A stretch of DNA of 64,000 nt, from positions 1 to 64,000 of the forward strand of contig JACPIQ010000007.1 of assembly GCA_016188005.1 (NCBI GenBank), read 5' to 3'. The notes below the pieces were generated by a model that saw only the letters and a list, made by a program, of their open reading frames with translations, did not search any database and was not told where the DNA came from. The stretch comes from Candidatus Rokuibacteriota bacterium. GTDB lineage: Bacteria; Methylomirabilota; Methylomirabilia; Rokubacteriales; CSP1-6. Positions within the stretch are counted from its first letter, which is position 1. Every line of letters starts with the position of its first letter. The translations under genes and the position numbers were made by a program. Of the stretch, positions 1 through 64,000 are shown one piece after another.

Positions 1-147
1 ACCCTCACGGTGTACGCGTACCGGATCCTGTTCCAGACGCTCCAGCTCGGCTTCGGCTCCGCCATCGGGGTGGTGGTCTTCGTGCTCGTCATGGCCGTGG
101 CCTGCGTGTATCTCAGAACGCTGCGCAGAGAGCGCATGACCGCATGA
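1..147 (+). CDS. Sugar ABC transporter permease, C-terminal fragment
   Basis: This is the last 48 codons of a gene that begins before the window. The frame is open from base 1 and ends at TGA 145-147. It encodes one hydrophobic segment (residues about 18-40 of the fragment) followed by a short Arg-rich cytoplasmic tail, as expected for the C-terminus of a MalF/UgpA-type permease. Its stop overlaps the ATG of the next permease (ATGA at 144-147), so the two are probably translationally coupled halves of one carbohydrate importer. The identification rests mainly on the neighbour, because the fragment itself is short. Confidence 0.7.
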   Translation, partial: TLTVYAYRILFQTLQLGFGSAIGVVVFVLVMAVACVYLRTLRRERMTA

Positions 148-962
148 CCCCGCGCTCGCTCATCCGGGACGCGGCGATCTTGCTCCTGCTCGCCGCCTAC
201 GCGGTCCCGTTCTTCTGGCAGCTGCTCACCTCGTTCAAGCCCGACAGCGAGCTGCTCGTGCTGCCCCCGCTCCTCCCCTCCCGGTTGACGCTCGGCCACT
301 ATGCGGCCGTGCTGGAGCGGAGCGTGATGCCGCGCGCGGTGCTCAACAGCCTCGGCATCGCCGCGCTGACGTCGGGCCTCGCCCTGGGCCTGGGCCTCCC
401 GGCCGCCTACGCGCTGGCGCGGCTCCCCGTCCGGGGGAAAGCCGCCCTGATGCTCGGCATCGTCGCCAGCACGGCCTTTCCCCAGATCGCCACGGTGAGC
501 CCGCTCTATCTCCTCATGCGGGCGCTCGGGCTGCGCGATACCTGGGCCGCGCTCGTCCTCGCCGACACCTCCTTCGCCCTCCCGCTGGTGATCTGGCTCC
601 TCACGGGGTTCATCCGGGACATCCCGGACGAGATCGAGGAAGCCGCCGCACTGGATGGCGCGAGCCGGCTGCAGATCCTCCGCCGGATGGTCCTTCCGCT
701 GACCGCGCCCGCCATGGCCTCGGCGGCCCTGCTCACCTTTCTCTTCAGCTGGAACGAGTTCCTGTTCGCCTACACCCTCAGCGCCACCGAGGCGAGCCGC
801 ACGGTGCCGGTGGCCCTGGCGCTGTTCCCCGGTGTCTTCGAGGTGCCCTGGGGCGACATCGCCGCGGCGTCCATCCTCGCCAGCCTGCCCCCGATCCTGA
901 TCGTGGTGCTGCTGCAGCGCTATCTGGTGAGCGGCGTGCTCGCGGGGGCCCTCAGGGAGTGA
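144..962 (+). CDS. Carbohydrate ABC transporter permease (MalG/UgpE type)
   Basis: This 272-residue inner-membrane permease has about six predicted transmembrane helices. It carries the EAA loop that contacts the ATPase at about residues 170-190 (EEAAALDGASRLQILRRMVL). The N-terminus has the typical pattern of the MalG family: a first helix and then the segment FFWQLLTSFKP. It would form the channel heterodimer with the upstream permease. The binding protein and ATPase are not in the window, so the substrate is unknown; sugars or polyols are usual for this family. The start is fixed by the 4-base overlap with the previous gene. The gene converges on a minus-strand signalling operon whose last stop is at 1020. 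Confidence 0.9.
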   Translation: MTPRSLIRDAAILLLLAAYAVPFFWQLLTSFKPDSELLVLPPLLPSRLTLGHYAAVLERSVMPRAVLNSLGIAALTSGLALGLGLPAAYALARLPVRGKAALMLGIVASTAFPQIATVSPLYLLMRALGLRDTWAALVLADTSFALPLVIWLLTGFIRDIPDEIEEAAALDGASRLQILRRMVLPLTAPAMASAALLTFLFSWNEFLFAYTLSATEASRTVPVALALFPGVFEVPWGDIAAASILASLPPILIVVLLQRYLVSGVLAGALRE

Positions 963-974
963 CCGAGGAACGCG

Positions 975-1002
975 GGGGGGCGCCGGCCGGGGAGGGCCCC
1001 CC
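975..1002. terminator. GC-rich hairpin between convergent genes
   Basis: GGGGGGC at 975-981 can pair with GCCCCCC at 996-1002 around a 14-base loop. It sits in the 57-base gap between the permease stop and the cyclase stop. No T tract follows on either strand, so intrinsic termination is only a possibility; it could simply reflect the base composition. Confidence 0.25.
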
Positions 1003-1019
1003 GCCCCGGGCCACCGGCC

Positions 1020-2156
1020 TCAGCTCTTGATGCCGGTGACGCTGTAGGCGGCGATGGGGCGGAGGAAGCCCTTGAGCACCAGAGGCTCCACCGCCTGGGC
1101 CTCCGCGATCCCCTCGACGCCGGCGTAGACCCGCTGGTTGATCAGGATCTGCCCGCCCTGGGCCTCGCCGCAGAGCCGCGCGGCGAGGTTGGTGACGGTG
1201 CCGATGGCGCCGTAGTCCCACCGCCCCTCGAAGCCGATCGCCCCGAGGGTGGCGTACCCCTGGGCGATGCCGATGCCCAGGTGGAGATCGTAGCCCTGCT
1301 TGCGCCACTTGTCGGCCATCGCGCCGATTTCCTCGCGGATGGCCAGCGCCATGCGGAGGGCGCGCTCGCCCGGGTTGGGCACCGGCACGGGGTCGTTGAA
1401 GAAGATCATCATCCCGTCGCCCGTGAAGCGCTCCAGCGTCCCCTCGTGGGCCAGGATCAGGCGGCCGGCAGCGGCATGGTAGTCGCGCAGCACCACCATG
1501 ACTTCCTCGGGCTCCGAGGACTCGGCGAACGCGGTGAACCCGCGGAGGTCGAGGAAGACCACCGTGATCTCGCGGCGGTGGCTCGTCAGCGGGTCCGCCG
1601 CGCCGCCGGCGACGATCATCTCGGCCAGCTGCGGCGAGAAGAAGCGCTTGAGCCGCCCGACCCGCTCGAGCTCGCCGAGCTGCTCGGCCACGCGCTGCTC
1701 CAGCGTCCGGTTGAACGCCGCCAGCTCCACCGCCTGGCTCTCGAGGCGGGCGCTCTGCTCCTGCACCGTGTCGTGCAGGCCCTTGATGCGCAGCATGGAC
1801 TTCACCCGGGCCACCAGCGAGGCCTGGTCCACGGGCTTGGTCAGGTACTCCTCGGCGCCTGCCTCGAGCCCCGCCACGATGTCCTTCGTGTCGGCCTTCG
1901 CGGTCACCATGATGATCGGCATGAAGGGCAGAGAGGCGTCGGCCTTGAGCTGACGGCAGACCTCCACGCCATCCACCTTGGGCATCATGATGTCGAGCAG
2001 GATCAGGTCCGGGAGCTTGTCGCGGGCCGCGGCCAGCGCCTGCTCCCCATCCGCGGCCGTGATGATGTCGTAGCCCTGTCCCGTGAGGCGCGTCTGGAGG
2101 ATGTCCACGTTCATGGGGTTGTCGTCGACCACCAGGATGAGCGGCGGAGTCCTCAC
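1020..2156 (-). CDS. Response regulator fused to a class III adenylate/guanylate cyclase
   Basis: The 378-residue protein has a receiver domain (residues about 6-122; acidic pocket Asp11/Asp12, phosphoacceptor Asp55 in LILLDIMMP). A coiled-coil linker (about 130-180) follows, and then a class III nucleotide cyclase domain (about 195-375). Both metal-binding aspartates of the cyclase are visible, in VVFLDLRGFT and FTGDGMM. It probably makes cAMP (or cGMP) in response to phosphorylation by one of the kinases upstream. The GTG start at 2156 was chosen because it overlaps the stop of the preceding response regulator (GTGA) and lies just before the receiver domain. The frame stays open upstream, but that part runs through the neighbouring gene and is a shadow. 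Confidence 0.88.
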   Translation of the reverse strand: MRTPPLILVVDDNPMNVDILQTRLTGQGYDIITAADGEQALAAARDKLPDLILLDIMMPKVDGVEVCRQLKADASLPFMPIIMVTAKADTKDIVAGLEAGAEEYLTKPVDQASLVARVKSMLRIKGLHDTVQEQSARLESQAVELAAFNRTLEQRVAEQLGELERVGRLKRFFSPQLAEMIVAGGAADPLTSHRREITVVFLDLRGFTAFAESSEPEEVMVVLRDYHAAAGRLILAHEGTLERFTGDGMMIFFNDPVPVPNPGERALRMALAIREEIGAMADKWRKQGYDLHLGIGIAQGYATLGAIGFEGRWDYGAIGTVTNLAARLCGEAQGGQILINQRVYAGVEGIAEAQAVEPLVLKGFLRPIAAYSVTGIKS

Positions 2157-2518
2157 GACAGGTACTCGCGGATCGTGGCCAGCAGCGCACGCGGGCTGAA
2201 GGGTTTGGTCACGTAGGCATCGCAGCCGGCTTCCCGGGCCTTGACGTCGTCGCCGCTGAGCGCATACGAGGTCACGGCGACGAGAGGGATCCGCCGGAGC
2301 GCCGGATTCGCCTTGATGCGCCGGGTGGCCTCGTAACCGTCCAGGCCCGGGAGCTGGATGTCCATCAAGATGAGGTCCGGCGCCTCCGTCTCGGCGAGCC
2401 GGACGCCCTCCTCTCCCGTGACGGCCTCGATCACCTGGAACCCGGCGCCCGAGAGGAGATCCCTGAGGATGAGCCGGTTGTCCTCCACGTCGTCCACCAC
2501 GAGGATGCGCTGGCTCAT
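2153..2518 (-). CDS. Single-domain response regulator
   Basis: This 121-residue stand-alone receiver domain of the CheY/DivK kind has acidic pocket Asp9/Asp10, phosphoacceptor Asp53 in [10 protein letters not shown], the conserved Thr/Ser region in VAVTSYAL and the Lys in YVTKPFSP. It has no output domain, so it acts through protein contacts or phosphorelay. It overlaps the kinase stop upstream (ATGA at 2515-2518) and the cyclase start downstream. It is close to the regulator at 5154-5540 (most residues identical), which shows that a kinase-regulator module was duplicated. Confidence 0.9.
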   Translation of the reverse strand: MSQRILVVDDVEDNRLILRDLLSGAGFQVIEAVTGEEGVRLAETEAPDLILMDIQLPGLDGYEATRRIKANPALRRIPLVAVTSYALSGDDVKAREAGCDAYVTKPFSPRALLATIREYLS

Positions 2519-5157
2519 GCCACCTGCCTGCGCCGCTCCGCCGCCACCCGGACGAGGCGCTTCCGGCGCTCGACGCGGACAGGCACGGTGAACGAGAAGG
2601 TGGAGCCGCTGCCGGGCGCGGACTCGACCCAGAGGCGCCCACCGTGCAGCGCGACGATCCGCCTGGCGATGGCGAGACCGAGGCCGGTGCCGCCCTTCTT
2701 CCGGGTCGCGGTGCCGTCCACCTGCTGGAACTCCTCGAAGATCTTCTCCTGGTCCTCGGGGGCGATGCCGGGACCGGTGTCCGTGACGGAGACACGGAAC
2801 ACGTCGTCGGTGACGACGACGCCGAGGGAGACCCGGCCAGTCTCGGTGAACTTGATGGCGTTGCCCACGAGGTTCAGGAGCACCTGGGTGAGGCGCCGCT
2901 CGTCGCCCGCCGCAGGCGGAAGATCGGGCGGCAGCGCCACCTCCAGCCCGAGGCTCTTCTCCTTGGCCAGCCCCTCGACCGCCTGCGCGACGCCGCGGAC
3001 GAGATCCGCCATGGAGTAGTCCGCCACCGCCAGGTTGAGCTGCCCCGCCTCGATCTTGGAGAGGTCGAGCACGTCGTTGATGAGGCCCAGGAGGTGGTGC
3101 CCGCTCTTGTCCACACGCCCGAGCACGGCGCGGATCTTGTCGGGCACCGAGCCGTAGGTGTCGTCCAGGATCAGCTCCGTGTAGCCGAGGATGGCGTTCA
3201 TCGGAGTGCGCAGCTCGTGGCTCATGTTGGCGAGGAACTGGGACTTGGCCCGGCTCGCCACCTCCGCCGCCTCGCGCGCCTCGCGCGCCGCCGTGAGCGC
3301 CTGCTCCAGCTCCTCGTTGGCGCGCGAGAGCTCGCCCGTTCGCCGCCTCACCAGCTCCTCGAGCCTGTCGGCAGCCAGCTTGCGCTCCGTGACGTCCACG
3401 GTCAGCCCGCGGAGCGCGGTCGGCCGGCCCGCGCTGTCGAGCACCACGTGGACGAGGTCGCGGAGCCACACCTCCCGACCGTCGGCAGTCAGGGAGCGAT
3501 ACTCGACCTCGTGGTCCTTGGTCGTCTCGAGCGCCCGGCGGGACACCTCGCTGACGGTGGCGCGGTCGTCGGGATGGATGCGCTTGACCCAGAACCCCCG
3601 GTCCGTGAGCCACTGGTCCACCGGGTAGCCGAGGATTCCCTCGGCCCGCTGGCTCACGAAGGTGAACGAGAGGGTGTCCGCCTCGGCCTCCCACACGATG
3701 GCGTCGAGCCCCTGGACCAGGTCGCGGAAGCGCTCCTCGGAGACCCGCCGGGCCGCTTGCAACCGCTCCTCCTCCGCCAGATCCTCGACGATCATCAGCA
3801 GCCGGGCCGCGTCGTCGGTGGCCAGCCGGATCCCCGTGAGCGTGATGCGCACCGGGCGCGTCTCCCCCCGGGACACGAGCTCGGCCGCGACGAGGGTGTC
3901 GTGGAGTGGGACCCCGGTGCGCATGACCTCGCGGGCGCGCTGCCTCAGGGCGTCCACGCGGAGGAGGTCGTCCAGCGGGCGGCCCACGACCCCGTCCAGG
4001 GTCATGCCGAGCAGGTCGAGGAGGGCGCGGTTGCCCGAGAGCACGCGCAGGTCGCCTGTCAGGAGGAGGAGCCCGGAGGGGACGGTGGCGAGGATCTTCT
4101 CGGCGTAGCCCTTCAGCGTGATGATGGCCCGCTCCTGCTGGATCTGCTCCCGCAGGAGAAGCGCTCGTTGCTGCTGGCGCCAGAGGCCGATCAGCAGGCC
4201 GCCGAGCGCGAGGAGGAGGAAGGCCGCCGCAAGCCCCGCCAGCCGGCCGGCCTGGTAGAACCCGGCGAGCGCCTCGTCCTGATCCATCTTGACCACGAGC
4301 GTCCACGGGGTGGCCGGCAGCCGCCGCGCGGCCGCGAAGGCGGAGGCCATGCGATAGTCCGTCACCTCGCCGAAGGCGGCGCTGCCCGCCGGGGCCGTGC
4401 CGGCCAGGACCGCCACCTCCTGGAGCGAGCGCTCCGTGCTCTGCCAGCCGGCCGATGCGTAGCCCAGCGGGGAGACGTACGCCGGCAGGCCGGCGCCGAA
4501 CTGCGCGAGAAGCGTCTCGCCGGTGCGCGTGCCCGCCGTGGCGCTGGTCACGAGCGGGAAGAGGGAGGTGTCGGCCCGCATCCGGAACAGGACGACTCCG
4601 ATGATGGCCCGCGCGGCGCTGCCGGTCCCCTGGGCATGGACCGGCACCGCGATGCCGAGGGAGGCGCGCCGGGAGCCGTCCCTCTCGATCGTGATGCGGA
4701 AGGTGTCCCCGCGCACCGCGCCCGCGGCGGCGGCGGCCTCGGAATCGGTGGTCGCGACCGACGAGTAGCGCGCGAGCGTGCGCCCCCTGGCGTCGAGCAC
4801 CGCGATCGCCGAATAACCGTAAGTCTTCGCGGTCCGATCGAGCTGCGAGACCAGCTGGGCCCGCACGTCGCCACCCGTCTCCGGAGCCGCCAGGAACGCC
4901 CGGATCGCGGGGGAGCCAGCCAGGAGCTCGGCGTCTGCTCGCCGCGCGGCGAGCCAGTCCGACACGAGTCGGCCGCGGTCCTCGGCGAGCGTCGTCAGCC
5001 GCGTGCGGATCTGTGCCTCCGCGGCCCGACGCTCGGTCTCGATGTGGTACCACATGAAGCCGGCGACGGCGACCACGACCAGGAGGAAGGCCCCGGCGTA
5101 GACCCATCCGAGACGTTCCCGGTAGGACCCTCCCGCCGGCCGCGGGCGTGCCTTCAT
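2515..5157 (-). CDS. Membrane sensor histidine kinase with extracytoplasmic sensor and two PAS domains
   Basis: The 880-residue kinase has a transmembrane helix at about 18-37 and an extracytoplasmic sensor of about 265 residues that resembles double-Cache domains. A second helix (about 305-326) is followed by PAS 1 (about 348-460) and PAS 2 with its PAC segment (about 472-592). A coiled coil leads into a HisKA domain with phosphoacceptor His647 in [10 protein letters not shown]. The HATPase domain has its N box ([13 protein letters not shown]) and G boxes (DTGPGIAP, GTGLGLAI). The ATG at 5157 overlaps the upstream regulator's stop. It presumably phosphorylates the following regulator. The ligand is unknown. 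Its catalytic core is very similar to that of the kinase at 5537-7954, but the sensor half is unrelated. Confidence 0.92.
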   Translation of the reverse strand: MKARPRPAGGSYRERLGWVYAGAFLLVVVAVAGFMWYHIETERRAAEAQIRTRLTTLAEDRGRLVSDWLAARRADAELLAGSPAIRAFLAAPETGGDVRAQLVSQLDRTAKTYGYSAIAVLDARGRTLARYSSVATTDSEAAAAAGAVRGDTFRITIERDGSRRASLGIAVPVHAQGTGSAARAIIGVVLFRMRADTSLFPLVTSATAGTRTGETLLAQFGAGLPAYVSPLGYASAGWQSTERSLQEVAVLAGTAPAGSAAFGEVTDYRMASAFAAARRLPATPWTLVVKMDQDEALAGFYQAGRLAGLAAAFLLLALGGLLIGLWRQQQRALLLREQIQQERAIITLKGYAEKILATVPSGLLLLTGDLRVLSGNRALLDLLGMTLDGVVGRPLDDLLRVDALRQRAREVMRTGVPLHDTLVAAELVSRGETRPVRITLTGIRLATDDAARLLMIVEDLAEEERLQAARRVSEERFRDLVQGLDAIVWEAEADTLSFTFVSQRAEGILGYPVDQWLTDRGFWVKRIHPDDRATVSEVSRRALETTKDHEVEYRSLTADGREVWLRDLVHVVLDSAGRPTALRGLTVDVTERKLAADRLEELVRRRTGELSRANEELEQALTAAREAREAAEVASRAKSQFLANMSHELRTPMNAILGYTELILDDTYGSVPDKIRAVLGRVDKSGHHLLGLINDVLDLSKIEAGQLNLAVADYSMADLVRGVAQAVEGLAKEKSLGLEVALPPDLPPAAGDERRLTQVLLNLVGNAIKFTETGRVSLGVVVTDDVFRVSVTDTGPGIAPEDQEKIFEEFQQVDGTATRKKGGTGLGLAIARRIVALHGGRLWVESAPGSGSTFSFTVPVRVERRKRLVRVAAERRRQVA

Positions 5158-5540
5158 GGCGACGACACCTTCGGCTTGTCGAGGAATCCGCGGACCTTCG
5201 CCAGGAGGGCGCGCGGGCTGAAGGGCTTGGCGACGTAGTCGTCGCAGCCGGCCGCCAGCGCCTTGGCCTCGTCCCCGGCGAGGGCGTAGGACGTCACGGC
5301 GATGATCGGGATCCGGCGCAGGGCAGGGTTGGCCTTGATGCGGCGGGTGGCCTCGTGACCGTCGATGCCGGGGAGCTGGATGTCCATCAGGATGAGGTCC
5401 GGCACGTGCTGCTCGGCGAGCTGGACCGCCTCCTCGCCCGTCGCGGCCTCCAGCAGCTCGAACCCCGCGCCGTCGAGGAGGTCGTGGAGGATGCGCCGGT
5501 TCTCGTCGTGATCGTCCACCACCAGGATCCTGCCGCTCAT
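5154..5540 (-). CDS. Single-domain response regulator
   Basis: This 128-residue receiver-only protein has acidic residues Asp9/Asp10, phosphoacceptor Asp53 in [10 protein letters not shown] and Lys in YVAKPFSP. It is the paralogue of the regulator at 2153-2518 and differs mainly by a short C-terminal extension. It overlaps by 4 bases with the kinase on each side (ATGA at 5537-5540 and 5154-5157), so translation of the whole operon is coupled. It is likely the partner of the MASE2/GAF kinase upstream. Without an output domain it may feed the cyclase or another effector. Confidence 0.9.
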
Positions 5541-7954
5541 GGCTCCGGCCTCCGACGATCTGCCGCCACCGGGACCGGCTGCTGTCGCCGCTCGAGGCGG
5601 ATGGGCACGGTGAAGGAGAAGGTGGAACCGCGGCCCGGGGTGGACTCGACCGAGAGCCGCCCGCCGTGCATCTCCACGATGCGCTTGGCGATCGCGAGCC
5701 CCAGCCCGCTCCCGCCCTGCTTGCGCGTGCTCGAGCTGTCCACCTGCTGGAACTCCTCGAAGATCTTCTCCTGGTTCTCGAGAGCGATGCCGGGACCGGT
5801 GTCGGTGACGACCACGCGGAAGGCGTCGTCCTCGACGGTGACGCCGACGGCGACCCGGCCGGCCTCGGTGAACTTGATCGCGTTGCCCACCAGGTTCAGC
5901 AGCACCTGCGCGATCCGGCGCTCGTCGCCGCGGGCCGGCGGAAGATCCGGGGGGAGGGTGACGGTCAGCTCGAGGCTCTTCTCCGACGCCAGCGCCTCCG
6001 CCGCGAGGAACACCGTCTGGACCACCTCCTTGATCGAGTAGTCCGTGACGGACAGCGTGACCTGACCGGCCTCGATCTTGGAGAGGTCGAGCACGTCGTT
6101 GATGAGGCTCAGGAGGTGGCGCCCGCTCTTGTCCACCCGGTCGAGTACGCCTCGGATCTTCTCCGGTACCTCCCCGTAGGTGTTGTCCAGGATCAGCTCG
6201 GTGTAGCCGAGGATGGCGTTCATGGGGGTCCGCAGCTCGTGGCTCATGTTGGCGAGAAACTGCGACTTGGCCCGGCTGGCCGCCTCGACCTGCCGGGTCT
6301 TGTCCTCCAGCGCCCGGAAGATCTGCGCATTCGCGATGGCGACGGCCGCGTGCGACGCGAAGGTCTGGAGCAGCCCCACGACGCGCCGCGGGATGGGGCG
6401 GCCGCTCGGCTTGTTGTCGCCCGCCAGCACGCCCACGGTGACGCCGCGGGCGATCATGGGGACGGCCAGGAAGCTCCGTGTCCGGATGGCCCGCATTCCG
6501 GAATACGGGGGCCCGAGGCGGAGCTCCGGTGGGAGCGGGTTCTCCTCGTCGAAGAGCAGGGGCGCGCCCTCCTGGTACGCCTTGGACATGGCCCCGGCCT
6601 GCCCGAGAGGGATCTCGGCCCCCTCGAAGTCCTTCCACTCGTCCTCGGAGAAGCCGGCCCCGGCCAGGTTGACCAGCCGATTCGTCTCCTCGTTCACGGC
6701 CCAGACGTACACGCGGTCGATGATGCCCATCTGACTCGCCGCCTCGAGGACCCGGTGGAGCTGCTCCTTCAGGGAGAGCGGCTCCTGCATGGCGGTGGAG
6801 AGCCGATAGAGGCGCTCCATGTTCCCCGAGAGACGCTCCATCTCCATCCGCTGGCTGTGGATCTCCTGGAAGAGCCGGGCATTGTCGATGGCGATGGCGG
6901 CCTGGTGCGCGAAGGTCCCGAGCAACCCGATCTCCCTGTCGGTGAAGGGACGCACCTCCGTCCGCCGCAGCAGGATCGCCCCGACCGGCGTGCCCTCCCT
7001 CATCAACGGTGTTGCCAGCGCCGTCCGGAGCCCCAGCGCCTCGTCGAAGGCGCGCCCTTCCGGGTACTCCGAGGCCGGCGTCGCCGCCACGTCGTGGACG
7101 TGGACCGTCGCCCGGTCCGCCACGGCACGGCCGGGGACGGAGCCGCGGCCGATCCGGATCGTGGCCTCGCCGGCCTTGTGACGCGGCAGGTCGCCGTAAG
7201 CGGCCACCGCCCGGAGCGTCTCGTCGTGGACCTGGAAGACCACGGCGCCGCTGGCGCCGCAGAGGCGGGCGCCGTGGGCCGCCACGGCGTCGAGCACGGG
7301 CTGCGGGTGCGTCGGCGAGGCGCTCAGCACGTGCAGGATCTCGCTCGTGGCCGTCTGCTGTCTGAGGGCCTCGGCGAGCTCCCGGGCCTGCTGCTCGATG
7401 GTCCTGCTGGTCTGCGCGACGCGCCGCGCCTGCCGGTAGTTCACGATCCCGAACGCCGAGGTGTAGAGGAGGATCCCGGCGACGCTGAGGCCCAGCGTCA
7501 GCGGGCTCGAGGTCGGCTCGAAGCGGAACCCGATGAGCGAGCCCGTGCCGAGGGCGGCGACCACCATCACGCCGAGGGCCATGACGGAGAACCGGATGCC
7601 TGCGACGCTCAGGATGGCCACGTTGAGGGCGGTGACGAACATGGCCGTGGGCCACGGGCTGAAGGAAGCCTGCGCCGCCCAGCAGCCGATGATCAGGGCA
7701 TCGCCCAGAAGGTTGGCGAACTCGCGGTTCTTGGAGCTGCCCGCGGACCGGGCGTTGAGGAAGGCGAGATGAGGCCAGAGGAGGCTCTGGGCGATGAGCA
7801 GGCCCCAGAGGAGAGGTCTGGCCCCCCGCTCGTAGAGGACCGAGGCGAGGACCATCCCGATCAGCGCGTGGCCGACGATGCGGACCCGGTAGTTGAGCGG
7901 GACGAGGGGATGGACACGGCGTGCAGACGCCGGAGTCGCGCCCGGCTCGCTCAC
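5537..7954 (-). CDS. MASE2-GAF-GAF sensor histidine kinase
   Basis: The 805-residue protein begins with a MASE2-like integral membrane sensor (about residues 20-175; several helices, with the characteristic [12 protein letters not shown] and the [10 protein letters not shown] segment). Two GAF domains follow (about 215-365 and 385-550), then HisKA with His572 in [10 protein letters not shown] and HATPase ([25 protein letters not shown]). MASE2 is best known from diguanylate and adenylate cyclases; here it is joined to a kinase. The GTG start at 7954 has purine-rich AGGG sequence upstream. It is the first gene of the five-gene operon ending at 1020, downstream of the promoter at 7988-8016. Confidence 0.9.
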
Positions 7955-7987
7955 TCCCCTCGCCCTTTACGCATCAGATCCTGCCGG

Positions 7988-8016
7988 AGTGTACGGGCGG
8001 GTCCTGGACGTGTCAA
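7988..8016 (-). promoter_or_regulatory. Sigma70-type promoter of the kinase/cyclase operon
   Basis: On the minus strand, TTGACA (8016-8011, full -35 consensus) and TACACT (7993-7988) are separated by exactly 17 bases. Transcription would start near 7981 and give a leader of about 27 bases before the GTG at 7954. The rest of the 299-base divergent gap up to 8253 holds no gene or obvious structure that I can recognise, apart from the ribosome binding site of the plus-strand gene. Confidence 0.7.
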
Positions 8017-8253
8017 ACAGTAGTGGGGGAGTCCACGGGCGCGGAGGCGGGGGGGGCATGCTCCGGCCCAACATGAATAAAACGCCCATCTCCCCCGTCT
8101 CGTTCGCCCGATGTTCCTGCAAGCAATCCGATGGATTCGGGAAACATCCGGAGGGCCCGCGCCGTCTTACCTACACGAGATCTCCCATCGGGGACTGGCG
8201 GCCCATGGCGCAGCGCTCCATCGGGGGCGGCCCGGGGGCGAGAGGAGTCGGTC

Positions 8254-10623
8254 ATGAGCGCGAAACGGGTTCTCGCGACGCTGCTGGCGCTGGCGATGAT
8301 GCTGCCCGCGGGGATGGCGCAATCACAGGCCCAGCCTCAAGCACCCGCTCCACCGGGCAATGAAGAGCAGCAGGGACAGGACGTCCAGACCACGCCGGCG
8401 CGCATCAGCTACATCAATGGGCAAGTCTCCTTCTGGCGGCCAGGGGCTGAGGACTGGGCGCCCGCGGCGATCAATACCCCGCTCGCCCCGGGCGATCTGC
8501 TCTACACCGGGCCCGACGGCAACGTGGAGGTGCAGATCGGGGCCCGTGCCTTCGTGCGCGCGGCCAGTGGAACCCAGCTCGGGCTCGACAACCAGGAGCC
8601 CGACTTCGTCCAGTTCAAGGTGACGGCCGGGCATGCCGCCGTCGATCTGCGCGAGCTCTCGCCCGGCCAGACCATCGAGCTCGACACCCCCAATGCCGCC
8701 CTGACGATCGAGCATACCGGCTACTACCGCGTCTCCGTGGCCGAAGACCGCAGCGCTTTCATCGCGCGGCGAGGCGGGCGGGCGAGCCTGACGCCGGCCA
8801 GCGGTGCCGCCGTGGGGCTGGAGTCCCAGCAGCAGCTGCTGGTAACAGGGACCGACGCGCCACGTGTCCAGGCGACGGCGGCCCCGGAGCTTGCCGCCTG
8901 GGACCGCTGGAACTACGAGCGCACCGGTCAGCTCGTGAGCTCGCCGAGCGCGAAGTACGTGCCCAGGGGCGTGTACGGAACGCAGGAGCTCGACCGGCAC
9001 GGCAGCTGGCGCACGGTCGAGACGTACGGGACGGTGTGGGTCCCGAGAGCCGTTGCGGTCGGCTGGGCGCCTTATAGCACCGGGCGCTGGATCTGGGACC
9101 CGTTCTATGGCTGGACCTGGCTCGACGACGCCCCGTGGGGCTGGGCGCCGTATCACTATGGCCGCTGGGTCCACGTGAGCGGCTTCTGGGCGTGGACGCC
9201 AGGCCCCATCGTCGTGCGGCCGGTCTACGCGCCCGCTCTCGTCGTCTTCTTCGGCGGCCCCGTGATCCACCGGCCCGTCGCCTGGGTGGCGCTCGGCTGG
9301 GGCGAGCCCTCCATCCCGTGGTGGGGACGCCCGGGCTTCGTCGGCCGGCCCTGGTGGGGCGGCTGGGGCGGTCCCCGCGTGGTCAACAACGTGGTCATCA
9401 ACCGGACGAGCGTGGTCAACGTGACCAACATCACGGTCTACCGGCACACGTCGGTGCGCAATGCCGTGGTCGGCGTGTCCGCCGAGCGCTTCGGCCGCGA
9501 CCACGTCTCCCAGGCCCGCGTGGCGAGCGTCGACGTGCGCCAGCTCGAGCCCGTGCGCGGCCGGCTCTCGGTCAAGCCCGCCGCGGCGAGCCTGATGCCG
9601 GCCTCCGGCGCCGCGGTGAAGCCGCCGGAGCAGGTGGTGAAGCGGTCGGTCGTCGCCACGCGCGCCCCGCGCGATGTCTCGGCCCCGCTGCGCGCCGAGG
9701 GGCTTGCTCACCGTTCTGTGCCCGCGGCGTCAGGTCCCTCCCCCTCGGCTTCCTCCGCGACGCTCTCCGCCCAGCCGCCAGCGCCGAAGATCGTTCCCGC
9801 GCCGCCGCGCGGCCGGGCCGCTGCGAGGGGCGAGGACGGGCGTGGGCCGGCGGCGAGGGACGAGGGCTCCAGGCCGGACAAGGCAAGGAGGGAAGGGCAG
9901 GATGCCAAGCAGCCACCGGAAGCGACGCAGCCGAGAGACGGCAAGAGTACTGCCACCGAGCCGCCGCGTTCGGACCGGCAGCCCGGCGTGACAACCGCGC
10001 CCCGTACGGCGCCGCCTGCCGAGACGCGGCAACCGGAGGTCAAGCCCGGCCGGTCGACTCCGCCGCCGCTTCCCCGAGGCGAGCGCGCTGGTCCCAGGCG
10101 CGAGGAGCGGAGTGGTGAGCCGAGGGTGGAGCGTGGAAAGCCGGCGCCGCCCGCCCCGGCCCCGCCCGCGCCTGCCAAGGCACCGCCTGACCTCCGTCAG
10201 GGACGGCCCGTATCGCCGCCCGCTCAGGCACCGCCGCCGCCTCGAGGCGCGCCCCAGCAGAGCGCGCCTCAGCCCGACCGGGGTAACGACCGCAGCAAGC
10301 GTGAAGAGCCGCGGGTGGAGCGTGGAAGGCCGGCGCCGCCCGCCCCGGCCCCGCCCGCGCCCGCCCAGGCACCGCCTGACCCCCGTCAGGGACGGCCCGT
10401 ACCGCCGCCCGCTCAGGCACCGCCGCCGCCTCGAGGCGCGCCGCAGCAGAGCGCGCCTCAGCCCGACCGGGGTAACGACCGCGGCAAGCGTGAAGAGCCG
10501 GGGGTGGAGCGTGGAAGGCCGGCGCCGCCCGCTCAGGCGCCGCAGCCGTCACAAGGCTCGCCTCAGTCCGACCGGGACAATGGCCGCGGAAAGCGGCAGG
10601 AGTCGAGGGCAGAGGCGCGCTAG
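8254..10623 (+). CDS. Secreted FecR-like/DUF6600 protein with proline-rich repeat tail
   Basis: The 789-residue protein has a Sec signal peptide (about residues 1-24, ending in GMAQSQA). A FecR-like domain follows (about 45-195; begins RISYINGQVSFW). A Trp/Tyr/Pro-rich DUF6600-type region (about 230-380) carries repeated WxPY, GRW and GWAPY motifs. A disordered Pro/Arg/Ala-rich tail (about 480-789) includes a 63-residue tandem repeat. I chose ATG 8254 because it is preceded by AGAGGAG and starts the signal peptide; the frame is open further upstream without such support. The protein is probably periplasmic or surface-attached. The function of this architecture is not known to me; the tail might bind acidic polymers, which is only a guess. 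Confidence 0.75.
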   Translation: MSAKRVLATLLALAMMLPAGMAQSQAQPQAPAPPGNEEQQGQDVQTTPARISYINGQVSFWRPGAEDWAPAAINTPLAPGDLLYTGPDGNVEVQIGARAFVRAASGTQLGLDNQEPDFVQFKVTAGHAAVDLRELSPGQTIELDTPNAALTIEHTGYYRVSVAEDRSAFIARRGGRASLTPASGAAVGLESQQQLLVTGTDAPRVQATAAPELAAWDRWNYERTGQLVSSPSAKYVPRGVYGTQELDRHGSWRTVETYGTVWVPRAVAVGWAPYSTGRWIWDPFYGWTWLDDAPWGWAPYHYGRWVHVSGFWAWTPGPIVVRPVYAPALVVFFGGPVIHRPVAWVALGWGEPSIPWWGRPGFVGRPWWGGWGGPRVVNNVVINRTSVVNVTNITVYRHTSVRNAVVGVSAERFGRDHVSQARVASVDVRQLEPVRGRLSVKPAAASLMPASGAAVKPPEQVVKRSVVATRAPRDVSAPLRAEGLAHRSVPAASGPSPSASSATLSAQPPAPKIVPAPPRGRAAARGEDGRGPAARDEGSRPDKARREGQDAKQPPEATQPRDGKSTATEPPRSDRQPGVTTAPRTAPPAETRQPEVKPGRSTPPPLPRGERAGPRREERSGEPRVERGKPAPPAPAPPAPAKAPPDLRQGRPVSPPAQAPPPPRGAPQQSAPQPDRGNDRSKREEPRVERGRPAPPAPAPPAPAQAPPDPRQGRPVPPPAQAPPPPRGAPQQSAPQPDRGNDRGKREEPGVERGRPAPPAQAPQPSQGSPQSDRDNGRGKRQESRAEAR
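10126..10560 (+). repeat. 189-bp in-frame tandem repeat (2 full copies and a partial third)
   Basis: Copies begin with GTGGAGCGTGGAA at 10126, 10315 and 10504, so the period is exactly 189 bases (63 codons). The first two copies are nearly identical in DNA as well as protein. The third breaks off into related Pro/Gln-rich sequence after about 50 bases. The high DNA identity suggests recent expansion by unequal recombination. Each unit encodes a basic VERG(R/K)PAPP start, a proline-rich centre and an RGND(R)-type basic end. Confidence 0.9.
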
Positions 10624-10765
10624 GGCGCTCGTGAGGTCGCTCTCAGCGTCGGCCCGCATGCCTGGCAAGAAGCTCCCCGTGTGCTCGTAGCCGACCGCCG
10701 GGCTCCACAAGAAGCGTCTCCAACCCAGCGCAAGTAGTCCGTTGCGCTGACGGAGCGAGCGCCCC

Positions 10766-10795
10766 TTGACGGCGCGGCGCCCGACCGGGCACTAT
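10766..10795 (+). promoter_or_regulatory. Possible promoter for the acyl-CoA synthetase/HpaB-family pair
   Basis: TTGACG (10766-10771) and CACTAT (10790-10795) are 18 bases apart, in the 230-base gap after the FecR-like gene. The -35 is good and the -10 is weak. The rest of the gap (10624-10853) shows no gene that I can support. Confidence 0.35.
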
Positions 10796-10853
10796 CGCTC
10801 GCGGTGGACATGGCTCCGGACGGGCGGGCGCGAGCCGAGCGTGGGGGGATGCG

Positions 10854-12509
10854 ATGGCCGTGACGTTTGCCGAGGTGCGTCGCACCTTCCGCTGGGAGGA
10901 CGCCGTGGGGCGGCTCGACTGGAATCCCGCGCGACGGCTCAACCTGGCGCACGAGGCGTGCGACCGGTGGGCACGCGAGCGGAGCCGCGTGGCCCTCGTC
11001 TGGGTCGGGGCGGGGGGCGAGTCGCGCACCTTCACCTACTTCGACCTCGCGCGGCTAGCCGGCCGCCTGGCGAATGTGCTGCGCCGGCTCGGCATCGGCC
11101 GGGGCGACCGGGTGGCCGCGCTGATGCCGCGTGTGCCCGAGGCCTACGTGGCCTCCCTCGCGGTGTGGAAGCTGGGCGCCGTCTTCGTGCCGCTCTTCAC
11201 GGGGTTCGGGCCCGAGGCCCTGCGCCATCGCCTCGCCAGCAGCGGCACGCGCGCGGTGCTGACCGAGGCCCGGTACCGGGACGTGCTCGGGGCCGGACTC
11301 CACGACGATGTGCCGGTCGTCGTGGTCGCGGGCGAGCGGGGGCGAGGGCTCGTGCGCGGCGACCTGAGCTTCTGGGCGGAGGTGGACCGGGCCGACCCGG
11401 CTTGCGCCACGGTGGAGACACGGGCGGAGGAGCCGTGCACGCTGATGTTCACGTCCGGGACGACCGGGCTCCCCAAGGGGTGCGTGATCCCGCATGCCGG
11501 TCTCGTCGGCCTGATCCCCTTCGTCGACCACGTCCTGGGCCTCGGCCCCGAGGATTTGCTCTGGGCGACGGCCGATCCCGGCTGGGCCTTCGGGCTCTTC
11601 ACGACCGGCGCGGTGCCCATGGCCCTCGGCCACCCGCGTCTCGTTTACGAGGGCGACTTCAACGCCCGGGCGTGGTGGCAGGTCGCCGAGCAGCATCAGG
11701 TGACTCATCTCACTGGGGCCCCGACTGCGTACCGCTCCCTCGTCGCGGCCGGCGAGGACGTCGTGGCCGGCCGCCGGCTCGCGATCCGGCGCGGGACCTC
11801 CGCGGGCGAGCCGCTCAACCCCGAGCCCATCCGCTGGCTGGCCGAGCACGGCGGCTTCGAGGTGTATGACGGCTACGGGCTGACCGAGGTGGGGATGGTG
11901 ACGGGGAACCCGCGGACGGTGCCGCACACGCTCAAGCCCGGGTCGATGGGGTTCCCGCTGCCCGGGCACGAGGTCGCCCTCCTCGACGCCACGGGGCGCG
12001 AGGTCGGCGTCGAGGAGCCTGGAACTGTGGCGGTGCGACGGCACCCCTGGTTCCTGAGCTACACCTACTGGGGGATGCCGGAGGCCTGGGCCGCCCGGTG
12101 GCAGGGCGACTGGTTCGTCACCGGCGACACCGCCTGGGCGGATCGCGACGGCTACCTGTGGTTCGTGGGGCGGGAGGACGACGTCATCGTCACCTCCGGG
12201 ATGAACGTCGGGCCCTTCGAGGTCGAGAGCGCGCTGGGGGCGCATCCTGCCGTGGCCGAGGCCGCGGTCGTCGGGGTGCCCGATGCCCGGCGCGGGCAGC
12301 ACGTCAAGGCGTACGTGGTGCTGCGCGGGAGCGCGCGCGGGGGCCCCGAGCTGGCCGCGGATCTGCAGGTGTCCGTCCGCGAGCGCATCGGTCGGCACGC
12401 GGCCCCGCGCGAGATCGAGTTCGTCGCGTCACTGCCGCGGACGGAGAGCGGGAAGATCCAGCGCGCGCTCCTGAGGCGGCAGGCGGCGGCGTCCAGCGCC
12501 CAGGCGTAA
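10854..12509 (+). CDS. AMP-forming acyl-CoA synthetase (acetyl-/medium-chain type)
   Basis: This 551-residue member of the ANL superfamily activates a carboxylic acid as acyl-AMP and then acyl-CoA in the cytoplasm. The phosphate-binding loop is at about 198-209 (MFTSGTTGLPKG) and the adenine-binding YGLTE motif at about 340. The hinge aspartate lies in TGDTAWADRDGYLWFVGR, and the catalytic lysine is Lys534 in TESGKIQRALL. The N-terminus resembles acetyl-CoA synthetase-like proteins with a LNLAHEACDRWA segment. The ATG follows a GGGGGGA ribosome binding site. It lies 22 bases before the HpaB-family gene. Pairing with that gene suggests degradation of an aromatic or hydroxy acid; the substrate cannot be read from sequence. 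Confidence 0.88.
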   Translation: MAVTFAEVRRTFRWEDAVGRLDWNPARRLNLAHEACDRWARERSRVALVWVGAGGESRTFTYFDLARLAGRLANVLRRLGIGRGDRVAALMPRVPEAYVASLAVWKLGAVFVPLFTGFGPEALRHRLASSGTRAVLTEARYRDVLGAGLHDDVPVVVVAGERGRGLVRGDLSFWAEVDRADPACATVETRAEEPCTLMFTSGTTGLPKGCVIPHAGLVGLIPFVDHVLGLGPEDLLWATADPGWAFGLFTTGAVPMALGHPRLVYEGDFNARAWWQVAEQHQVTHLTGAPTAYRSLVAAGEDVVAGRRLAIRRGTSAGEPLNPEPIRWLAEHGGFEVYDGYGLTEVGMVTGNPRTVPHTLKPGSMGFPLPGHEVALLDATGREVGVEEPGTVAVRRHPWFLSYTYWGMPEAWAARWQGDWFVTGDTAWADRDGYLWFVGREDDVIVTSGMNVGPFEVESALGAHPAVAEAAVVGVPDARRGQHVKAYVVLRGSARGGPELAADLQVSVRERIGRHAAPREIEFVASLPRTESGKIQRALLRRQAAASSAQA

Positions 12510-12531
12510 GGGCTCGCCGAGGAGGGCGACC

Positions 12532-13968
12532 ATGGCACTCAGGACTGCGAACGACTACCGGGCGGGGCTGCGAGACGGCCGGCGCGTGTGGGCCGCCGGC
12601 CGCCGCATCGAGGACGTGACGGCCGATCCGATGCTGCGGGTCACCGTCGACCACTCCGCCGAGGTCTTCAGTCTGGCCGAGCAGCCGGCGCTCCGGCCGC
12701 TCTTCGTGTACGACGACCCCGAGCTGGGCGAGCCGGCGAGCGCGTACTTCCGCATCCCGCGCACGGCGGCCGAGCTCAGGGCGCGGGGGGACCTGATCGA
12801 GGAGAACACGCGGCAGCAGCGCTCGACGTTCAACATCACCAAGGCGGTGGGCACGGACGTGCTCCTCGCCCTGCTCGTCGTGGCTCGTGAAGTGGACGGC
12901 GCGCTCGGCACGGGCTACCTCGACCGGGTGCGGCGCTACCGGAACGGTTGCGCGCGGCGCGACGTGACCATGGCGCTCGCCCAGACAGACGTCAAGGGCG
13001 ACCGGAGCCTGCGGCCCTCGCAGCAGGCGGACCCCGACCTCTACGTCCGCGTCGTCCGACGCACGACGGACGGCATCGTCGTGCGCGGCGCCAAGGCCCA
13101 CACCACGGCGGGCCCGGTGGCGGACGAGCTGATCGTCATCCCGACCCGCGCGTTCGCCGAGGAGGACCGGGACTGGGCGGTGGCGTTCTCGACGCCGCTC
13201 GCCGCGCCCGGCCTCACGATGATCTGCCGCCCCATCATCACCGAGGCGGCCTCCGCCTTCGACAACCCCGTGAGCCGGCGCAACATCGAGATCGAGTGTC
13301 TCACCGTCTTCGAGGACGTGTTCGTTCCCTGGGAGCGCGTCTTCCTGTGCGGCGAGTGGCAGTTCGCCGGCCGCCTCGCCACGGCGTTCGCCACCTTCCA
13401 CCGCTACACCGCGGTGAGCTACAAGCCGCCGATCGGCGAGATGTTCTGTGGGGCCGCCGCCCTGGCCGCCGAGTACCACGGCCTCGAGCGGGCGGGCGCC
13501 ATCCGCGGCAAGATGGCGCGGTTGGCCATGTACACGGCGCTCACGCGCGCGGCGCGGCTGGCCGCGGCCTCCGAGTGCCGCTTCGCCGACGGCATCGCCG
13601 TTCCCAACGGCGCCTACAGCAACGCCGGCAAGCACTACTTCGCCAGCGAGTTCCACGACGTCGTGGCGGTGCTGCAGGACGTCGCCGGCGGCCTCGTCAT
13701 CACCGCGCCGACCGAGGCCGACCTGGCGAACGCCGAGACCGGCCCGCTGATCGAGAAGTACCTGGCCGGCGCCAAGGGCATCGGGGGACGGCGGCGGCTG
13801 GCCCTCATGCACCTGATCCGCGACCTGACCGCCTCCGACTTCGGCGGGTACAACATGCTGGTGACGCTGCACGGCGAAGGATCGCTCGAGGCCCAGCTCC
13901 TGGGCGCCTATCGCGACGCGGACATCGACGGCATGAAGGCTCTGGTGGCGCGCGCGCTCGCGCCGTGA
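12532..13968 (+). CDS. HpaB/AbfD-family flavoprotein (4-hydroxyphenylacetate 3-hydroxylase / 4-hydroxybutyryl-CoA dehydratase family)
   Basis: The 478-residue protein has the acyl-CoA-dehydrogenase-like fold family signature (TDVKGDRS near 150, VVRGAKAHTT near 185, HRYTAV at 290). From memory of the Clostridium AbfD sequence, the overall alignment is close. However, the positions of its [4Fe-4S] ligands Cys99, Cys103 and Cys299 are occupied here by Asn101, Ala105 and Tyr297, and only the histidine (His290) is kept. This argues against a 4-hydroxybutyryl-CoA dehydratase and for a flavin-dependent monooxygenase or a divergent role. GAGGAGGG lies 5 bases before the ATG. It follows the acyl-CoA synthetase in an apparent two-gene operon. 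Confidence 0.8.
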   Translation: MALRTANDYRAGLRDGRRVWAAGRRIEDVTADPMLRVTVDHSAEVFSLAEQPALRPLFVYDDPELGEPASAYFRIPRTAAELRARGDLIEENTRQQRSTFNITKAVGTDVLLALLVVAREVDGALGTGYLDRVRRYRNGCARRDVTMALAQTDVKGDRSLRPSQQADPDLYVRVVRRTTDGIVVRGAKAHTTAGPVADELIVIPTRAFAEEDRDWAVAFSTPLAAPGLTMICRPIITEAASAFDNPVSRRNIEIECLTVFEDVFVPWERVFLCGEWQFAGRLATAFATFHRYTAVSYKPPIGEMFCGAAALAAEYHGLERAGAIRGKMARLAMYTALTRAARLAAASECRFADGIAVPNGAYSNAGKHYFASEFHDVVAVLQDVAGGLVITAPTEADLANAETGPLIEKYLAGAKGIGGRRRLALMHLIRDLTASDFGGYNMLVTLHGEGSLEAQLLGAYRDADIDGMKALVARALAP

Positions 13969-13980
13969 GCGCGCGCCCCA

Positions 13981-14094
13981 TCCCAGGGTGATCGCCAGGG
14001 GTTCCACGCTATCCGGATTAACGACCAGTGGAGGATCGTCTTCCGCTGGGAAGACGATGGCGTCACCAGGGTTGAGGTGACCGACTACCACTAG
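13981..14094 (+). pseudogene. higB: 5'-truncated HigB-type toxin remnant
   Basis: The frame directly after the HpaB-family stop, without its own start codon, encodes the C-terminal third of a HigB/RelE-type mRNA interferase: GDRQGFHAIRINDQWRIVFR and then the ending VEVTDYH before TAG 14092-14094. An intact HigB is about 90 residues; only about 37 are left. The intact antitoxin gene follows 21 bases later, which is the normal higBA order. The toxin's 5' part appears to have been removed at the junction with the upstream gene. No complete toxin frame exists in any of the three plus frames here. Confidence 0.85.
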
Positions 14095-14115
14095 AAAGGT
14101 GGGCAGAGCACCCTA

Positions 14116-14379
14116 ATGAAGCCGAGCAATCCCATCCATCCCGGCGAGATGCTCCTCGAGGAGTTCCTCCGTCCCTCGGGCGTGAGCCAGCGCCAGTTCG
14201 CGGCGAAGCTCGGATGGACGGCCGCCAAGCTCAACGAGCTCGTGAAGGGCAAGCGAGGCGTGACCGCCGATTCAGCGCTCGATCTGGCCAAGGCGCTTGG
14301 CACCTCTCCCGAGGTGTGGATGAACCTACAGATGATGTGGGACCTGCGCCGGGCCGAAGTCCGCCGCAAGGCGTCGTAG
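14116..14379 (+). CDS. higA: HigA-family antitoxin (XRE-type HTH)
   Basis: The 87-residue protein has the HigA/VapI hallmark start (NPIHPGEMLLEEFL). A helix-turn-helix follows at about residues 24-62 (SQRQFAAKLGW, ELVKGKRGVTADSALDLAKAL), and the family ending is present (TSPEVWMNLQ). It would neutralise HigB and repress its own operon. The gene appears intact although its toxin partner is truncated, so it is an orphan antitoxin. It may still act as a transcription factor or neutralise related toxins. Confidence 0.9.
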   Translation: MKPSNPIHPGEMLLEEFLRPSGVSQRQFAAKLGWTAAKLNELVKGKRGVTADSALDLAKALGTSPEVWMNLQMMWDLRRAEVRRKAS

Positions 14380-14402
14380 CGGGGCTTCTGCTCGGCGGAC
14401 CA

Positions 14403-14624
14403 CTATCTTCGTGCGGCGCGCCCGATAAGCTCCGCCCACTCTGGGACCTCTGCCGTGAGCCCGGCGGGCAGCGGCCAGGTGCGTCGGCCCTTCGTGCCGC
14501 GAAGGCGAGTGAGCGTGCCGACCGCTTCTCCAGCCGCTTCGGCGAGAAAGTCCTCCGCCCAGCCGAGCACCTTGTCGGTCGTTTGGCCCCGGCAACGATA
14601 GAAGGCGCCCCGCTCATGGCCCAA
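14403..14624 (-). CDS. Doubtful small ORF, possibly a gene remnant
   Basis: This 73-codon frame starts at TTG 14624. The same frame is open up to about 14675 and has a protein-like composition (it includes RGAFYRCRGQTTDKVLGW and ends EWAELIGRAARR). I recognise no family. It lies between an orphan antitoxin and a tRNA gene, a place where fragments of integrated elements often persist. It has no good ribosome binding site. It may be a decayed gene or noise; the plus strand of the same stretch (14380-14680) shows nothing better. Confidence 0.25.
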   Translation of the reverse strand: MGHERGAFYRCRGQTTDKVLGWAEDFLAEAAGEAVGTLTRLRGTKGRRTWPLPAGLTAEVPEWAELIGRAARR

Positions 14625-14686
14625 CAGCTCGCTCGGGGCGCCGCAGACGTAACGCGGCGCAGTGGAGTCAGGATGGGGTCAAGAGA

Positions 14687-14726
14687 CGACGAGGGGCTAG
14701 CGGCGACTGCCGCTAACCCCTCGTCG
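14687..14726 (-). terminator. Hairpin terminator of tRNA-fMet
   Basis: Two 17-base arms (14687-14703 and 14710-14726) are separated by a 6-base loop. The single irregular position is a G-U pair in RNA of the minus strand but a C-A mismatch on the plus strand, which supports function in the tRNA transcript. It starts 6 bases past the tRNA 3' end and is followed on the minus strand by TCTCTT. Confidence 0.65.
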
Positions 14727-14731
14727 CTTCG

Positions 14732-14808
<77 letters not shown>

Positions 14809-14821
14809 GTGACAGTTACGA

Positions 14822-14851
14822 AGTCTACTCCGTCTGGCGGTGGGCCGTCAA
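14822..14851 (-). promoter_or_regulatory. Promoter of tRNA-fMet
   Basis: On the minus strand TTGACG (14851-14846) and TAGACT (14827-14822) have an 18-base spacer. This places the start point near 14815, a few bases before the mature tRNA 5' end at 14808. From 14852 to about 15125 I see no gene or further structure on either strand. Confidence 0.7.
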
Positions 14852-15125
14852 CCCCGCATCGCGCGAGGCCCCTGAGGCCGCTGGAGCCCGAGCTGCCCCA
14901 TCTCGGGAGCATTCAGGCGCCGGGGTGGAGTGGAGCGGCGGCGCCGGCGCGTGTCTCGCGCCTCACGAGCCCGCCCACTTGGCCTCACTTCACGGCTGGG
15001 CACCGGGGCCCGGATCAGCGCCTCTCCTCTCGCCATTGGGGGTTTCCCTGACAGAGTGCAGCTTGCCGGCCGAAAAAGGTCTTGGGGAAATCCTTCGCTG
15101 TGGTGCTGCCGGAACGCGGCGGGAA

Positions 15126-15134
15126 TGCTATAGT
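15126..15134 (+). promoter_or_regulatory. Possible extended -10 element before the NusG-like gene
   Basis: TGC followed by TATAGT (15129-15134) is an extended -10 motif in a very GC-rich context. The matching -35 position (CTGCCG, 15106-15111) is weak. If it is used, transcription would begin near 15141, inside the first codons of the proposed gene, so the true start of translation would lie further downstream. Confidence 0.35.
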
Positions 15135-15699
15135 GCAGGACGTGGTTCGAGAAACGCTCCGGAATCGAACTTCGATCACTGTCGAGAACGGAATCATCGA
15201 GTCCGATCAGGCCCCGCGCTGGTACGCTGTGCGCACGCGCTCGCGCCACGAGAAGAAGGTCCGGGATCAGCTGCTCGAGCGTCAGATCGAGACCTTCCTG
15301 CCGTTGTGGGAGCGCTGGAGCCCCTGGAAGGATCGCCTCAAGAAGATCGAGGCGCCGCTCTTCTCCGGCTACTGCTTCGCCCGCTTCGTCGTGTCCGAGC
15401 GCGTGAGGGTGCTCAGCACGCGTGGGGTCGCCGGGCTCGTTGGCACCGCGGGACACGCCGAGCCCCTTCCGGACGAGGAGGTCGAGGCCATCCGGCGTCT
15501 GGTGGCGAGCCGGTTCCGCTACGATCCGCACCCCATGCTCGAGGAAGGCATGGAGGTGGAGGTGGTCCGCGGCCCGCTGGCGGGGGTCCGCGGAACGCTC
15601 CTGCGCAAGGACCGCTCGACCCGCGTCGTGATCGCCGTGCGGCTGATCCAGCAGGCCGCGGCCGTCGAGGTGCACCCCGGAGACGTGGTCCGGGTCTGA
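15133..15699 (+). CDS. NusG paralogue (RfaH/UpxY-like transcription elongation factor)
   Basis: This is a specialised NusG. The N-terminal NGN domain begins with WYAVRTRSRHEKKV and contains FLPLWERW and LFSGYCFARF. A C-terminal KOW domain follows (GMEVEVVRGPLAGVRGTLLR). Such paralogues travel with RNA polymerase and suppress termination in long polysaccharide operons, which fits the 48 kb of envelope genes next door. The start is uncertain: TTG 15082, GTG 15133 (used here; GGGAA upstream) and GTG 15142 are all possible. About 30 residues precede the NGN core. The gene converges on the minus-strand operon with only 19 bases between stops, so it is not the first gene of that operon. Confidence 0.85.
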   Translation: MQDVVRETLRNRTSITVENGIIESDQAPRWYAVRTRSRHEKKVRDQLLERQIETFLPLWERWSPWKDRLKKIEAPLFSGYCFARFVVSERVRVLSTRGVAGLVGTAGHAEPLPDEEVEAIRRLVASRFRYDPHPMLEEGMEVEVVRGPLAGVRGTLLRKDRSTRVVIAVRLIQQAAAVEVHPGDVVRV

Positions 15700-15718
15700 T
15701 CCGGTTCGCGCTCTCGTC

Positions 15719-16531
15719 TCAGCGGGCGCGGGCGCGGCGCAGCAGGACACGGGCCTCGCGCGCCTGGGCCGTGCTCGGATACTCCCGCGTCAGCCGCTCC
15801 CACGTCCGGCGCGCCCGCTCCTCCTTGCCGAGCTTCCGGTAGCAGAGCCCGATCTTGAGCAGGGTCTCCGCGGTCCGACGCCCCCTGGGGACGGCCGCCA
15901 GCAGCGTCTCGAACTCCGCCAGGGCGCCCTGGGGGTCGTTCTGGCGGTAGAGGATGTCGCCCGCCGCGAGTTGAGCGCTCTCACGGAGCGGATGGGTGGC
16001 ATGGTTCGCGATCAGGTCCTGGAAGAGGAGCAGGGCCGCGTCGAGCTCTCCCGCCCGCATCCTGGATATCCCACTGTCGTACAGCTCCTGGGCGGGCTCG
16101 GTAGTGGGGGACGGGAGGGACGGGGGGGCGGGACTCACCTGGGACGGGGCAAAGCCACGCGGGACCGCGGCCTCGGCGGCGCCGGGCACGGTCATCTCGC
16201 CGACGCGGCGCTCGAGGGCCCGGAGCTGATCCTCGTGCCGCTGGGAGGCCTCCACCAGGCGGGCCAGGGCGTTCTGCAGCTCGGCGAACTCGGTGGTCAT
16301 CCGGGCGATCTCTTCCGCCAGCCGGGGCGAGTCGGTGGAGCGGGAGGAGTCGGGAGAGGCCGGGGTCGCGGCTGGGGTCGGGCTGGGCTCGGACCGGGTG
16401 GGCTCGCTGCGCGGCGCGGCAGGAGGCTCGGCGCGCCCTGCGGTGGGGGCGGCGCCGCGACCGGCGAGGCCCGCGCAGCCGGAGAGGCCGGCCGTCACCA
16501 GCAGCGCAAGGGTCATGGCGGCCAGCCGCAT
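15719..16531 (-). CDS. YbgF/CpoB-like lipoprotein with coiled coil and TPR repeats
   Basis: The 270-residue protein begins with a lipoprotein signal (LVTAGLSGCA, lipidated Cys19). A Pro/Ser-rich linker (about 25-75) leads into a short coiled coil (about 80-115, EIARMTTEFAELQNALARLV) and C-terminal TPR-type repeats (about 145-270; ELYDSGISRMRAGELDAALLLF and later repeats). This resembles CpoB/YbgF or outer-membrane assembly lipoproteins. It shares one base with the stop of the upstream gene (TGATG) and is the last gene of the long minus-strand run. Its role with the sugar/lipid genes is not known; it may help organise export at the outer membrane. Confidence 0.75.
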   Translation of the reverse strand: MRLAAMTLALLVTAGLSGCAGLAGRGAAPTAGRAEPPAAPRSEPTRSEPSPTPAATPASPDSSRSTDSPRLAEEIARMTTEFAELQNALARLVEASQRHEDQLRALERRVGEMTVPGAAEAAVPRGFAPSQVSPAPPSLPSPTTEPAQELYDSGISRMRAGELDAALLLFQDLIANHATHPLRESAQLAAGDILYRQNDPQGALAEFETLLAAVPRGRRTAETLLKIGLCYRKLGKEERARRTWERLTREYPSTAQAREARVLLRRARAR

Positions 16532-17049
16532 CAGGGGGCGCCCCCGGACTCGATGGTCACGGCAGCCACGGGCCAGGCGGCCTGCTCCGCGCGGAGTTGG
16601 AGGACGAGCGGATGCTCCCGCGCCAGCGGGACGTCCAGCAACCAGGTCCAGGGACCCGGCCGCTCCACCGGCGAGTAGCCGCGCGCGATCTCTCCGCGGT
16701 CGAACACATAGCGGCGCTCCACGAAATCGAAGCGGTGCAGCTGGTGGCCCACGACGAGCACGCCCTCGCGCGTGACGCAGAGGACGTAGTCGATCAGCTC
16801 CGGGGGCTCGGCGCGCGTGAGCCTCATGGCTCTGGCCCGCGCGGGCAGCGCGCGCGCGACGGCATCGCTGAGCTGCTCCACCGTCGCGTACGGCACCGGC
16901 GCCCGTCTGAGCGCCAGGAGCTCGCTGCCGTCCCGCCGCAGGCGGAAGGACGGCGGCTCGTCCCGCGGTGGGCGCGGCGCCTGGCCGGCCGCCGTGCCGG
17001 GGATCGCCACGAGGCCGGCCAGCGCCAGCAGCCCGGCGCGCCGGGTCAT
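16531..17049 (-). CDS. Secreted protein of unknown function
   Basis: The 172-residue protein has a Sec signal peptide (about residues 1-22, ending TAAGQ). The mature part contains a conserved-looking stretch LIDYVLCVTREGVLVVGHQL (about 88-107) followed by an FDRGEIARGYSPVERP segment. I do not recognise a family. It starts immediately after the arnD stop (ATG at 17049, stop at 17050-17052) and overlaps the following lipoprotein gene. It is therefore clearly part of the arn/acyl operon and probably acts in the periplasm. Confidence 0.6.
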   Translation of the reverse strand: MTRRAGLLALAGLVAIPGTAAGQAPRPPRDEPPSFRLRRDGSELLALRRAPVPYATVEQLSDAVARALPARARAMRLTRAEPPELIDYVLCVTREGVLVVGHQLHRFDFVERRYVFDRGEIARGYSPVERPGPWTWLLDVPLAREHPLVLQLRAEQAAWPVAAVTIESGGAP

Positions 17050-17955
17050 TCACCCATACCCCGCGGGAAGCGCCTCAGCGGTCACCCAGCCACTGCGCCC
17101 CGGCACGGTCATGCGCACGACGGGGACGGGCGAGCGACTGTCCGCCTCGACTCGAGCCGCCTCGGCCACATCGCAGAGCCGCGCGAGCGCGACGCCCCGC
17201 CGGCCTGCCTGCGCCAGGAAGTCTCGCAGCACCCCGAGCCAGGGCCCGCCCTCGACCTCGGCGTGGAGCGTCAGGACGTTGAGCCCGGGCCGGAGGCTCC
17301 GCACGAGGGCTCCCGCCACGTCCTTCGTGCGCCCCAGCAGCTCGTCCACCGTCGCCATGGTCGTCGGGATCTGAATCGTGTCGAGCGCCCGCGGACCGAC
17401 CAGGGGCCGGAAGGGAGCGAGGCCCCGCACATCGCTGCCGTAAGCGTACGCGAACTCGTCCTGGACCACCAGGGCTTCCGGCGTGGTCCGCCACCCCGGG
17501 GCGGCGCTGGCCTCGGGCGCCGCGCCGAACACGGACTGGAAGGCGCCTGCCGCGGCCTCGAGATCCGCGCGGATGCGCGCGGCAGACATCCGGTGCACGC
17601 GATCCTGCCACCCGACGTGGTCGAAGCCATGCGGGGCCACCTCGTGCCCCTCGCTGGCGATCTGTCGGAGCAGAGCCGGAGCCCCGGCGCCGACGGGGCG
17701 GGCGGGGAGCAGTGTTCCCGCCAGGACCGTGGACAGCCCGTAGAGGCGCAGCGCACGGGTGCGCCACATCTTGGCCAGGAAGCTCGGTCGCCAGGCCCGC
17801 CTGAGCGCCAGGCCCGACCGGTCCGGGCCCATGGTGACGAAGAAAGACGCGCCGAGGCGCTCCCGGCGGAACAGATCGAGCAGCCGCGGGACCCCCTCGT
17901 CGAGACCCCGGCGGGTATCGACGTCGATCCTCAGCGCGACTGTCGCTTGAACCAC
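17050..17955 (-). CDS. arnD: ArnD-like deformylase (4-deoxy-4-formamido-L-arabinose-phosphoundecaprenol deformylase)
   Basis: The 301-residue NodB-type polysaccharide deacetylase starts with VALRIDVDTRRG, the ArnD signature with the metal-binding Asp pair. It keeps the ArnD landmarks KMWRTRALRLYG, EVAPHGFDHVGWQ, the PGWR and SDVRGLAPFRPL segments, and TLHAEVEGG. In the known pathway ArnD removes the formyl group from Und-P-Ara4FN at the periplasmic face. The GTG at 17955 was chosen because it gives the usual ArnD N-terminus; it overlaps the end of the epimerase gene by 25 bases. It is followed without a gap by a secreted protein. Confidence 0.88.
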   Translation of the reverse strand: MVQATVALRIDVDTRRGLDEGVPRLLDLFRRERLGASFFVTMGPDRSGLALRRAWRPSFLAKMWRTRALRLYGLSTVLAGTLLPARPVGAGAPALLRQIASEGHEVAPHGFDHVGWQDRVHRMSAARIRADLEAAAGAFQSVFGAAPEASAAPGWRTTPEALVVQDEFAYAYGSDVRGLAPFRPLVGPRALDTIQIPTTMATVDELLGRTKDVAGALVRSLRPGLNVLTLHAEVEGGPWLGVLRDFLAQAGRRGVALARLCDVAEAARVEADSRSPVPVVRMTVPGRSGWVTAEALPAGYG

Positions 17956-18890
17956 TCGATGGTCCGCGCGAGACCCTCCTCCAGGGGAATCTCGGCCCGC
18001 TCGCCGAGGAGCTCGCGCATCCGCCGCACCGCGGGCACCCGCCGCGGGATGTCCTCGTACCCGCGGTCGTACACGGCCTCTTTCGGGACGAAGGTCACGC
18101 AAGAGGACGAGCCGGCGAGCCGCACCATCATGGAGGCCAGGGTGGCGATGGAGACCTCCTCCTCGGAACCGATGTTGATGGCCTCGCCGACGGCCGCGGG
18201 CGCCAGCCCGGCCGCGACGGTGGCGCGCACCGCGTCGTCGACATAGGTGAACGAGCGCGTCTGGCTGCCGTCCCCGATGACGGTCAGGGGCTCCCCGCGC
18301 AGGAGCTGACCCATGAAGATCGTCACGACGCGCCCGCGGTCCATCTGGTCGAGGCGCGGGCCGTAGACGTTGAAGTAGCGCAGCACCACGACGGGGAGCC
18401 CCATGCGCCCGAACGCGAACCCCAGGTGCTCGGCCGCCGCCTTGGAGGTCGCGTAGCACCAGCGGTCGACCCGGGTGGAGCCGAGCAGCCGGTCGCCCTC
18501 CTCGTCGAAGGGCACGGCCAGGCTGCGTCCGTAGACCTCCGACGTGGAGGCGAGCACCACCTTGCGGCCGTGCCGGAACGCCGCCGCCAGCACCTCCTGG
18601 GTGCCGTTGATGTTCACCGTCAGGACCTGGTAGGGATCGCCGACGTAGTGCTCCACGCCGACCACGGCCGCCAGATGGTAGACCAGGTCGGCCCAGGCCA
18701 CGAGCCCTTCGAGGATGTCGCGGTTCAGCACCGACTCGCGAATCATCCGGAAGCCGGCTTGCGTGCGGAGATGGCGCACCTTCGCGTCGGAGGCCAGGTC
18801 GAGCACCGTGACCTCGCTGCCGCGGGCCAGCCAGGCTTCGGAGAGATGCGAGCCGAGGAAGCCGGCCCCGCCGGTGATGAGCACTTTCAT
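17931..18890 (-). CDS. NAD-dependent epimerase/decarboxylase, ArnA C-terminal-domain or UXS type
   Basis: This 319-residue extended SDR has the NAD motif GGAGFLGSH at residues 7-15 and the catalytic YATSK. It also has the RYFNVYGPRLD region and a C-terminal half typical of UDP-glucuronate decarboxylases. Placed between a formyltransferase and arnD, it most likely performs the oxidative decarboxylation of UDP-glucuronate to UDP-4-keto-pentose, the job of the C-terminal half of E. coli ArnA. The ATG at 18890 overlaps the formyltransferase stop (ATGA). A plain 4-epimerase acting on another NDP-sugar is the main alternative. Here the two ArnA activities are separate proteins. Confidence 0.8.
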   Translation of the reverse strand: MKVLITGGAGFLGSHLSEAWLARGSEVTVLDLASDAKVRHLRTQAGFRMIRESVLNRDILEGLVAWADLVYHLAAVVGVEHYVGDPYQVLTVNINGTQEVLAAAFRHGRKVVLASTSEVYGRSLAVPFDEEGDRLLGSTRVDRWCYATSKAAAEHLGFAFGRMGLPVVVLRYFNVYGPRLDQMDRGRVVTIFMGQLLRGEPLTVIGDGSQTRSFTYVDDAVRATVAAGLAPAAVGEAINIGSEEEVSIATLASMMVRLAGSSSCVTFVPKEAVYDRGYEDIPRRVPAVRRMRELLGERAEIPLEEGLARTIEWFKRQSR

Positions 18891-19834
18891 GGTCGCCTCT
18901 CCAGCGACTGGCCGGGGACGAGCCCCCGCCGGCCGACCCACTTCTCCGCCGGCTCCTCCGGTCCTCCGGCCTCCTGGACCCGCCGGACGAGCAAGCCGCC
19001 CCCGCCGGTGGCCACCACGATGCCCTGACCCGGCCGCACCTCCAGCAGGGTCCCCGCCGCCGCGCTCGCCGTCGCCTCGGCCAGCGCTCGGCCTTCCCAC
19101 AGCAAGAGCCTGGCCGGCCCCTCGCCGGCGAAGGCGCCCGGGTAGGGATGCGTCACGGCCCTGATCATGTTGGCGATGCGCTCGGCCGGCCACTGCCACT
19201 GGACCCGGCCGTCCGCGGGGCGCCGCCGCGGCCAGAGGCTCGCCCGCGCGGCGTCCTGCGGCTGCCGCGGCGCCGTGCCGGCCAGCACCTGCGGGTACCA
19301 CTCGAGGAGGAGATCGACCCCTTCTTTCACCACGCGGTCGTAGAGGCTCGGGGCCGTGTCGTCGGGCTCGATCTCGATGGGGACCTGCGCGACGATGTCC
19401 CCCGCGTCGGCCTCGGCGGTCATGTGATGCAGGGTGACGCCGGTCCGCGGCTCCCCGTTGACGAGGACCCAGTTGATCGGCGCGCGGCCGCGATAGGCGG
19501 GCAGCAGCGAGCCGTGCAGGTTGAGCGCCGCCACGCGCGGCACGCGCAGGAGGTCGGCGCCCAGCAGGCGGCGATACCAGACGCTCAGGAAGACGTCGGC
19601 CCCGAGCGCGCCCAGCGCACCGACGACCTCGGGCACGTTGGGCGAGGGCGGGGCGAGGACGGGGATCCCGGCGGCCCGGGCCACCTCGGCCACCGACTCG
19701 AACCAGTCACCCTCGGTGGGGTCGTCGGCATGCGTCACCACGGTGACCACGCGCTCACCGCGGGCGAGCAGGGCCCCGAGCGCACGCGCGCCGAAGGTGT
19801 GATAGGCGAAGAGCACCCAGCGCGCACCGCTCAT
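18887..19834 (-). CDS. ArnA N-terminal-type UDP-Ara4N formyltransferase (stand-alone)
   Basis: This 315-residue protein belongs to the methionyl-tRNA/UDP-Ara4N formyltransferase family. The catalytic triad is present: Asn105 and His107 in ALNLHGSLLP and Asp143 in EADAGDIVAQ. The N-terminus (VLFAYHTFGARALGALL) and the segment YRGRAPINWVLVNGE match the N-terminal half of ArnA more closely than Fmt. It would use 10-formyl-tetrahydrofolate to formylate a UDP-4-amino sugar. It overlaps arnC (ATGA at 19831-19834) and the epimerase gene. The gene is equivalent to half of E. coli arnA. Confidence 0.87.
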   Translation of the reverse strand: MSGARWVLFAYHTFGARALGALLARGERVVTVVTHADDPTEGDWFESVAEVARAAGIPVLAPPSPNVPEVVGALGALGADVFLSVWYRRLLGADLLRVPRVAALNLHGSLLPAYRGRAPINWVLVNGEPRTGVTLHHMTAEADAGDIVAQVPIEIEPDDTAPSLYDRVVKEGVDLLLEWYPQVLAGTAPRQPQDAARASLWPRRRPADGRVQWQWPAERIANMIRAVTHPYPGAFAGEGPARLLLWEGRALAEATASAAAGTLLEVRPGQGIVVATGGGGLLVRRVQEAGGPEEPAEKWVGRRGLVPGQSLERRP

Positions 19835-20769
19835 TCGAGAATCTCGCTGATCACGTAGGGTGGCCTCCGGCGGACCTCCTGGTAGATGCGGCCCACGTAC
19901 TCGCCGATGAGGCCGAGCGCGAGGATCTGCAGTCCCACGAAGAAGAACAGGATCGCGAAGAGCGTGAACACGCCCTCCACCTCGGGCCCGACCAGGAGGC
20001 GCCGGATGCCGAGGAAGACGGCGAAGCCGAGCCCCAGCGCCGCCACGAGCACCCCGGACAGGCTCACCGCCTGGATCGGCAGCAGCGAGAAGCCCGTGAG
20101 GAGGTCGAAGGTCAGCCGGAGGAGCCGGAAGAGGCCGTACCGGGAGCGCCGGTCCGTGCGCGGGGCGTGCGCGACGGGGATCTCCGCCACCGAGGCCGCG
20201 AGCGTGTTGGCGAGGGCCGGGATGAAGCGGGAGATCTCCTGGCACGCGAGCATGCGGTCCACGACCGGGCGCCGGTAGGCTCGCAGCATGCAGCCGTAGT
20301 CGCGCATGGGCACGCCCACGGCGGCCGACGTCAGGCGGTTGACGGCCCACGACGCGGCGCGGCGCGGCCACGGGTCCTGCCGGCTCTGCCGCCAGCCGCC
20401 CACCACCTCCGTGCCATCGGCCATGCGCGCCAGGAGCCGCGGGATCTCCTCGGGCGGATTCTGCAGGTCGGCATCGAGCGTCACCACCACGTCACCGCGC
20501 GCGCGCTTCATGCCGGCGAAGACGGCCGCGTGCTGACCGTAGTTCCGGGCGAAGCGGACCATGCGGACGGCCCGGTCCTGCTCGTGGAGCGCCCGGAGGA
20601 TATCCGTCGAGCCGTCCGTGCTCCCATCATCCACGAAGACGATCTCCCAGGGCTGCCCCACCTCCTTCAGGGTCCGCACCAGGCGCTCGTGGAGATCCAC
20701 GAGGGTCCGCGCCTCGTTGAAGACCGGGATCACCACCGAGACGACGGGGAGCGAGAGCTCACGGCTCAT
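19831..20769 (-). CDS. arnC: ArnC-like undecaprenyl-phosphate 4-deoxy-4-formamido-L-arabinose transferase
   Basis: The 312-residue GT2 enzyme has the N-terminal glycosyltransferase domain (VVIPVFNEARTL, FVDDGSTDGS, and LDADLQNPPEEIPRLL, which is essentially the ArnC sequence). Two C-terminal transmembrane helices follow (about 230-255 and 265-295). It transfers the formylated amino sugar from UDP to undecaprenyl phosphate at the inner membrane. Family relatives (DPM/GtrB-like) use other sugars, but the neighbouring formyltransferase and arnD make the ArnC role likely. Its ATG at 20769 lies 11 bases inside the end of the ketosynthase gene, joining the sugar genes directly to the acyl-synthesis genes. 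Confidence 0.88.
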   Translation of the reverse strand: MSRELSLPVVSVVIPVFNEARTLVDLHERLVRTLKEVGQPWEIVFVDDGSTDGSTDILRALHEQDRAVRMVRFARNYGQHAAVFAGMKRARGDVVVTLDADLQNPPEEIPRLLARMADGTEVVGGWRQSRQDPWPRRAASWAVNRLTSAAVGVPMRDYGCMLRAYRRPVVDRMLACQEISRFIPALANTLAASVAEIPVAHAPRTDRRSRYGLFRLLRLTFDLLTGFSLLPIQAVSLSGVLVAALGLGFAVFLGIRRLLVGPEVEGVFTLFAILFFFVGLQILALGLIGEYVGRIYQEVRRRPPYVISEILE

Positions 20770-22042
20770 GGGCGCGTACCAGGAGGCAGTCGTTGTGGCC
20801 CCCGAACCCGAAGGAGTTGGAGATGGCCGCCCGGAGCGGGGCGGCCACGGGGGCGTTCGGGACGTAGTTGAGGGCGCAGTCGGGGTCGGGGACCTGGTAG
20901 TTGATCGTGGGCGGGGCCACCTGGTCCCGGAGCGCCAGCACCGTGGTGATCAGCTCGATGGCCCCCGCCGCCGAGATCGTGTGGCCGATCATGGACTTCG
21001 TCGAGCTGACCAGCAGCCGGTCGGCATGGGGCCCGAAGACCTGGCGGATCGCCGCGGTCTCGACGCGATCGTTCATCGGCGTGGAGGTCCCGTGGGCATT
21101 GACATAGCCCACCTCCGTCGTCTCGATCCTCGCGTCCGCGAGTGCCGCGCGCATGGCACGGACGGCTCCCTGCCCGTCCGGGGCCTCATCGGTGATCCGG
21201 TAGGCATCGCAGGTGGGGCCCCAGCCGGCCAGCTCCGCCAGCGGCTCGGCGCCCCTCGACCGGGCGTGCCCGGCCTCCTCCAGGACGAGGAAGCCGGCGC
21301 CCTCGCCCATGACGAAGCCGTCGCGGCGGGCGTCGAAAGGGCGGCTGGCCGTCTCGGGCGCCTCGTTCCGCCGCGACATCACGCCGAGGAGGCAGAAGAG
21401 CTGGACCTCGATGGGCGAGACGATGCACTCGGCGCCCCCGGCCAGCGCGACATCGATGGCGCCCCGGCGGATGGCTCGAAGGGCCTCGCCGACGGCCTGG
21501 GCCGAGGAGGTGCACGCGGTCTGGAGCGTGGCCCCCTCGCCCTCGATGCCGAACATGCCGGCCAGGCGCGCCCCAAGGTACTGCGGAAGGGTGCGGTACA
21601 GGCGGCCGCTCGCGAAGCGGCGGGCGAGCTCGCCGGCGAAGCCGCGCGGGGTCACGGGCTCGCACGGGCCGCGGCCGGCATAGGCCATGGCGCCCATCTC
21701 CCGGAGGTCCTGGCGCTCGCCGGAGGTGCCGACATAGACCCCGGCGCGTCGGCCGCGCACCGCCCCCATCGCCCCCGCCTGCTCGAGGGCTCCGCGGGCC
21801 GCCCAGACGCCCACCACTGCGCTCCTGGGTTCGAGGGGGTCGAGGCCCGCGGCCGCGCGGAGCTCCGCCAGCAGGATCGGGTCGGACAGCGAGGCGGCAA
21901 TCTGGGTGGGCAGCCCCGTGGGATCGAAGTGCGTGATGCGCCGGACCCCCGAGGTGCCGGCCTGGGCCGCCTTCCAGAAGCGCTCGAGCCCCACGCCGAT
22001 CGGGGTGACCACATCCATTCCGGTCACGACCACGCGCCGCAC
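20759..22042 (-). CDS. fabF: FabF-type beta-ketoacyl-ACP synthase, catalytically intact
   Basis: This 427-residue ketosynthase has a complete catalytic triad: Cys177 in TACTSSAQAVG, His in VNAHGTSTPMND and His in SMIGHTISAAGAIE. It condenses malonyl-ACP with an acyl-ACP in the cytoplasm. The GTG at 22042 was chosen because it begins the KS fold directly (VRRVVVTGMDVVTPIG) and lies 10 bases after the upstream stop; the open frame further upstream is a shadow of the reductase gene. It is probably the elongating partner of the degenerate ketosynthase at 24668-25927. Slightly longer than E. coli FabF. Confidence 0.9.
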   Translation of the reverse strand: MRRVVVTGMDVVTPIGVGLERFWKAAQAGTSGVRRITHFDPTGLPTQIAASLSDPILLAELRAAAGLDPLEPRSAVVGVWAARGALEQAGAMGAVRGRRAGVYVGTSGERQDLREMGAMAYAGRGPCEPVTPRGFAGELARRFASGRLYRTLPQYLGARLAGMFGIEGEGATLQTACTSSAQAVGEALRAIRRGAIDVALAGGAECIVSPIEVQLFCLLGVMSRRNEAPETASRPFDARRDGFVMGEGAGFLVLEEAGHARSRGAEPLAELAGWGPTCDAYRITDEAPDGQGAVRAMRAALADARIETTEVGYVNAHGTSTPMNDRVETAAIRQVFGPHADRLLVSSTKSMIGHTISAAGAIELITTVLALRDQVAPPTINYQVPDPDCALNYVPNAPVAAPLRAAISNSFGFGGHNDCLLVRAHEP

Positions 22043-22052
22043 CCGTGAGCCC

Positions 22053-22808
22053 TCAGGCGAGAAGCGAGTAGCCACCGTCCACCACCAGGACCTGGCCCTG
22101 GATGGCCCGGGCCGCGGGGCTGGCGAGGAAGCACACCACCTCGGCGACAGCCTCGGCGGAGGTGAGGGATCCGCCCGGCGTCCGGGCGCGCACCGCCTCC
22201 AGGAGCGCTTCCCCTTCCGGGAACGCGCGCCACACGTCGGTGGCCACCGCGCCGGCGGACACGGCGTTGACCGTGATCCCGCGGGGAGCCAGCTCGACGG
22301 CCAGGTAGCGCGTGAGTGCCTCGAGAGCCGCCTTCGAGACACCGACGGCGGCGTAGCCGGGGATGACGCGCCCTGAGCCCAGGCTCGTGAGCGCCACGAT
22401 CCGCCCCCCGGCGCCCATGAGGCGCGCAGCCTCCTGGGCGCAGAGCAGGAGGGGCCGCGCATTGGTGTTCATGACCCAGTCCCACTGCTTGGCCGAGAGG
22501 TCGACCGGAGCCCTCAGCACCCCCGAGGCGGCATTGCTGACGAGTACGTCGAGCCGACCGGCCACGCGGCCGATCTCCGCCCCCATGCGGCTGATCTCGT
22601 CGGGCTCCTTGAGGTCGGCCTGGATGAGGTGCGCAGCGCCGCCGCGCGCCTGCACGTCCCGCGCGGTCTTCTCGGCGGCCTCCCGGTCGACGAAGAAGTT
22701 GATGAAGACGCGCGCGCCCTCCTCGGCGAAGCGGAGGGCGATGGCGCGGCCGATGCCTCGGGCGCCGCCCGTGACCAGCACCTCGCGGCGCGCGTCCGGC
22801 GGGCTCAC
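22053..22808 (-). CDS. fabL: FabL-like enoyl-ACP reductase III (SDR)
   Basis: The 251-residue short-chain dehydrogenase has the motif TGGARGIGRA and a stretch NAASGVLRAPVDLSAKQWDW that closely follows Bacillus FabL. The WDWVMNTNARPLLLCAQEA and GYAAVGVSKAALEALTRYLA segments agree too. FabL reduces the enoyl-ACP double bond with NADPH. The enzyme therefore completes an elongation cycle in this cluster, unlike aryl polyene clusters that lack an enoyl reductase. The GTG at 22808 overlaps the fabZ stop (GTGA). A ketoreductase or other SDR function cannot be excluded from sequence alone. Confidence 0.82.
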   Translation of the reverse strand: MSPPDARREVLVTGGARGIGRAIALRFAEEGARVFINFFVDREAAEKTARDVQARGGAAHLIQADLKEPDEISRMGAEIGRVAGRLDVLVSNAASGVLRAPVDLSAKQWDWVMNTNARPLLLCAQEAARLMGAGGRIVALTSLGSGRVIPGYAAVGVSKAALEALTRYLAVELAPRGITVNAVSAGAVATDVWRAFPEGEALLEAVRARTPGGSLTSAEAVAEVVCFLASPAARAIQGQVLVVDGGYSLLA

Positions 22809-23290
22809 GGCGCCGCTCCGGCCGCCGCGGCGCCGGGCGGGGTCGCCGTCAGGACCCGGTACAGCTCTCGCAGTCGCTCGGCGCGGGACCGCGCCTCGGG
22901 ATCCCCGCCGACCTCCTCGACGGCCAGCTCGAGGGTCGCCGTCGCCGCCGCCCGATCGGCCACGCGGGCGATGGCGCCGATGGTCCACCGGTCCTCGCCG
23001 GCCTCGCGCCGGGCGCAGCGCAGGCGGAGCTGGTCGCCTGGCGTCACGGCACGCCGGAAGGAGGCCGCGGACACGCGCTCGAGACGCCCGACCCGCTCGA
23101 AGCCGTGAGTCAGGGCCACGAGCAGCTGGGCGCTCTGCTCGAAGGCCTCGAGGATGAGGGCGCCGGGAAAGATGGGGCAGCCGGGAAAATGGTCGTCGAA
23201 GATGTCCTCGGAGGCGCTCACGTTCTTGAGGGTCTCGATGGCGCACCCTGGCTCCACCGCGAGGATCCGGTCGACCAGGACGAACCGCAT
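22805..23290 (-). CDS. fabZ: FabZ-like 3-hydroxyacyl-ACP dehydratase
   Basis: This 161-residue hotdog-fold protein has the catalytic pair of FabZ: His34 in DDHFPGCPIFPG and Glu48 in ALILEAFEQSAQ. It dehydrates 3-hydroxyacyl-ACP to trans-2-enoyl-ACP. The C-terminal 20 or so residues form an extra Ala-rich tail. It lies 16 bases after the acyl carrier protein gene and overlaps the FabL-like gene. A second hotdog protein encoded earlier in the operon lacks these residues, so this is likely the active dehydratase of the set. Confidence 0.9.
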   Translation of the reverse strand: MRFVLVDRILAVEPGCAIETLKNVSASEDIFDDHFPGCPIFPGALILEAFEQSAQLLVALTHGFERVGRLERVSAASFRRAVTPGDQLRLRCARREAGEDRWTIGAIARVADRAAATATLELAVEEVGGDPEARSRAERLRELYRVLTATPPGAAAAGAAP

Positions 23291-23306
23291 GCCGCGGATA
23301 GCCGGC

Positions 23307-23915
23307 TCAGGTGCCGGTCGCGAGACGCGAAGCGGCCCTCAATTGCCCCGCCAGGTACTGGACCAGGGCCCGGACGGTGAAGCGATTCAGCACCTCGTCC
23401 ACCACCACAGGAGAGTGGAGGCTCTCGAGGAGGTGAGGCATCAGCCGATCGACGGAAAGATCGCCGAACTCGAGGCCCATCCCGCCCAGCTCCGCGAGCA
23501 GCCGCTCCGCCAGCGCCGCCGCCAGACCGCGGTCGTCGCCGGGCGCCCCCGGCACGCCGTGGCGGATCGCGAGGTGATCGAGCATGGCCGGGATCGTGGC
23601 CGGCGCCACGGTCTTCAGCTCCTCGGCCTCGACCGGCGCCCCGTAGCGCTCCCGCAGCACGCGGGCCAGGATCTCGAAGCCGCGCCACTCCAGGAGCCGG
23701 GCCTGGATGAGCCGGGCCGGGACATCGACGCCGAAGGTCTGCTGGCACTTGAAGCTGATGTCGAGGAAGTCGATGGACTCGGCCCCGAGATCGCGCACCA
23801 GCGAGGCGTCGTCGATGACACCCGCCTCGTCCACGCCCAGCGACTCGACGAGGATCTTCCCGACGCTGGCCCGGATCTCCGCCGGCGTCCAGAGCTTGTT
23901 CGTATCCGGCTCCAT
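23307..23915 (-). CDS. Acyl carrier protein with a large insertion or extension
   Basis: The N-terminal 70 residues are a typical ACP, with the phosphopantetheine attachment site Ser47 in DLGAESIDFLD and helix II/III sequence after it. The protein, however, has 202 residues instead of about 80. Residues 179-188 (FTVRALVQYL) look like the last helix of an ordinary ACP. I therefore read residues about 67-175 as an insertion between helices III and IV; a fused second helical domain is the alternative. The insertion is rich in predicted helices. AAGGGAGA precedes the ATG. AcpS at 26361-26741 in the same operon would load it. Confidence 0.8.
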   Translation of the reverse strand: MEPDTNKLWTPAEIRASVGKILVESLGVDEAGVIDDASLVRDLGAESIDFLDISFKCQQTFGVDVPARLIQARLLEWRGFEILARVLRERYGAPVEAEELKTVAPATIPAMLDHLAIRHGVPGAPGDDRGLAAALAERLLAELGGMGLEFGDLSVDRLMPHLLESLHSPVVVDEVLNRFTVRALVQYLAGQLRAASRLATGT

Positions 23916-23931
23916 ACTCTCCCTTCCTCGC

Positions 23932-24678
23932 CTACCCGAGGCCGCCGTCCACCGCGATGACTTGCCCCGTCACGTAGCTCGCCTCCTCCGAGGCGAGAAA
24001 GGCCGCCACGGCTGCGACCTCGGCCGGGCTGCCCACGCGCCGCATCGGAATCAGGTCGCGGAGCCTGCCCGCGGCCATGCCGAGGAAGGGCCGGCTCATG
24101 TCGGTCTCGATCAGCCCCGGAGCGACGGCGTTGACCGTCACCCCCCGCGGCGCCAGCTCCGTCGCCAGCGCGCGGGTGAGCGCATTGACGCCTCCCTTGG
24201 AGGCGATGTAGTTGGCCTGGCCGCGGGCGCCCCGCGACACCGTGACGGTACTCACGTTGATGATCCGTCCCCAGCGCCGCTCCAGCATGGGCCGGGCAGC
24301 GGCGCGGCAGCAGTGGTACACGGCGTCCAGGTTCGTGTCGAGCACGGCCCGCCAGTCCTCGTCGGCCATCTCCACCAGGAGCCCGTCGCGGATGATCGCC
24401 GCGTTGTTGACCAGGACGTCGAGTCGCCCGCAACGGGCGAGCGCCGCCTCGATCAGCCCGCCCGCCTGGACCCGGTCGCTCACATCGGCCTGGTGGAGGA
24501 AGGCCTGGCCTCCCGCCCCCTCGATGGCGCTGAGCGTCTCCTTGGCGCGCTCGTGCTGCACCCGGTAGTTGATGCACACGGTGGCTCCGGCCCGGGCCAG
24601 GCGCTCGGCGATGGCACGCCCGATCCCGCGGGAGGCGCCGGTGACGACGGCAACCCGGCCGCTCAGGTCAGCCCGCAC
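23932..24678 (-). CDS. fabG: FabG-like 3-oxoacyl-ACP reductase
   Basis: This 248-residue classical SDR has TGASRGIGRA near residue 14, NNAAIIRDG near 85, the catalytic Ser/Tyr/Lys region (NVSTVTVSRGARGQANYIASKGG) and the FabG-like ending (ASYVTGQVIAVDGGLG). It reduces 3-oxoacyl-ACP with NADPH. The GTG at 24678 lies 11 bases inside the end of the upstream ketosynthase-like gene, and the acyl carrier gene follows after 16 bases. Being surrounded by KS, ACP and dehydratase genes makes the fatty-acyl role far more likely than a general dehydrogenase role. Confidence 0.9.
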   Translation of the reverse strand: MRADLSGRVAVVTGASRGIGRAIAERLARAGATVCINYRVQHERAKETLSAIEGAGGQAFLHQADVSDRVQAGGLIEAALARCGRLDVLVNNAAIIRDGLLVEMADEDWRAVLDTNLDAVYHCCRAAARPMLERRWGRIINVSTVTVSRGARGQANYIASKGGVNALTRALATELAPRGVTVNAVAPGLIETDMSRPFLGMAAGRLRDLIPMRRVGSPAEVAAVAAFLASEEASYVTGQVIAVDGGLG

Positions 24679-25927
24679 GCTCGGCCTCGGCAGGCGCCGA
24701 CGCCTTGCCCAGCATCAGCGCCGAGCATTCGCCGAAGAAGCCCAGGGACAGAACCAGCGCGCGCTCCGGCGAGGCCGGGCGGGCGCCGTCCCCGTTCGCG
24801 ACACCGGGGGGGAGCATACCGTACTCGATCGCGAGCGAACAACCCAGTAATTCCGCCGGGCTCGAGGCGGCCCCCAGATCCCCGTGAGCCCGCTTGAGCC
24901 TGACCCGTCGAGGCCCGTCAGCTCCAGTGCCGAATACCGCGGCCAGCGCGCGTTCCTCGGCCTCGTCGTGGGCCGGCGCGCCGTCGGCATGGAGCGCGAT
25001 CAGGTCGGGCATGCCGCCGGCCTCCGTGAGCACCTCTTCGATCACCCCCGCCAGCCGGCGCCCGAGCGCCGCCGGATCGGCCGCCGGCGTCAGCCGTCCG
25101 TCCCCGGCCGCCGCGGCGGAGCCCAGGATCTCGCCGTGGATGGCCGCGCCGCGGTCGCGGGCCCGCTCCGCGGCCTCGAGGACGAGGAGGCCGCTCCCCT
25201 CCCCCGCCACGAACCCGGGCTGGTCGCCGGCATCGGAGGCGAGCAGGCCCGAGCCCCAGTAGCTGGCGAAGATGAGCCCCTCCAGGGGCGCGTCGGTGCC
25301 GCCACAGAGCACGACATCCAGGGCTCCTTCCGCGATCATCCGGGCGGCCTGGCCGACGGCCCGGGCCCCACCTACCGGTCCCTCGAGCAGCGCTCGGCAG
25401 GCCCCGCGGGCGTCGTGGGCGATGGCGAGGTGGCCGGCCGCGAGGTTCGGAAGCGTCTTGAGCGAGTAGTCGAGCGGATTGATCTGGTGCATGCAGAAGG
25501 CATTCGCCGCCGCCATGTCGAGGCTGCCGGCCGCCTCCGGCGACTCGGCAGCGGCCAGGTACTGCGCCATCGAGGCCAGGTCCCAGGACAGCACGTTGAC
25601 GCCGAGCACCACTCCCAGGCGTTCCGGGTTCCCCGCTCCCGCCGCCAGCCCCGCCTCCTCCATCGCCAGAGCCCCGGCAAGCATGGCGAGCAGCGTGGCC
25701 CGGTTGTAGAGCTTCTGCTGCTTGCGGGGCAGCCGACCCAGATGCGGCGCCAGGAGCTCGGCCGCGATCTCGGCGCCCCGGGAAACAGGCAGGCCCAGCG
25801 CGGCCAGCCCGGCCGTCTGGCCCACGACGGCGCGGCCGGCGCAGAGCCCCTCCCAGTACTGCCCGGTGCCGACACCGAGGGGCGAGACGATGCCCCGTCC
25901 GGTGAGCACCACGGCCCGGGGCCTCAC
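24668..25927 (-). CDS. Degenerate ketosynthase (chain-length-factor-like), active-site residues lost
   Basis: The 419-residue protein keeps the KS fold along its length (TGRGIVSPLGVG at the start, VVLCGGTDAPLEG, FVAGEGSGLLVLE). Aligned to FabF, the catalytic Cys position holds Pro184 (in LEGPVGGARAVG). The second catalytic His is replaced by Asp (HGDLGAASSPAE against GHTISAAG); a histidine remains near the first His position (ALHADGAP). The GPVGG pattern is reminiscent of chain length factors that pair with an active KS. It is probably the non-catalytic partner of FabF at 20759-22042. The GTG at 25927 overlaps the upstream stop (GTGA). Confidence 0.8.
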   Translation of the reverse strand: MRPRAVVLTGRGIVSPLGVGTGQYWEGLCAGRAVVGQTAGLAALGLPVSRGAEIAAELLAPHLGRLPRKQQKLYNRATLLAMLAGALAMEEAGLAAGAGNPERLGVVLGVNVLSWDLASMAQYLAAAESPEAAGSLDMAAANAFCMHQINPLDYSLKTLPNLAAGHLAIAHDARGACRALLEGPVGGARAVGQAARMIAEGALDVVLCGGTDAPLEGLIFASYWGSGLLASDAGDQPGFVAGEGSGLLVLEAAERARDRGAAIHGEILGSAAAAGDGRLTPAADPAALGRRLAGVIEEVLTEAGGMPDLIALHADGAPAHDEAEERALAAVFGTGADGPRRVRLKRAHGDLGAASSPAELLGCSLAIEYGMLPPGVANGDGARPASPERALVLSLGFFGECSALMLGKASAPAEAERAG

Positions 25928-26361
25928 GCCTCCCTCGCGCCGGGCCAGACGGCGGTCGCGGGAGCGCTCACGCAGAGGTAGAGTAGCTGCGCGGTGGCGA
26001 TCTGCTCCGTCCCCGCGTACACGGTCCCGCTGACCTCCGCCAGGGCCGTGCCATCGGCGGCGCACGAGCTGGCCACGAGCTCGGCCACGGCCCGCAGCGG
26101 CACTCCGGGCCGCGCGCAGCCGTGGAACCGCGCCTCGCGCGCCTTGAGCAGGAGCGGGAGCCGGCGCTCGCCGAGCCGGCGGAAGATCAGGTGACCGCCC
26201 GCCATCGCCAGGAGCTCCAGCACGAGGCTGTTCGGCACGCGGTCGGGACCGGCCGGACCCGACAGCGCATCGTCGCCCGGCGGGAAGGTCTTGACGATCT
26301 CTATGCGGGCCCGGGGCTCGAGCTCCAGTGCCACGATCTCGTCCGCGAAGCGGTAGCGCAT
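25924..26361 (-). CDS. FabZ-like hotdog protein without the catalytic histidine
   Basis: The 145-residue protein has the FabZ beginning (MRYRFADEIVALELEPRARI) and the helix NSLVLELLAMAGGHLIF, with the equivalent of the catalytic Glu at 49. The HFPG motif is missing: residues 30-43 read DDALSGPAGPDRVP, so the histidine position is near Ser34-Gly35. It may bind acyl groups, form a heterodimer with the intact dehydratase, or catalyse something else. The ATG shares one base with the acpS stop (TGATG) and the stop overlaps the ketosynthase-like gene. Confidence 0.72.
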   Translation of the reverse strand: MRYRFADEIVALELEPRARIEIVKTFPPGDDALSGPAGPDRVPNSLVLELLAMAGGHLIFRRLGERRLPLLLKAREARFHGCARPGVPLRAVAELVASSCAADGTALAEVSGTVYAGTEQIATAQLLYLCVSAPATAVWPGAREA

Positions 26362-26741
26362 CAGGACGGCACCAGGAGAACCATGGCGATGGCGTGGGAC
26401 TCGGTGTGGGAGAGCGACACGGCGCCGGCAGCGAGCCCCTGGCCTACGAGTGCCTGAGCCGTCGCTCCGTGGAAGGCCAGACCCGGCGCCCCGACGGCAT
26501 CACGGGTGACCTCGACGTCACGCCAGGTCATCGCCCCCGCCAGGCCTGAGCCCAGCGCCTTGAGGGCGGCCTCCTTCGCGGCCAGCCGCGCGGCAAGCCG
26601 CGGCCAGGACTTCGGGCGGGAGCGGCAGTAGTCCAGCTCGGCCTCGGTGAAGACGCCTCTCAGGACGTCCTCGCGATCCTCGAAGCGCGCGCGGAAGTCG
26701 GCCACATCCACGAGATCGACCCCCACCCGCGCTCCGACCAC
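26361..26741 (-). CDS. acpS: Holo-ACP synthase (AcpS-type phosphopantetheinyl transferase)
   Basis: The 126-residue protein has the two AcpS motifs: GVDLVDVADF (metal-binding Asp9) and RLAAKEAALKALG (catalytic Glu/Lys). It also has the ending SLSHTESHAIAMVLL typical of the family. It transfers 4'-phosphopantetheine from CoA to Ser47 of the carrier protein encoded downstream. A dedicated AcpS at the head of the acyl genes argues that the ACP is not the housekeeping one. It begins 34 bases after the stop of the SLBB exporter gene, so it may be transcribed from the promoter in front of that gene. Confidence 0.9.
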   Translation of the reverse strand: MVGARVGVDLVDVADFRARFEDREDVLRGVFTEAELDYCRSRPKSWPRLAARLAAKEAALKALGSGLAGAMTWRDVEVTRDAVGAPGLAFHGATAQALVGQGLAAGAVSLSHTESHAIAMVLLVPS

Positions 26742-26775
26742 CGCGGCCCCGCGTCCGCCACGCCGCGCCCGACGA

Positions 26776-29220
26776 TCAGAACAGGACGGCCAGCGCCGCG
26801 AAGGAGAGGAGCGCAGCGCCCACCGTCTGCACCACGTCGCGCACCGTCGGGAGGACGCGGATCTTCTCCTCCTGCTTCGGCGGCACGACGATGGTGTCGC
26901 CCGGCTCGATGTCGCGCAGCTTGGTGAAGCTCGACATGGCCGACCCGTCCGCCTTGACGATGTGCAGCTCTTTCTTGTCGGCCTCCTTCGTGAGGCCCCC
27001 CACGCGGTTGAGGTAGTACTCGGGGCTGGCCCCCTGGACCCAGAGCACCGAGGTGGATGTCCGCACCGCCCCCAGGACGTAGACCGAGGCCGGCGGTTCA
27101 GTGACTTCGAGGCTGTCGCCGCCCACGAGCACGATGTCGTCCGGCCCTCCCCGGAGCTTCTCGGGCGCGTCGAGCCGCACGACCATGCGCCCCACCGCCA
27201 CCTTGGCCGCCAGCGCCCGGAGCGCCTCCCGCTGGGCCTCGAGCGCCTTCTGCTGCGAGGCGTTCTCGTCCTTGTCGGCGCCCACGACGGTCGTGGAGGC
27301 CGCCGCCAGGATGCGCTGCTCCTGTACGCGGACGAACTCGTCCAGGCGCTCCTTCTCGACCCTCTGGAGCGCCTCGCGGGTGAAGACCGCGCTCCTGAGA
27401 TAGGCGCGGTCGGTGAAGCCCCCGGCGCGATCGAGGACCGAGCTGAGCCGCTCGCCCTCGGCGATGACGTACCGGCCGGGCCGTACCACCTGGCCGCTGA
27501 GCGTCACGTGACTCGCCGCCTTCAGCTCCGTGCGCACGGCCACCTCGTCCAGCGCCTTGAGCAGAACGTCCTGGTCCTGGTCCCCGCTCCACGCCTTCCT
27601 GAGGTTCACCGGGATGATCTCGACCGCCAGATCCGGCCGCCGGCGCGCGATCTCCACGCGCTCGGGCTGCGCCTCGGGCAGGAGCTTGTCGGCGGGCAGG
27701 AGCTGGGTGATGCGCATCATCGGCTTCAGCTCGTAGGTGCCCGGATACTTGACCGCGCCCTCGACCTTGATGGTGTTGTAGATGCGCGGGTCGCTGCGGT
27801 AGATCAGCACCAGGTCGCCGCCGTTGACCGGCGGATTGCTGGCCCGGTCCCCCTTGAGGTAGTACTGGCTCAGGTCCACGTCGACCGTCACGCGCTCGGC
27901 ATTGGGCTGGGCGCGGACGAGCTGGACGCGCTTGAGGTAGCTGGAGGGCGTGATGCCGCCTGCCAGCGTGACGAGATCGGACACCCGCGCCTGGCCCCGG
28001 AGCTCGTAGATGGCCGGGCGCTTGACCTCGCCGGCGATGGCCGCCACCCCGCCCACGGTGGGGACGAACACCGTGTCGCCGGACTCGAGACGGAAGTCGC
28101 GCGTCCGGTCTCCGCGCTGGAGAAAGTCGTAGAGGTCCAGCGTCCCGACCTGATGGCCGTTCCTGAGCAGCCGCACTTCCCGGAGCGAGCCGAGCTTCGT
28201 GGGTCCCCCCGCGCTGAACAGCGCGTTGGTCAGGGTCGCCAGCGAGCTCAGCGTGTACACGCCGGGCTGGCAGACCTCGCCGACCACGTGCACCCGGAGG
28301 GTGCGGAGCCTGCCCATGGTCACGCTGGTCTGGAAGCCGCGGAAGTACCGCGAGAGCTGCTCCCGGATGAGGCGATCGGCCTGGGAGAAGGTGAGCCCCC
28401 AGACGCGCAGGTCGCCCACCTTGGGGAGCACGATGCGGCCGTTGCGGTCCACCGTGCGCACCACGGTGGCGTCCACGGGGCCCCAGACGTGGATCGTCAG
28501 GTCATCCCCGGGGCCGAGCACGTAGTCGGGGCCCACGGGGATGTCGTCCACGGGGGCGAACGTGGAGACGTCGGCGGCGAAGGTCGTGTAGCCGTACTGG
28601 CGGAGCGGCTCGACTGAGGACCCTTGCGGCCCGGCGCCCTGCAACGCGTTCTGGGGACGCCTGAGCCCCGCCAGCGACTGGTACGAGTCCTGGTAGAAGC
28701 CGGCCTCGATGCGCGACAGATCCTCTGACTCCCTCCCCTGTGCTGGCTGAGGGGACTGCGCGGGCTGCTGCGGCTGTGCGGGAGGCGTCGTGCCGCCCGC
28801 GCGGCGTGGATCGGTCGGCGTCGTGCCGGGCGCCTGGAGCGCTCCCCGGCTTCCGGGGGTCGCAGAGACCTGACTCACCGGGACACCGGCCCCGCCTCCC
28901 GGCTGGCCGTCGCGCGGAGCGGGCACCGACACGACCTGCTGCTGGGGGGCGACCCGCTGATGGCACGGGGACACTCCCGTCGGGCCGAGCTGCCGCGGAG
29001 GGCTCGGGGGCTGCATCCACTGGCCCAGCGGCGCCCCTCCCCCCGGAACGCTCGGAGTCCCGCCGAAGGAGGGCGCTCCCGGGTAGCTCCCGTTCGTCAC
29101 GCCCGGGCCCGAGGCCGCACCAGGGAGCGGCGATTGCTGCGCCGAGAGCGGGGCGGCAACAAACGCCACCAGCGTGGTGGCGACGATGACGGCACGGGAT
29201 CCAGATCCAGATGTCTTCAT
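26776..29220 (-). CDS. Wza-like polysaccharide export protein with several SLBB domains
   Basis: The 814-residue protein has a signal peptide (about 1-27, ending PLSAQ) and a Gly/Pro/Gln-rich N-terminal segment (about 28-190). The Poly_export domain starts near residue 227 (YVLGPGDDLTIHVWG). Several SLBB domains follow (VVGEVCQPGVYTL, IAGEVKRPAIYEL, VEGAVKYPGTYEL, LSGQVVRPGRYVI, VLGAVRTSTSVLW). A C-terminal hydrophobic helix (about 795-814) may span the outer membrane. It forms the export channel of a capsule/EPS system. ATG 29220 is preferred over an upstream start because it begins the signal peptide. It lies at the head of the acyl/arn run, 34 bases before acpS. Confidence 0.88.
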   Translation of the reverse strand: MKTSGSGSRAVIVATTLVAFVAAPLSAQQSPLPGAASGPGVTNGSYPGAPSFGGTPSVPGGGAPLGQWMQPPSPPRQLGPTGVSPCHQRVAPQQQVVSVPAPRDGQPGGGAGVPVSQVSATPGSRGALQAPGTTPTDPRRAGGTTPPAQPQQPAQSPQPAQGRESEDLSRIEAGFYQDSYQSLAGLRRPQNALQGAGPQGSSVEPLRQYGYTTFAADVSTFAPVDDIPVGPDYVLGPGDDLTIHVWGPVDATVVRTVDRNGRIVLPKVGDLRVWGLTFSQADRLIREQLSRYFRGFQTSVTMGRLRTLRVHVVGEVCQPGVYTLSSLATLTNALFSAGGPTKLGSLREVRLLRNGHQVGTLDLYDFLQRGDRTRDFRLESGDTVFVPTVGGVAAIAGEVKRPAIYELRGQARVSDLVTLAGGITPSSYLKRVQLVRAQPNAERVTVDVDLSQYYLKGDRASNPPVNGGDLVLIYRSDPRIYNTIKVEGAVKYPGTYELKPMMRITQLLPADKLLPEAQPERVEIARRRPDLAVEIIPVNLRKAWSGDQDQDVLLKALDEVAVRTELKAASHVTLSGQVVRPGRYVIAEGERLSSVLDRAGGFTDRAYLRSAVFTREALQRVEKERLDEFVRVQEQRILAAASTTVVGADKDENASQQKALEAQREALRALAAKVAVGRMVVRLDAPEKLRGGPDDIVLVGGDSLEVTEPPASVYVLGAVRTSTSVLWVQGASPEYYLNRVGGLTKEADKKELHIVKADGSAMSSFTKLRDIEPGDTIVVPPKQEEKIRVLPTVRDVVQTVGAALLSFAALAVLF

Positions 29221-29281
29221 GGCACAGGCCCCCCTCGTCCCCGGGCAGCTCCGCACGGGCCGACCCCCCCAAGGCAACGAA

Positions 29282-29287
29282 AGTATA
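29282..29287 (-). promoter_or_regulatory. Possible -10 element upstream of the SLBB/acyl/arn run
   Basis: TATACT on the minus strand (29287-29282) is a near-consensus -10 in an unusually AT-rich patch within the 104-base gap between 29221 and 29324. At 17-18 bases upstream the -35 is poor (GAAGCC/TGAAGC); TTGTGA occurs slightly too far upstream. It would start transcription about 55 bases before the exporter gene. Confidence 0.4.
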
Positions 29288-29324
29288 GCCGCTCTGCAGA
29301 CTTGGGCTTCACAAAAATTCCGCG

Positions 29325-30068
29325 TCACAGTGACAGCCGCCAGCGGGGGAACCCATAGGCCGGGTTCGCCGGATCGAAGTCGAGCGGGCTCAGGGGCGGA
29401 TTCAGCCGCAGGTCGGTGTAGGCGTACTCGGCGACAGGCCGGCCGGCCTCATCGGACAGGATGGCAGCCACCGGGAGCCCGGAGGCGCCGTCGATCGTGA
29501 TCACGGCACCGCGCACGTCCTCTCCAGGGCCGGCGCCCCTCGGCACGCGCATCTCGATCCGCCGGCCGCGCCTCCCGCCTTCCTCGACGAGGCCGGCATC
29601 CCGGAGGACCAGCTCTCCGCGCTCCTGCGCCCGACGCATGGAGCCCAGGATCAGGTCGATCAGACGCCCCAGCCCCACGTCCGTGATCGGGTGCCGGCTC
29701 TCGCTGAGCACGCGCGGGCTGTCGGGCGCCAGCAGGACGGTGAACAGCCCTGCCAGGATCCCCGGCCCATGGATGAGGGCCCGGTCGCCGTGTCGCCCGC
29801 GGACGAAGAGCAGCTCACGCCCCTTGGGCGGCCCCTCGATCCACCGCAGGTACATCCGGTCCGGCCGCTGGAACTTGACCAGCGCCTCCTCGCGAGGCCG
29901 GCGGTCGCCGGCCACCACCTCCTGCCGGGCGAAGCGAGCCGTGTAGCGTTCGACCGTCGCGTACGCGGCCTCCATGCCGAGGAGCACCCGCGCCGGTTCG
30001 GCGCCGTCGGCGCCCCAGGCCGGCGCGGCCAGCGCGACCCCGAGCAGGCCGACGGCAACCGCGATCAC
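29325..30068 (-). CDS. Periplasmic DUF1571-like/LolA-like protein
   Basis: The 247-residue protein has a signal peptide (about 1-20, ending APAWGADG) followed by a domain that begins with repeated YATVERYTARFARQE. It also contains FQRPDRMYLRWIEGPPKG, which resembles DUF1571 and outer-membrane-lipoprotein-carrier-like folds. It could bind a lipid or acyl group in the periplasm, though no specific ligand is visible. The GTG at 30068 was chosen because it overlaps the ligase stop (GTGA) and gives a clean signal peptide. The longer open frame upstream is Arg-rich shadow sequence. Confidence 0.65.
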   Translation of the reverse strand: MIAVAVGLLGVALAAPAWGADGAEPARVLLGMEAAYATVERYTARFARQEVVAGDRRPREEALVKFQRPDRMYLRWIEGPPKGRELLFVRGRHGDRALIHGPGILAGLFTVLLAPDSPRVLSESRHPITDVGLGRLIDLILGSMRRAQERGELVLRDAGLVEEGGRRGRRIEMRVPRGAGPGEDVRGAVITIDGASGLPVAAILSDEAGRPVAEYAYTDLRLNPPLSPLDFDPANPAYGFPRWRLSL

Positions 30069-31429
30069 CGCCGGCCGCCAGCCGCGGCCCCCGCCTCGAC
30101 CCAGCCCGGTGGACCGCTGTCGCGCTCGTCGACGAGCCGCAAGAGCTTGCGCGAGCGGCGCAGCGTCCCGGGCGCGAAGAAGCGGAACTCGATGTCCACG
30201 AGCTGCTGGCGGTAGGCGAGCCACGCCTCGGGCGCCGACCGCTCGAGCGCCGCGAGCACCGTGCGCGCCGCCGCGTCGCGCTCCGCCGCCACGGCCGCCC
30301 GCTCCAGCCGGAACTGGAAGACCGGCCTCAGCCCCCGCTCCCCGAGCGCCACCTGCCAGTCGCTCCCCGGCTCCTCGACGCCAGCCAGGAGCGGCTCGAA
30401 GAACTCCGGGTGGACATTGCCCCAGACACAGGCGATCTGCTCGTCCAGCCGCCCGCGCAGCGGCGAGATCCGCCGAAAGGGCAGCCCGCAGCGACAGCGG
30501 CCGGGGAGCCAGCGCGCCACGTCCCCCGTCCGGTAGCGGATGAGCGGCATGACGCGCCGGTGGACGGTCGTCAGGACGAGCTCGCCGTAGCCGCCGGCGT
30601 CGGGGGCGTCGATCTCGATGTGGAAGTCGAACTCGTTCAGATGATAGCCCTCACGCTCCAGGCACTCGAAGCCGAGAATGGTGGCCGCCTCGGTGGAGGC
30701 ATAGGTCATGAGCACCGGCGCCCCCCAGAAACGTTCGAGCGCCGCGCGGGTTTTCGCCGTGATCCCCTCGCCGCCGCCCACCAGGAGCTTCATCGGGCCG
30801 GGACGGCCGTGGGCTTCCGCGATCTCGGTGAGTCGCCCCAGCCAGAAGGGGTCGCTGACCACCACGTTGAAGCGATACTCGGCGATGCGTCGATAGGCCT
30901 CCATCGGGTCCACCCGGCCGGGCACCATGGCGAACAGCCGCGTGTGGCGCACACCGCGTTCCACCAGGAGCGCGCCGAGGCCCCAGGCCAGGTCGAGCGT
31001 GCAGAGCAGCCGGTCCCCGCCCCCCAGGCCCCAGAGCGCGTACAGCAGGCCGCCCTGGGCCGCGCTGTACTCGAGCTCGTCGCGGCTCAGGTACACGCGC
31101 GCGACGTGACCGCTGGTCCCCGAGCTCTCGATGGCCAGGTCCGGCGCCCCACACAGGAGGCGCTCCGGCTGCCGCTTCAGCACCTCCGGCGTGAGGAAGA
31201 AGTCGCCGAGGTCCCCGAGCCGCCGGACCGCGTCGGGGTCCAGACCCGCGCTCCGGAAGCCCTCCCGGTAGTACGGTGCCCGCGACGCGCGGCGGAGCGT
31301 GGCCCGGAGCCCCGGTTCGCGCAGCGCGTGGAGGAGCGGCAGCGGCAGGGTGCGCAGGGCGGCGAGCGGGAATCGCGGCACGCGCCGGCCGACGCCGAAG
31401 AGGAGGCGGGAGACGGCGGTGACGTTCAT
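30065..31429 (-). CDS. CapK/PaaK-type AMP-dependent ligase
   Basis: This 454-residue ANL-family protein of the phenylacetate-CoA ligase/CapK group has the phosphate loop ESSGTSGHVARVYL near residue 105, YASTEAA near 240, and the conserved YRTGDVARW near 325. A Cys-rich turn RCRCGLPF follows. CapK homologues occur in capsule loci, where they activate a carboxylic or amino acid for transfer to a sugar; the substrate is unknown. The ATG at 31429 overlaps the aminotransferase stop (ATGA), and the stop overlaps the DUF1571-like gene. It could also activate acyl chains for this locus. Confidence 0.82.
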   Translation of the reverse strand: MNVTAVSRLLFGVGRRVPRFPLAALRTLPLPLLHALREPGLRATLRRASRAPYYREGFRSAGLDPDAVRRLGDLGDFFLTPEVLKRQPERLLCGAPDLAIESSGTSGHVARVYLSRDELEYSAAQGGLLYALWGLGGGDRLLCTLDLAWGLGALLVERGVRHTRLFAMVPGRVDPMEAYRRIAEYRFNVVVSDPFWLGRLTEIAEAHGRPGPMKLLVGGGEGITAKTRAALERFWGAPVLMTYASTEAATILGFECLEREGYHLNEFDFHIEIDAPDAGGYGELVLTTVHRRVMPLIRYRTGDVARWLPGRCRCGLPFRRISPLRGRLDEQIACVWGNVHPEFFEPLLAGVEEPGSDWQVALGERGLRPVFQFRLERAAVAAERDAAARTVLAALERSAPEAWLAYRQQLVDIEFRFFAPGTLRRSRKLLRLVDERDSGPPGWVEAGAAAGGRR

Positions 31430-32628
31430 GAAGCCGCCCGCGCGAAGTGCGCGAAGACCTTGTCGAGAGCCCGGAGCGCATCGTCCTGATCGGCCTCGGT
31501 CATGGACGGGAACAGGGGCAGTGTGACGAGCTGGCGCCCGGCGGACTCGGCGATGGGGCAGAGGCCGGGGCCGGAACCGAAGCGGCGCCGGTAGAAGGGA
31601 TGGAGATGCACCAGCGGGTAGTGCAGCGTGGCGCCGATGTTCTCCGCGCGCAGCGCGGTGAGGACCGTGTCCCGGTCGGCGGCCAGCCGCTCGGGCCGGA
31701 GGAGAACGACGAAGAGGTGCCAGCCGTGCCGGCGGCCGGGCGGCAGGGCGGGCAGCTCGAGGAACGGCGAGCCGGCAAGCCGCTCGCGGTACCGCCGGGC
31801 CAGCCGGTCGCGCGCCGCCCAGAAGCGGTCGAGCTTGGCGAGCTGGCTGAGACCCAGGGCGCACTGGAAGTCCGTCAACCGGTAGTTGTTCCCCGGCAGG
31901 TCGATCTCGTACTGCCAGGGCCGCCCGGCATCCTGGTAGCGGATGCCGTGGTGCCGCATGACTCGGAGGCGCTCGGCCAGGTCGTCCCGGTCCGTGACGA
32001 CCGCCCCACCCTCCCCCGAGGTGATGAGCTTGGCCGGGTGGAAGGAGAACGTCGTGAGATCCGCGAGCGTTCCCACCGGACGATCCCCGAGGGCGCCGCC
32101 GAGCGAGTGGGCGGCATCGGCGATGAGCAGCCAGCCATGCTCGCGAGCGAGCGTGCGGAGCGCATCCCAGTCGCACGGCAGACCCGCGAAGTCCACAGCG
32201 AGCACCGCGCGCGTCCGCGGCGTCGCCAGTCGCTTGACCGCCTCCGGATCGAGGTTGAGCGTGGCGCGATCGATGTCCGCGAACACCGGGCGCGCCCCTT
32301 GATAGACGACGGCGTTGGCCGTGGCGGCGAAGGTGAGCGGCGTCGTGATCACCTCGTCCTCGGGCCCGAGCCCGGCCGCCCAGCAGGCGGCGTGAAGCGC
32401 CGCGGTCCCGTTGGCGACGACGACGGCATGTCGTGTGCCCGCGACGGCCGCCAGCGCCTTCTCGAACCGTGCCACGCCGGGCCCCTGGGTGATCCAGTCT
32501 CCAGCGAGCGCTCGACTCACGGCGGCGATATCCTCCACGTCGATGGCCTGGCGCGCGTAGGGGAGGAGGGTCGGCCGGATCGGGGTGCCGCCGAAGAGCG
32601 CCAGCGTCGGGCCACTCAGCTTCGCCAT
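31426..32628 (-). CDS. PseC-like PLP-dependent sugar aminotransferase
   Basis: The 400-residue DegT/DnrJ/EryC1/StrS enzyme has the PLP lysine in FSFHPAKLITSGEGGAV. Its N-terminal pattern (LPYARQAIDVEDIAAV, DWITQGPGVARFE, TTPLTFAATANA) is that of PseC, which makes UDP-4-amino-4,6-dideoxy-AltNAc in pseudaminic acid synthesis. Other nonulosonic genes lie at 41-47 kb. A GGAGA ribosome binding site precedes the ATG at 32628. About 160 bases separate it from the next gene upstream. UDP-sugar aminotransfer in another pathway, including an ArnB role, is possible. Confidence 0.8.
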   Translation of the reverse strand: MAKLSGPTLALFGGTPIRPTLLPYARQAIDVEDIAAVSRALAGDWITQGPGVARFEKALAAVAGTRHAVVVANGTAALHAACWAAGLGPEDEVITTPLTFAATANAVVYQGARPVFADIDRATLNLDPEAVKRLATPRTRAVLAVDFAGLPCDWDALRTLAREHGWLLIADAAHSLGGALGDRPVGTLADLTTFSFHPAKLITSGEGGAVVTDRDDLAERLRVMRHHGIRYQDAGRPWQYEIDLPGNNYRLTDFQCALGLSQLAKLDRFWAARDRLARRYRERLAGSPFLELPALPPGRRHGWHLFVVLLRPERLAADRDTVLTALRAENIGATLHYPLVHLHPFYRRRFGSGPGLCPIAESAGRQLVTLPLFPSMTEADQDDALRALDKVFAHFARAAS

Positions 32629-32785
32629 GCGTCGTTCTCCGTCACCGCCGGTCCTCGACGTCCCGCCTCGTGCGGCGCCGGCCGGCGGCAGCTCTGCCGC
32701 CACTCCCGCCTCGTGCGCTCAGCCCGCCTTCGGCTGCGCCGCGCCAGCCTTCGAGCCTCGTCTGACCGGGTGCACGCGCCCCTCG

Positions 32786-33964
32786 TCACCGGGTGACCGT
32801 TCTCCACGCCCTGGCGAACCCCTCGGCCCAGGCGTCCACCACCTCCGGGGGCTGGGCGAACAGCGGACAGGACTGGGAGCCGACGATCAGCGACGCGTCG
32901 AGGGCGGCGACGGCGTGCGGATACGGGTCCGCCCGGGCGAAGAGCGGGTGCGCCGGCAGCGGCGCGGTCTGCCAGAGCACGGCCTCCACTCCCTGGACCC
33001 GCAGCGCGGCGAGCATACGATCCCGGAGCTCGCGGGGGGGCAGGCCGACCCCCGCTCGGTCCGGGTGCAGGCGGACGCGGTACTTGTGGAAGACGTGGGT
33101 ACGGTCCGGCGGCACCGCCGGCGGCTCGACTCCCGGGAGCGCCGCGAGCCGCTCCGTGAGCCGCCGGGCGTTCAGCTGGCTCCTCTCGGTGGTCGCGGCG
33201 AGCCCCTGCAGCTGGGCGCGAGCCAGCGCGCACGTCACCTCCCCGGGCAGATACATCCAGCCGGCAGTGGTCGCCAGGCCCTCGATCTCGTCGTCGAGCG
33301 GGCGCTCCGGGTCCCACTTGGCTGGTGCCTCGAGCCCGTCGAAGCGGGCGCGCGCCGCGCGAGCCCAGAGGGCTTCGGAGTCGGTCACGAACAGCCCTCC
33401 CTCTCCCGCTGGAAGGTTCTTCGTCGAGTTGAGGCTGAACGCGGCCATGGCGCCCAGCGTTCCGACCGGGCGGTCGCGATGCCGGGCGCCGTGAGCCTGG
33501 GCCGCATCCTCGATGACCGTGAGGCCGCATCGCCGTGCCAGCCTCTCGACGGCGTCCATGTCGGCCGGCAGCCCGTGGAGATGCACCGGGATGATGGCGC
33601 GCGTCCGCGGTGTCACGCGGGCGGCGGCGGCGTCGCAGGCGATCGTGTAGGTGGTGGCATCGATGTCGGCGAAGACCGGCACGGCTCCGACGTGGAGCAC
33701 GGCCTGGGCCGTGGCGATGAACGACAGGGCGGGGACGATCACCTCGTCCCCGGGACCCACGCCCGCGGCCGTCAGCGCGATGCCGAGAGCAGCCGTGCCG
33801 CTGTTCGTGGCGAGGCAGAACCGCGCGCCCACGACGGCGGCGAACTCCGACTCGAGGGCCCGCATCTCGGGCGCCCCGGCCCCCGAGAGCACACCCCGGT
33901 CGAGGACGCGCAGGACGGCATCGCGGTCGGCGGCCGTCAGGATGGGCCAGCGCTGGGGCTGCAC
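32786..33964 (-). CDS. DegT/DnrJ/EryC1/StrS aminotransferase
   Basis: This 392-residue PLP enzyme has the lysine in SLNSTKNLPAGEGG and a typical family core (TNSGTAALGIALTAAGVGPGDEV, PVHLHGLPADMDAV, EDAAQAHGA). It starts with GTG 33964, only 4 bases after the inositol-phosphate synthase stop, so the two are likely cotranscribed. This pairing is compatible with an amino-cyclitol (for example scyllo-inosamine type) as product, but sugar substrates are equally usual for the family. It is one of four DegT-family enzymes in the window. Confidence 0.8.
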   Translation of the reverse strand: MQPQRWPILTAADRDAVLRVLDRGVLSGAGAPEMRALESEFAAVVGARFCLATNSGTAALGIALTAAGVGPGDEVIVPALSFIATAQAVLHVGAVPVFADIDATTYTIACDAAAARVTPRTRAIIPVHLHGLPADMDAVERLARRCGLTVIEDAAQAHGARHRDRPVGTLGAMAAFSLNSTKNLPAGEGGLFVTDSEALWARAARARFDGLEAPAKWDPERPLDDEIEGLATTAGWMYLPGEVTCALARAQLQGLAATTERSQLNARRLTERLAALPGVEPPAVPPDRTHVFHKYRVRLHPDRAGVGLPPRELRDRMLAALRVQGVEAVLWQTAPLPAHPLFARADPYPHAVAALDASLIVGSQSCPLFAQPPEVVDAWAEGFARAWRTVTR

Positions 33965-33968
33965 CCCG

Positions 33969-35198
33969 CTACCCCCCTCGCCGCGCCCGCTTCAGGCCGT
34001 CTGCCGCGTGCCGCTCCACGTAGTCCATGAGGAGCTGGACCTGGTCCTGGAACGCACTGATTCGCACACCCAGGGGGTCCTTGAAGAAGCACGCCAAGTG
34101 CGTCATGGGCCCGACCTCTCCCGCACGCTCGGCGAACTCGGCCAGCCGGACGAGGTCGAGGACGAGAGGAGCCGCGAGGATCGAGTCGCATCCCTGCCAG
34201 ATGAACTGCACGCTCATCCGGGTGTCGAGGAATCCGCGGAAGTGGATGAAGTCCCACGCGGTCTTCCAGTTCCCGAGGGAGGGCACGTACTCGATGGCGA
34301 CGGAGGCGTGCGGCGCGTACCCGAGGCTCGGCGCGAGCACGCCGCCCTTGCTCCGCAGCTTCGACGCCTTGTGACGCGGGTTGGCCAGGACCTGGCCGTC
34401 GCCGCCGCCGAGGAGGTTCACGCCTTCCCAGGACAGGACCTCGAGGTTCCGATAGCGGAAGAGCGGGGCGAGGACCGTCTTCATCAGCGTTTCGCCCGTC
34501 TTGCCGTCCGAGCCGAAGAAGGACACCCGGCGCGTCTCGCCGAGCTCCTGCAGCGCGGGTGGGGTGACACCGAGGGACGGCGTGAAGTTGATATAGGGGC
34601 AGCCCCGGTCGAGGGCCGCGTAGGCATAGAGCATGCTGGGCGTGACCATCGCCCGCCGGTCCTGCTGCAGGACCCGGCGGAAGCTTCCGAGGCGGGCGTG
34701 CTCCGGGCCCAGGCTGATAGGAGGCTCGGTGGAGGCCACGTTGACCACGATGACGGTATCCAGGTGCTCGTCCTCCCGGAAGCGCTGGAGGTCATCCCCC
34801 AGCCGCGCCGCGGCGTGCTCGAGCGGTTCCCGGCGTGGGCCTCGCCCGCCCCCGCCGCGCGAGGGCCGGGCCGGACCGCCGCCCGCCGCAAAGCCCGGCT
34901 GGACCCTGCGCTCCACCGCGAGAAGATCGTCCTCGACGGCGGCCACGAGCCCCGCGTTCAGCGCCCGGTGGTCGCTCGCCAGCGCCCGGGCCTGGTGCAG
35001 GATGCCGGCCGAGTTGACCTCCCAGCCGGCGAACACCAGCCGGTGGAGGCCGGCGAGCGGGAGCGCCCGCACCTCCGGCAGCTCCGTGACGAGCCCCGTG
35101 GGTCCCGCGAGCCCGTGCGCGATGGCACGGGCGCCAGTGACCACGGTCGAGGCAAGCGACCCGGCAGCACCGATCAACCACACCCCCACCTTGCGCAT
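33969..35198 (-). CDS. myo-Inositol-1-phosphate synthase
   Basis: The 409-residue NAD-dependent enzyme of the inositol-phosphate synthase family would isomerise glucose 6-phosphate to inositol 1-phosphate. Visible features are the N-terminal NAD site (GVWLIGAAGSLAST), YINFTPSLG, FFGSDGKTGETLMKTVLAPLF, NLLGGGDGQVL, the KGGV segment and the C-terminal FIHFRGFLDTRMSVQF. A Gly/Arg-rich insertion near residue 110 looks unstructured. ATG 35198 is preceded by AAGGACGGAG. Its presence in a glycan locus suggests inositol in the polymer or in a lipid anchor. Confidence 0.87.
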   Translation of the reverse strand: MRKVGVWLIGAAGSLASTVVTGARAIAHGLAGPTGLVTELPEVRALPLAGLHRLVFAGWEVNSAGILHQARALASDHRALNAGLVAAVEDDLLAVERRVQPGFAAGGGPARPSRGGGGRGPRREPLEHAAARLGDDLQRFREDEHLDTVIVVNVASTEPPISLGPEHARLGSFRRVLQQDRRAMVTPSMLYAYAALDRGCPYINFTPSLGVTPPALQELGETRRVSFFGSDGKTGETLMKTVLAPLFRYRNLEVLSWEGVNLLGGGDGQVLANPRHKASKLRSKGGVLAPSLGYAPHASVAIEYVPSLGNWKTAWDFIHFRGFLDTRMSVQFIWQGCDSILAAPLVLDLVRLAEFAERAGEVGPMTHLACFFKDPLGVRISAFQDQVQLLMDYVERHAADGLKRARRGG

Positions 35199-35249
35199 AC
35201 ACTCCGTCCTTTCTGTCGAGACCGCTGCCTCAGACCGCCACCACCACGT

Positions 35250-35281
35250 CGCTCGGCCGCCACGCTCGGCGGGGCCGAGCG
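35250..35281 (-). terminator. Hairpin between the ArnT-like and inositol-phosphate synthase genes
   Basis: A 12-base arm at 35250-35261 (CGCTCGGCCGCC) pairs with 35268-35281 with a two-base bulge and a 6-base loop. It lies in the 188-base gap 35199-35386, which has no gene I can support. No T run follows, so it may be an attenuator, an RNA-stability element or a site for the NusG paralogue rather than a terminator. Confidence 0.35.
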
Positions 35282-35386
35282 GCAGCGAGCTGGCCGAGCG
35301 CATCGAGGAGCGCATGCGTCCGACGCCTCTCGCGAGACGGCAAACCTGCCTGCAGACTGCCGGCGTCCCGGGAGGCCTCGAGCCTC

Positions 35387-37225
35387 TCAGCCACCGGGAC
35401 TCGTTCGACCCCGGAGCACCGCCCGGCATGCCCCGCCCGTCGGACCGCACTCGCCCGCCCAGGTGTGGGCGGGAGTGCTCGCGTAGAGCCAGCGGGACCC
35501 GAAGCGCCCCACGACGCGAACGGATTCGCGTGGCAGCGTGGCGGCCACGCCCCGGCCGCGTCCCTGCTGGGTCACGAGGAACACCCGGTCGGGCCCACGC
35601 CACAGCGCGGCCAGGGCGGCGGCGTCGAGGAAATACTCCCGGGCTTCCGGCCGGCGGGAGGCGAACTCGAGGTCGCCACGCGCTCCGTTCACGACCCTGA
35701 TCCGGCGCCCGGTGTAGAAGGGCAGGGCGGCGCTGTACTCGAGGCTCCCTTCGTGGACCACCAGGTCGCGCGGCGCGGCCATGCCGCTGATGACCTCGGC
35801 AACCGCCCGTGTCGAGTGGTGCGGCTCGATCAGGATGAGCAGCTCAACGATGAGAGCGGCGATCCCGGCGCCCACCCCGACCAGCGCGAGCAGCGCGCCG
35901 CGGCGCCAGCCCCGCATCCAGCAGACCCCGGCGATGACCCACCCGGCCAGCAGTGTCACGCCGAGCCCCTGGAGCAGGAGCCCGAATGGGCGCACGGACT
36001 CGAAGGGCAGGACGGCGCCCTGCTCGCGCAGGATGCGGTAGTACACGTTGAGGTGCGCGAGGCCGCCGAGGATCTGCTCCGGCGTCATCCGCGGTCCCAG
36101 CCAGATGGCCGCCGTTCCGACGGTCGCACACCCTGCGAGCCCGACCCCGAGCCACCGGCCCACATCGCGACCGGCCGTCCATCCGCCGGCCACGAGCACG
36201 GCGAACGCGGGCAGGGCGGGAAGCGCGTAGTACTCGAGCTTGGAGCCCGACAGCGCAAAGAACCCGACCACGACCGCCGCCCAGACCGCTGTCACCCGCC
36301 ACGCGGGCACGAGAGCGGTCGGCGCCGGCCGGGCCAGCAGGAATACGCTCCACGGGAAGAACCACAGGAACGTGGCCACCAGGTATCCCGGAGTCGAGAT
36401 CGCGACGTCGTCTTCCAGGAACTCGCGCAGGTTGAGGAACCGCAGGATCTGGTTGTCCACGAGGTAGAAGCGGAACAGGCTCGGGTCGCGCCACGCGACC
36501 AGCGCATGCCAGGGCACAGTGAGGGCGGCCACCAGGGTGAGGCCGCGAGTCAGGTTCAGGTCGCGCCACCGCAGCCCGGGATACCAGCGGAGGCTCACCC
36601 CGACGATGAGGGCCGGGAACAGCGCACCGATGAGCCCCTTGCTCAGCAGGGCGAGGGCCGACCCGGCGTAGAGGAGGAAGAAGCGGCGCCGGCCCCGGTC
36701 CGGACGCTCGGCGTCGACGATGAACCCGTAGACTGCCAGCGCCAGGGAGAACGCGAACACGAAGTCCGTCGACGCCTTCCGCAGGTAGAGCGCATATCCC
36801 GCGCTGGTCAGCAGCATCACGCCGGCCACCACCCCGCCGCGGGGTCCATAGAGCCGGCGCCCCAGCCGCCACGCGACGGCGCTCGTGCCCAGGGCGGCCA
36901 GCACCGACCAGCCGCGGAGGACCCACTCGGAAAAGCCAGTCACCAGAAACGCCAGCGCGGTCAGCCAGAAGTACAACGGCGGCTTTTCGAGGTATGGCAG
37001 CCCGTTGAACCGGGGAACGACCCAGTCGCCCGCGGCGACCATCTCACGCGCGACGTCGGCGTACAATCCCTCGTCCGGATCGAGGAGGGACATGCTCAGC
37101 CCGGGAACGGCGAACGCCAGCCCGACCGCCAGCAGGAGCATGCTCTCCGCGACGGAGGCGCGTGGGATCAAGACGCGCCAGGCCGTCCAGGGAGTCGTCG
37201 CCCGTCCAGACGTCTCGGGTGTCAA
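35387..37225 (-). CDS. ArnT-like lipid-linked sugar glycosyltransferase (PMT/GT83 family)
   Basis: The integral membrane protein of up to 612 residues has about 12 predicted helices. The ArnT/PMT signature lies in the first periplasmic loop (LLDPDEGLYADVAREMVAAG then VVPRFNGLPYLEKPPLYFW). ArnT moves 4-amino-arabinose from undecaprenyl phosphate to lipid A; this protein could do so with the product of arnC/arnD at 17-20 kb, or could transfer another lipid-linked sugar. The start is uncertain: TTG 37225 gives the longest form, while ATG 37141 (GGAGA just upstream) gives a 584-residue form that fits ArnT better. Very Arg-rich C-terminal tail. Confidence 0.82.
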   Translation of the reverse strand: MTPETSGRATTPWTAWRVLIPRASVAESMLLLAVGLAFAVPGLSMSLLDPDEGLYADVAREMVAAGDWVVPRFNGLPYLEKPPLYFWLTALAFLVTGFSEWVLRGWSVLAALGTSAVAWRLGRRLYGPRGGVVAGVMLLTSAGYALYLRKASTDFVFAFSLALAVYGFIVDAERPDRGRRRFFLLYAGSALALLSKGLIGALFPALIVGVSLRWYPGLRWRDLNLTRGLTLVAALTVPWHALVAWRDPSLFRFYLVDNQILRFLNLREFLEDDVAISTPGYLVATFLWFFPWSVFLLARPAPTALVPAWRVTAVWAAVVVGFFALSGSKLEYYALPALPAFAVLVAGGWTAGRDVGRWLGVGLAGCATVGTAAIWLGPRMTPEQILGGLAHLNVYYRILREQGAVLPFESVRPFGLLLQGLGVTLLAGWVIAGVCWMRGWRRGALLALVGVGAGIAALIVELLILIEPHHSTRAVAEVISGMAAPRDLVVHEGSLEYSAALPFYTGRRIRVVNGARGDLEFASRRPEAREYFLDAAALAALWRGPDRVFLVTQQGRGRGVAATLPRESVRVVGRFGSRWLYASTPAHTWAGECGPTGGACRAVLRGRTSPGG

Positions 37226-37255
37226 CCTCGCTCACCCGGCCCACGACAACGGCAG

Positions 37256-38425
37256 CTACCGGAACAGCACGCGTAACAGAATGGACTTGATGCCCCGTTG
37301 TCTGACGAGCGCCATGATGACCGGCCGGTGCCAGTTGAACCGCGCCGTGGCCGTCACGACCGCCTGCACGGCGTCCGACGCCGCGGCCTCGACGAACTGG
37401 TCCAGCTCGCCATCCGACAGGTTCGCGACGACCCGGCGAAACCAGCTGGCCGCCCGCATCTCCGGCACGAGGCGCTGTCGCCACCGGGTCTCGTACCGGG
37501 ACAGACGCGCCGCGCTCAGGTCGTCGTCGCGAAGCGCCTCCACGAGGGTCTCGGCCGCCACCGCGGACGAATACAGGCTGTAGAAGATCCCACCCCCGGT
37601 GACGGGCTTGGTGAGGCCGGCGGCGTCGCCGACGGCGACGACGCGCCCCCCGAAGCTCCGCCGCGCCCACCCGACGGGCACCAGGCGGCGAATCGGCTCT
37701 CCGGGAACGCCCTTGAGGCGAGCCGCGATGGACGGTTGGGCCAGCAATCGCCGGAGATGCGCGCGCGCGTCGCCGCGGAGCAGGACTCCCGCCTTCAGGT
37801 AGCTCCGCTCGCCACGCTGGATGGGGACGAGCCACCCGAACCCCCCCGGAGCCACCCGCTTGCCGAGGTAGATCTCCAGGGCCGTGGCCGGCTCGGCCTC
37901 CAGCTCGAGCTGGGCCGAGTGCAAGAGCGGGGCGGGCACCCCTGCATCCATCAGGCCGTGGAACCGGTAAGTCACGCCGCAGGCCAGGACCAGAACCCGC
38001 CCGCGCAGGGGCGACGCCGCAGCCGTCCGCACCTCGACATGCTCGGACCCGATCGTGACCGTGTCCACCCGGTGCCCGGTGATCACGGTGGCCCCCGCCG
38101 CCTGGGCGCTCACCGCCAACGCCTGGTCGAATGCTCCCCGGTCGATCGCCGCGAGCTCCTCGCCGGGATTCGTGAAATCAGCCGTGACTCCACCCGGTGA
38201 GATGACGAGGCACCTCAGCGGACGGTGCAACACGATCGAAGGCGGAATCTTGAAGTACTCGTCGACCTCGGCGGAGACCAGTCCCGTGCAGTGGGTGGGC
38301 ACCCCGACGACAGGATGCTCTTCCACCACGGTGACCTCGAGGCCCTCCTGGGCGAGCCGCCATGCGGCGTAGAGACCAGCCGGCCCGGCCCCCACCACGA
38401 TGACGTCGCGCAGGTCGGACATCAT
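37256..38425 (-). CDS. Geranylgeranyl-reductase-like FAD-dependent oxidoreductase
   Basis: This 389-residue flavoprotein has the FAD-binding GAGPAGLYAAWRLAQEG near residue 12, THCTGLVS near 45 and VGDAAGLTKPVTGGGI near 270, all features of the geranylgeranyl reductase/digeranylgeranylglycerophospholipid reductase group. These enzymes saturate isoprenoid double bonds, so modification of a polyprenyl carrier or of a quinone is plausible. Two consecutive ATG codons (38425 and 38422) could start it. It lies 18 bases after the WbuZ-like gene stop and 30 bases before the ArnT-like gene. Confidence 0.75.
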   Translation of the reverse strand: MMSDLRDVIVVGAGPAGLYAAWRLAQEGLEVTVVEEHPVVGVPTHCTGLVSAEVDEYFKIPPSIVLHRPLRCLVISPGGVTADFTNPGEELAAIDRGAFDQALAVSAQAAGATVITGHRVDTVTIGSEHVEVRTAAASPLRGRVLVLACGVTYRFHGLMDAGVPAPLLHSAQLELEAEPATALEIYLGKRVAPGGFGWLVPIQRGERSYLKAGVLLRGDARAHLRRLLAQPSIAARLKGVPGEPIRRLVPVGWARRSFGGRVVAVGDAAGLTKPVTGGGIFYSLYSSAVAAETLVEALRDDDLSAARLSRYETRWRQRLVPEMRAASWFRRVVANLSDGELDQFVEAAASDAVQAVVTATARFNWHRPVIMALVRQRGIKSILLRVLFR

Positions 38426-38443
38426 TGCCGGGACGGCGCGCGC

Positions 38444-39205
38444 TCAGGCGATCCGGACATCGACGCCGGCCTGCCGCATGTACGCACGCGCCTTGATCAC
38501 GCTCTGGTCCGTGAAGTGGAAGAGGCTCGCCGCGGACACGGCCGACGCTCGCCCGAGGGTGATCGCATCCACCAGATCTCTCAGGCTTCCGGCACCGCCC
38601 GCCGCGATCACGGGGATCGGAACCGCGTCGGCGACGGCGCGAATGAGCGCCAGATCGTATCCCTGCATCGTGCCGTCCCTGTCGATGGAGTTCAGGAAGA
38701 TCTCCCCGGCTCCCAGCTCGGCCACCCGTTCTGCCCAGACGACGGGGTCCAGCCCGGTGGGCCGCTGCCCCCGTTGCACGAAGACCTCGTACCGGCCGTC
38801 CGCCAGCCGCCGGCAGTCGATCGAGGCGACGATGCACTGGGCGCCGAACCGTTCCGCCCCGTCGCGGATGACCTCGGGCCGCCGCACCGCCTCCGTGTTG
38901 ATCGCCACCTTGTCCGCCCCCGACCGCAGCAGATCGCGGATGTCCTCGAGGGTGCGCACACCCCCGCCCACCGTGAGGGGCATGAGACAGGCGTCGGCCG
39001 TGCGTTCCACGATGTGGTAGAGCGTCGTGCGGTTCTCAGTCGTCGCACTGATGTCGAGAAAGATGAGCTCGTCCGCCTCCTGCGCGTCGTACACGCGCGC
39101 GGCGGTGACGGGGTTCCCGACATCGCGGAGGGCGTCGAACCCGATGGTCTTCACGCACCGCCCGTTCAGGAGCAAGAGCGACGGGATGAGGCGGCTCTTG
39201 AGCAT
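38444..39205 (-). CDS. wbuZ: HisF paralogue for sugar amidation (WbuZ type)
   Basis: This 253-residue TIM barrel closely resembles the HisF cyclase of histidine synthesis. It keeps Asp130 (ASIDCRR) and the phosphate loops (VGGGVRTLEDI, AAGGAGSLRDL), but the HisF Asp11 position is Leu11 (LIPSLLLLNG). This, together with the neighbouring glutaminase and sugar amidotransferase, identifies the WbuZ/HisF2 group that passes ammonia for amidination of a UDP-sugar. It follows the HisH-like gene after 18 bases. Not a histidine biosynthesis gene in this context. Confidence 0.86.
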   Translation of the reverse strand: MLKSRLIPSLLLLNGRCVKTIGFDALRDVGNPVTAARVYDAQEADELIFLDISATTENRTTLYHIVERTADACLMPLTVGGGVRTLEDIRDLLRSGADKVAINTEAVRRPEVIRDGAERFGAQCIVASIDCRRLADGRYEVFVQRGQRPTGLDPVVWAERVAELGAGEIFLNSIDRDGTMQGYDLALIRAVADAVPIPVIAAGGAGSLRDLVDAITLGRASAVSAASLFHFTDQSVIKARAYMRQAGVDVRIA

Positions 39206-39223
39206 CGCGGTCCGGGTGCGCCC

Positions 39224-39841
39224 TCAGGACCTCCAGCGGATGAAGTTCCTCAGCAACCGCTGGCCATTGGTCTGGCTCTTCTCGGGATGGAACTGGGTGC
39301 CCAGGATGTTCCCTTTCAGCACGAGCGCCGTGAACGGGCCTCCGTAGTCGCATGTGCCCGCGACAGTGTCGTCTCCGTCGCACACCATGTGATAGCTGTG
39401 CACGAAGTAGAACGACGGCGCCCCCCCCAGTCCCGCGAACAGGGGCGAGTCCATGACGATCTCGATCTCGTTCCAGCCCACGTGCGGCACCTTGAGGCCC
39501 TTGCCCTCCACGCGGAGCCGCTCCACGATCCCCCCCAGCCAGCCCAGCCCCGCCCGGCTGCCGTTCTCCCGGCCTTCGCGCGCAAGCAACTGGAGGCCCA
39601 GGCAGATCCCGAGAAAGGGCTTGCCACGATCGAGCACCTCGGTCCGGAGAGCCTCCACCAGCCCGGACGCCTCGAGGTTTCGCATCCCCTGGGCGAAGGC
39701 GCCGACCCCGGGCAGCACGATCCGTTCCGCTCGCTGCAGATCCTCGCTGCGACTCGTGACACAGACCTCGGCGCCGGCGGCTTCAAGCGCATTGCGGACA
39801 GAGCGCAGGTTCCCCATGCCGTAGTCGACCACCGCCGTCAC
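39224..39841 (-). CDS. wbuY: HisH paralogue, glutamine amidotransferase for sugar amidation (WbuY type)
   Basis: This 205-residue class I glutaminase has the catalytic triad Cys80 (GICLGLQ), His185 and Glu187 (QFHPEKS), and the HisH beginning VVDYGMGNLRSV. It releases ammonia from glutamine for its HisF-like partner. The GTG at 39841 was chosen because it overlaps the amidotransferase stop (GTGA); another GTG 15 bases upstream is possible. Confidence 0.88.
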   Translation of the reverse strand: MTAVVDYGMGNLRSVRNALEAAGAEVCVTSRSEDLQRAERIVLPGVGAFAQGMRNLEASGLVEALRTEVLDRGKPFLGICLGLQLLAREGRENGSRAGLGWLGGIVERLRVEGKGLKVPHVGWNEIEIVMDSPLFAGLGGAPSFYFVHSYHMVCDGDDTVAGTCDYGGPFTALVLKGNILGTQFHPEKSQTNGQRLLRNFIRWRS

Positions 39842-41010
39842 TTCGAGACGTCCCACCGCGCCTGGTCCCAGAGCGGTTCACCCTTGGTGACCTGCCGCGA
39901 GTCGTGGACATGGGGGGCGACGACGTGCTTCAGGGCGATCGCCATGAAGTCGTCCTCCGTGAGGTTCACGTACTCGAGGAAGACGTCGAGGCTTGCCGGC
40001 CGCTTCCCGTCGTGCTTCTCGATGAGCGCCGCCGCGTCCTCCGGCGTGATCCGTCCATTTCTCAAGTCGATGGCCGCGAGATGGTTCGTCCGGCCGTATC
40101 CGCGCTTGATGAACCGCAGGTAGTCCCGCACCCCCTGCATGGCGCACTCGATCTTCTCGTACCCGTACGCGGGGGGCACCCCCTCCACGTCGTTCTCCTG
40201 CCAGCCCAGCTCCCGCTTGATGACCTGGACTTGTGTCTTGACATCCCAGGGCATGTAACTCCCCAGGCAGATCGAGCGGCAGTTGATGGCGCGCAGGTCC
40301 GAAGGCCTCGGGTACGTGAACGGCTCCAGGTCCCGCTCCGTCACCGTGCCGTCGAGCATGCCCACCATGTCCTCAGCCGTGATGCCGAGGTTCACGAACC
40401 GGTTGAACCGCCGCTCATCCACCTCTTCCTCCTGCTGCTCGCCATAACCGTAGTAGCTGGTGTACTCGGCGCTCGGCTCGCCCCAGATCACCAGCGGGAT
40501 CTTGAACTTCACCGCGATGTGCATGGGATACGAGAAGATCCCCGTGTGACAGTGCCAGCAGAAATCGCCCTTCCGCTTGAGACTTTCCAGCATCAGCTTC
40601 TGCACGACCTTCCAGTTGGGCCGGAACTTCAGATAGTCGACCCCCAGCTTCTTGAGGGTGCGGTCGTTGTTCTCCAGTGTTCGCGGCCGCATGAAGCCAT
40701 GGTCGAACGTCACCACGAGCGGCTTGAGCTTGTGGTGGGTCACCAGGTGGTAGAGGGTGAAGGTGCTGTCCTTTCCGCCACTGAAGGGGACGATGCAGTC
40801 GTACGAGTGGCCGCCCCGGTACGCATCGAGGAGCTGGACGAACTCTCGCTCCTTGGCCGCCCAGTCGACCTTCGCCTTCTTGTCCTCGATCTGCCTGCAG
40901 ACGTTGCAGACCCCCTCGCGGTCGAAGAGGATGGTCTCGTGCGTTTCCGGCAGGAGGCACCGCACGCACCTCCGCAAGTCGTTCAGAATCTTCCCGGGCG
41001 CCTTGCTCAT
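39838..41010 (-). CDS. wbuX: N-acetyl sugar amidotransferase (WbuX/WbpG/PseA family)
   Basis: The 390-residue ATP-pyrophosphatase-type enzyme has the P-loop SGGKDS at 77-82 and two Cys pairs that look metal-binding (Cys15/Cys18 and Cys35/Cys38, plus CWHC near 147). Family members convert an acetamido group on a sugar to an acetamidino group using ammonia from the HisH/HisF-like pair that follows. In pseudaminic-acid systems the equivalent is PseA. The ATG at 41010 overlaps the acetyltransferase stop (ATGA). With the PseI- and PseG-like genes nearby, an amidinated nonulosonic acid is the likely product. Confidence 0.87.
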   Translation of the reverse strand: MSKAPGKILNDLRRCVRCLLPETHETILFDREGVCNVCRQIEDKKAKVDWAAKEREFVQLLDAYRGGHSYDCIVPFSGGKDSTFTLYHLVTHHKLKPLVVTFDHGFMRPRTLENNDRTLKKLGVDYLKFRPNWKVVQKLMLESLKRKGDFCWHCHTGIFSYPMHIAVKFKIPLVIWGEPSAEYTSYYGYGEQQEEEVDERRFNRFVNLGITAEDMVGMLDGTVTERDLEPFTYPRPSDLRAINCRSICLGSYMPWDVKTQVQVIKRELGWQENDVEGVPPAYGYEKIECAMQGVRDYLRFIKRGYGRTNHLAAIDLRNGRITPEDAAALIEKHDGKRPASLDVFLEYVNLTEDDFMAIALKHVVAPHVHDSRQVTKGEPLWDQARWDVSK

Positions 41011-41588
41011 CGTGCTTCGTTCCTCCGGTTCGGTCCCGTTTCCGTCTCGCACTCCGCTCTCTCTCGCTCGTTCATCGCCGCCAGGTACACGAGGTCCACG
41101 TATGCCCCCTCGGAGTAGTAGTGCCGCGGCCTCCGCGCCTCCTCGTGGAACCCGGCCTTCTCGAATGCGCGGATCGACCCCAGGTTGGTGCTGTAGCACC
41201 CCGCGGTGAGCTTGTGAAGGTTCAACCGCCGGAACGCGTAGTCGCTCACCAGGCGGATGGCCTCGGTGGCGTACCCGCGTCCCCACACGGACTTGTCGCC
41301 GATCAGAAGTCCGATGTCTCCGAGACGGTGAATCCAGTCGATGGGTCCCAGCTTGATATTTCCCACGTGCTGCTGCGTTCGCCTGTCCACGATGGCGAGA
41401 AAGATGCTGTCCCGACTCCCCTCCAGCGCCCTGACGTACTCGCGCAGCTTGTCCGCCGTGGTCGGGAAGAACCGGCTCTCCGTGTACCGCGTGACCTCCG
41501 GATCGTTCAGCCATCCGCCGTAGGTCTCGCCCGCGTCCGACTGCTGCACGGCCCGAAGGTAGACGCGCTCTCCGACCAGGAAGGCCAT
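41007..41588 (-). CDS. GNAT-family N-acetyltransferase (PseH-like or RimJ/RimL-like)
   Basis: The 193-residue protein has the GNAT core with the acetyl-CoA loop WGRGYATEAIRLVSDYAF near residue 105 and the family ending NLGSIRAFEKAGFHEEARR. In this setting it probably acetylates an amino sugar, the PseH step of pseudaminic acid synthesis, before PseG acts. The RimJ/RimL-like appearance means a protein-acetylating role is possible on sequence alone. ATG 41588 begins the fold directly (MAFLVGERVYLRAV). Overlaps the WbuX gene and lies 23 bases after the class III aminotransferase stop. Confidence 0.75.
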   Translation of the reverse strand: MAFLVGERVYLRAVQQSDAGETYGGWLNDPEVTRYTESRFFPTTADKLREYVRALEGSRDSIFLAIVDRRTQQHVGNIKLGPIDWIHRLGDIGLLIGDKSVWGRGYATEAIRLVSDYAFRRLNLHKLTAGCYSTNLGSIRAFEKAGFHEEARRPRHYYSEGAYVDLVYLAAMNERERAECETETGPNRRNEAR

Positions 41589-41611
41589 CGCCTCTCGGCT
41601 CACGGGTCCCC

Positions 41612-42916
41612 TCACGCTCGACGGAACACTGGTTGGACCGGTGCGCCCTCCAGCATGTCCCTGACCGCGTCGGCCGACACGGCGCGCGCGACGACCTGCA
41701 ACGTCTCGCGACATGCCTCGAGGGTGTGGGATACATCGCCGTCGCTGTGGGCGAACGTCAGGTTGAACCCGGCGAGGAACAGCACTCCCCGCTTCACCAT
41801 CTCCTGCTGGAACAGGCTCCGCAGCTCCAGCGAGTCCTCCCCCCGCGCGTCCTTGAACTGCACGACGGTCCGGGGGGGCAGCCCGAGGCACTGGGTGAAG
41901 CCGGACAGTCCCAGCTCGGCCGCAAGCCCGTTGTACCCATCCTGCAGGATCTTGCCTTGCCGCCACAGGTGCGGGATCACCGCCTGCGATCGCATCTTCT
42001 CGAGTGTCGCCAGGGTGGCGGCCAGCGCGAGGGCATCCCCGCCGAAGGTGAACGAGAAGAACACCTCCTCGAAGACCTCCATGAGATCGCGTCGACCGAC
42101 GACGGCGGCGACCGGGTAACCGTTCCCCATCGCCTTCCCGAAACAGGCCAGATCGGGGGTCACGCCGAAATACGTCTGGGCGCCGCCCAGCGCGATCCGA
42201 AACCCGGTGACGATCTCATCGAAGATCAGCACCGCACCCGCCCGGTGGGTGAGCTCGCGGACACGGGCGAGAAACCCCGGTTTGGGATCGACCACTCCGA
42301 TAGGCTCCATCACGACACACGCGATCCCGTCTCTCTCTTCTGCGAGGATCCGCTCGAGCGCCTCGGCGTCGTTGTAGGGGAACGTGAGCGTCAGACGGCG
42401 GACCGCCTCGGGAACTCCCTTGTTGCGGGTGGTGGTGCCGATGTACCAGTCCTGCCAGCCGTGATACCCGCAGCAGACCACCAGCTCCCGGCCGGTGTAG
42501 GCCCGTGCCGCCCTGACGGCCCCCGCGGTCGCGTCCGACCCGTTCTTGCCGAATCGCACCATCTCGGCACAGGGCACCAGCTCGGTCAGGAGCGCCGCGA
42601 CCTCCACCTCGAGGGGATGAGGAAGGGAGAAGAGTGTCCCCTCCGCGATCTGACGGCCGACGCTGGCGCTGACATCCGGATCGTTGTGTCCGAGGATGAT
42701 GGCCCCCAACGACGACACGTAGTCGACGTACTCGTTCCCGTCGACGTCCCAGACGTGGCTCCCGCTCCCGCGTTGCAGGAACGCCGGCGATACCCCCTGG
42801 ACGAACTGCGAGGGCGCTTTGCTGAACGTCTGGCTGCAGCCGGGAATCAGCTGCCGGGCCCGTTCCAGGTAGGCCTGGGATCGTGCGAGGGACACCTTAC
42901 CGGATCTGAGTGTCAT
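41612..42916 (-). CDS. Class III aminotransferase, glutamate-1-semialdehyde-aminomutase-like
   Basis: This 434-residue PLP enzyme of the HemL group has MVRFGKNGSDATAGAVRAAR near 118, FDEIVTGFR near 225 and the PLP lysine in CFGKAMGNGYP near 260. HemL itself serves tetrapyrrole synthesis, but HemL-like enzymes are also found beside SpsF/NeuB genes in surface sugar loci, where they act on sugars. Here it overlaps the SpsF-like gene by 20 bases, which supports a sugar role. The exact substrate is unknown. Confidence 0.78.
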   Translation of the reverse strand: MTLRSGKVSLARSQAYLERARQLIPGCSQTFSKAPSQFVQGVSPAFLQRGSGSHVWDVDGNEYVDYVSSLGAIILGHNDPDVSASVGRQIAEGTLFSLPHPLEVEVAALLTELVPCAEMVRFGKNGSDATAGAVRAARAYTGRELVVCCGYHGWQDWYIGTTTRNKGVPEAVRRLTLTFPYNDAEALERILAEERDGIACVVMEPIGVVDPKPGFLARVRELTHRAGAVLIFDEIVTGFRIALGGAQTYFGVTPDLACFGKAMGNGYPVAAVVGRRDLMEVFEEVFFSFTFGGDALALAATLATLEKMRSQAVIPHLWRQGKILQDGYNGLAAELGLSGFTQCLGLPPRTVVQFKDARGEDSLELRSLFQQEMVKRGVLFLAGFNLTFAHSDGDVSHTLEACRETLQVVARAVSADAVRDMLEGAPVQPVFRRA

Positions 42917-43682
42917 CGTGACCTCGCGCGGGCGCGCCGGCGCGCGCCGCAGTGTTCGTGCATGGCCCGCAGGCGTCGCGCCGGTCCTTGTGACGGGCCA
43001 GCGAGGGCTCGCGCTCGAGCAAGTCGAGGACTTCCTCCATCCCGAACCTCTCGCATCCGATCAGGCGGTACACCCCCCGGACGAACTCGAGATCCTCGGG
43101 TTCGTCGACCGTCCACCGGTGCGAGGACAGATCCTCGGAGTGCTCGACGTTCGAGATCCGGAACGTCCCCGGAGTCCCCCAGATGTACGGCGTCACGTGC
43201 TCCCGCTCGGCCGGCTCCCGCGCGTGCGTCCACGCCTGCTCGAGCGCTCCGAACGAGAAGACCTCGGTGTCGAGGCCGTCCGGGTAGGTGGGGGGATGGA
43301 CGTTGGACACGTAATCGGTCTGCCCCTCTCGGAACCGTGCGAGGACCAGGCCGCTCACGGCCGGATCGAGCAGCGGGCAGTCGGCGGTCAGACGCACCAC
43401 GACGGCCGCCCTGGCGTCGCGAGCCGCTCGGTAGTACCGATCGAGCACGTCCGCTTCGCTCCCTGCGAACCAGCCGACTCCGTTGGCGCGCGCCACGTCG
43501 ATCACCGCCTGATCTCGAGCGTGCACGCTGGTCGCCACCACCACCGCATCGACCCCCGGGATCCGGGTCGCCCGGGCGATCACGCGGGCCAGCAGTGGCA
43601 GACCGCCGACGTCGGCCAGGACCTTCGCGGGCAGACGCGTGGAGCCGATCCGCGCCTGCAGGATCGCCACCACCCGGCTCAC
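42897..43682 (-). CDS. SpsF-like cytidylyltransferase
   Basis: This 261-residue nucleotidyltransferase begins with VAILQARIGSTRLPAKVL, the SpsF/CTP-transferase signature. It also has VVRLTADCPLLDP near 100 and an ending (RWTVDEPEDLEFV) typical of the family. It probably activates a nonulosonic acid or related sugar as the CMP derivative. The GTG at 43682 overlaps the oxidoreductase stop (GTGA). The C-terminal 35 residues form a polar tail that reads through the overlap with the next gene. The classical CMP-sugar synthetase NeuA/PseF is not visible in the window. Confidence 0.82.
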   Translation of the reverse strand: MSRVVAILQARIGSTRLPAKVLADVGGLPLLARVIARATRIPGVDAVVVATSVHARDQAVIDVARANGVGWFAGSEADVLDRYYRAARDARAAVVVRLTADCPLLDPAVSGLVLARFREGQTDYVSNVHPPTYPDGLDTEVFSFGALEQAWTHAREPAEREHVTPYIWGTPGTFRISNVEHSEDLSSHRWTVDEPEDLEFVRGVYRLIGCERFGMEEVLDLLEREPSLARHKDRRDACGPCTNTAARAGAPARGHDDTQIR

Positions 43683-44686
43683 ACCTTGATCTCCACACCC
43701 AGCCGCGCCGAGTCCCTCGCGGCCACGAGGATCTCGACCGCGCGTCGGCCTTCCTCGCCAGGGACCCGCGGCGGCTCGCGCCGCGCCACGCACGCGAGGA
43801 AATGACGCATCTCCTCCACGAACGCCTCGTTGGGATCGCTTCCTTCCGCGAGCACGAGGCAGCGGCCGTCCTCTTGCCACCACCGGAGGGCCCCGCGGAA
43901 CTCCAGGTGCAGAGTGCCGCGGGTTCCGATGACTCGGAGTTCGTGAACGTACGTCCGCTGCAGGCAGTCCGCGTGGAGGGTGGCGAGGGCACCGCTCTGG
44001 AGCCGCAACGTCAGGATCGCGGTGTCCTCGGCTTCGATCGCGAGGTCCCCGAGGCGGCCCGTCACGGCGTACACCGACTGGATCTCGCCGGCCAGCCAGC
44101 GGACATAGTCGATCTGGTGAGACGTCATGTCGAGCAGGACCCCGCCGCCCTGATCCGCCCGCGACGTGTACACCAGGCGGTAATCCCGCCCGGGACGCCA
44201 GTCGGGCAGGTACTGTCCGACCTGGCCCCGGACCGCCACGACGCGGCCGATCGCACCCTCTTCGATCACGCGCCTCATCTGCTGGAGCGGCGCGCTGTAC
44301 CGGTAGTTGTAGCCAACCAGGAGTGTCCGGCCCCGGCGCCTGGCGGCGTCGAGGAGCTCCTCCACCCCGGTCAGCTCGCACGCCAGCGGCTTCTCGATGA
44401 AGACGTCGGCCCCCGCTTCCACGCACTCGAACGCGGTGGACACGTGCAGGCTCGGCGGTGTACAGACGAGCGCCGCGTCGGGCCGGCTGGTCAGGGCCTG
44501 GTCGATGGACCGATACGTCACCACACCGAACTCCTCGGCCGCCGCCCGCGCCCGCTCCGGGTCCGGATCACACACCGCGACCTCGCCGCTGTCGAGGGCC
44601 ACGAGGTTGCCCGTGTGCCGGCGCCCGATCGATCCAAATCCGATCACCAGCGCGCGCATGCCGGCCGCGGGGGTGGCGCCGCTCAT
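43679..44686 (-). CDS. Gfo/Idh/MocA-family sugar dehydrogenase
   Basis: The 335-residue NAD(P)-dependent oxidoreductase has the Rossmann motif VIGFGSIGRRHTGNL near residue 13. The EKPLACEL catalytic Lys region lies near 100 and a C-terminal barrel contains DMTSHQIDYVRWL. It could oxidise a UDP-sugar or an inositol-type ring. The ATG at 44686 overlaps the PseI-like gene stop (ATGA); a GTG 18 bases upstream is less likely. Part of the run with SpsF-, HemL- and PseI-like genes. Confidence 0.82.
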   Translation of the reverse strand: MSGATPAAGMRALVIGFGSIGRRHTGNLVALDSGEVAVCDPDPERARAAAEEFGVVTYRSIDQALTSRPDAALVCTPPSLHVSTAFECVEAGADVFIEKPLACELTGVEELLDAARRRGRTLLVGYNYRYSAPLQQMRRVIEEGAIGRVVAVRGQVGQYLPDWRPGRDYRLVYTSRADQGGGVLLDMTSHQIDYVRWLAGEIQSVYAVTGRLGDLAIEAEDTAILTLRLQSGALATLHADCLQRTYVHELRVIGTRGTLHLEFRGALRWWQEDGRCLVLAEGSDPNEAFVEEMRHFLACVARREPPRVPGEEGRRAVEILVAARDSARLGVEIKV

Positions 44687-45747
44687 CCGCTCACCAGCTC
44701 CCACCTCAGGGGTGTGCCACAGGGGATGTCTCGCGCCGCCCGGCGTCCCAGCACCTCCTCGAGGTGCTTCGGGGCCAGGCCGTCGCCCGGCCGGATCGAG
44801 CGGACGTTCTCCCGCGTGAAGGGCTCGCCCGCCTTCGTGTCCGCGACGACGAAGAGGGAGCGTCGGAAGATCCGGTTCTCCTTCTCGTGGAGGGTTGGAC
44901 CGTAGACCACGCTCCCCAGCGCCCGCTCCACGCGCCGCGCGCTCCGGACCAGCTCGGCCATCTCCGCCGGCTCCATGGAGAATCCCGCGTCCGGACCGGG
45001 CGTGCTCCGGGAGAGGACGAGGTGCTTCTCGATGAGTGAGGCGCCCAGGGACACTGCGGCGATCGCGACGTCGTGACCGAGGGTGTGGTCAGATAGCCCG
45101 AACGGGACGCCGAACGTCTCCCCCAGGTGCCCCATGGTGAGGAGGTTCATCTCCTCGGGCGGCGCAGGGTAGGCGCTGGTGCACTTCAGCAACGCCAGCT
45201 CGGAGACACCGACCGACCGCAGGACACGGACCGCCTCGTCGATCTCGGCCAGCGTGGCCATCCCCGTCGACATGATCACCGGCTTGCCCGTCTGTCCGAT
45301 CCTCCGGACCAGCTCGAGATCCACCACCTCGAACGAGGCGATCTTGTACGCCGGCACCTCCAGCGACTCGAGGAATTCGACCGCGGACGCATCGAACGGC
45401 GTGGAGAAGAGGTCCAGGCCGAGGCCATCGGCGATCCGCTTCAGCTTCGGCTGCCACTCCCACGGCGTGTAGGCCTCCTCATACAGCCGGTACAGTGTCC
45501 GGCCGGCCCACATGCTGCTGGCGGGGATCTGGAAGGGAGGCGCATCACAGTCGATGGTCAGGGTGTCGGCGGTGTACGTCTGCAGCTTCACCGCGTCCAC
45601 GCCCGCGGCCTTCGCCTCGTGAAGGATCCGGACCGCCGCGTCGAAGTCGTGATTGTGGTTGCCCGACATCTCAGCCACGATATAGGCAGGCCGGCCGCGG
45701 CCGATCAGGCGGTCCTTGATCTTGATGCACGGCCCAACGGATGCCAT
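44683..45747 (-). CDS. pseI: Pseudaminic acid synthase-like (PseI/NeuB family)
   Basis: The 354-residue nonulosonic acid synthase condenses phosphoenolpyruvate with a six-carbon diamino sugar. The sequence tracks Campylobacter PseI closely: AYIVAEMSGNHNHDFDAAV, AVKLQTYTADT, EEAYTPWEW, STPFDASAVEFLESLEVPAY, LLKCTSAYPAPPEEMNL, GLSDHTLGHD and IEKHLVLSRSTPGPD. A C-terminal SAF (antifreeze-like) domain (about 290-354) carries RSIRPGDGL. The product would be a pseudaminic- or legionaminic-type acid. The ATG is at 45747, 14 bases after the PseG-like gene. Confidence 0.88.
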   Translation of the reverse strand: MASVGPCIKIKDRLIGRGRPAYIVAEMSGNHNHDFDAAVRILHEAKAAGVDAVKLQTYTADTLTIDCDAPPFQIPASSMWAGRTLYRLYEEAYTPWEWQPKLKRIADGLGLDLFSTPFDASAVEFLESLEVPAYKIASFEVVDLELVRRIGQTGKPVIMSTGMATLAEIDEAVRVLRSVGVSELALLKCTSAYPAPPEEMNLLTMGHLGETFGVPFGLSDHTLGHDVAIAAVSLGASLIEKHLVLSRSTPGPDAGFSMEPAEMAELVRSARRVERALGSVVYGPTLHEKENRIFRRSLFVVADTKAGEPFTRENVRSIRPGDGLAPKHLEEVLGRRAARDIPCGTPLRWELVSG

Positions 45748-45761
45748 GACGCTCCCCTGGC

Positions 45762-46910
45762 TCAGCTTCCCCGCCGTTGGGCCACGCGTGCCGGCGGCCC
45801 GGCGCCGAGCGCCGCCAGGACGCGATCGGTGCCGCGGCCATCGACGACCGCTCGGCCGCGCGCGCTCATCTCGGCCCTCCTGGGACCGTTCCGGAGGAGC
45901 GCACCCAGCTGGGTCGCGATGGTCCCGACCTCGAGAGCTCGAAACCACCCCAGGTCGACTGCCACGCCGAGCCGCTCGAGCCCGGCCGCGATGCGGCGCT
46001 GGTTCTCTGCAACGGTGACGGCGGCGATCGGAACCCCCAGATACGCAAGCTCCCAGCAGGTGCTCCCGCCCGCGGTGATCGCGACGTCGGCGGTGGCCAT
46101 CAGGGGACGCGGATCGACCACGTCGTGCAGGACCGTGAAGCCGCGCCGCCCGGCCCTCCGGCTCGCCTCGGCGGCCAGGCGCACGGTCTCCACGTGGCGG
46201 CTCACCGGGCCCATGAGAATCGTCGCCTCGAGGTTCGGGAGATCCACCAGGTCAAGCGCTCGCACCACCGTCAGCGTGACCTGCTCGGGGTCTGCCCCCC
46301 CCAGCGTCACCAGGATGCGGCGCCCGACGGACGCGACGTCTCTCGCCGGAGGTGGGTCGGCTCGAAACTCGCGGCGCAGCAAGGCGTGCCGCGGACCGAG
46401 CAGGCGGACGGTGTCGGGCGCGCAGCGGTACTCGAGCTGTTCCGCGAACACGTTCTGATTCAGGAGCACGTCGGCGTCGTAGGAGGGGTGGTGGGCGTAG
46501 TCGTCGATGACGAGCAGCCGCGCCGGCGTCGAGCGCCGGAGACCGCGCTGATACGCCGGGCCGAAGTCGTACCCATCGAGAACCACCCAGCCATGGCGCC
46601 CGCCTCGTACGGACTCCGCCGTCCGCGCGAGCCCTCCGTCTCGCAGGTCCGCCTCCGTCAGGCTCACGACGTCCGCCCCGCGCGCCCGGATCCGCTCCAG
46701 GAGCGTCGCGGAGCGGCAGGCCGTGATGATCGTGGCACAGCTCCCGCGCTCGACACACGCCTCCGCCAGCGCCAGGCTCCGCATGAGATGCCCCACGCCG
46801 ATCCGCGAGTCGGCATCGACGCGGAAGGCGATGCCGTTCCGGGTCAGGCCCGCGGCCTCGGCCTCCGCGGCCACCCGCCGCGACTGTTCCAGCAGCCTGT
46901 CGCCCGTCAT
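45762..46910 (-). CDS. pseG: PseG-like UDP-2,4-diacetamido-2,4,6-trideoxy-altropyranose hydrolase
   Basis: This 382-residue GT-B-like hydrolase has the N-terminal FRVDADSRIGVGHLMRSLAL (catalytic-type His in GVGH), VLDGYDFGP, LVIDDYAHHPSYDADVLLNQ and TLGGADPEQVTLTVV, and a nucleotide-binding TAGGSTCWELAYLGVP near 280. PseG removes UDP to give the free sugar used by PseI. About 25 extra residues precede the usual PseG start. It lies between the Wzz-like gene (22 bases) and pseI. Confidence 0.85.
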   Translation of the reverse strand: MTGDRLLEQSRRVAAEAEAAGLTRNGIAFRVDADSRIGVGHLMRSLALAEACVERGSCATIITACRSATLLERIRARGADVVSLTEADLRDGGLARTAESVRGGRHGWVVLDGYDFGPAYQRGLRRSTPARLLVIDDYAHHPSYDADVLLNQNVFAEQLEYRCAPDTVRLLGPRHALLRREFRADPPPARDVASVGRRILVTLGGADPEQVTLTVVRALDLVDLPNLEATILMGPVSRHVETVRLAAEASRRAGRRGFTVLHDVVDPRPLMATADVAITAGGSTCWELAYLGVPIAAVTVAENQRRIAAGLERLGVAVDLGWFRALEVGTIATQLGALLRNGPRRAEMSARGRAVVDGRGTDRVLAALGAGPPARVAQRRGS

Positions 46911-46932
46911 GAGCGCACCCCGGTCGCCCCCC

Positions 46933-48087
46933 TCAGGCGGCCCGGGCCCGGGAGGATGCCCTCCGCACGTAGTCGATGAACAGGGCCAGCACGCTCGAGA
47001 CCAGCAACCCGGCCACCCCGGCGATCGCGACGTTGACCAGCGTCTTCGGGCGCGAGTGCTTCACGGCGGGCATCGCCTCGTCCAGCACCTGCACAACCGG
47101 GAGGTCCTTCGCCTCGGTGATCTTCACCTGCTCGTACTGCCCCGTGAGCAGCGTCACCACGGTCTCGAGCATCTTCACGTCCCGCGTCAAGCGGGCCAGC
47201 TGCAGTCCCAGCTGGGGCACCCGCGCGAACGGCAGCGACATGTCGGCCGACCGGCCGGGCCGCGCCTCGCCGTGCTCGATTCGCTGGAGCTGTCGCCGCT
47301 GCTCCTCGATCCGCCGGCGAAGCGTCATCACCTCCGGATTGCTCTCCGTGGCGAAGCTCCGGATCACCTGCAGCTGGACCTCCGCGGCCATGATCTCGCC
47401 CCGCAGGCGCGCGCCCGCCTCGATCGTTCCCCGGGCCTGATCGGGCAAGACGATGGCGCTGTTCTTCTCCTGGAAGCGGCGCAGCTGCTCCTCCCCGTCC
47501 GCGAGCTCCTTCTTGGAGCTGGCGAGCTGGTGCTCGATGAACGTCCGCTGGCGGCTGGCGTCGCCGCTTCCGAACTGCAGCAGCAGACGATCCAGCTCGG
47601 CCGCGTACTCGTTGGCGAGGCGCGCCGCCATCTGGGCATCGGTGTCCTCCACGGTGATGGCGAGCACACCCTCCCGCGTGGTCTCGATCCGCGTGGCGCC
47701 ACGGAGGGCTTGCACCGCCAGGCTCGACTCCGGGACCCCGTAATGCCGCTGCAGCTCGAGACGGTCGACGAGCAGCCGAGCCAGCTTCCGGCTCTTCAGC
47801 ACGCTGATCATCATGTCACGACCCGGCGTGAGCGACGGCAGCGACAGCCCGGTCACGGATTGAGCGAGGGTGGACACGGCAAGGTTCGAGAGCGCTCCGC
47901 CGCTCGTGCTCTCCCGCGGCCCCAGAAGGGTCGCCGTCGACTCGTAGACTTTCGGCGTTCTCAGCGAGACGACACCGGTGACAACGACCGCCAGCACGCA
48001 CAGGCCCACGATCATCCAGCCGTACCGCCAGAGGACCGCCACGTAGCCGAGCAGGTCCAGCTCATCGTCGGCGTGGCCGGTCTTCAC
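46933..48087 (-). CDS. Wzz/GNVR-type chain-length regulator or polysaccharide co-polymerase
   Basis: The 384-residue inner-membrane protein has a transmembrane helix at about 24-44, a large periplasmic region with long coiled coils (about 170-300), a GNVR-like patch and a second helix (about 350-375). The cytoplasmic tail is short and has no tyrosine kinase domain. Such proteins control the length of O-antigen or capsule chains together with the polymerase. It lies between the YdcF-like gene (40 bases) and pseG (22 bases). Confidence 0.85.
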   Translation of the reverse strand: MKTGHADDELDLLGYVAVLWRYGWMIVGLCVLAVVVTGVVSLRTPKVYESTATLLGPRESTSGGALSNLAVSTLAQSVTGLSLPSLTPGRDMMISVLKSRKLARLLVDRLELQRHYGVPESSLAVQALRGATRIETTREGVLAITVEDTDAQMAARLANEYAAELDRLLLQFGSGDASRQRTFIEHQLASSKKELADGEEQLRRFQEKNSAIVLPDQARGTIEAGARLRGEIMAAEVQLQVIRSFATESNPEVMTLRRRIEEQRRQLQRIEHGEARPGRSADMSLPFARVPQLGLQLARLTRDVKMLETVVTLLTGQYEQVKITEAKDLPVVQVLDEAMPAVKHSRPKTLVNVAIAGVAGLLVSSVLALFIDYVRRASSRARAA

Positions 48088-48127
48088 CGCGTCACCTCAC
48101 CGTCAGGGCTCCGCATGCCTCCTCCGC

Positions 48128-48838
48128 TCAATACCCGACCAGCCACCAGTTCAGGAGCTTCTGGTACTCGAACACCACCCTGCGGACATCGTCCCGCCGG
48201 CGCCACCAGTCCTGCGGATCGAAGCTGTCATACGGCGTCCCGTACACGATCCCGCGGGCTTTCCCCTCCGAATGCGCGTCGAACATCAGCCGGATCCGCC
48301 GCGTGTGGAACTTCGAGCTCACCAGGATGATGGTCCGGAGGTTGCGCTGCTCGGCCAGCGTCAGCAGCTGGCGAACCCCGTCCTCGGTGTTCCGGCTCGC
48401 CCGCGGAAGGACCTCGACGCTCCCGCCGGGAACACCGAGCTGCACGGCGACGTGTCGCTCCATCTCCGACGGCGTCGAGATCTCGACGCCGAGGGCCCGC
48501 AGCCGCTCGAATCCCGGAGGCACGGTATCCCGATCGACCACCAGCACCCTCCCGTAGCCGTTGCGAAAGAGCTCGGCCGCCGCCAGCACTCGCGCCGGAA
48601 ACCCGCCTGCGAACACGAAGATCGCGTCGGCCCGCTCGAGGCGATCCTCCACGCTGAGGTACGCTGCCAGCCGCACGGCAAGCGGCCGGGAGATCCCGCT
48701 CGCCCAGGCAGCGCCCACGAGCAGGAGCAGAGCCGCACCGATCCCCAGTACGGAGCGCCAGGACCGGTGGCGCCTGCCGACGCCGCTGCCCCTCCCTGCG
48801 CTAGTACCGCTCGCCCATCCGGCGTAGCTGGGCCACAC
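48128..48838 (-). CDS. YdcF-like (DUF218) membrane-anchored protein
   Basis: The 236-residue protein has one N-terminal transmembrane helix (about 29-48) and a DUF218 domain (about 65-225). The domain shows DAIFVFAGGFPAR, a RVLVVDRDT segment, RNTEDGVRQLL and VSSKFHTRRIRLMF. DUF218 proteins (SanA/ElyC/YdcF) affect envelope or carrier-lipid metabolism, and they recur in exopolysaccharide loci. The GTG at 48838 overlaps the end of the dehydratase gene by 38 bases, a larger overlap than elsewhere in the locus, so a later start is possible. Confidence 0.8.
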   Translation of the reverse strand: MWPSYAGWASGTSAGRGSGVGRRHRSWRSVLGIGAALLLLVGAAWASGISRPLAVRLAAYLSVEDRLERADAIFVFAGGFPARVLAAAELFRNGYGRVLVVDRDTVPPGFERLRALGVEISTPSEMERHVAVQLGVPGGSVEVLPRASRNTEDGVRQLLTLAEQRNLRTIILVSSKFHTRRIRLMFDAHSEGKARGIVYGTPYDSFDPQDWWRRRDDVRRVVFEYQKLLNWWLVGY

Positions 48839-50654
48839 AGCGCTCGTGGTTCCTCGTCGACACGCACTCCCTCAGCACGTCCAGGTCCATGAGGAAAGCC
48901 TCCCGGTTGAACCCGCTGCCTCGCACGACCAGCACCTTCGGGTGCTGTGCGGGCTCCAGGTCTTCCATGTCGGCCACCAGCGCCTCCCGGAGGCGCTCGC
49001 CGGGGCGCAACCCGTCGATGCGTACCTGAACATCCTTGCCGAGCTCGAGCCCGGCGATCGACACCAGGTTCCGCGCGATGTCCATCACCCGAACCGGCTC
49101 GCCCATGTCCAGGAAGAAGACCTCGCCGCCCTTGCCCAGCGCACCCGCCTGGAGCACCAGCTGCGCCGCCTCGGAGATGAGCATGAAGTACCGGTACGCG
49201 TCGGGATCCGTGATCGTGAGCGGCCGTCCCAGCGCGATCTGTCGCTGGAACGTGGGCAACACGCTCCCGGCGCTTCCCAGCACATTCCCGAACCGCACCG
49301 AGACGAAGCTCGTCGAGCCGACGTTGAACGACAGGAGCAGGCACTCGGCCAGCCGCTTGGTCAGGCCCATGATGCCCACGGGACGGACAGCCTTGTCGGT
49401 CGAGATCAGCACGAACTTCGCGACGCCGGTCTTCATCGCCGCTTCCGCGACGTTCGCCGTTCCGAAGACGTTGTTCGCCACGGCCGCCAGCGGCTGTTCC
49501 TCCATCAGGTGGACGTGCTTGTACGCCGCCGCGTGATACACGAGATGGGGCTCGTGCCGGGCCACGACTTCCTCCACGTGGGCCCGGTCGCACACGTCGC
49601 CCACGATCGGCACGATGTTGAGCGCCGGATATCGGTCGCGGATCTCCAGCGAGACGTCGTGGAGGTTGCTCTCGGCCCGGTCGAGGAGGACCAGGAGCTC
49701 TGGCTCGAAGACCGCAACCTGCCGCACGATCTCGCTGCCGATCGAGCCTGCCCCGCCCGTGACCAGCACTCGCTTCCCGCGCAGCTCGCGGCCCAGCAGG
49801 TCACGATCGAGGCTCACGCGGTCGCGGCCCAGCACGTCTTCCGGCGTCACCTCGTGCATCTGGTCGATCCGCGCGCGCCCGAGCAGCAGGTCTTGCAGCG
49901 GCGGCATGCTCTTGAACGGGAGCGCCGTTGCCCGGCACTTCTCGACGATGCGCCGCCGCTGGGCCGGCGTCGCGGACGGGATCGCGATCAGGATCTCCTC
50001 GGCGCCCTGGCGGCGCACGATCTCGGGGAGGGCGTCGATCGAGCCGAAGACCTGCACGCTGTGCAGACGACGGCCGATCTTCAGCGGGTCGTCGTCGGCG
50101 AACCCGACCACGCGGTACGCCAGCGCCGGGCTCCGCTCGACCTCCCGGATCACGGCTTCGCCGGCATTTCCCGCACCGACCACGATCACGGGGCGCGCAC
50201 GGGGTCGACCGCGCCGGGCGTCGGCTTCACGCATCCACCGGATCGCCAGCCGGATTCCCCCCACGAGGACGAGGCACAGGGGCCAGTCGATGGCCACGAC
50301 GGACAGCGGGACATCCCCGGCCACGGACAGGACCACCGCTCCCGCGAAGAGGACCGATCCAGCGCTGACGCCCTTGACGATGTCCAGGACGTCCCGCATC
50401 GCCACGTAGCGCCACATGCCCCCGTTGAGACGAAACCAGAAGAACACGGCCACGCGGATGGCGAGGAGGAGCGGAAGGGTCTCGAACACGAGACGCCATG
50501 GAACCCGGTCGACGGCGAGGTCGAACCGCAAGAGGAACGCCAGCACGTAGGCGGTGGCGGACAGGCCGATGTTGATGCCGGTCGTCAGGGTGCGGCGCAG
50601 CGGCCGCCGCCACCGGATCGTCGGGCGCGGAGTGTCGGATCCCGAGCGGCTCAT
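48801..50654 (-). CDS. Membrane-bound UDP-sugar 4,6-dehydratase (FlaA1/CapD/PglF family)
   Basis: The 617-residue protein has four N-terminal transmembrane helices (within about 15-145) and a first nucleotide-binding domain (VVGAGNAGEAV near 160). The SDR domain (about 285-600) carries GGAGSIGSEIVRQ, the HAAAYKHVHLME active region and ISTDKAVRPVGIMG. It would make a UDP-4-keto-6-deoxy-GlcNAc type sugar, feeding the aminotransferases in the locus. The ATG at 50654 overlaps the aminotransferase stop (ATGA). It is the only 4,6-dehydratase in the window and so a candidate source for the PseC-like pathway, although pseudaminic acid normally uses the soluble, inverting PseB. Confidence 0.87.
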   Translation of the reverse strand: MSRSGSDTPRPTIRWRRPLRRTLTTGINIGLSATAYVLAFLLRFDLAVDRVPWRLVFETLPLLLAIRVAVFFWFRLNGGMWRYVAMRDVLDIVKGVSAGSVLFAGAVVLSVAGDVPLSVVAIDWPLCLVLVGGIRLAIRWMREADARRGRPRARPVIVVGAGNAGEAVIREVERSPALAYRVVGFADDDPLKIGRRLHSVQVFGSIDALPEIVRRQGAEEILIAIPSATPAQRRRIVEKCRATALPFKSMPPLQDLLLGRARIDQMHEVTPEDVLGRDRVSLDRDLLGRELRGKRVLVTGGAGSIGSEIVRQVAVFEPELLVLLDRAESNLHDVSLEIRDRYPALNIVPIVGDVCDRAHVEEVVARHEPHLVYHAAAYKHVHLMEEQPLAAVANNVFGTANVAEAAMKTGVAKFVLISTDKAVRPVGIMGLTKRLAECLLLSFNVGSTSFVSVRFGNVLGSAGSVLPTFQRQIALGRPLTITDPDAYRYFMLISEAAQLVLQAGALGKGGEVFFLDMGEPVRVMDIARNLVSIAGLELGKDVQVRIDGLRPGERLREALVADMEDLEPAQHPKVLVVRGSGFNREAFLMDLDVLRECVSTRNHERCVAQLRRMGERY

Positions 50655-51766
50655 CGCGGTCGGCGCGAGAAGAAGGCTCGCACCGTCCTTGCAACGCACC
50701 GGACGTCGGCGTCACGGATCTCGGCGTTCATCGGTAAGGAGATCACCTCCCGGCAGATACGTGCCGTCTCCGGCAGGTCATGCGCTCCGAGGCCCAACCC
50801 GGGGTGCTCCCAGACCGGCTTGCGCCAGTGGATCAGGGTCTCGATCCCCTGATCCTTCAGGTGGGCGGCGAGCTCGTCACGACGAGGGGTCCGCACCACG
50901 TAGTTCTGGTAGATGTCAGCATACTCCGCACCGTCGAAATGCGGCAGTTGCAGGCCCGGCAGGCCCGAGAGCCCCTCGCGGTACATCTCGGCGACGTGCC
51001 GTCGCCGTTCGAGCCAGGTCGACAGGTGGCGAAGCTTCACGTCGAGAATCGCGGCCTGCATGTTGTCGAGCAGGCACGTGAACCCATGGTAGTGGTACTC
51101 GCCGGTCTCCCGATCCTCCCCGTTGTACCGAAGCAGGCGCACCGTGCGGGCCACCTCCGGGTCGTTGGTGGTGATGGCGCCCGCATCGCCCGCTGCGCCC
51201 AGCACCTTGAACGGGTAGAAGCTGAAGCAGCCCGCCAGGCCGAAGGAACCCGCCCGGGTGCCCTTGAAGGTCGCGCCGATGGCCTGGGCCGCGTCTTCGA
51301 TCACCACCAGGCCGTGCTGCTCCGCGACGGCCATCAGCCGGGCCATGTCACAGACGCGGCCGTTCAGGTGCACCGGGATCACCGCCTTGGTTCGCTTCGT
51401 GATGGCCCGCTCGAGACCGTCCATGTCCATGTTGTAGTCGGGCCCCACGTCGATCAGCACCGGCGTTGCCCCCACCAGCACGATCGCCGAGATCGTCGCC
51501 ACGAACGTGTGCGCCACCGTCACGACCTCGTCGCCGGGTCCGACGCCCGCCGCGAGGAGCGACAGGTGCAACGCGTGGAAACCACTGTTCAGGCCCACCG
51601 CGTAGCGCGTCCCCACGAACGCCGCGAGCTGCTCCTCGAAGTCACGCAACTGGCTGCGGAGCACCAGGTCCCCTTTGGCCAGGACGCTCCCCATCGCCGC
51701 GTCGACCTCCTTCTTCAGCCTGCGGTAGTGCCGATCGGGCTCAACGAAGCGCACTCGGTACGCCAT
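50651..51766 (-). CDS. DegT/WbpE-like sugar aminotransferase
   Basis: This 371-residue PLP enzyme has the lysine in FSFYPFKVLGAAGDAGAI and LNSGFHALHLSLLAAGVGPGDEV, the pattern of WbpE/QdtB/FdtB 3-aminotransferases (with the AAGD motif). It also has EDAAQAIGA. It would transfer an amino group to a 3-keto NDP-sugar. It overlaps the methyltransferase end by 26 bases and the dehydratase start by 4, so it may work with that dehydratase. The identity of the amino sugar is open. Confidence 0.83.
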   Translation of the reverse strand: MAYRVRFVEPDRHYRRLKKEVDAAMGSVLAKGDLVLRSQLRDFEEQLAAFVGTRYAVGLNSGFHALHLSLLAAGVGPGDEVVTVAHTFVATISAIVLVGATPVLIDVGPDYNMDMDGLERAITKRTKAVIPVHLNGRVCDMARLMAVAEQHGLVVIEDAAQAIGATFKGTRAGSFGLAGCFSFYPFKVLGAAGDAGAITTNDPEVARTVRLLRYNGEDRETGEYHYHGFTCLLDNMQAAILDVKLRHLSTWLERRRHVAEMYREGLSGLPGLQLPHFDGAEYADIYQNYVVRTPRRDELAAHLKDQGIETLIHWRKPVWEHPGLGLGAHDLPETARICREVISLPMNAEIRDADVRCVARTVRAFFSRRPR

Positions 51767-52568
51767 GATCCTCCCTTGGGGTCGCGTGACGCTCCCGGGG
51801 GGCGCGCGCGACGGCGTAGATCACCTCGTACCCGTCACCGGCGGCATTCCCAGGCAGTGGAACGGGCTCGTGCACCGCGGCCATCCCTTCGGTGACCTCC
51901 GCCGGGAACGGCTTGAGCTTCCCGTAGACCAGGCGCTTCAGCACCGCCTTGCCCTTCATGGTCTTCGGGATCAGGTGGAGGGCGACGGCACCACGGCGGA
52001 GCAGCACAATGAGCCCAGCGCGACGCGAGGACTCCCGCACGGGAAACGCGCTGAGCATCTCAACGTCGAACCCGTGCCTGCCGAGCACGTCACGCAGCTC
52101 GGCCGCCGAGTAGTACCGGACGCTGAACGGGCTCGGGTTGAAGTCCGGTCGCTCCGGGTTGGCCTCGCAGATCAACAGCACTCCTCCGCGTCGAAGCAAC
52201 CTGCGGCACTCGCCGAGGAACCGATCGAACGCCCGCAGGTAGTAGACGGCCTCGAACAGGATCACCACATCGAAGGACTGATCGCTGAAGGGCAAGTCGT
52301 GGGCGTCCAATCGGAGGACGGGGAGGCGCCCGGCGTAGTGCTGCCGCGCCAACCGTGCCAGGCTTTCCGTGTAGTCACCCCCGACGACGCGGCGGGCCTT
52401 CCGTGCGAGATAGCCGAGGCCGGGGCCCGGACCACACGCCACCTCCAGCACGTCCCTCCCTTCGCAGTAGCCCGCGGCGAAGGCATACCGGGCGTAGAGC
52501 ATGTCCAGATTCCGCTGCGTCGCGCCCCCGCCAGGGGTCTCCGTCACGGTCGAGTAGTCAGCGCTCAC
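51741..52568 (-). CDS. SAM-dependent methyltransferase (class I)
   Basis: The 275-residue protein has motif I VLEVACGPGPGLGYLA near residue 42, motif II acidic residues in VVGGDYTES, and LPFSDQSFDVVILFEAVYYL. A C-terminal half with RYYSAAELRDVLGRHGFDVE is usual for sugar or small-molecule methyltransferases. It probably methylates a sugar. The GTG at 52568 lies 9 bases after the E1-beta gene stop. Confidence 0.8.
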   Translation of the reverse strand: MSADYSTVTETPGGGATQRNLDMLYARYAFAAGYCEGRDVLEVACGPGPGLGYLARKARRVVGGDYTESLARLARQHYAGRLPVLRLDAHDLPFSDQSFDVVILFEAVYYLRAFDRFLGECRRLLRRGGVLLICEANPERPDFNPSPFSVRYYSAAELRDVLGRHGFDVEMLSAFPVRESSRRAGLIVLLRRGAVALHLIPKTMKGKAVLKRLVYGKLKPFPAEVTEGMAAVHEPVPLPGNAAGDGYEVIYAVARAPRERHATPREDHGVPSALR

Positions 52569-52577
52569 CGGCGCCTC

Positions 52578-53603
52578 TCAGTGCCGCCCACGCGCAACCG
52601 CGACGCCATCCCGGGACTTCCCGCCCCCGGTCAGCCGTCGCACCTCGGTGACGATCTGGCCCGCCCTCGGGTAGTAGGCGTCTTCCAGCGCGCGACTCGT
52701 CGGCGCGGGCGCGTCAGGCAGGCCAACTCGGCCGATGGGCGCCCTGAGGGCTTCGAAGGCGCCTCCGGCCACCCGTGCCGCCACCTCCGCGCCGACGCCG
52801 CAGCTCAGCCAGGCCGCGTCGGCCACGACGAGCCGCCCCGTCTTCTTCACGGACGCGAAGATCGTCGCCTCGTCCAGCGGCCTGACCGACCGCAGGTCGA
52901 TGACCTCGGCGTCGATTCCGACCTCCTCGAGCGCGCTGGCCGCCTTCATGGCCTCCACCACCATGTACGACGTGGCGACCACCGTCACGTCACGGCCCCG
53001 GCGCCGCACCGCGGCCTGCCCGATCGGCACGGAGTACGGGTCTTCCGGGACCTCGCCCATCTCGCCGTACAGCCACCGGTCGTCGATGTAGACCACCGGA
53101 TTGCCGTCATGCACCGCGGCGATCAACAGGCCCTTCGCGTCGTAGGGCGTGGCGGGCATGACGACCTTGAGCCCCGGCACGTGCGCGAACCACGCGTGCA
53201 GCGCCTGGGAGTGCTGGGCTCCCTGCTCGCCGCCACGGTTGATCACGGGCCGGATCACGACCGGCACGTTGACTCGTCCGTTGAACATGTAGTGCCAGTT
53301 CGCCGCTTCGTTCACGATCTGATCCACCGCCAGCAGCATGAAGTCCATCCGGGGGTGCACCACGATCGGGCGCATTCCAGCCAGCGCGGCTCCGATCGCC
53401 GCTCCCGTCGTCGCGTTCTCGGATACCGGCGAGTCGATGATCCGCTCTCGTCCGAACTCCGTGTCGATGTCTTGCATGCTCGTGCCGACGTACCAGGGGC
53501 TCCAGAGCCCCTGCCCGATCACGAACACGCGCGAATCCTGCGCCAGGAGTTGCGCGAACGCCTCCCGGATCGCCTGCGCGTAGCTGATCGACCGTGCCGT
53601 CAC
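52578..53603 (-). CDS. Pyruvate-dehydrogenase-E1-beta-like subunit (TPP-dependent)
   Basis: The 341-residue protein has the transketolase pyrimidine-binding half (ISYAQAIREAFAQLLAQDSR, SENATTGAAIGAALAGMRP with the TPP-activating Glu) and the C-terminal transketolase domain (EVIDLRSVRPLDEATIF, VADAAWLSCGVGAEV). It pairs with the E1-alpha gene, overlapping its stop with GTG 53603 (GTGA). No E2 lipoyl acyltransferase or E3 gene is nearby, so a complete dehydrogenase complex is not encoded here. Within a sugar locus, transfer of a two-carbon unit to a keto-sugar is a reasonable alternative. Confidence 0.85.
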   Translation of the reverse strand: MTARSISYAQAIREAFAQLLAQDSRVFVIGQGLWSPWYVGTSMQDIDTEFGRERIIDSPVSENATTGAAIGAALAGMRPIVVHPRMDFMLLAVDQIVNEAANWHYMFNGRVNVPVVIRPVINRGGEQGAQHSQALHAWFAHVPGLKVVMPATPYDAKGLLIAAVHDGNPVVYIDDRWLYGEMGEVPEDPYSVPIGQAAVRRRGRDVTVVATSYMVVEAMKAASALEEVGIDAEVIDLRSVRPLDEATIFASVKKTGRLVVADAAWLSCGVGAEVAARVAGGAFEALRAPIGRVGLPDAPAPTSRALEDAYYPRAGQIVTEVRRLTGGGKSRDGVAVARGRH

Positions 53604-54595
53604 CCCTGCCTCTCCGAGGCGGACCGATAGACGTGCTCCGTGAGGCTCTCGACCTCCGGGGGCGCGGACTCCCGGGCGAAGGTCACGGCCTTGTGCACTT
53701 CCGCGTCCACGTCGCGGCGGACCCCGTCCAGGTCCTCCCGCGTCATGCCACATGCCAGCAGGTGCTCCGCCAGCCGGGTGACCGGGTCCTTCCCCCGCCA
53801 TTCGCAGAGCTCATCCTTCCGCCGCACGCCGACGTCGAAGTCCAGCGCGGGGCCGACATGGCCCCGCCAGCGATAGGTTCGGCACTCGAGCAGCGTGGGC
53901 CCTGCGCCGCTCCGCGCGTCCCGGACCGCCTCGGTCGCCGCCGAGAGCACCGCGAGGACGTCATTCCCGTCGAGCACGCGTCCAGGCATCCCGTGGGCCT
54001 CGGCACTCGCGACGATGTTGTCCCGGGCGCGCCGTTCCAGCAGGTGCATGTGACTCGCGTAGGAGTTGTTCTCACATGCGAATATCACCGGGAGCTTGCG
54101 GTGAGCCGCAAGATTCATCGACTCGTGGAACACTCCTTCCTCCGCTGCCCCGTCCCCGAAGAACGCCACCGTCACCCGGCCATCGCCACGGAGCGCCGAC
54201 GCGAGGGCCGCTCCCACCGCGATCGGGATCGTGCCGGCGACCAGCGGGGCGGTGCCCAGGACCCCGACCTCTGGAGCGACGAGATGCATCGAACCGCCGC
54301 GACCGCCGGAGCACCCCGTCTTCTTCCCATACAGCTCCGCCATCAGGGCGTTGAGGTCCCCGCCCTTCGCCAGGTAGTGGCCGTGCGAGCGATGCCCCCC
54401 GAAGACGTAGTCGTCGGCGCGCAGCGCGGCGCACACGCCCGCGGCGACCGCCTCCTGACCCGTGTAGAGGTGCGTCGGGCACCCGATCTCCTTCGCCTCC
54501 AGCAGGTCCGCGATCGTCTCCTCGACGCCCCGCATCCGGACCATGGTCACGTACAGGGCCCGCAGCAGGACGACGCGATCCTCCGTTCGGAGCAT
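53600..54595 (-). CDS. Pyruvate-dehydrogenase-E1-alpha-like subunit (TPP-dependent)
   Basis: The 331-residue protein has the TPP-binding motif from GDG (147-149) to the Asn pair at 176-177 (FFGDGAAEEG ... FACENN). It also has the E1-alpha landmarks HLYTGQEAVAAGV, HRSHGHYLAKGGD and GCSGGRGGSMHL. It decarboxylates a 2-oxo acid and forms the hydroxyethyl-TPP intermediate. The ATG at 54595 begins the fold; 25 bases separate it from the sugar transferase stop. It is similar in kind to acetoin dehydrogenase and branched-sugar E1 subunits; the acceptor cannot be told from sequence. Confidence 0.85.
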   Translation of the reverse strand: MLRTEDRVVLLRALYVTMVRMRGVEETIADLLEAKEIGCPTHLYTGQEAVAAGVCAALRADDYVFGGHRSHGHYLAKGGDLNALMAELYGKKTGCSGGRGGSMHLVAPEVGVLGTAPLVAGTIPIAVGAALASALRGDGRVTVAFFGDGAAEEGVFHESMNLAAHRKLPVIFACENNSYASHMHLLERRARDNIVASAEAHGMPGRVLDGNDVLAVLSAATEAVRDARSGAGPTLLECRTYRWRGHVGPALDFDVGVRRKDELCEWRGKDPVTRLAEHLLACGMTREDLDGVRRDVDAEVHKAVTFARESAPPEVESLTEHVYRSASERQG

Positions 54596-54620
54596 GTCCC
54601 GATCCCTCTCTCCGCTCCGG

Positions 54621-55229
54621 CTAGCTGGCGAAGCGGTCAATGAGATGGGTCCTGAGCGTCGTGAGCATGATCGCAAGGTCGACGGCAAGGGACCGCTTCC
54701 TCACGTACTCGAGCTGCAACCGGAGCTTCTCGGGTCTGATCTTCTCCATGTACGCGCGCTCCGGGTCGGGGCTGCCCGCGAGGATCTGGCCCTCGTCGCG
54801 AATCCACACGGTGGCCCAGTCGGTGATTCCCGGCGGGACCGACAGGATCGCCTTCTCCTCTTCCGTGAACATGTCCACGTAGTGCTGCACCTCCGGTCGG
54901 GGCCCGACGATGCTCATATCCCCCTTCAGCACGTTGATGAACTGCGCCAGCTCGTCCAGGTTGTACTTCCGGACGATCCGCCCCATGCGCGTGATGCGCG
55001 GATCGTCCGCCGGGGTCGAGGGACCGCCCATCCGGTCCGCACCCACGACCATGCTGCGGTACTTGTAGATGCGGAACGGCTTGCCGTGCCGGCCCACGCG
55101 CCAGCCGCGAAAGAACACCGGGCCGGGCGAATCCAGCTTGATCGCCACCGCCACGACGGCGAACAGGGGCAGGAGGAGCAGGAGGACGACGGCCGAGATC
55201 GCGATATCCACGATGCGCTTGACGACCAT
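54621..55229 (-). CDS. Monotopic phosphoglycosyl transferase (bacterial sugar transferase) 1
   Basis: The 202-residue enzyme of the PglC/WbaP-C-terminal type has an N-terminal reentrant hydrophobic helix (about 8-32, [17 protein letters not shown]), [12 protein letters not shown], the FRIYKYRSM segment, [25 protein letters not shown] and a basic C-terminus. It would transfer a sugar phosphate to undecaprenyl phosphate to start a repeat unit. I chose ATG 55229 (AGGA about 10 bases upstream); GTG 55256 would add 9 residues. It is a paralogue of the next gene upstream. Confidence 0.87.
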
Positions 55230-55274
55230 TCCCCTCATGCTCCTTCCCGTCCGCACGGGCTCCGCGGCCCCGCC

Positions 55275-55871
55275 TCAGGCCCGGAGCAGCGACACCGCCG
55301 CGCGGGCGAGGATCGCTGCATCGTAGGCGAGCGACTGCCGCCTGACGTACTCCAGATCCAGCCGCAGCTTCTGCGGAAGGATGGTCTCGGTATAGAACCG
55401 CTCCCGGTCGCCGACGACCTCTTCGAGGAGGCGTTCCTCGTGCCGATAGGCGATGAACGACAGGCTCGCCAGCCCGGGGCGCACGTCAAGCACCCGTCGT
55501 TCATCCTCGCTATAGCGCGCGACGTATCGGGGATCCTCCGGTCGGGGCCCCACGATGCTCATCGTACCCGTCAGCACGTTGATGAGCTGAGGCATCTCGT
55601 CGAGCTTCAGATCACGGAGCGTCCGGCCGATGCGGGTGACGCGAGAGTCATCGCGCGCGGTGATCGCGGGCCCACGGCGCTCCGCGTCGGCCACCATGGT
55701 GCGGAACTTGTAGACGACGAACTCCTGTCCCCTCAAGCCGACCCGACGCCCGCGGTAGAGAACCGGCCCCGGGGAGTCCAGCTTGATCAGGAGGGCGATC
55801 ACGGCCCACACCGGCCAGAGGGCGACGAGGGCGACCGCGCTCACCACCACGTCGACGAGCCGCTTCACCAT
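55275..55871 (-). CDS. Monotopic phosphoglycosyl transferase (bacterial sugar transferase) 2
   Basis: The 198-residue protein has the same architecture as its neighbour: hydrophobic N-terminal helix (VDVVVSAVALVALWPVW), [47 protein letters not shown]. It is in the same orientation, 45 bases before the paralogue. Two initiating enzymes back to back suggest two glycan repeat units or a duplication with a new sugar specificity. It starts with ATG 55871, 6 bases after the aminotransferase stop. Confidence 0.87.
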   Translation of the reverse strand: MVKRLVDVVVSAVALVALWPVWAVIALLIKLDSPGPVLYRGRRVGLRGQEFVVYKFRTMVADAERRGPAITARDDSRVTRIGRTLRDLKLDEMPQLINVLTGTMSIVGPRPEDPRYVARYSEDERRVLDVRPGLASLSFIAYRHEERLLEEVVGDRERFYTETILPQKLRLDLEYVRRQSLAYDAAILARAAVSLLRA

Positions 55872-55877
55872 GTGGCG

Positions 55878-57038
55878 CTAGCGCCGGAACCGCCTCGAGA
55901 GGTCAGCGACGGCCTCGATGACAGACAGCACATCGTCCTGCGTCATCCCCGGGTAGATCGGCAACGAGATACAGCGCTCGTAGAACCATTCGGCGTTCGG
56001 GAAGTCCCCCGGCGCGTACCCGAAGGCCTTCCGGTAATAGGGCTGAAGGTGCAGCGGGATGAAATGCACGCTCGCCCCGATGTTCCGCGCTCTCAGCTGC
56101 CTGACGAATTGGCCGCGGTCGATGGTCAGCATTTCGGGCCGGATCAGGATCACGTAGAGGTGCCACGCATTCTGACGGCCGGCCGCCTCGCGGGGGGGGA
56201 TGATCGCCTCCATCCGGGAAAACGCCGCGGTGTAGGCCGAGGCGCAGCGACACCGCGCGGCGTGGAAGGCGTCACACTTCTTCAGCTGTTCGATCCCGAT
56301 CGCGGCCAGCAAGTCCATCATGTTGCACTTGTATCCCGGCTCGTGGACCTCGTATTGCCAGCTCTCGTCCGCGTCGTGCCGCGTCCACGCATCCCTGCTG
56401 AGACCGTGCAGGCGCAAGGCGCGGATGCGCTCGGCGTACTCCTCCTTCGCCGTGGTCACCATGCCGCCTTCCCCGGTGGTGATGGTCTTCGTCGCGTAGA
56501 AGCTGAAGGCGGTGAGGTCCCCGAGCGTTCCGACCATCCGGCCGCCCACGCGGGCGGGCAGCGCATGGGCCGCATCGTCAACGAGGACGAGGCGCGACGC
56601 GGCGGCCACTGCGCCGAGGCGCTCCACGTCGCAGGGCTGGCCGGCGTAGTGGACCGGGAGAATCGCCTTCGTTCGCGGCGTCAGCGACGCTTCGACTCGG
56701 GCCGGATCCATGAGCGCATCCTCGGGGCGCACGTCCACGAAGACCGGGCGCGCGCCGCAGTGCACGATCACCTCGGCCGTCGCCGTGAACGTGAACGGCG
56801 TCGTGATCACCTCGTCCCCGGCGCTCACGCCGGCCGTGACGAGGGCGAGCTGCAGCGCGGCCGTGCCCGAACTGACCGCGATCGCATGCCGAGCCCCCAC
56901 GTATCGCGCGAAGTCGCGCTCGAACTCCTCCGCCCGCGGCCCGGTCGTCAGCCAGCGCGAGCGGAGAGTCTCCACCGCCGCCCGGATCTCCTCCTCCTCG
57001 ATCTGCGGGCGATTGAACGGAATGAATCGGCCCGTCAC
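55878..57038 (-). CDS. ArnB-like DegT/DnrJ aminotransferase
   Basis: This 386-residue PLP enzyme has the lysine in FSFYATKTITTGEGG and a beginning (IPFNRPQIEEEEIRAAV, WLTTGPRAEEFE) similar to ArnB. Further ArnB-like features are PVHYAGQPCDVERL, DAAHALPARVGG and the LSRDAW...PGYKCNMMD region. It is the best ArnB candidate in the window for the split arn pathway at 17-21 kb, but the group also includes other UDP-4-keto-sugar aminotransferases. The GTG at 57038 overlaps the methyltransferase stop. Confidence 0.78.
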   Translation of the reverse strand: MTGRFIPFNRPQIEEEEIRAAVETLRSRWLTTGPRAEEFERDFARYVGARHAIAVSSGTAALQLALVTAGVSAGDEVITTPFTFTATAEVIVHCGARPVFVDVRPEDALMDPARVEASLTPRTKAILPVHYAGQPCDVERLGAVAAASRLVLVDDAAHALPARVGGRMVGTLGDLTAFSFYATKTITTGEGGMVTTAKEEYAERIRALRLHGLSRDAWTRHDADESWQYEVHEPGYKCNMMDLLAAIGIEQLKKCDAFHAARCRCASAYTAAFSRMEAIIPPREAAGRQNAWHLYVILIRPEMLTIDRGQFVRQLRARNIGASVHFIPLHLQPYYRKAFGYAPGDFPNAEWFYERCISLPIYPGMTQDDVLSVIEAVADLSRRFRR

Positions 57039-57736
57039 GGTTCCGGCGCGGCCTTTGTCAGGAGGGCGAGATAGTGGCTGCGTAACCACGGGATGCGCTC
57101 GAGAAGGCCGCAGAGCCCCCTCGACCAGGGCGCCAGGGCTCGCGCCACGGGCGCCCCCAGGGTGACCCGACGGAAGGTCGCCTCGAACGACGGGAACAGC
57201 GCCCGGATCTCGGCCGGTCCGGTGCCGCGGACATCCGGATTCGCGGGGTTGTTGTAGTAGAGGTCGTACCACAGGATGTGACCGCCGGAGCGGAGCACCC
57301 GCGCCATCGCCGCGCTCGCGCGCCGCCGCATCCCGTCGTCCAGCATCGAGCTGAACGCGAGCACCTGCACCACCAGGTCGAACTGCTCGCTCTCGAACGG
57401 CAGCTCGGCGGCGTCACCGCAGCGAACGTCCACGTTCGGGTGCATGCGGCGCGCCTCCTCGATCGCGTCAGGCCGGATGTCGATGCCCTTCAAGCGCTCT
57501 GGAAGACACCCATAGGTCATGAAGCGCCGGAGGACCTCCCCGGACCCGCATCCCACCTCGAGCACGTCCAGCCGCGCCAAGTCGGTGAGCCCATGGTCAC
57601 GAAGCAGGCGCAGCATATCACGCTCGAGCTGTTGCATCCAAAGCAGATGGCCGGGCGAGAAGTACGAGTAGCGCCCTGGAGGAACGTCCCGCTCGCGCCG
57701 CGCGTACGCGATCCTGATCCGCTCGACCTCGCTCAT
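57035..57736 (-). CDS. SAM-dependent methyltransferase
   Basis: The 233-residue class I methyltransferase has motif I LDVLEVGCGSGEVLRRF near residue 57, KGIDIRPDAIEEARR, and ELPFESEQFDLVVQVLAFSSM. The C-terminal half contains WYDLYYNNPANPDVRG, a feature of methyltransferases in glycan loci. Acceptor unknown, probably a sugar hydroxyl or carboxyl. The ATG at 57736 overlaps the stop of the next methyltransferase upstream (ATGA). Confidence 0.78.
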   Translation of the reverse strand: MSEVERIRIAYARRERDVPPGRYSYFSPGHLLWMQQLERDMLRLLRDHGLTDLARLDVLEVGCGSGEVLRRFMTYGCLPERLKGIDIRPDAIEEARRMHPNVDVRCGDAAELPFESEQFDLVVQVLAFSSMLDDGMRRRASAAMARVLRSGGHILWYDLYYNNPANPDVRGTGPAEIRALFPSFEATFRRVTLGAPVARALAPWSRGLCGLLERIPWLRSHYLALLTKAAPEP

Positions 57737-58641
57737 CGGGCGCTCCCCGGCGGCACCTCTGGTCGCGATGCGCCCACCAGCATGATGTCCCCGACGTCCA
57801 CGTAGAGGCGCGCCTTCCCGATGCGCGAGTCCCGGAGGCGCTCGTAGAGAACGCGGCACAGGCCGAGCTGGGTCATGCTGTGCCCGATGAACATCAGGTG
57901 CCGAAGGGTCACGTATCGCCCGGAGGTCTCGACCGTCCGGACCTCGAACCCGGCCGATTCCAACATGCGCCGCATCGACCGCCGGGAGAAGAAGTGCAGG
58001 TGGAACGGCGGCGATATCAGCCGCCACTTCCGGCCGAGCACCCGGGCCATCCCGCTGTCGAAGTCGCCCGTCGTGATGTAGACCCGGCCGCCCGGACGCA
58101 GGACCCGGAACGCCGAGCGCACGTACGCGTCCGGGTTCGGCACATGCTCCAGCACATCCCACATGGTGACCACGTCGAAGGAGCCGTCGGGGTACGAGAG
58201 ATCCGGAAGCTCGCCGACATCGACCGGAATCCCCAGCCGCGCCCGAATGGACTCCGCCGCGAAGCGCGAGATCTCGATTCCCCTGACGTCCCACTCCTTC
58301 GCGGAGATCTCGAGAAAGAGCCCGTCAGCACAGCCGACGTCCACCAAGCGGCCGCCGGCCGGCGGCATGCCAATCGCGCGGACCCAGAGTTCGAAGTTCT
58401 TGCGCCGCACGTCCTGATCCTGGAAGTAGGCGATCTCGAAGAACTCCTCGTTGTAGAGGGCCGCCAGCTCCTCCCGCCCGGGAAAGGGAGATACCCAGCC
58501 ATGGCCACAGTCGAGGCAGCGGGCGATGGCGTAGCCGTTCTTCCGGAAGGCAACCCGCGACAGCGAGCTGCCACAGGCCACACAGCCGTTCCGGGTCTCC
58601 GGGATTCTCTCGCACCGGGCCCGTGCCGCCGGCTCCCTCAT
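57733..58641 (-). CDS. Methyltransferase with N-terminal zinc-ribbon-like motif
   Basis: The 302-residue protein has an N-terminal CxxC...CxxC pattern (CVACGSSL at about 20 and CLDCGHGW at about 42) followed by FPGREELAALYNEEFF. A class I SAM domain follows (LVDVGCADGLFLEIS near 98, SYPDGSFDVVTMWDVLEHV near 150). This layout is common in polysaccharide loci (methyltransferase type 11/C-methyltransferase-like). It overlaps the ligase stop (ATGA) and the following methyltransferase. The substrate is not known. Confidence 0.8.
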   Translation of the reverse strand: MREPAARARCERIPETRNGCVACGSSLSRVAFRKNGYAIARCLDCGHGWVSPFPGREELAALYNEEFFEIAYFQDQDVRRKNFELWVRAIGMPPAGGRLVDVGCADGLFLEISAKEWDVRGIEISRFAAESIRARLGIPVDVGELPDLSYPDGSFDVVTMWDVLEHVPNPDAYVRSAFRVLRPGGRVYITTGDFDSGMARVLGRKWRLISPPFHLHFFSRRSMRRMLESAGFEVRTVETSGRYVTLRHLMFIGHSMTQLGLCRVLYERLRDSRIGKARLYVDVGDIMLVGASRPEVPPGSAR

Positions 58642-59978
58642 CGTCCCGCCGCACCAACACCGGCAGCCGCCCGATCGTGCGTTGCCTCCCGGAGGAGCCC
58701 TGTCGTCAGACCGACTGGCAGGGCAAGAAAGAATTCGTTCTGGCTGCCCGCGGAGACGAACAGGTCCATCGACGCGCCATAGGCGAACAGAGCCCCGGCA
58801 AGAAGCAACCACGTCCGCTGTCGTGGCGCCAGCCTCAGGTCGGCAAGCCGGAGCGCTCTCCCGACCCCCATCGCCCACAGGGACAGGTAGAAGGCGAGGC
58901 CGACCAGCCCGGTCTCCACCGCGTAGCGAAGCAGCTCCGAGTGCGGGGTGGTCGTCGGCCCGAGGGGCGACCCCTCCCGGCTGATCACCGTCTGGAACTG
59001 CTTGACACCGACACCGAGGAGCGGGCTGTCGCCGAACTTCCGCACGGAGAAGTCCAGAAGAAACAAGCGGCCCCCGGCATGCGCGCTCTTCACCGACTTC
59101 CAGCTGTGCTCGAGATCCGTCAACCCCTGGAGGAGCTCGTTGATCGAGCCGATGTGCTCGGCCACCACCGCCGGCGCGTGTCGCTCGAGAAACGGCATCG
59201 CGTGAGTGACGAATACGGGCACCGCGAGGACCATCGCGGCGACCCCCAATGCGACGATCAGCAGAAGAGTCGCCACACGCCGCATGACGACCGCCAGACC
59301 GACGGACACCGTCGGCGTGATCCGCGACAGGTACAGGGCGAACACGCCGGCCGCCGCGACGCCGACCCAGCCCTTCCGCTCCAGTGAGAGGAGGGTCAGG
59401 CACGTAAACAGGACGGCCGCCAGTCCGAGGCCCAGCCTCCGCGCCCCGGACCGGTCGAGAAACCCGAGTGGGAACAAGATCGAGGCGAGGAGGCCGAAGG
59501 CCCACTTGGGCTCGCCGGCGTCCTTGTAGCCGGCGAACTTGCCGCGCGCGACGTGGTAGAGCACGACGCCGACGACGATCACCACCAGGCCGGCGACGAG
59601 CACGCGGATGAACCGTTCTCGCGCTCGTTCGTCGGCGCCGACGCCCACGAGGGTCGCAGTGAACAGCAAGAACTCGGCCTTCTGGCCAAACCCGGCGACG
59701 GCCGCCTTCGAGCTGGCAAGCAGCAGGCCGTTGAGAAAGAGATAGACGGCGAAGAGGCCAGAGAGAATGAACCACCAGTCACGATGGAGACCCTGCACGG
59801 CCGACGCCCGCCACAGCCCCCCGAGCAGCGTCAGCGCGATCAGAGCGGCAAGCATCGGATCGAACGGCCGCAGCGTCAACCCGAGGACCTTGGTCTTGAG
59901 CGGGAGAAAGAGCGTCAGGACGGCACACGCCAGTCCCGGCGCCAGCAGGGCGGTCGCCCACTCCGCTCTCCCCTTCAC
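58638..59978 (-). CDS. O-antigen ligase/polymerase-like membrane protein (Wzy/WaaL), copy 1
   Basis: The 446-residue polytopic protein has about 11-12 predicted helices. A long periplasmic loop (about residues 255-340) contains SPLLGVGVKQFQTVISREG, and the family feature TTTPHSELLRYAVETGLVGL follows. The Wzy_C-type Arg/His-containing loop is typical of ligases and polymerases. It is a paralogue of the neighbouring gene and about equal in length. The GTG at 59978 overlaps the other ligase stop (GTGA). Confidence 0.85.
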   Translation of the reverse strand: MKGRAEWATALLAPGLACAVLTLFLPLKTKVLGLTLRPFDPMLAALIALTLLGGLWRASAVQGLHRDWWFILSGLFAVYLFLNGLLLASSKAAVAGFGQKAEFLLFTATLVGVGADERARERFIRVLVAGLVVIVVGVVLYHVARGKFAGYKDAGEPKWAFGLLASILFPLGFLDRSGARRLGLGLAAVLFTCLTLLSLERKGWVGVAAAGVFALYLSRITPTVSVGLAVVMRRVATLLLIVALGVAAMVLAVPVFVTHAMPFLERHAPAVVAEHIGSINELLQGLTDLEHSWKSVKSAHAGGRLFLLDFSVRKFGDSPLLGVGVKQFQTVISREGSPLGPTTTPHSELLRYAVETGLVGLAFYLSLWAMGVGRALRLADLRLAPRQRTWLLLAGALFAYGASMDLFVSAGSQNEFFLALPVGLTTGLLREATHDRAAAGVGAAGR

Positions 59979-61333
59979 GTGCCCTGCTGCTCGCGCCACA
60001 GGCCAGTCGCCAGCCCCACGGGGAGGGTGAGGAACAGCTCGTTCTGAGCGCCCGCCGCGACGAAGAAGTTCATGAACAGGCCGTAGCCGAGCATCGCCCC
60101 GACGACCATCACCCAGGTCCTGTGCCGTGCATCGGCCATCATCCGTGCAGCCGTCGCGACTCGCCTGGCCCCGAGCAGCCACAGCAGCAGGTAGAGGGAC
60201 AGGCCCACGCCACCTGCCTCGACCGCGTACTGGGCGTACTCGTTGTGGGCGGTCGTCGCAAACGCGAGCGTCGGCGCGTCGCGCGCGATCGCCGGCTGGA
60301 ACTGGTCCACGCCGATGCCGAACAGGGGGGACTCCCTGAGCTTCTGGAGCGAGAAGGCGACGAGGAACAGTCGCTGCCGTGCGTTCGGCGCCTCCACGTA
60401 CTTGTAGCTCTCAGAGATGTCGGACAAGCCGACGACGAAGTCGCCCAGGGCCCGGACCCGGTCCACCGAGTCGGGGGCGCGCTCCTCCAGCAGCGGAGTG
60501 ACGCTCGCGACCAGAAGTGGGATCGTCACGAGGAGTCCGGCGGTCAGCGCGATCAGCCCCCCGTAGAGAGCCACCGCCCGCACCGCCCGCCGTCCGATCG
60601 TTCTCCGGACGGCGTAACGGTGGGTGCGCAGGTAGAGGGCGGCGAGGACGGCCAGGACGAACGCCCCCCAGCCCTTCCGCTCGAGCGACAGCAGCATCAG
60701 CCCGACCGATGCCAGCAGCATCACCTTCAAGACGTGGCGCCCGCGCGACCGCGACCGGTCGAGATACGCCAGGGGAAACAAGATGGACGCCAGGAGCGCG
60801 AACGCCCACTTGGGCTCCCCCAGCCGCTTGTAGTCGACCCACTGGCCGGCCGCGACGTGCCAGAGCACCGTTCCGGCGACGACAGCCCCGAGTCCGAGGA
60901 GGAGCAGCCGGAGGAACGTGTCTCTCGCCCGCTCGTCGCCACCGACGGCCGCGATCGTCACCGCCAGGAAGAGGAACTCGACCTTCTGCATGAGCACCTT
61001 CACGGCGTCCTTGACACCTGCCAGCAGGAGGCCGTTGAGGGTGAGGTAGACGGCAAACAGGACGAAGAGGATGAACCACGCGTCCCGGGGGATCGCGCGG
61101 ATCGCGGGGCCCCGGAGCAGACCCGCCGAGAGGAACATCGCCACGAAGAGGACGACCAGGGGGTCGAACGGACGGAGGGTGAGCCCCCCGACGACGGTCT
61201 TGAGCGGCAGGAAGAGGCTCACGACGAGCGCCGCCGCGCCGAAGGCGAGCAGCGCCGAGCGACGGACCGGGATGACGAGCCCCAGACCCCACAGGGTCGG
61301 CGCAGATCGGCTGACGCTCAGCGTCGATGCCAC
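59975..61333 (-). CDS. O-antigen ligase/polymerase-like membrane protein (Wzy/WaaL), copy 2
   Basis: The 452-residue polytopic paralogue of the gene at 58638 matches it in many segments (LTLRPFDPL, NGLLLAGVKDAV, GEPKWAFALLASILFPLAYLD, LLSLERKGW). Its periplasmic loop contains SPLFGIGVDQFQPAIARDA and ATTAHNEYAQYAVEAGGVGL. It starts with GTG 61333 directly after the glycosyltransferase stop. One copy may polymerise repeat units and the other ligate the polymer to a lipid core; sequence alone does not say which. Confidence 0.85.
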   Translation of the reverse strand: MASTLSVSRSAPTLWGLGLVIPVRRSALLAFGAAALVVSLFLPLKTVVGGLTLRPFDPLVVLFVAMFLSAGLLRGPAIRAIPRDAWFILFVLFAVYLTLNGLLLAGVKDAVKVLMQKVEFLFLAVTIAAVGGDERARDTFLRLLLLGLGAVVAGTVLWHVAAGQWVDYKRLGEPKWAFALLASILFPLAYLDRSRSRGRHVLKVMLLASVGLMLLSLERKGWGAFVLAVLAALYLRTHRYAVRRTIGRRAVRAVALYGGLIALTAGLLVTIPLLVASVTPLLEERAPDSVDRVRALGDFVVGLSDISESYKYVEAPNARQRLFLVAFSLQKLRESPLFGIGVDQFQPAIARDAPTLAFATTAHNEYAQYAVEAGGVGLSLYLLLWLLGARRVATAARMMADARHRTWVMVVGAMLGYGLFMNFFVAAGAQNELFLTLPVGLATGLWREQQGT

Positions 61334-62146
61334 TCAGGTCACCCGCCGGCGATCGCGCGCCCGGCGCGCCAGGAGCCCGGCCTCGTACGCCACGAACCGG
61401 AAGATCCCGCGTGCGATCTGGGCCGCCATCGTGCGGGCCGTGTACCGGATCGGGATTCGATTGTTCCGGAGGATCCCGTAGAGTTGCCGCTTGTGGTACG
61501 CGATGGACGTGAGGCTCGTTCCACCGGAGACGCCGCCGAGGCGGAAGTAGGCGATCGTCCGGGGGAGCTGATGCGCCTTCTCGCCCCCCAGCAACGCCCG
61601 GAGGATGAAGTCCCGGTCGGCCCCGATCCTGAACCGCGGGTCGTACAGGCCATGTCTCCTGTGCACGTCGGCACGGACGAACCACGTCGGGTGGCCGATC
61701 ATGTCGAGCTTGGGTGGCAGGATCTCCTCCGCCGTCGTCTTCTTCGTGAAGACAACCCGCCCGTCGAGGGCCGACACCATGTCCAGATAGCCATAGAAGA
61801 TGCCGGTCTCCGGTCGCGCCCGCGCCGCCTGCACCACCGCGTCCACGGCGTCGGGGCAGTAGTAGTCGTCGCCATGAACCACGCCGATCAGGTCGCCCGT
61901 CGCGATCCGGATGCCCTTGTTGATCGCGTCGTAGATTCCCCCATCCGGCTCGCTCACCCACCGGGCGATCCGATCCTCATACCGCTTGATGATTTCCACG
62001 GTCCCGTCCGTGGACCCGCCGTCGATCACGATGTACTCGATGCGCGGGTAGGTCTGGCTGATCACCGAGCGGAGCGTCTCTTCGATGTAGGGGGCCCCGT
62101 TCCGGACGACCGTCACGACACTGACCAGCGGGTTGGCCTGGCTCAC
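61334..62146 (-). CDS. GT2-family glycosyltransferase
   Basis: The 270-residue enzyme has a GT-A fold with VSVVTVVRNGAPYIEETLRS, IVIDGGSTDGTVEIIKRYED, EPDGGIYDAINKGI and the metal-binding VHGDDYYCPDAV. The C-terminal part has RFRIGADRDFILRALL. It resembles WcaA-like transferases of colanic acid and O-antigen loci and would add one sugar to a lipid-linked intermediate. The GTG at 62146 overlaps the methyltransferase stop (GTGA). It is the only soluble glycosyltransferase in the 29-64 kb part of the window. Confidence 0.87.
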   Translation of the reverse strand: MSQANPLVSVVTVVRNGAPYIEETLRSVISQTYPRIEYIVIDGGSTDGTVEIIKRYEDRIARWVSEPDGGIYDAINKGIRIATGDLIGVVHGDDYYCPDAVDAVVQAARARPETGIFYGYLDMVSALDGRVVFTKKTTAEEILPPKLDMIGHPTWFVRADVHRRHGLYDPRFRIGADRDFILRALLGGEKAHQLPRTIAYFRLGGVSGGTSLTSIAYHKRQLYGILRNNRIPIRYTARTMAAQIARGIFRFVAYEAGLLARRARDRRRVT

Positions 62147-63054
62147 GCCGCCCTCTTGCGATGCGTCGCCATCAGCCAGGAGACCCGCAGCTCGTCGAGC
62201 GGGTAGTGGCGGAAGGCCGGGTGCAGGCGCTCGAGCGCGAAGTCCGGGGGAAGGGGGGCCAGGGTGTGCCGTGCCACCAGCCGCTCGAACCCGTGGTCGG
62301 CGAACAGCGCCTCCCAGTCGCGGCTGCGCAGCCGGTTGGTGTAGGAGCCGCGGTGGCTCGTCATCAGTTCCCAGACGGGCCGCGAGTACCGGAGGAAGCG
62401 GAGCCAGTCCTGCCCGGGCTGCATGCTGTAGTGGTCACGGAGGTCGATGATGCTGCAGACCACTCCGCCGGGCTTGAGGACCCGCCGGATCTCGCCGACG
62501 AGGGCTGCCGGCTCCCGCACGTGTTCGAGTGCGCTCCGCGACCACACCACGTCGACCGTCTCGCTGTCGACCGGCATCCGGGTGCCGTCGAAGCGGCGGA
62601 CTTGCAAGGACGTCTCCGGGATCCGGCGCGCGTCCCCGAACCGCCGGAGGTCGAGGCGGGGCCGGAGCCAGCCGTGCGTGTCGTCCTGCGCGATCAGGCG
62701 GAGCAGCGCCTCGTAGGTGCTGGGGACGCGAACCTCCTCACCCAGGTACGGCAGCACGTCGAGACCGACCACGCGGCGAGCCCCCAGGAGCAGCGCCAGG
62801 TAGAGGAGGTCTGGCGTCTGGCCCGGCCCCAGCTCGATCACGACCCTGTCCGTCAGCCCCACCGACGCCTCCTCGAGGAGGCTCAGCAGGTCCCGCAGCA
62901 CCGTGAGTGCGCGCTCCGGGTCGTGCTCGATCCCGGTGGTGTGATAGCGCCGCGCCAGGACCCGGCCCAGCGGAGAGCGCATCATCAGGTTCTGCACGAC
63001 GTGTCGCACCGGGTTGTCGAGAAGGCGGGAGTCCAGGAGGGTGCCAAGGCTCAC
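62143..63054 (-). CDS. SAM-dependent methyltransferase (type 11-like)
   Basis: The 303-residue protein has a class I SAM-binding core (RVVIELGPGQTPDLLYLALLL near 70, RVVGLDVLPYL, then ETVDVVWSRSALEHVREPAAL near 165). The C-terminal part contains HYSMQPGQDWLRFLRYSRP, seen in glycan-cluster methyltransferases. The GTG at 63054 overlaps the stop of the next methyltransferase gene. Function within the glycan pathway is not determined. Confidence 0.75.
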   Translation of the reverse strand: MSLGTLLDSRLLDNPVRHVVQNLMMRSPLGRVLARRYHTTGIEHDPERALTVLRDLLSLLEEASVGLTDRVVIELGPGQTPDLLYLALLLGARRVVGLDVLPYLGEEVRVPSTYEALLRLIAQDDTHGWLRPRLDLRRFGDARRIPETSLQVRRFDGTRMPVDSETVDVVWSRSALEHVREPAALVGEIRRVLKPGGVVCSIIDLRDHYSMQPGQDWLRFLRYSRPVWELMTSHRGSYTNRLRSRDWEALFADHGFERLVARHTLAPLPPDFALERLHPAFRHYPLDELRVSWLMATHRKRAA

Positions 63055-63755
63055 GGGGTCAGCGACTCGACGTGGGCCGTCACGATGTAGCAGATCCCCG
63101 AGTGGTCGATGCGGTGGATGTCGAGACGCCGAAAACCCGCGGCCAGGCTCGCCTCCATGATCGCCGCCTCATCGTAGCCGTAGACGGCGCACCGGCCGAG
63201 GAGGCGATACCGCAGGCGCCGGGCCGGCTCGCGAAACCAGTGCCTCCCGGGGAATGACAGGACAGCGCACCGGCCGACGAGCGGCCGGAGACGGGCCAGG
63301 AAGCGCGGCGCGTCCGCAACGTAGTCCATCACGCCCATGACCACGCCGTAGTCGAATACCGCCCCGGCCACCCCGGGCGGGCACCCGTCCGGGAACTCCG
63401 CGTCCACGAACTCGCACACGTCGTCGACCCCGAGCGTCCTGGCGCGCGCGCGCGCGTGCGCGACCATCCCCGGCGCGATGTCGAGTCCGACCACGCGGCC
63501 CGCACCCCGGCGCGCCGCCTCCAGGGAGTAGGTCCCGGTGCCGCAGCCGATGTCGATCACCGTTCTCCCCGAGAGGTCCGCCCCCAGGCGCTTGAACGTC
63601 TCCTCGTATCGCTCGTAGATGTCCCGTCGGAGCGTTCGGTCCACCAGACGCCAGAACGCGTTCCGCCGGCCGCCGTAGAGCGTGTCCCAGGTCCCGGCGA
63701 AGTCCGAGAAGAACGTGCTGACGCGCTCCGCCTGCCGGGGGGGCACGCCCGTCAT
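63051..63755 (-). CDS. SAM-dependent methyltransferase
   Basis: The 234-residue class I methyltransferase has motif I TVIDIGCGTGTYSLEAARRG near residue 66, VVGLDIAPGMVAHARARA, and AVFDYGVVMGVMDYV. A C-terminal region continues with FPGRHWFREPARRLRYRLLG. It is similar to small glycan or polyketide methyltransferases. The ATG at 63755 overlaps the stop of the deacetylase fragment (ATGA). Confidence 0.78.
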   Translation of the reverse strand: MTGVPPRQAERVSTFFSDFAGTWDTLYGGRRNAFWRLVDRTLRRDIYERYEETFKRLGADLSGRTVIDIGCGTGTYSLEAARRGAGRVVGLDIAPGMVAHARARARTLGVDDVCEFVDAEFPDGCPPGVAGAVFDYGVVMGVMDYVADAPRFLARLRPLVGRCAVLSFPGRHWFREPARRLRYRLLGRCAVYGYDEAAIMEASLAAGFRRLDIHRIDHSGICYIVTAHVESLTP

Positions 63756-64000
63756 GCCTTCCCTGCTACGAGATCGGGCAGGGTGTTCGCCTCCAGGTAG
63801 TCCACCACCCGGGTGAAGGGAAAGAGCGAGAGGAGGGCGCGCAGCTTCTCCCGCGCGGAGCGCACGCCCGTGTAGGTACGAAGCCGTCGGGCGAGCGTCA
63901 TCTCCGCGATCCTCGGGACGATCTCGCCGATCTCGAACGGGTGCAGGTAGACGATCCCCGGAACGCCCCGCCGGTTGGCGGCGGCAAACAGGGTCTTCGT
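63752..64000 (-). CDS. Polysaccharide deacetylase, C-terminal fragment
   Basis: The last 82 codons of a gene that starts beyond the window. It encodes GVPGIVYLHPFEIGEIVPR followed by YTGVRSAREKLRALLSLFPF and VVDYLEANTLPDL, a pattern typical of the C-terminus of EPS-associated NodB-type deacetylases (the His in YLHP is conserved). It continues the glycan locus at the window edge, and its stop overlaps the methyltransferase start. Confidence 0.7.
   Translation of the reverse strand, partial: TKTLFAAANRRGVPGIVYLHPFEIGEIVPRIAEMTLARRLRTYTGVRSAREKLRALLSLFPFTRVVDYLEANTLPDLVAGKA

Follow-up and report, generated by a model that had tools for sequence, protein, structure and literature searches.

A myo-inositol-1-phosphate synthase and a DegT aminotransferase paired in an envelope-type gene cluster of Rokubacteria: a possible route to amino-inositol

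Known routes that combine a myo-inositol-1-phosphate synthase (MIPS) with an aminotransferase make antibiotics, and rhizopines derive from inositol. Among DegT-type aminotransferases, BtrR aminates an inosose, whereas AHBA synthase and Fic25 use other ketones, the substrate of Fic25 being a LysW-bound amino-keto acid. One account (PMC10949010) places a MIPS and an aminotransferase in the hygromycin A cluster, whose aminocyclitol route comprises Hyg18, Hyg25, Hyg17 and Hyg8 and for which a phosphatase and an inositol dehydrogenase are also proposed. In the rhizopine pathway, which comprises MosB and an inositol dehydrogenase, MosB is a proven scyllo-inosose:L-glutamate aminotransferase whose gene lies with mosC and mosDEF (PMC6668481).

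Here, a MIPS gene adjoins a DegT-family gene (DegT1) in a 64,000-nucleotide stretch of the genome of a soil bacterium, a Candidatus Rokuibacteriota (the window; G+C 70.9%). As in the hygromycin A aminocyclitol route, synthase and aminotransferase share one cluster, but the phosphatase and inositol dehydrogenase proposed there are not conserved in the window cluster, which is surrounded by envelope genes. The likeness to the rhizopine pathway lies in the aminotransferase, a MosB-type enzyme falling on the DegT1 side of the family tree; DegT1, however, is only 33% identical to it, a MIPS was not found in the Rhizobium leguminosarum mos locus, and a rhizopine is a small nutrient, whereas the product of the window would be part of the envelope. 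Enzymes of the BtrR/StsC type share the DegT fold, although DegT1 is without the Q-x-x-K motif found around the PLP lysine of BtrR and MosB. Fic25 of Streptomyces ficellus is the nearest solved relative (43% identity), but a LysW carrier was detected in none of the five genomes searched (controls detected, 4 of 14). The window cluster likewise recalls the Arn pathway of lipid A modification with L-Ara4N in its ArnA-like pair and ArnC-, ArnD- and ArnT-like genes, although these score below NCBIfam cut-offs and are mixed with fatty-acid genes, MIPS and Wza/Wzc. Searches of the open-access literature for a MIPS/DegT/Arn/Fab cluster yielded the hygromycin A paper, rhizopine papers and unrelated ones, and none that describes such a cluster; this variant of the MIPS-plus-aminotransferase pathways, which apparently serves an envelope glycan or lipid, looks new.

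The adjacent MIPS and DegT1 genes

MIPS (33969-35198; ATG at 35198, stop at 33969, 409 aa) and DegT1 (32786-33964; GTG start at 33964, end at 32786, 392 aa) are both encoded on the minus strand, the gap from the stop of the former to the start of the latter being four bases. Both Pfam parts of the synthase pass (PF07994, 159.2 bits, cut-off 25; PF01658, 102.7 bits, cut-off 27), as does the DegT family for its neighbour (PF01041, 289 bits, cut-off 19.8), in agreement with the first-pass annotation, which had reported these two genes as neighbours four bases apart. The PLP lysine of DegT1 is aligned in FSLNSTKNLPAGEGG.

The synthase is of the Archaeoglobus type: its closest solved relative is 1u1i (288.6 bits over query positions 6-392, nearly full length), with the next distinct enzyme, 7nwr, far below at 173 bits. 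Residues K284, K373 and N261, which we take to be catalytic, correspond to the sites altered in the Archaeoglobus structures 3qvw, 3qvx and 3qw2; they are unchanged in the window copy and invariant in an alignment of 11 MIPS sequences. Judged from these residues, the enzyme looks catalytically intact. As a second MIPS of mycothiol type (TIGR03450, 502 bits, cut-off 638) stands elsewhere in the genome, the window copy looks like an extra one dedicated to the cluster. Sequences like the mycothiol-type MIPS occur in 54 of 57 genomes of the family, only the copy of the window genome having been typed. That copy (contig C134, locus L048, 3000-6000) adjoins a CDP-alcohol transferase similar to archaetidylinositol and phosphatidylinositol phosphate synthases, which makes inositol phospholipids likely in this Rokubacterial family. 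Separately, MIPS relatives of 47-49% occur in Ebo-type loci of four Rokubacteria (L039 of genome G044, L040, L041 and L042); in L039 its neighbours are EboE (389 bits, cut-off 250) and an EboC-like protein of the UbiA type (188 bits, cut-off 250).

Co-occurrence of the pair and its envelope-type cluster

The MIPS subfamily of the window is found at ≥65% identity in 5 of the 95 genomes of the phylum, and a scan of species genomes gave 47 MIPS loci, 5 at 66-85% and 42 at 31-43%. The six genomes that hold it, five Rokubacteria (G000, which is the window genome, and G089, G090, G050 and G039) and one metagenome-assembled genome (MAG) labelled Elusimicrobia (G095), all hold a DegT1 orthologue, that of G089 being partial (86% over 136 residues), and because the two are together in 6/6 genomes their association exceeds chance. 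The genes are tightly coupled in the window, G089, G090 and G050 (with a 4-base overlap in G050), stand ~2 kb apart with two opposite-strand genes between them in G039, and are both kept in G095 at a distance of ~9.7 kb. Contig C19 of G095 (L134) shares 8,000 bases at 99.99% identity with contig C70 of the Rokubacteria MAG G090 (L156), a case of cross-binning that makes the Elusimicrobia label doubtful. As this label is unsafe and the threshold for MIPS is passed by only two of the 149 genomes in the phylum of G095 (G095 and another at 35%), the cluster may be Rokubacterial only.

A search of the phylum with DegT1 (E 1e-75) had matches in 10 of its 95 genomes, of which five are at 72-100% (G000, G090, G050, G039 and G048, whose contig starts inside the gene) and five at 51-58%. 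G019 carries a 57% relative between ArnT and an AMP ligase, together with GGR, Wza and Wzc; MIPS was not found on this 12.5 kb contig up to its end, and the only MIPS in G019 is a 37% relative elsewhere in the genome. Three genomes from a further family hold DegT1 relatives of 48-50%, whose operons also contain genes for a LacI regulator, ABC transport, a class III aminotransferase, Gfo/Idh proteins and an IolO-like epimerase (140 bits, cut-off 300), one genome also having an inositol-monophosphatase-family gene nearby; these operons weakly resemble those for sugar or cyclitol use.

Sixteen genes are common to the three fully covered clusters (G000, G050 and G095), all on the minus strand in the window. 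Four are Arn-like: an ArnD-like deformylase (17050-17967; PF01522 above cut-off, NF011923 230.8 bits, below cut-off 382), an ArnA-like UDP-sugar dehydrogenase/decarboxylase (17931-18890; PF01370 175 bits, PRK11908 159.6 bits, below cut-off 294), an ArnA-like formyltransferase (18887-19861; PF00551 and PF02911 above cut-off, ArnA model 280.3 bits) and an ArnC-like glycosyltransferase named by eye (19831-20769; 77-78% in G050 and G095). The fatty-acid genes follow: a FabF-type ketosynthase (20759-22024; PRK07314 402.7 bits, cut-off 387), a FabL-like enoyl reductase/SDR (22053-22805; NF005975 300.7 bits, cut-off 328), a FabZ-like dehydratase (22805-23290; PF07977 62.4 bits), an acyl carrier protein (23307-23915; PF00550 31.3 bits, above cut-off), a FabG-like reductase named by eye (23932-24678; 70-75% in G050, G095 and G048), a ketosynthase-like protein, by eye of chain-length-factor type (24668-25981; PF00109 71.2 bits), and a conserved hotdog dehydratase-like protein (25924-26361; TIGR01750 19.7 bits, far below cut-off). 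The remainder are a Wza-like polysaccharide export protein named by eye (26776-29328), a PaaK-like AMP-forming ligase (30065-31372, start approximate; PF00501 35.6 bits, above cut-off; DVU_1553-family 153 bits, below cut-off 300) kept next to DegT2/DegT1, the pair itself and a Wzc-like protein named by eye (46933-48087; 50-52% in G050 and G095).

Five further minus-strand genes are present in some clusters only: a holo-ACP synthase-like gene named by eye (26361-26741; 66% match in G095), a DUF1571 protein (29325-30224; PF07608 109.7 bits), a second aminotransferase, DegT2 (31426-32640, start approximate), an ArnT-like glycosyltransferase (35387-37225; PF13231 63.1 bits, NF009784 103.2 bits, below cut-off 567) and a geranylgeranyl-reductase-type FAD enzyme, GGR (37256-38425; TIGR02032 166.2 bits, cut-off 158.8). 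DegT2 belongs to the PseC/ArnB group, with ArnB as best solved relative (273 bits), a PseC model score of 405.1 (cut-off 423.5) and a PseC as its sister in the tree (100/99), and by this kinship its likely substrate is a UDP-4-keto sugar. With its Arn-like set and fatty-acid genes, the cluster seems, by gene content, to make a glycolipid or acylated glycan that would be exported through Wza and Wzc. An aryl-polyene cluster was considered and dropped, the FabL-like enoyl reductase being present and the scored families being those of ordinary type II fatty-acid synthesis.

Family placement of DegT1

NCBIfam scores name DegT1 as ArnB (205) or PseC (189), a naming rejected as not diagnostic, since the MosB-type enzyme too scores highest on PseC (179). 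Against solved chains, the single sequence gave 8gyh (Fic25) at 248 bits, ArnB at 176 and BtrR at 160; with four DegT1 orthologues BtrR (203) and ArnB (201-207) tied, and a profile of eleven relatives raised 8gyh to 386 bits, followed by 258 for the next chain, 252 for BtrR and 228-230 for ArnB, so that BtrR stands above ArnB only with the wider profile and the single-sequence order is reversed. The predicted model (mean pLDDT 79) likewise matches Fic25 best (8gyj, Z 43.7, rmsd 3.0, 373 aligned), the others lying near Z 40 (BtrR 40.0, ArnB 38.1).

Trees were unrooted, and solved chains entered them as aligned segments and not at full length. With 24 rows, DegT1 groups with Fic25 and 8y96 (98/97), and BtrR and AHBA synthase lie beyond that split; with 40 rows, BtrR and AHBA synthase fall on the DegT1-Fic25 side (94/87); and with a MosB-type row added, a 99/98 split separates 17 rows, including DegT1, BtrR, the MosB type, AHBA synthase and Fic25, from 27 rows of the sugar-nucleotide side. 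Branches are long for BtrR, AHBA synthase, 8y96 and the MosB-type row; StsC is absent, the DegT1 rows of G089 and G048 were omitted, the former for a masked stretch and the latter as partial, and the PseC reference row comes from contig C19 of G095 and may be from another organism than the G095 cluster. The MosB-type row is a DegT gene on an R. leguminosarum plasmid, with MFS, gluconate-dehydrogenase-type, GMC and cytochrome c genes coming after it; we take it to be MosB because this gene order fits mosB with mosC and mosDEF, and not by identity to the tested S. meliloti enzyme.

The first-pass annotation had named firm clustering with UDP-sugar enzymes as the outcome that would refute an amino-cyclitol, and the ArnB/PseC comparison was set by that criterion, the DegT1 group being named after the first tree. 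DegT1 does not cluster in this way. Approximately unbiased (AU) tests reject its union with ArnB/PseC (p 8.1e-4, and 6.7e-55 with the MosB-type row added), with the ArnB pair alone (p 1.9e-5) and with WbpE/QdtB/DesV (p 2.7e-4), and leave standing its union with BtrR alone (p 0.29), with the MosB type alone (p 0.475) and with the Fic25 pair (p 0.196); as a control, the MosB type with ArnB/PseC is also rejected (p 0.0017). On these trees and rejections, DegT1 is, by sequence descent, not a sugar-nucleotide aminotransferase, and its side of the split has mixed substrates. A DegT gene beside surface-sugar genes thus need not encode a sugar-nucleotide enzyme. Two other DegT genes were noted, one on a Mesorhizobium plasmid (L149), beside transketolase halves and a radical SAM gene and sister to 8y96 in the tree, and one at 55881-57413 of the window, near ArnB/PseC in the tree.

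Candidate product and competing readings

The reading that we place first, while holding it tentatively, is that MIPS and DegT1 work together in a single conserved cluster, one for a surface glycolipid or an acylated glycan, and make an amino-inositol. MIPS would convert glucose 6-phosphate to inositol phosphate; an inosose or inosose phosphate would arise through a phosphatase and dehydrogenase acting in trans, through a cluster SDR, or as the keto intermediate of MIPS; DegT1 would aminate it; and the resulting amino-inositol would be the head group or a residue of a product that contains, in addition, a 4-amino sugar of Arn type and a dedicated acyl chain. The amino-cyclitol first proposed for this locus thus keeps its intact-looking MIPS, its co-conserved pair and an aminotransferase outside the sugar-nucleotide group, and loses its Gfo/Idh partner (below). 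Counting against an amino-inositol are the presence of AHBA synthase and Fic25 on the DegT1 side, the lack of the BtrR/MosB motif in DegT1, the higher score of ArnB than of BtrR in the single-sequence search, the position of BtrR and AHBA synthase in the 24-row tree and the DegT1 relative without visible MIPS in G019. As neither a phosphatase nor an inositol dehydrogenase is among the 16 genes common to the three clusters, DegT1 was not filed as a member of the StsC/BtrR/MosB group. In a more specific form, which we regard as a long shot, DegT1 would directly aminate the MIPS keto intermediate 2-inosose 1-phosphate to an amino-inositol phosphate, bypassing a separate phosphatase and dehydrogenase, and this would serve as head group in an exported Rokubacterial glycolipid that is acylated and bears an Ara4N-like sugar. 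The fixed association of MIPS with DegT1 in an uncultured phylum, within a cluster of envelope type, would suggest that amino-inositol serves to build membranes or surfaces, and the two enzymes form a concrete pair for assay.

The strongest competitor, somewhat doubtful in our view, is that the two enzymes serve separate branches, the product receiving plain inositol phosphate from MIPS while DegT1 aminates another free keto sugar or polyol. The separation of the genes in G039 and G095, the G019 contig and the lack of an oxidising enzyme connecting the two steps are consistent with this, whereas the tight coupling in four genomes and the 6/6 co-occurrence argue for a common route. By analogy with Fic25, DegT1 might instead aminate the keto group of an acyl chain bound to the cluster carrier protein; Fic25 is its nearest solved relative in both sequence (386 bits vs 258) and structure, and in G095 DegT1 comes directly after the acyl carrier protein, but LysW was not detected in the genomes searched and the closer DegT1 relatives stand in sugar-type operons, and we consider this unlikely. 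The title of the Fic25 structure entry shows an N2-acetyl-DADH adduct only. A role for DegT1 as ArnB within the Arn-like set, making a 4-amino sugar, would suit the G095 cluster, which has Arn-like genes and DegT1 without DegT2, and the ArnT gene adjoining the G019 relative, but is improbable given the AU rejections and the presence, where contigs reach, of DegT2 in G000, G090, G050, G039 and G048, which fits that role.

With respect to the steps between MIPS and DegT1, the inositol monophosphatase sought in the genome exists in two full-length copies, both outside the cluster, and in G050 only is one found a few kb from it. The first-pass annotation had pointed to a Gfo/Idh protein at 43679-44686 (ORF 43679-44704; PF01408 93 bits) as a possible inositol-oxidising partner. 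This gene lies between PseI and a cytidylyltransferase, with overlapping ends, in a nonulosonate operon inserted between GGR and Wzc (PseG and PseI above cut-off; genes other than these and the cytidylyltransferase by eye), and its relatives in six other DegT1-holding genomes (35-44% identity) are on other contigs or, in G095, ~40 kb away; as it belongs to that operon and does not travel with the pair, it was rejected as the partner dehydrogenase. Nine proteins of the genome match the NCBIfam inositol 2-dehydrogenase model, none above cut-off, and because the Gfo/Idh protein is the best of these (162.9 bits, cut-off 355), a role in trans is possible. The same pseudaminic-acid-type operon (38444-46910) contains, by eye, HisF, HisH and WbpG-like genes, which, beside PseG and PseI, suggest that it makes an amidino nonulosonate.
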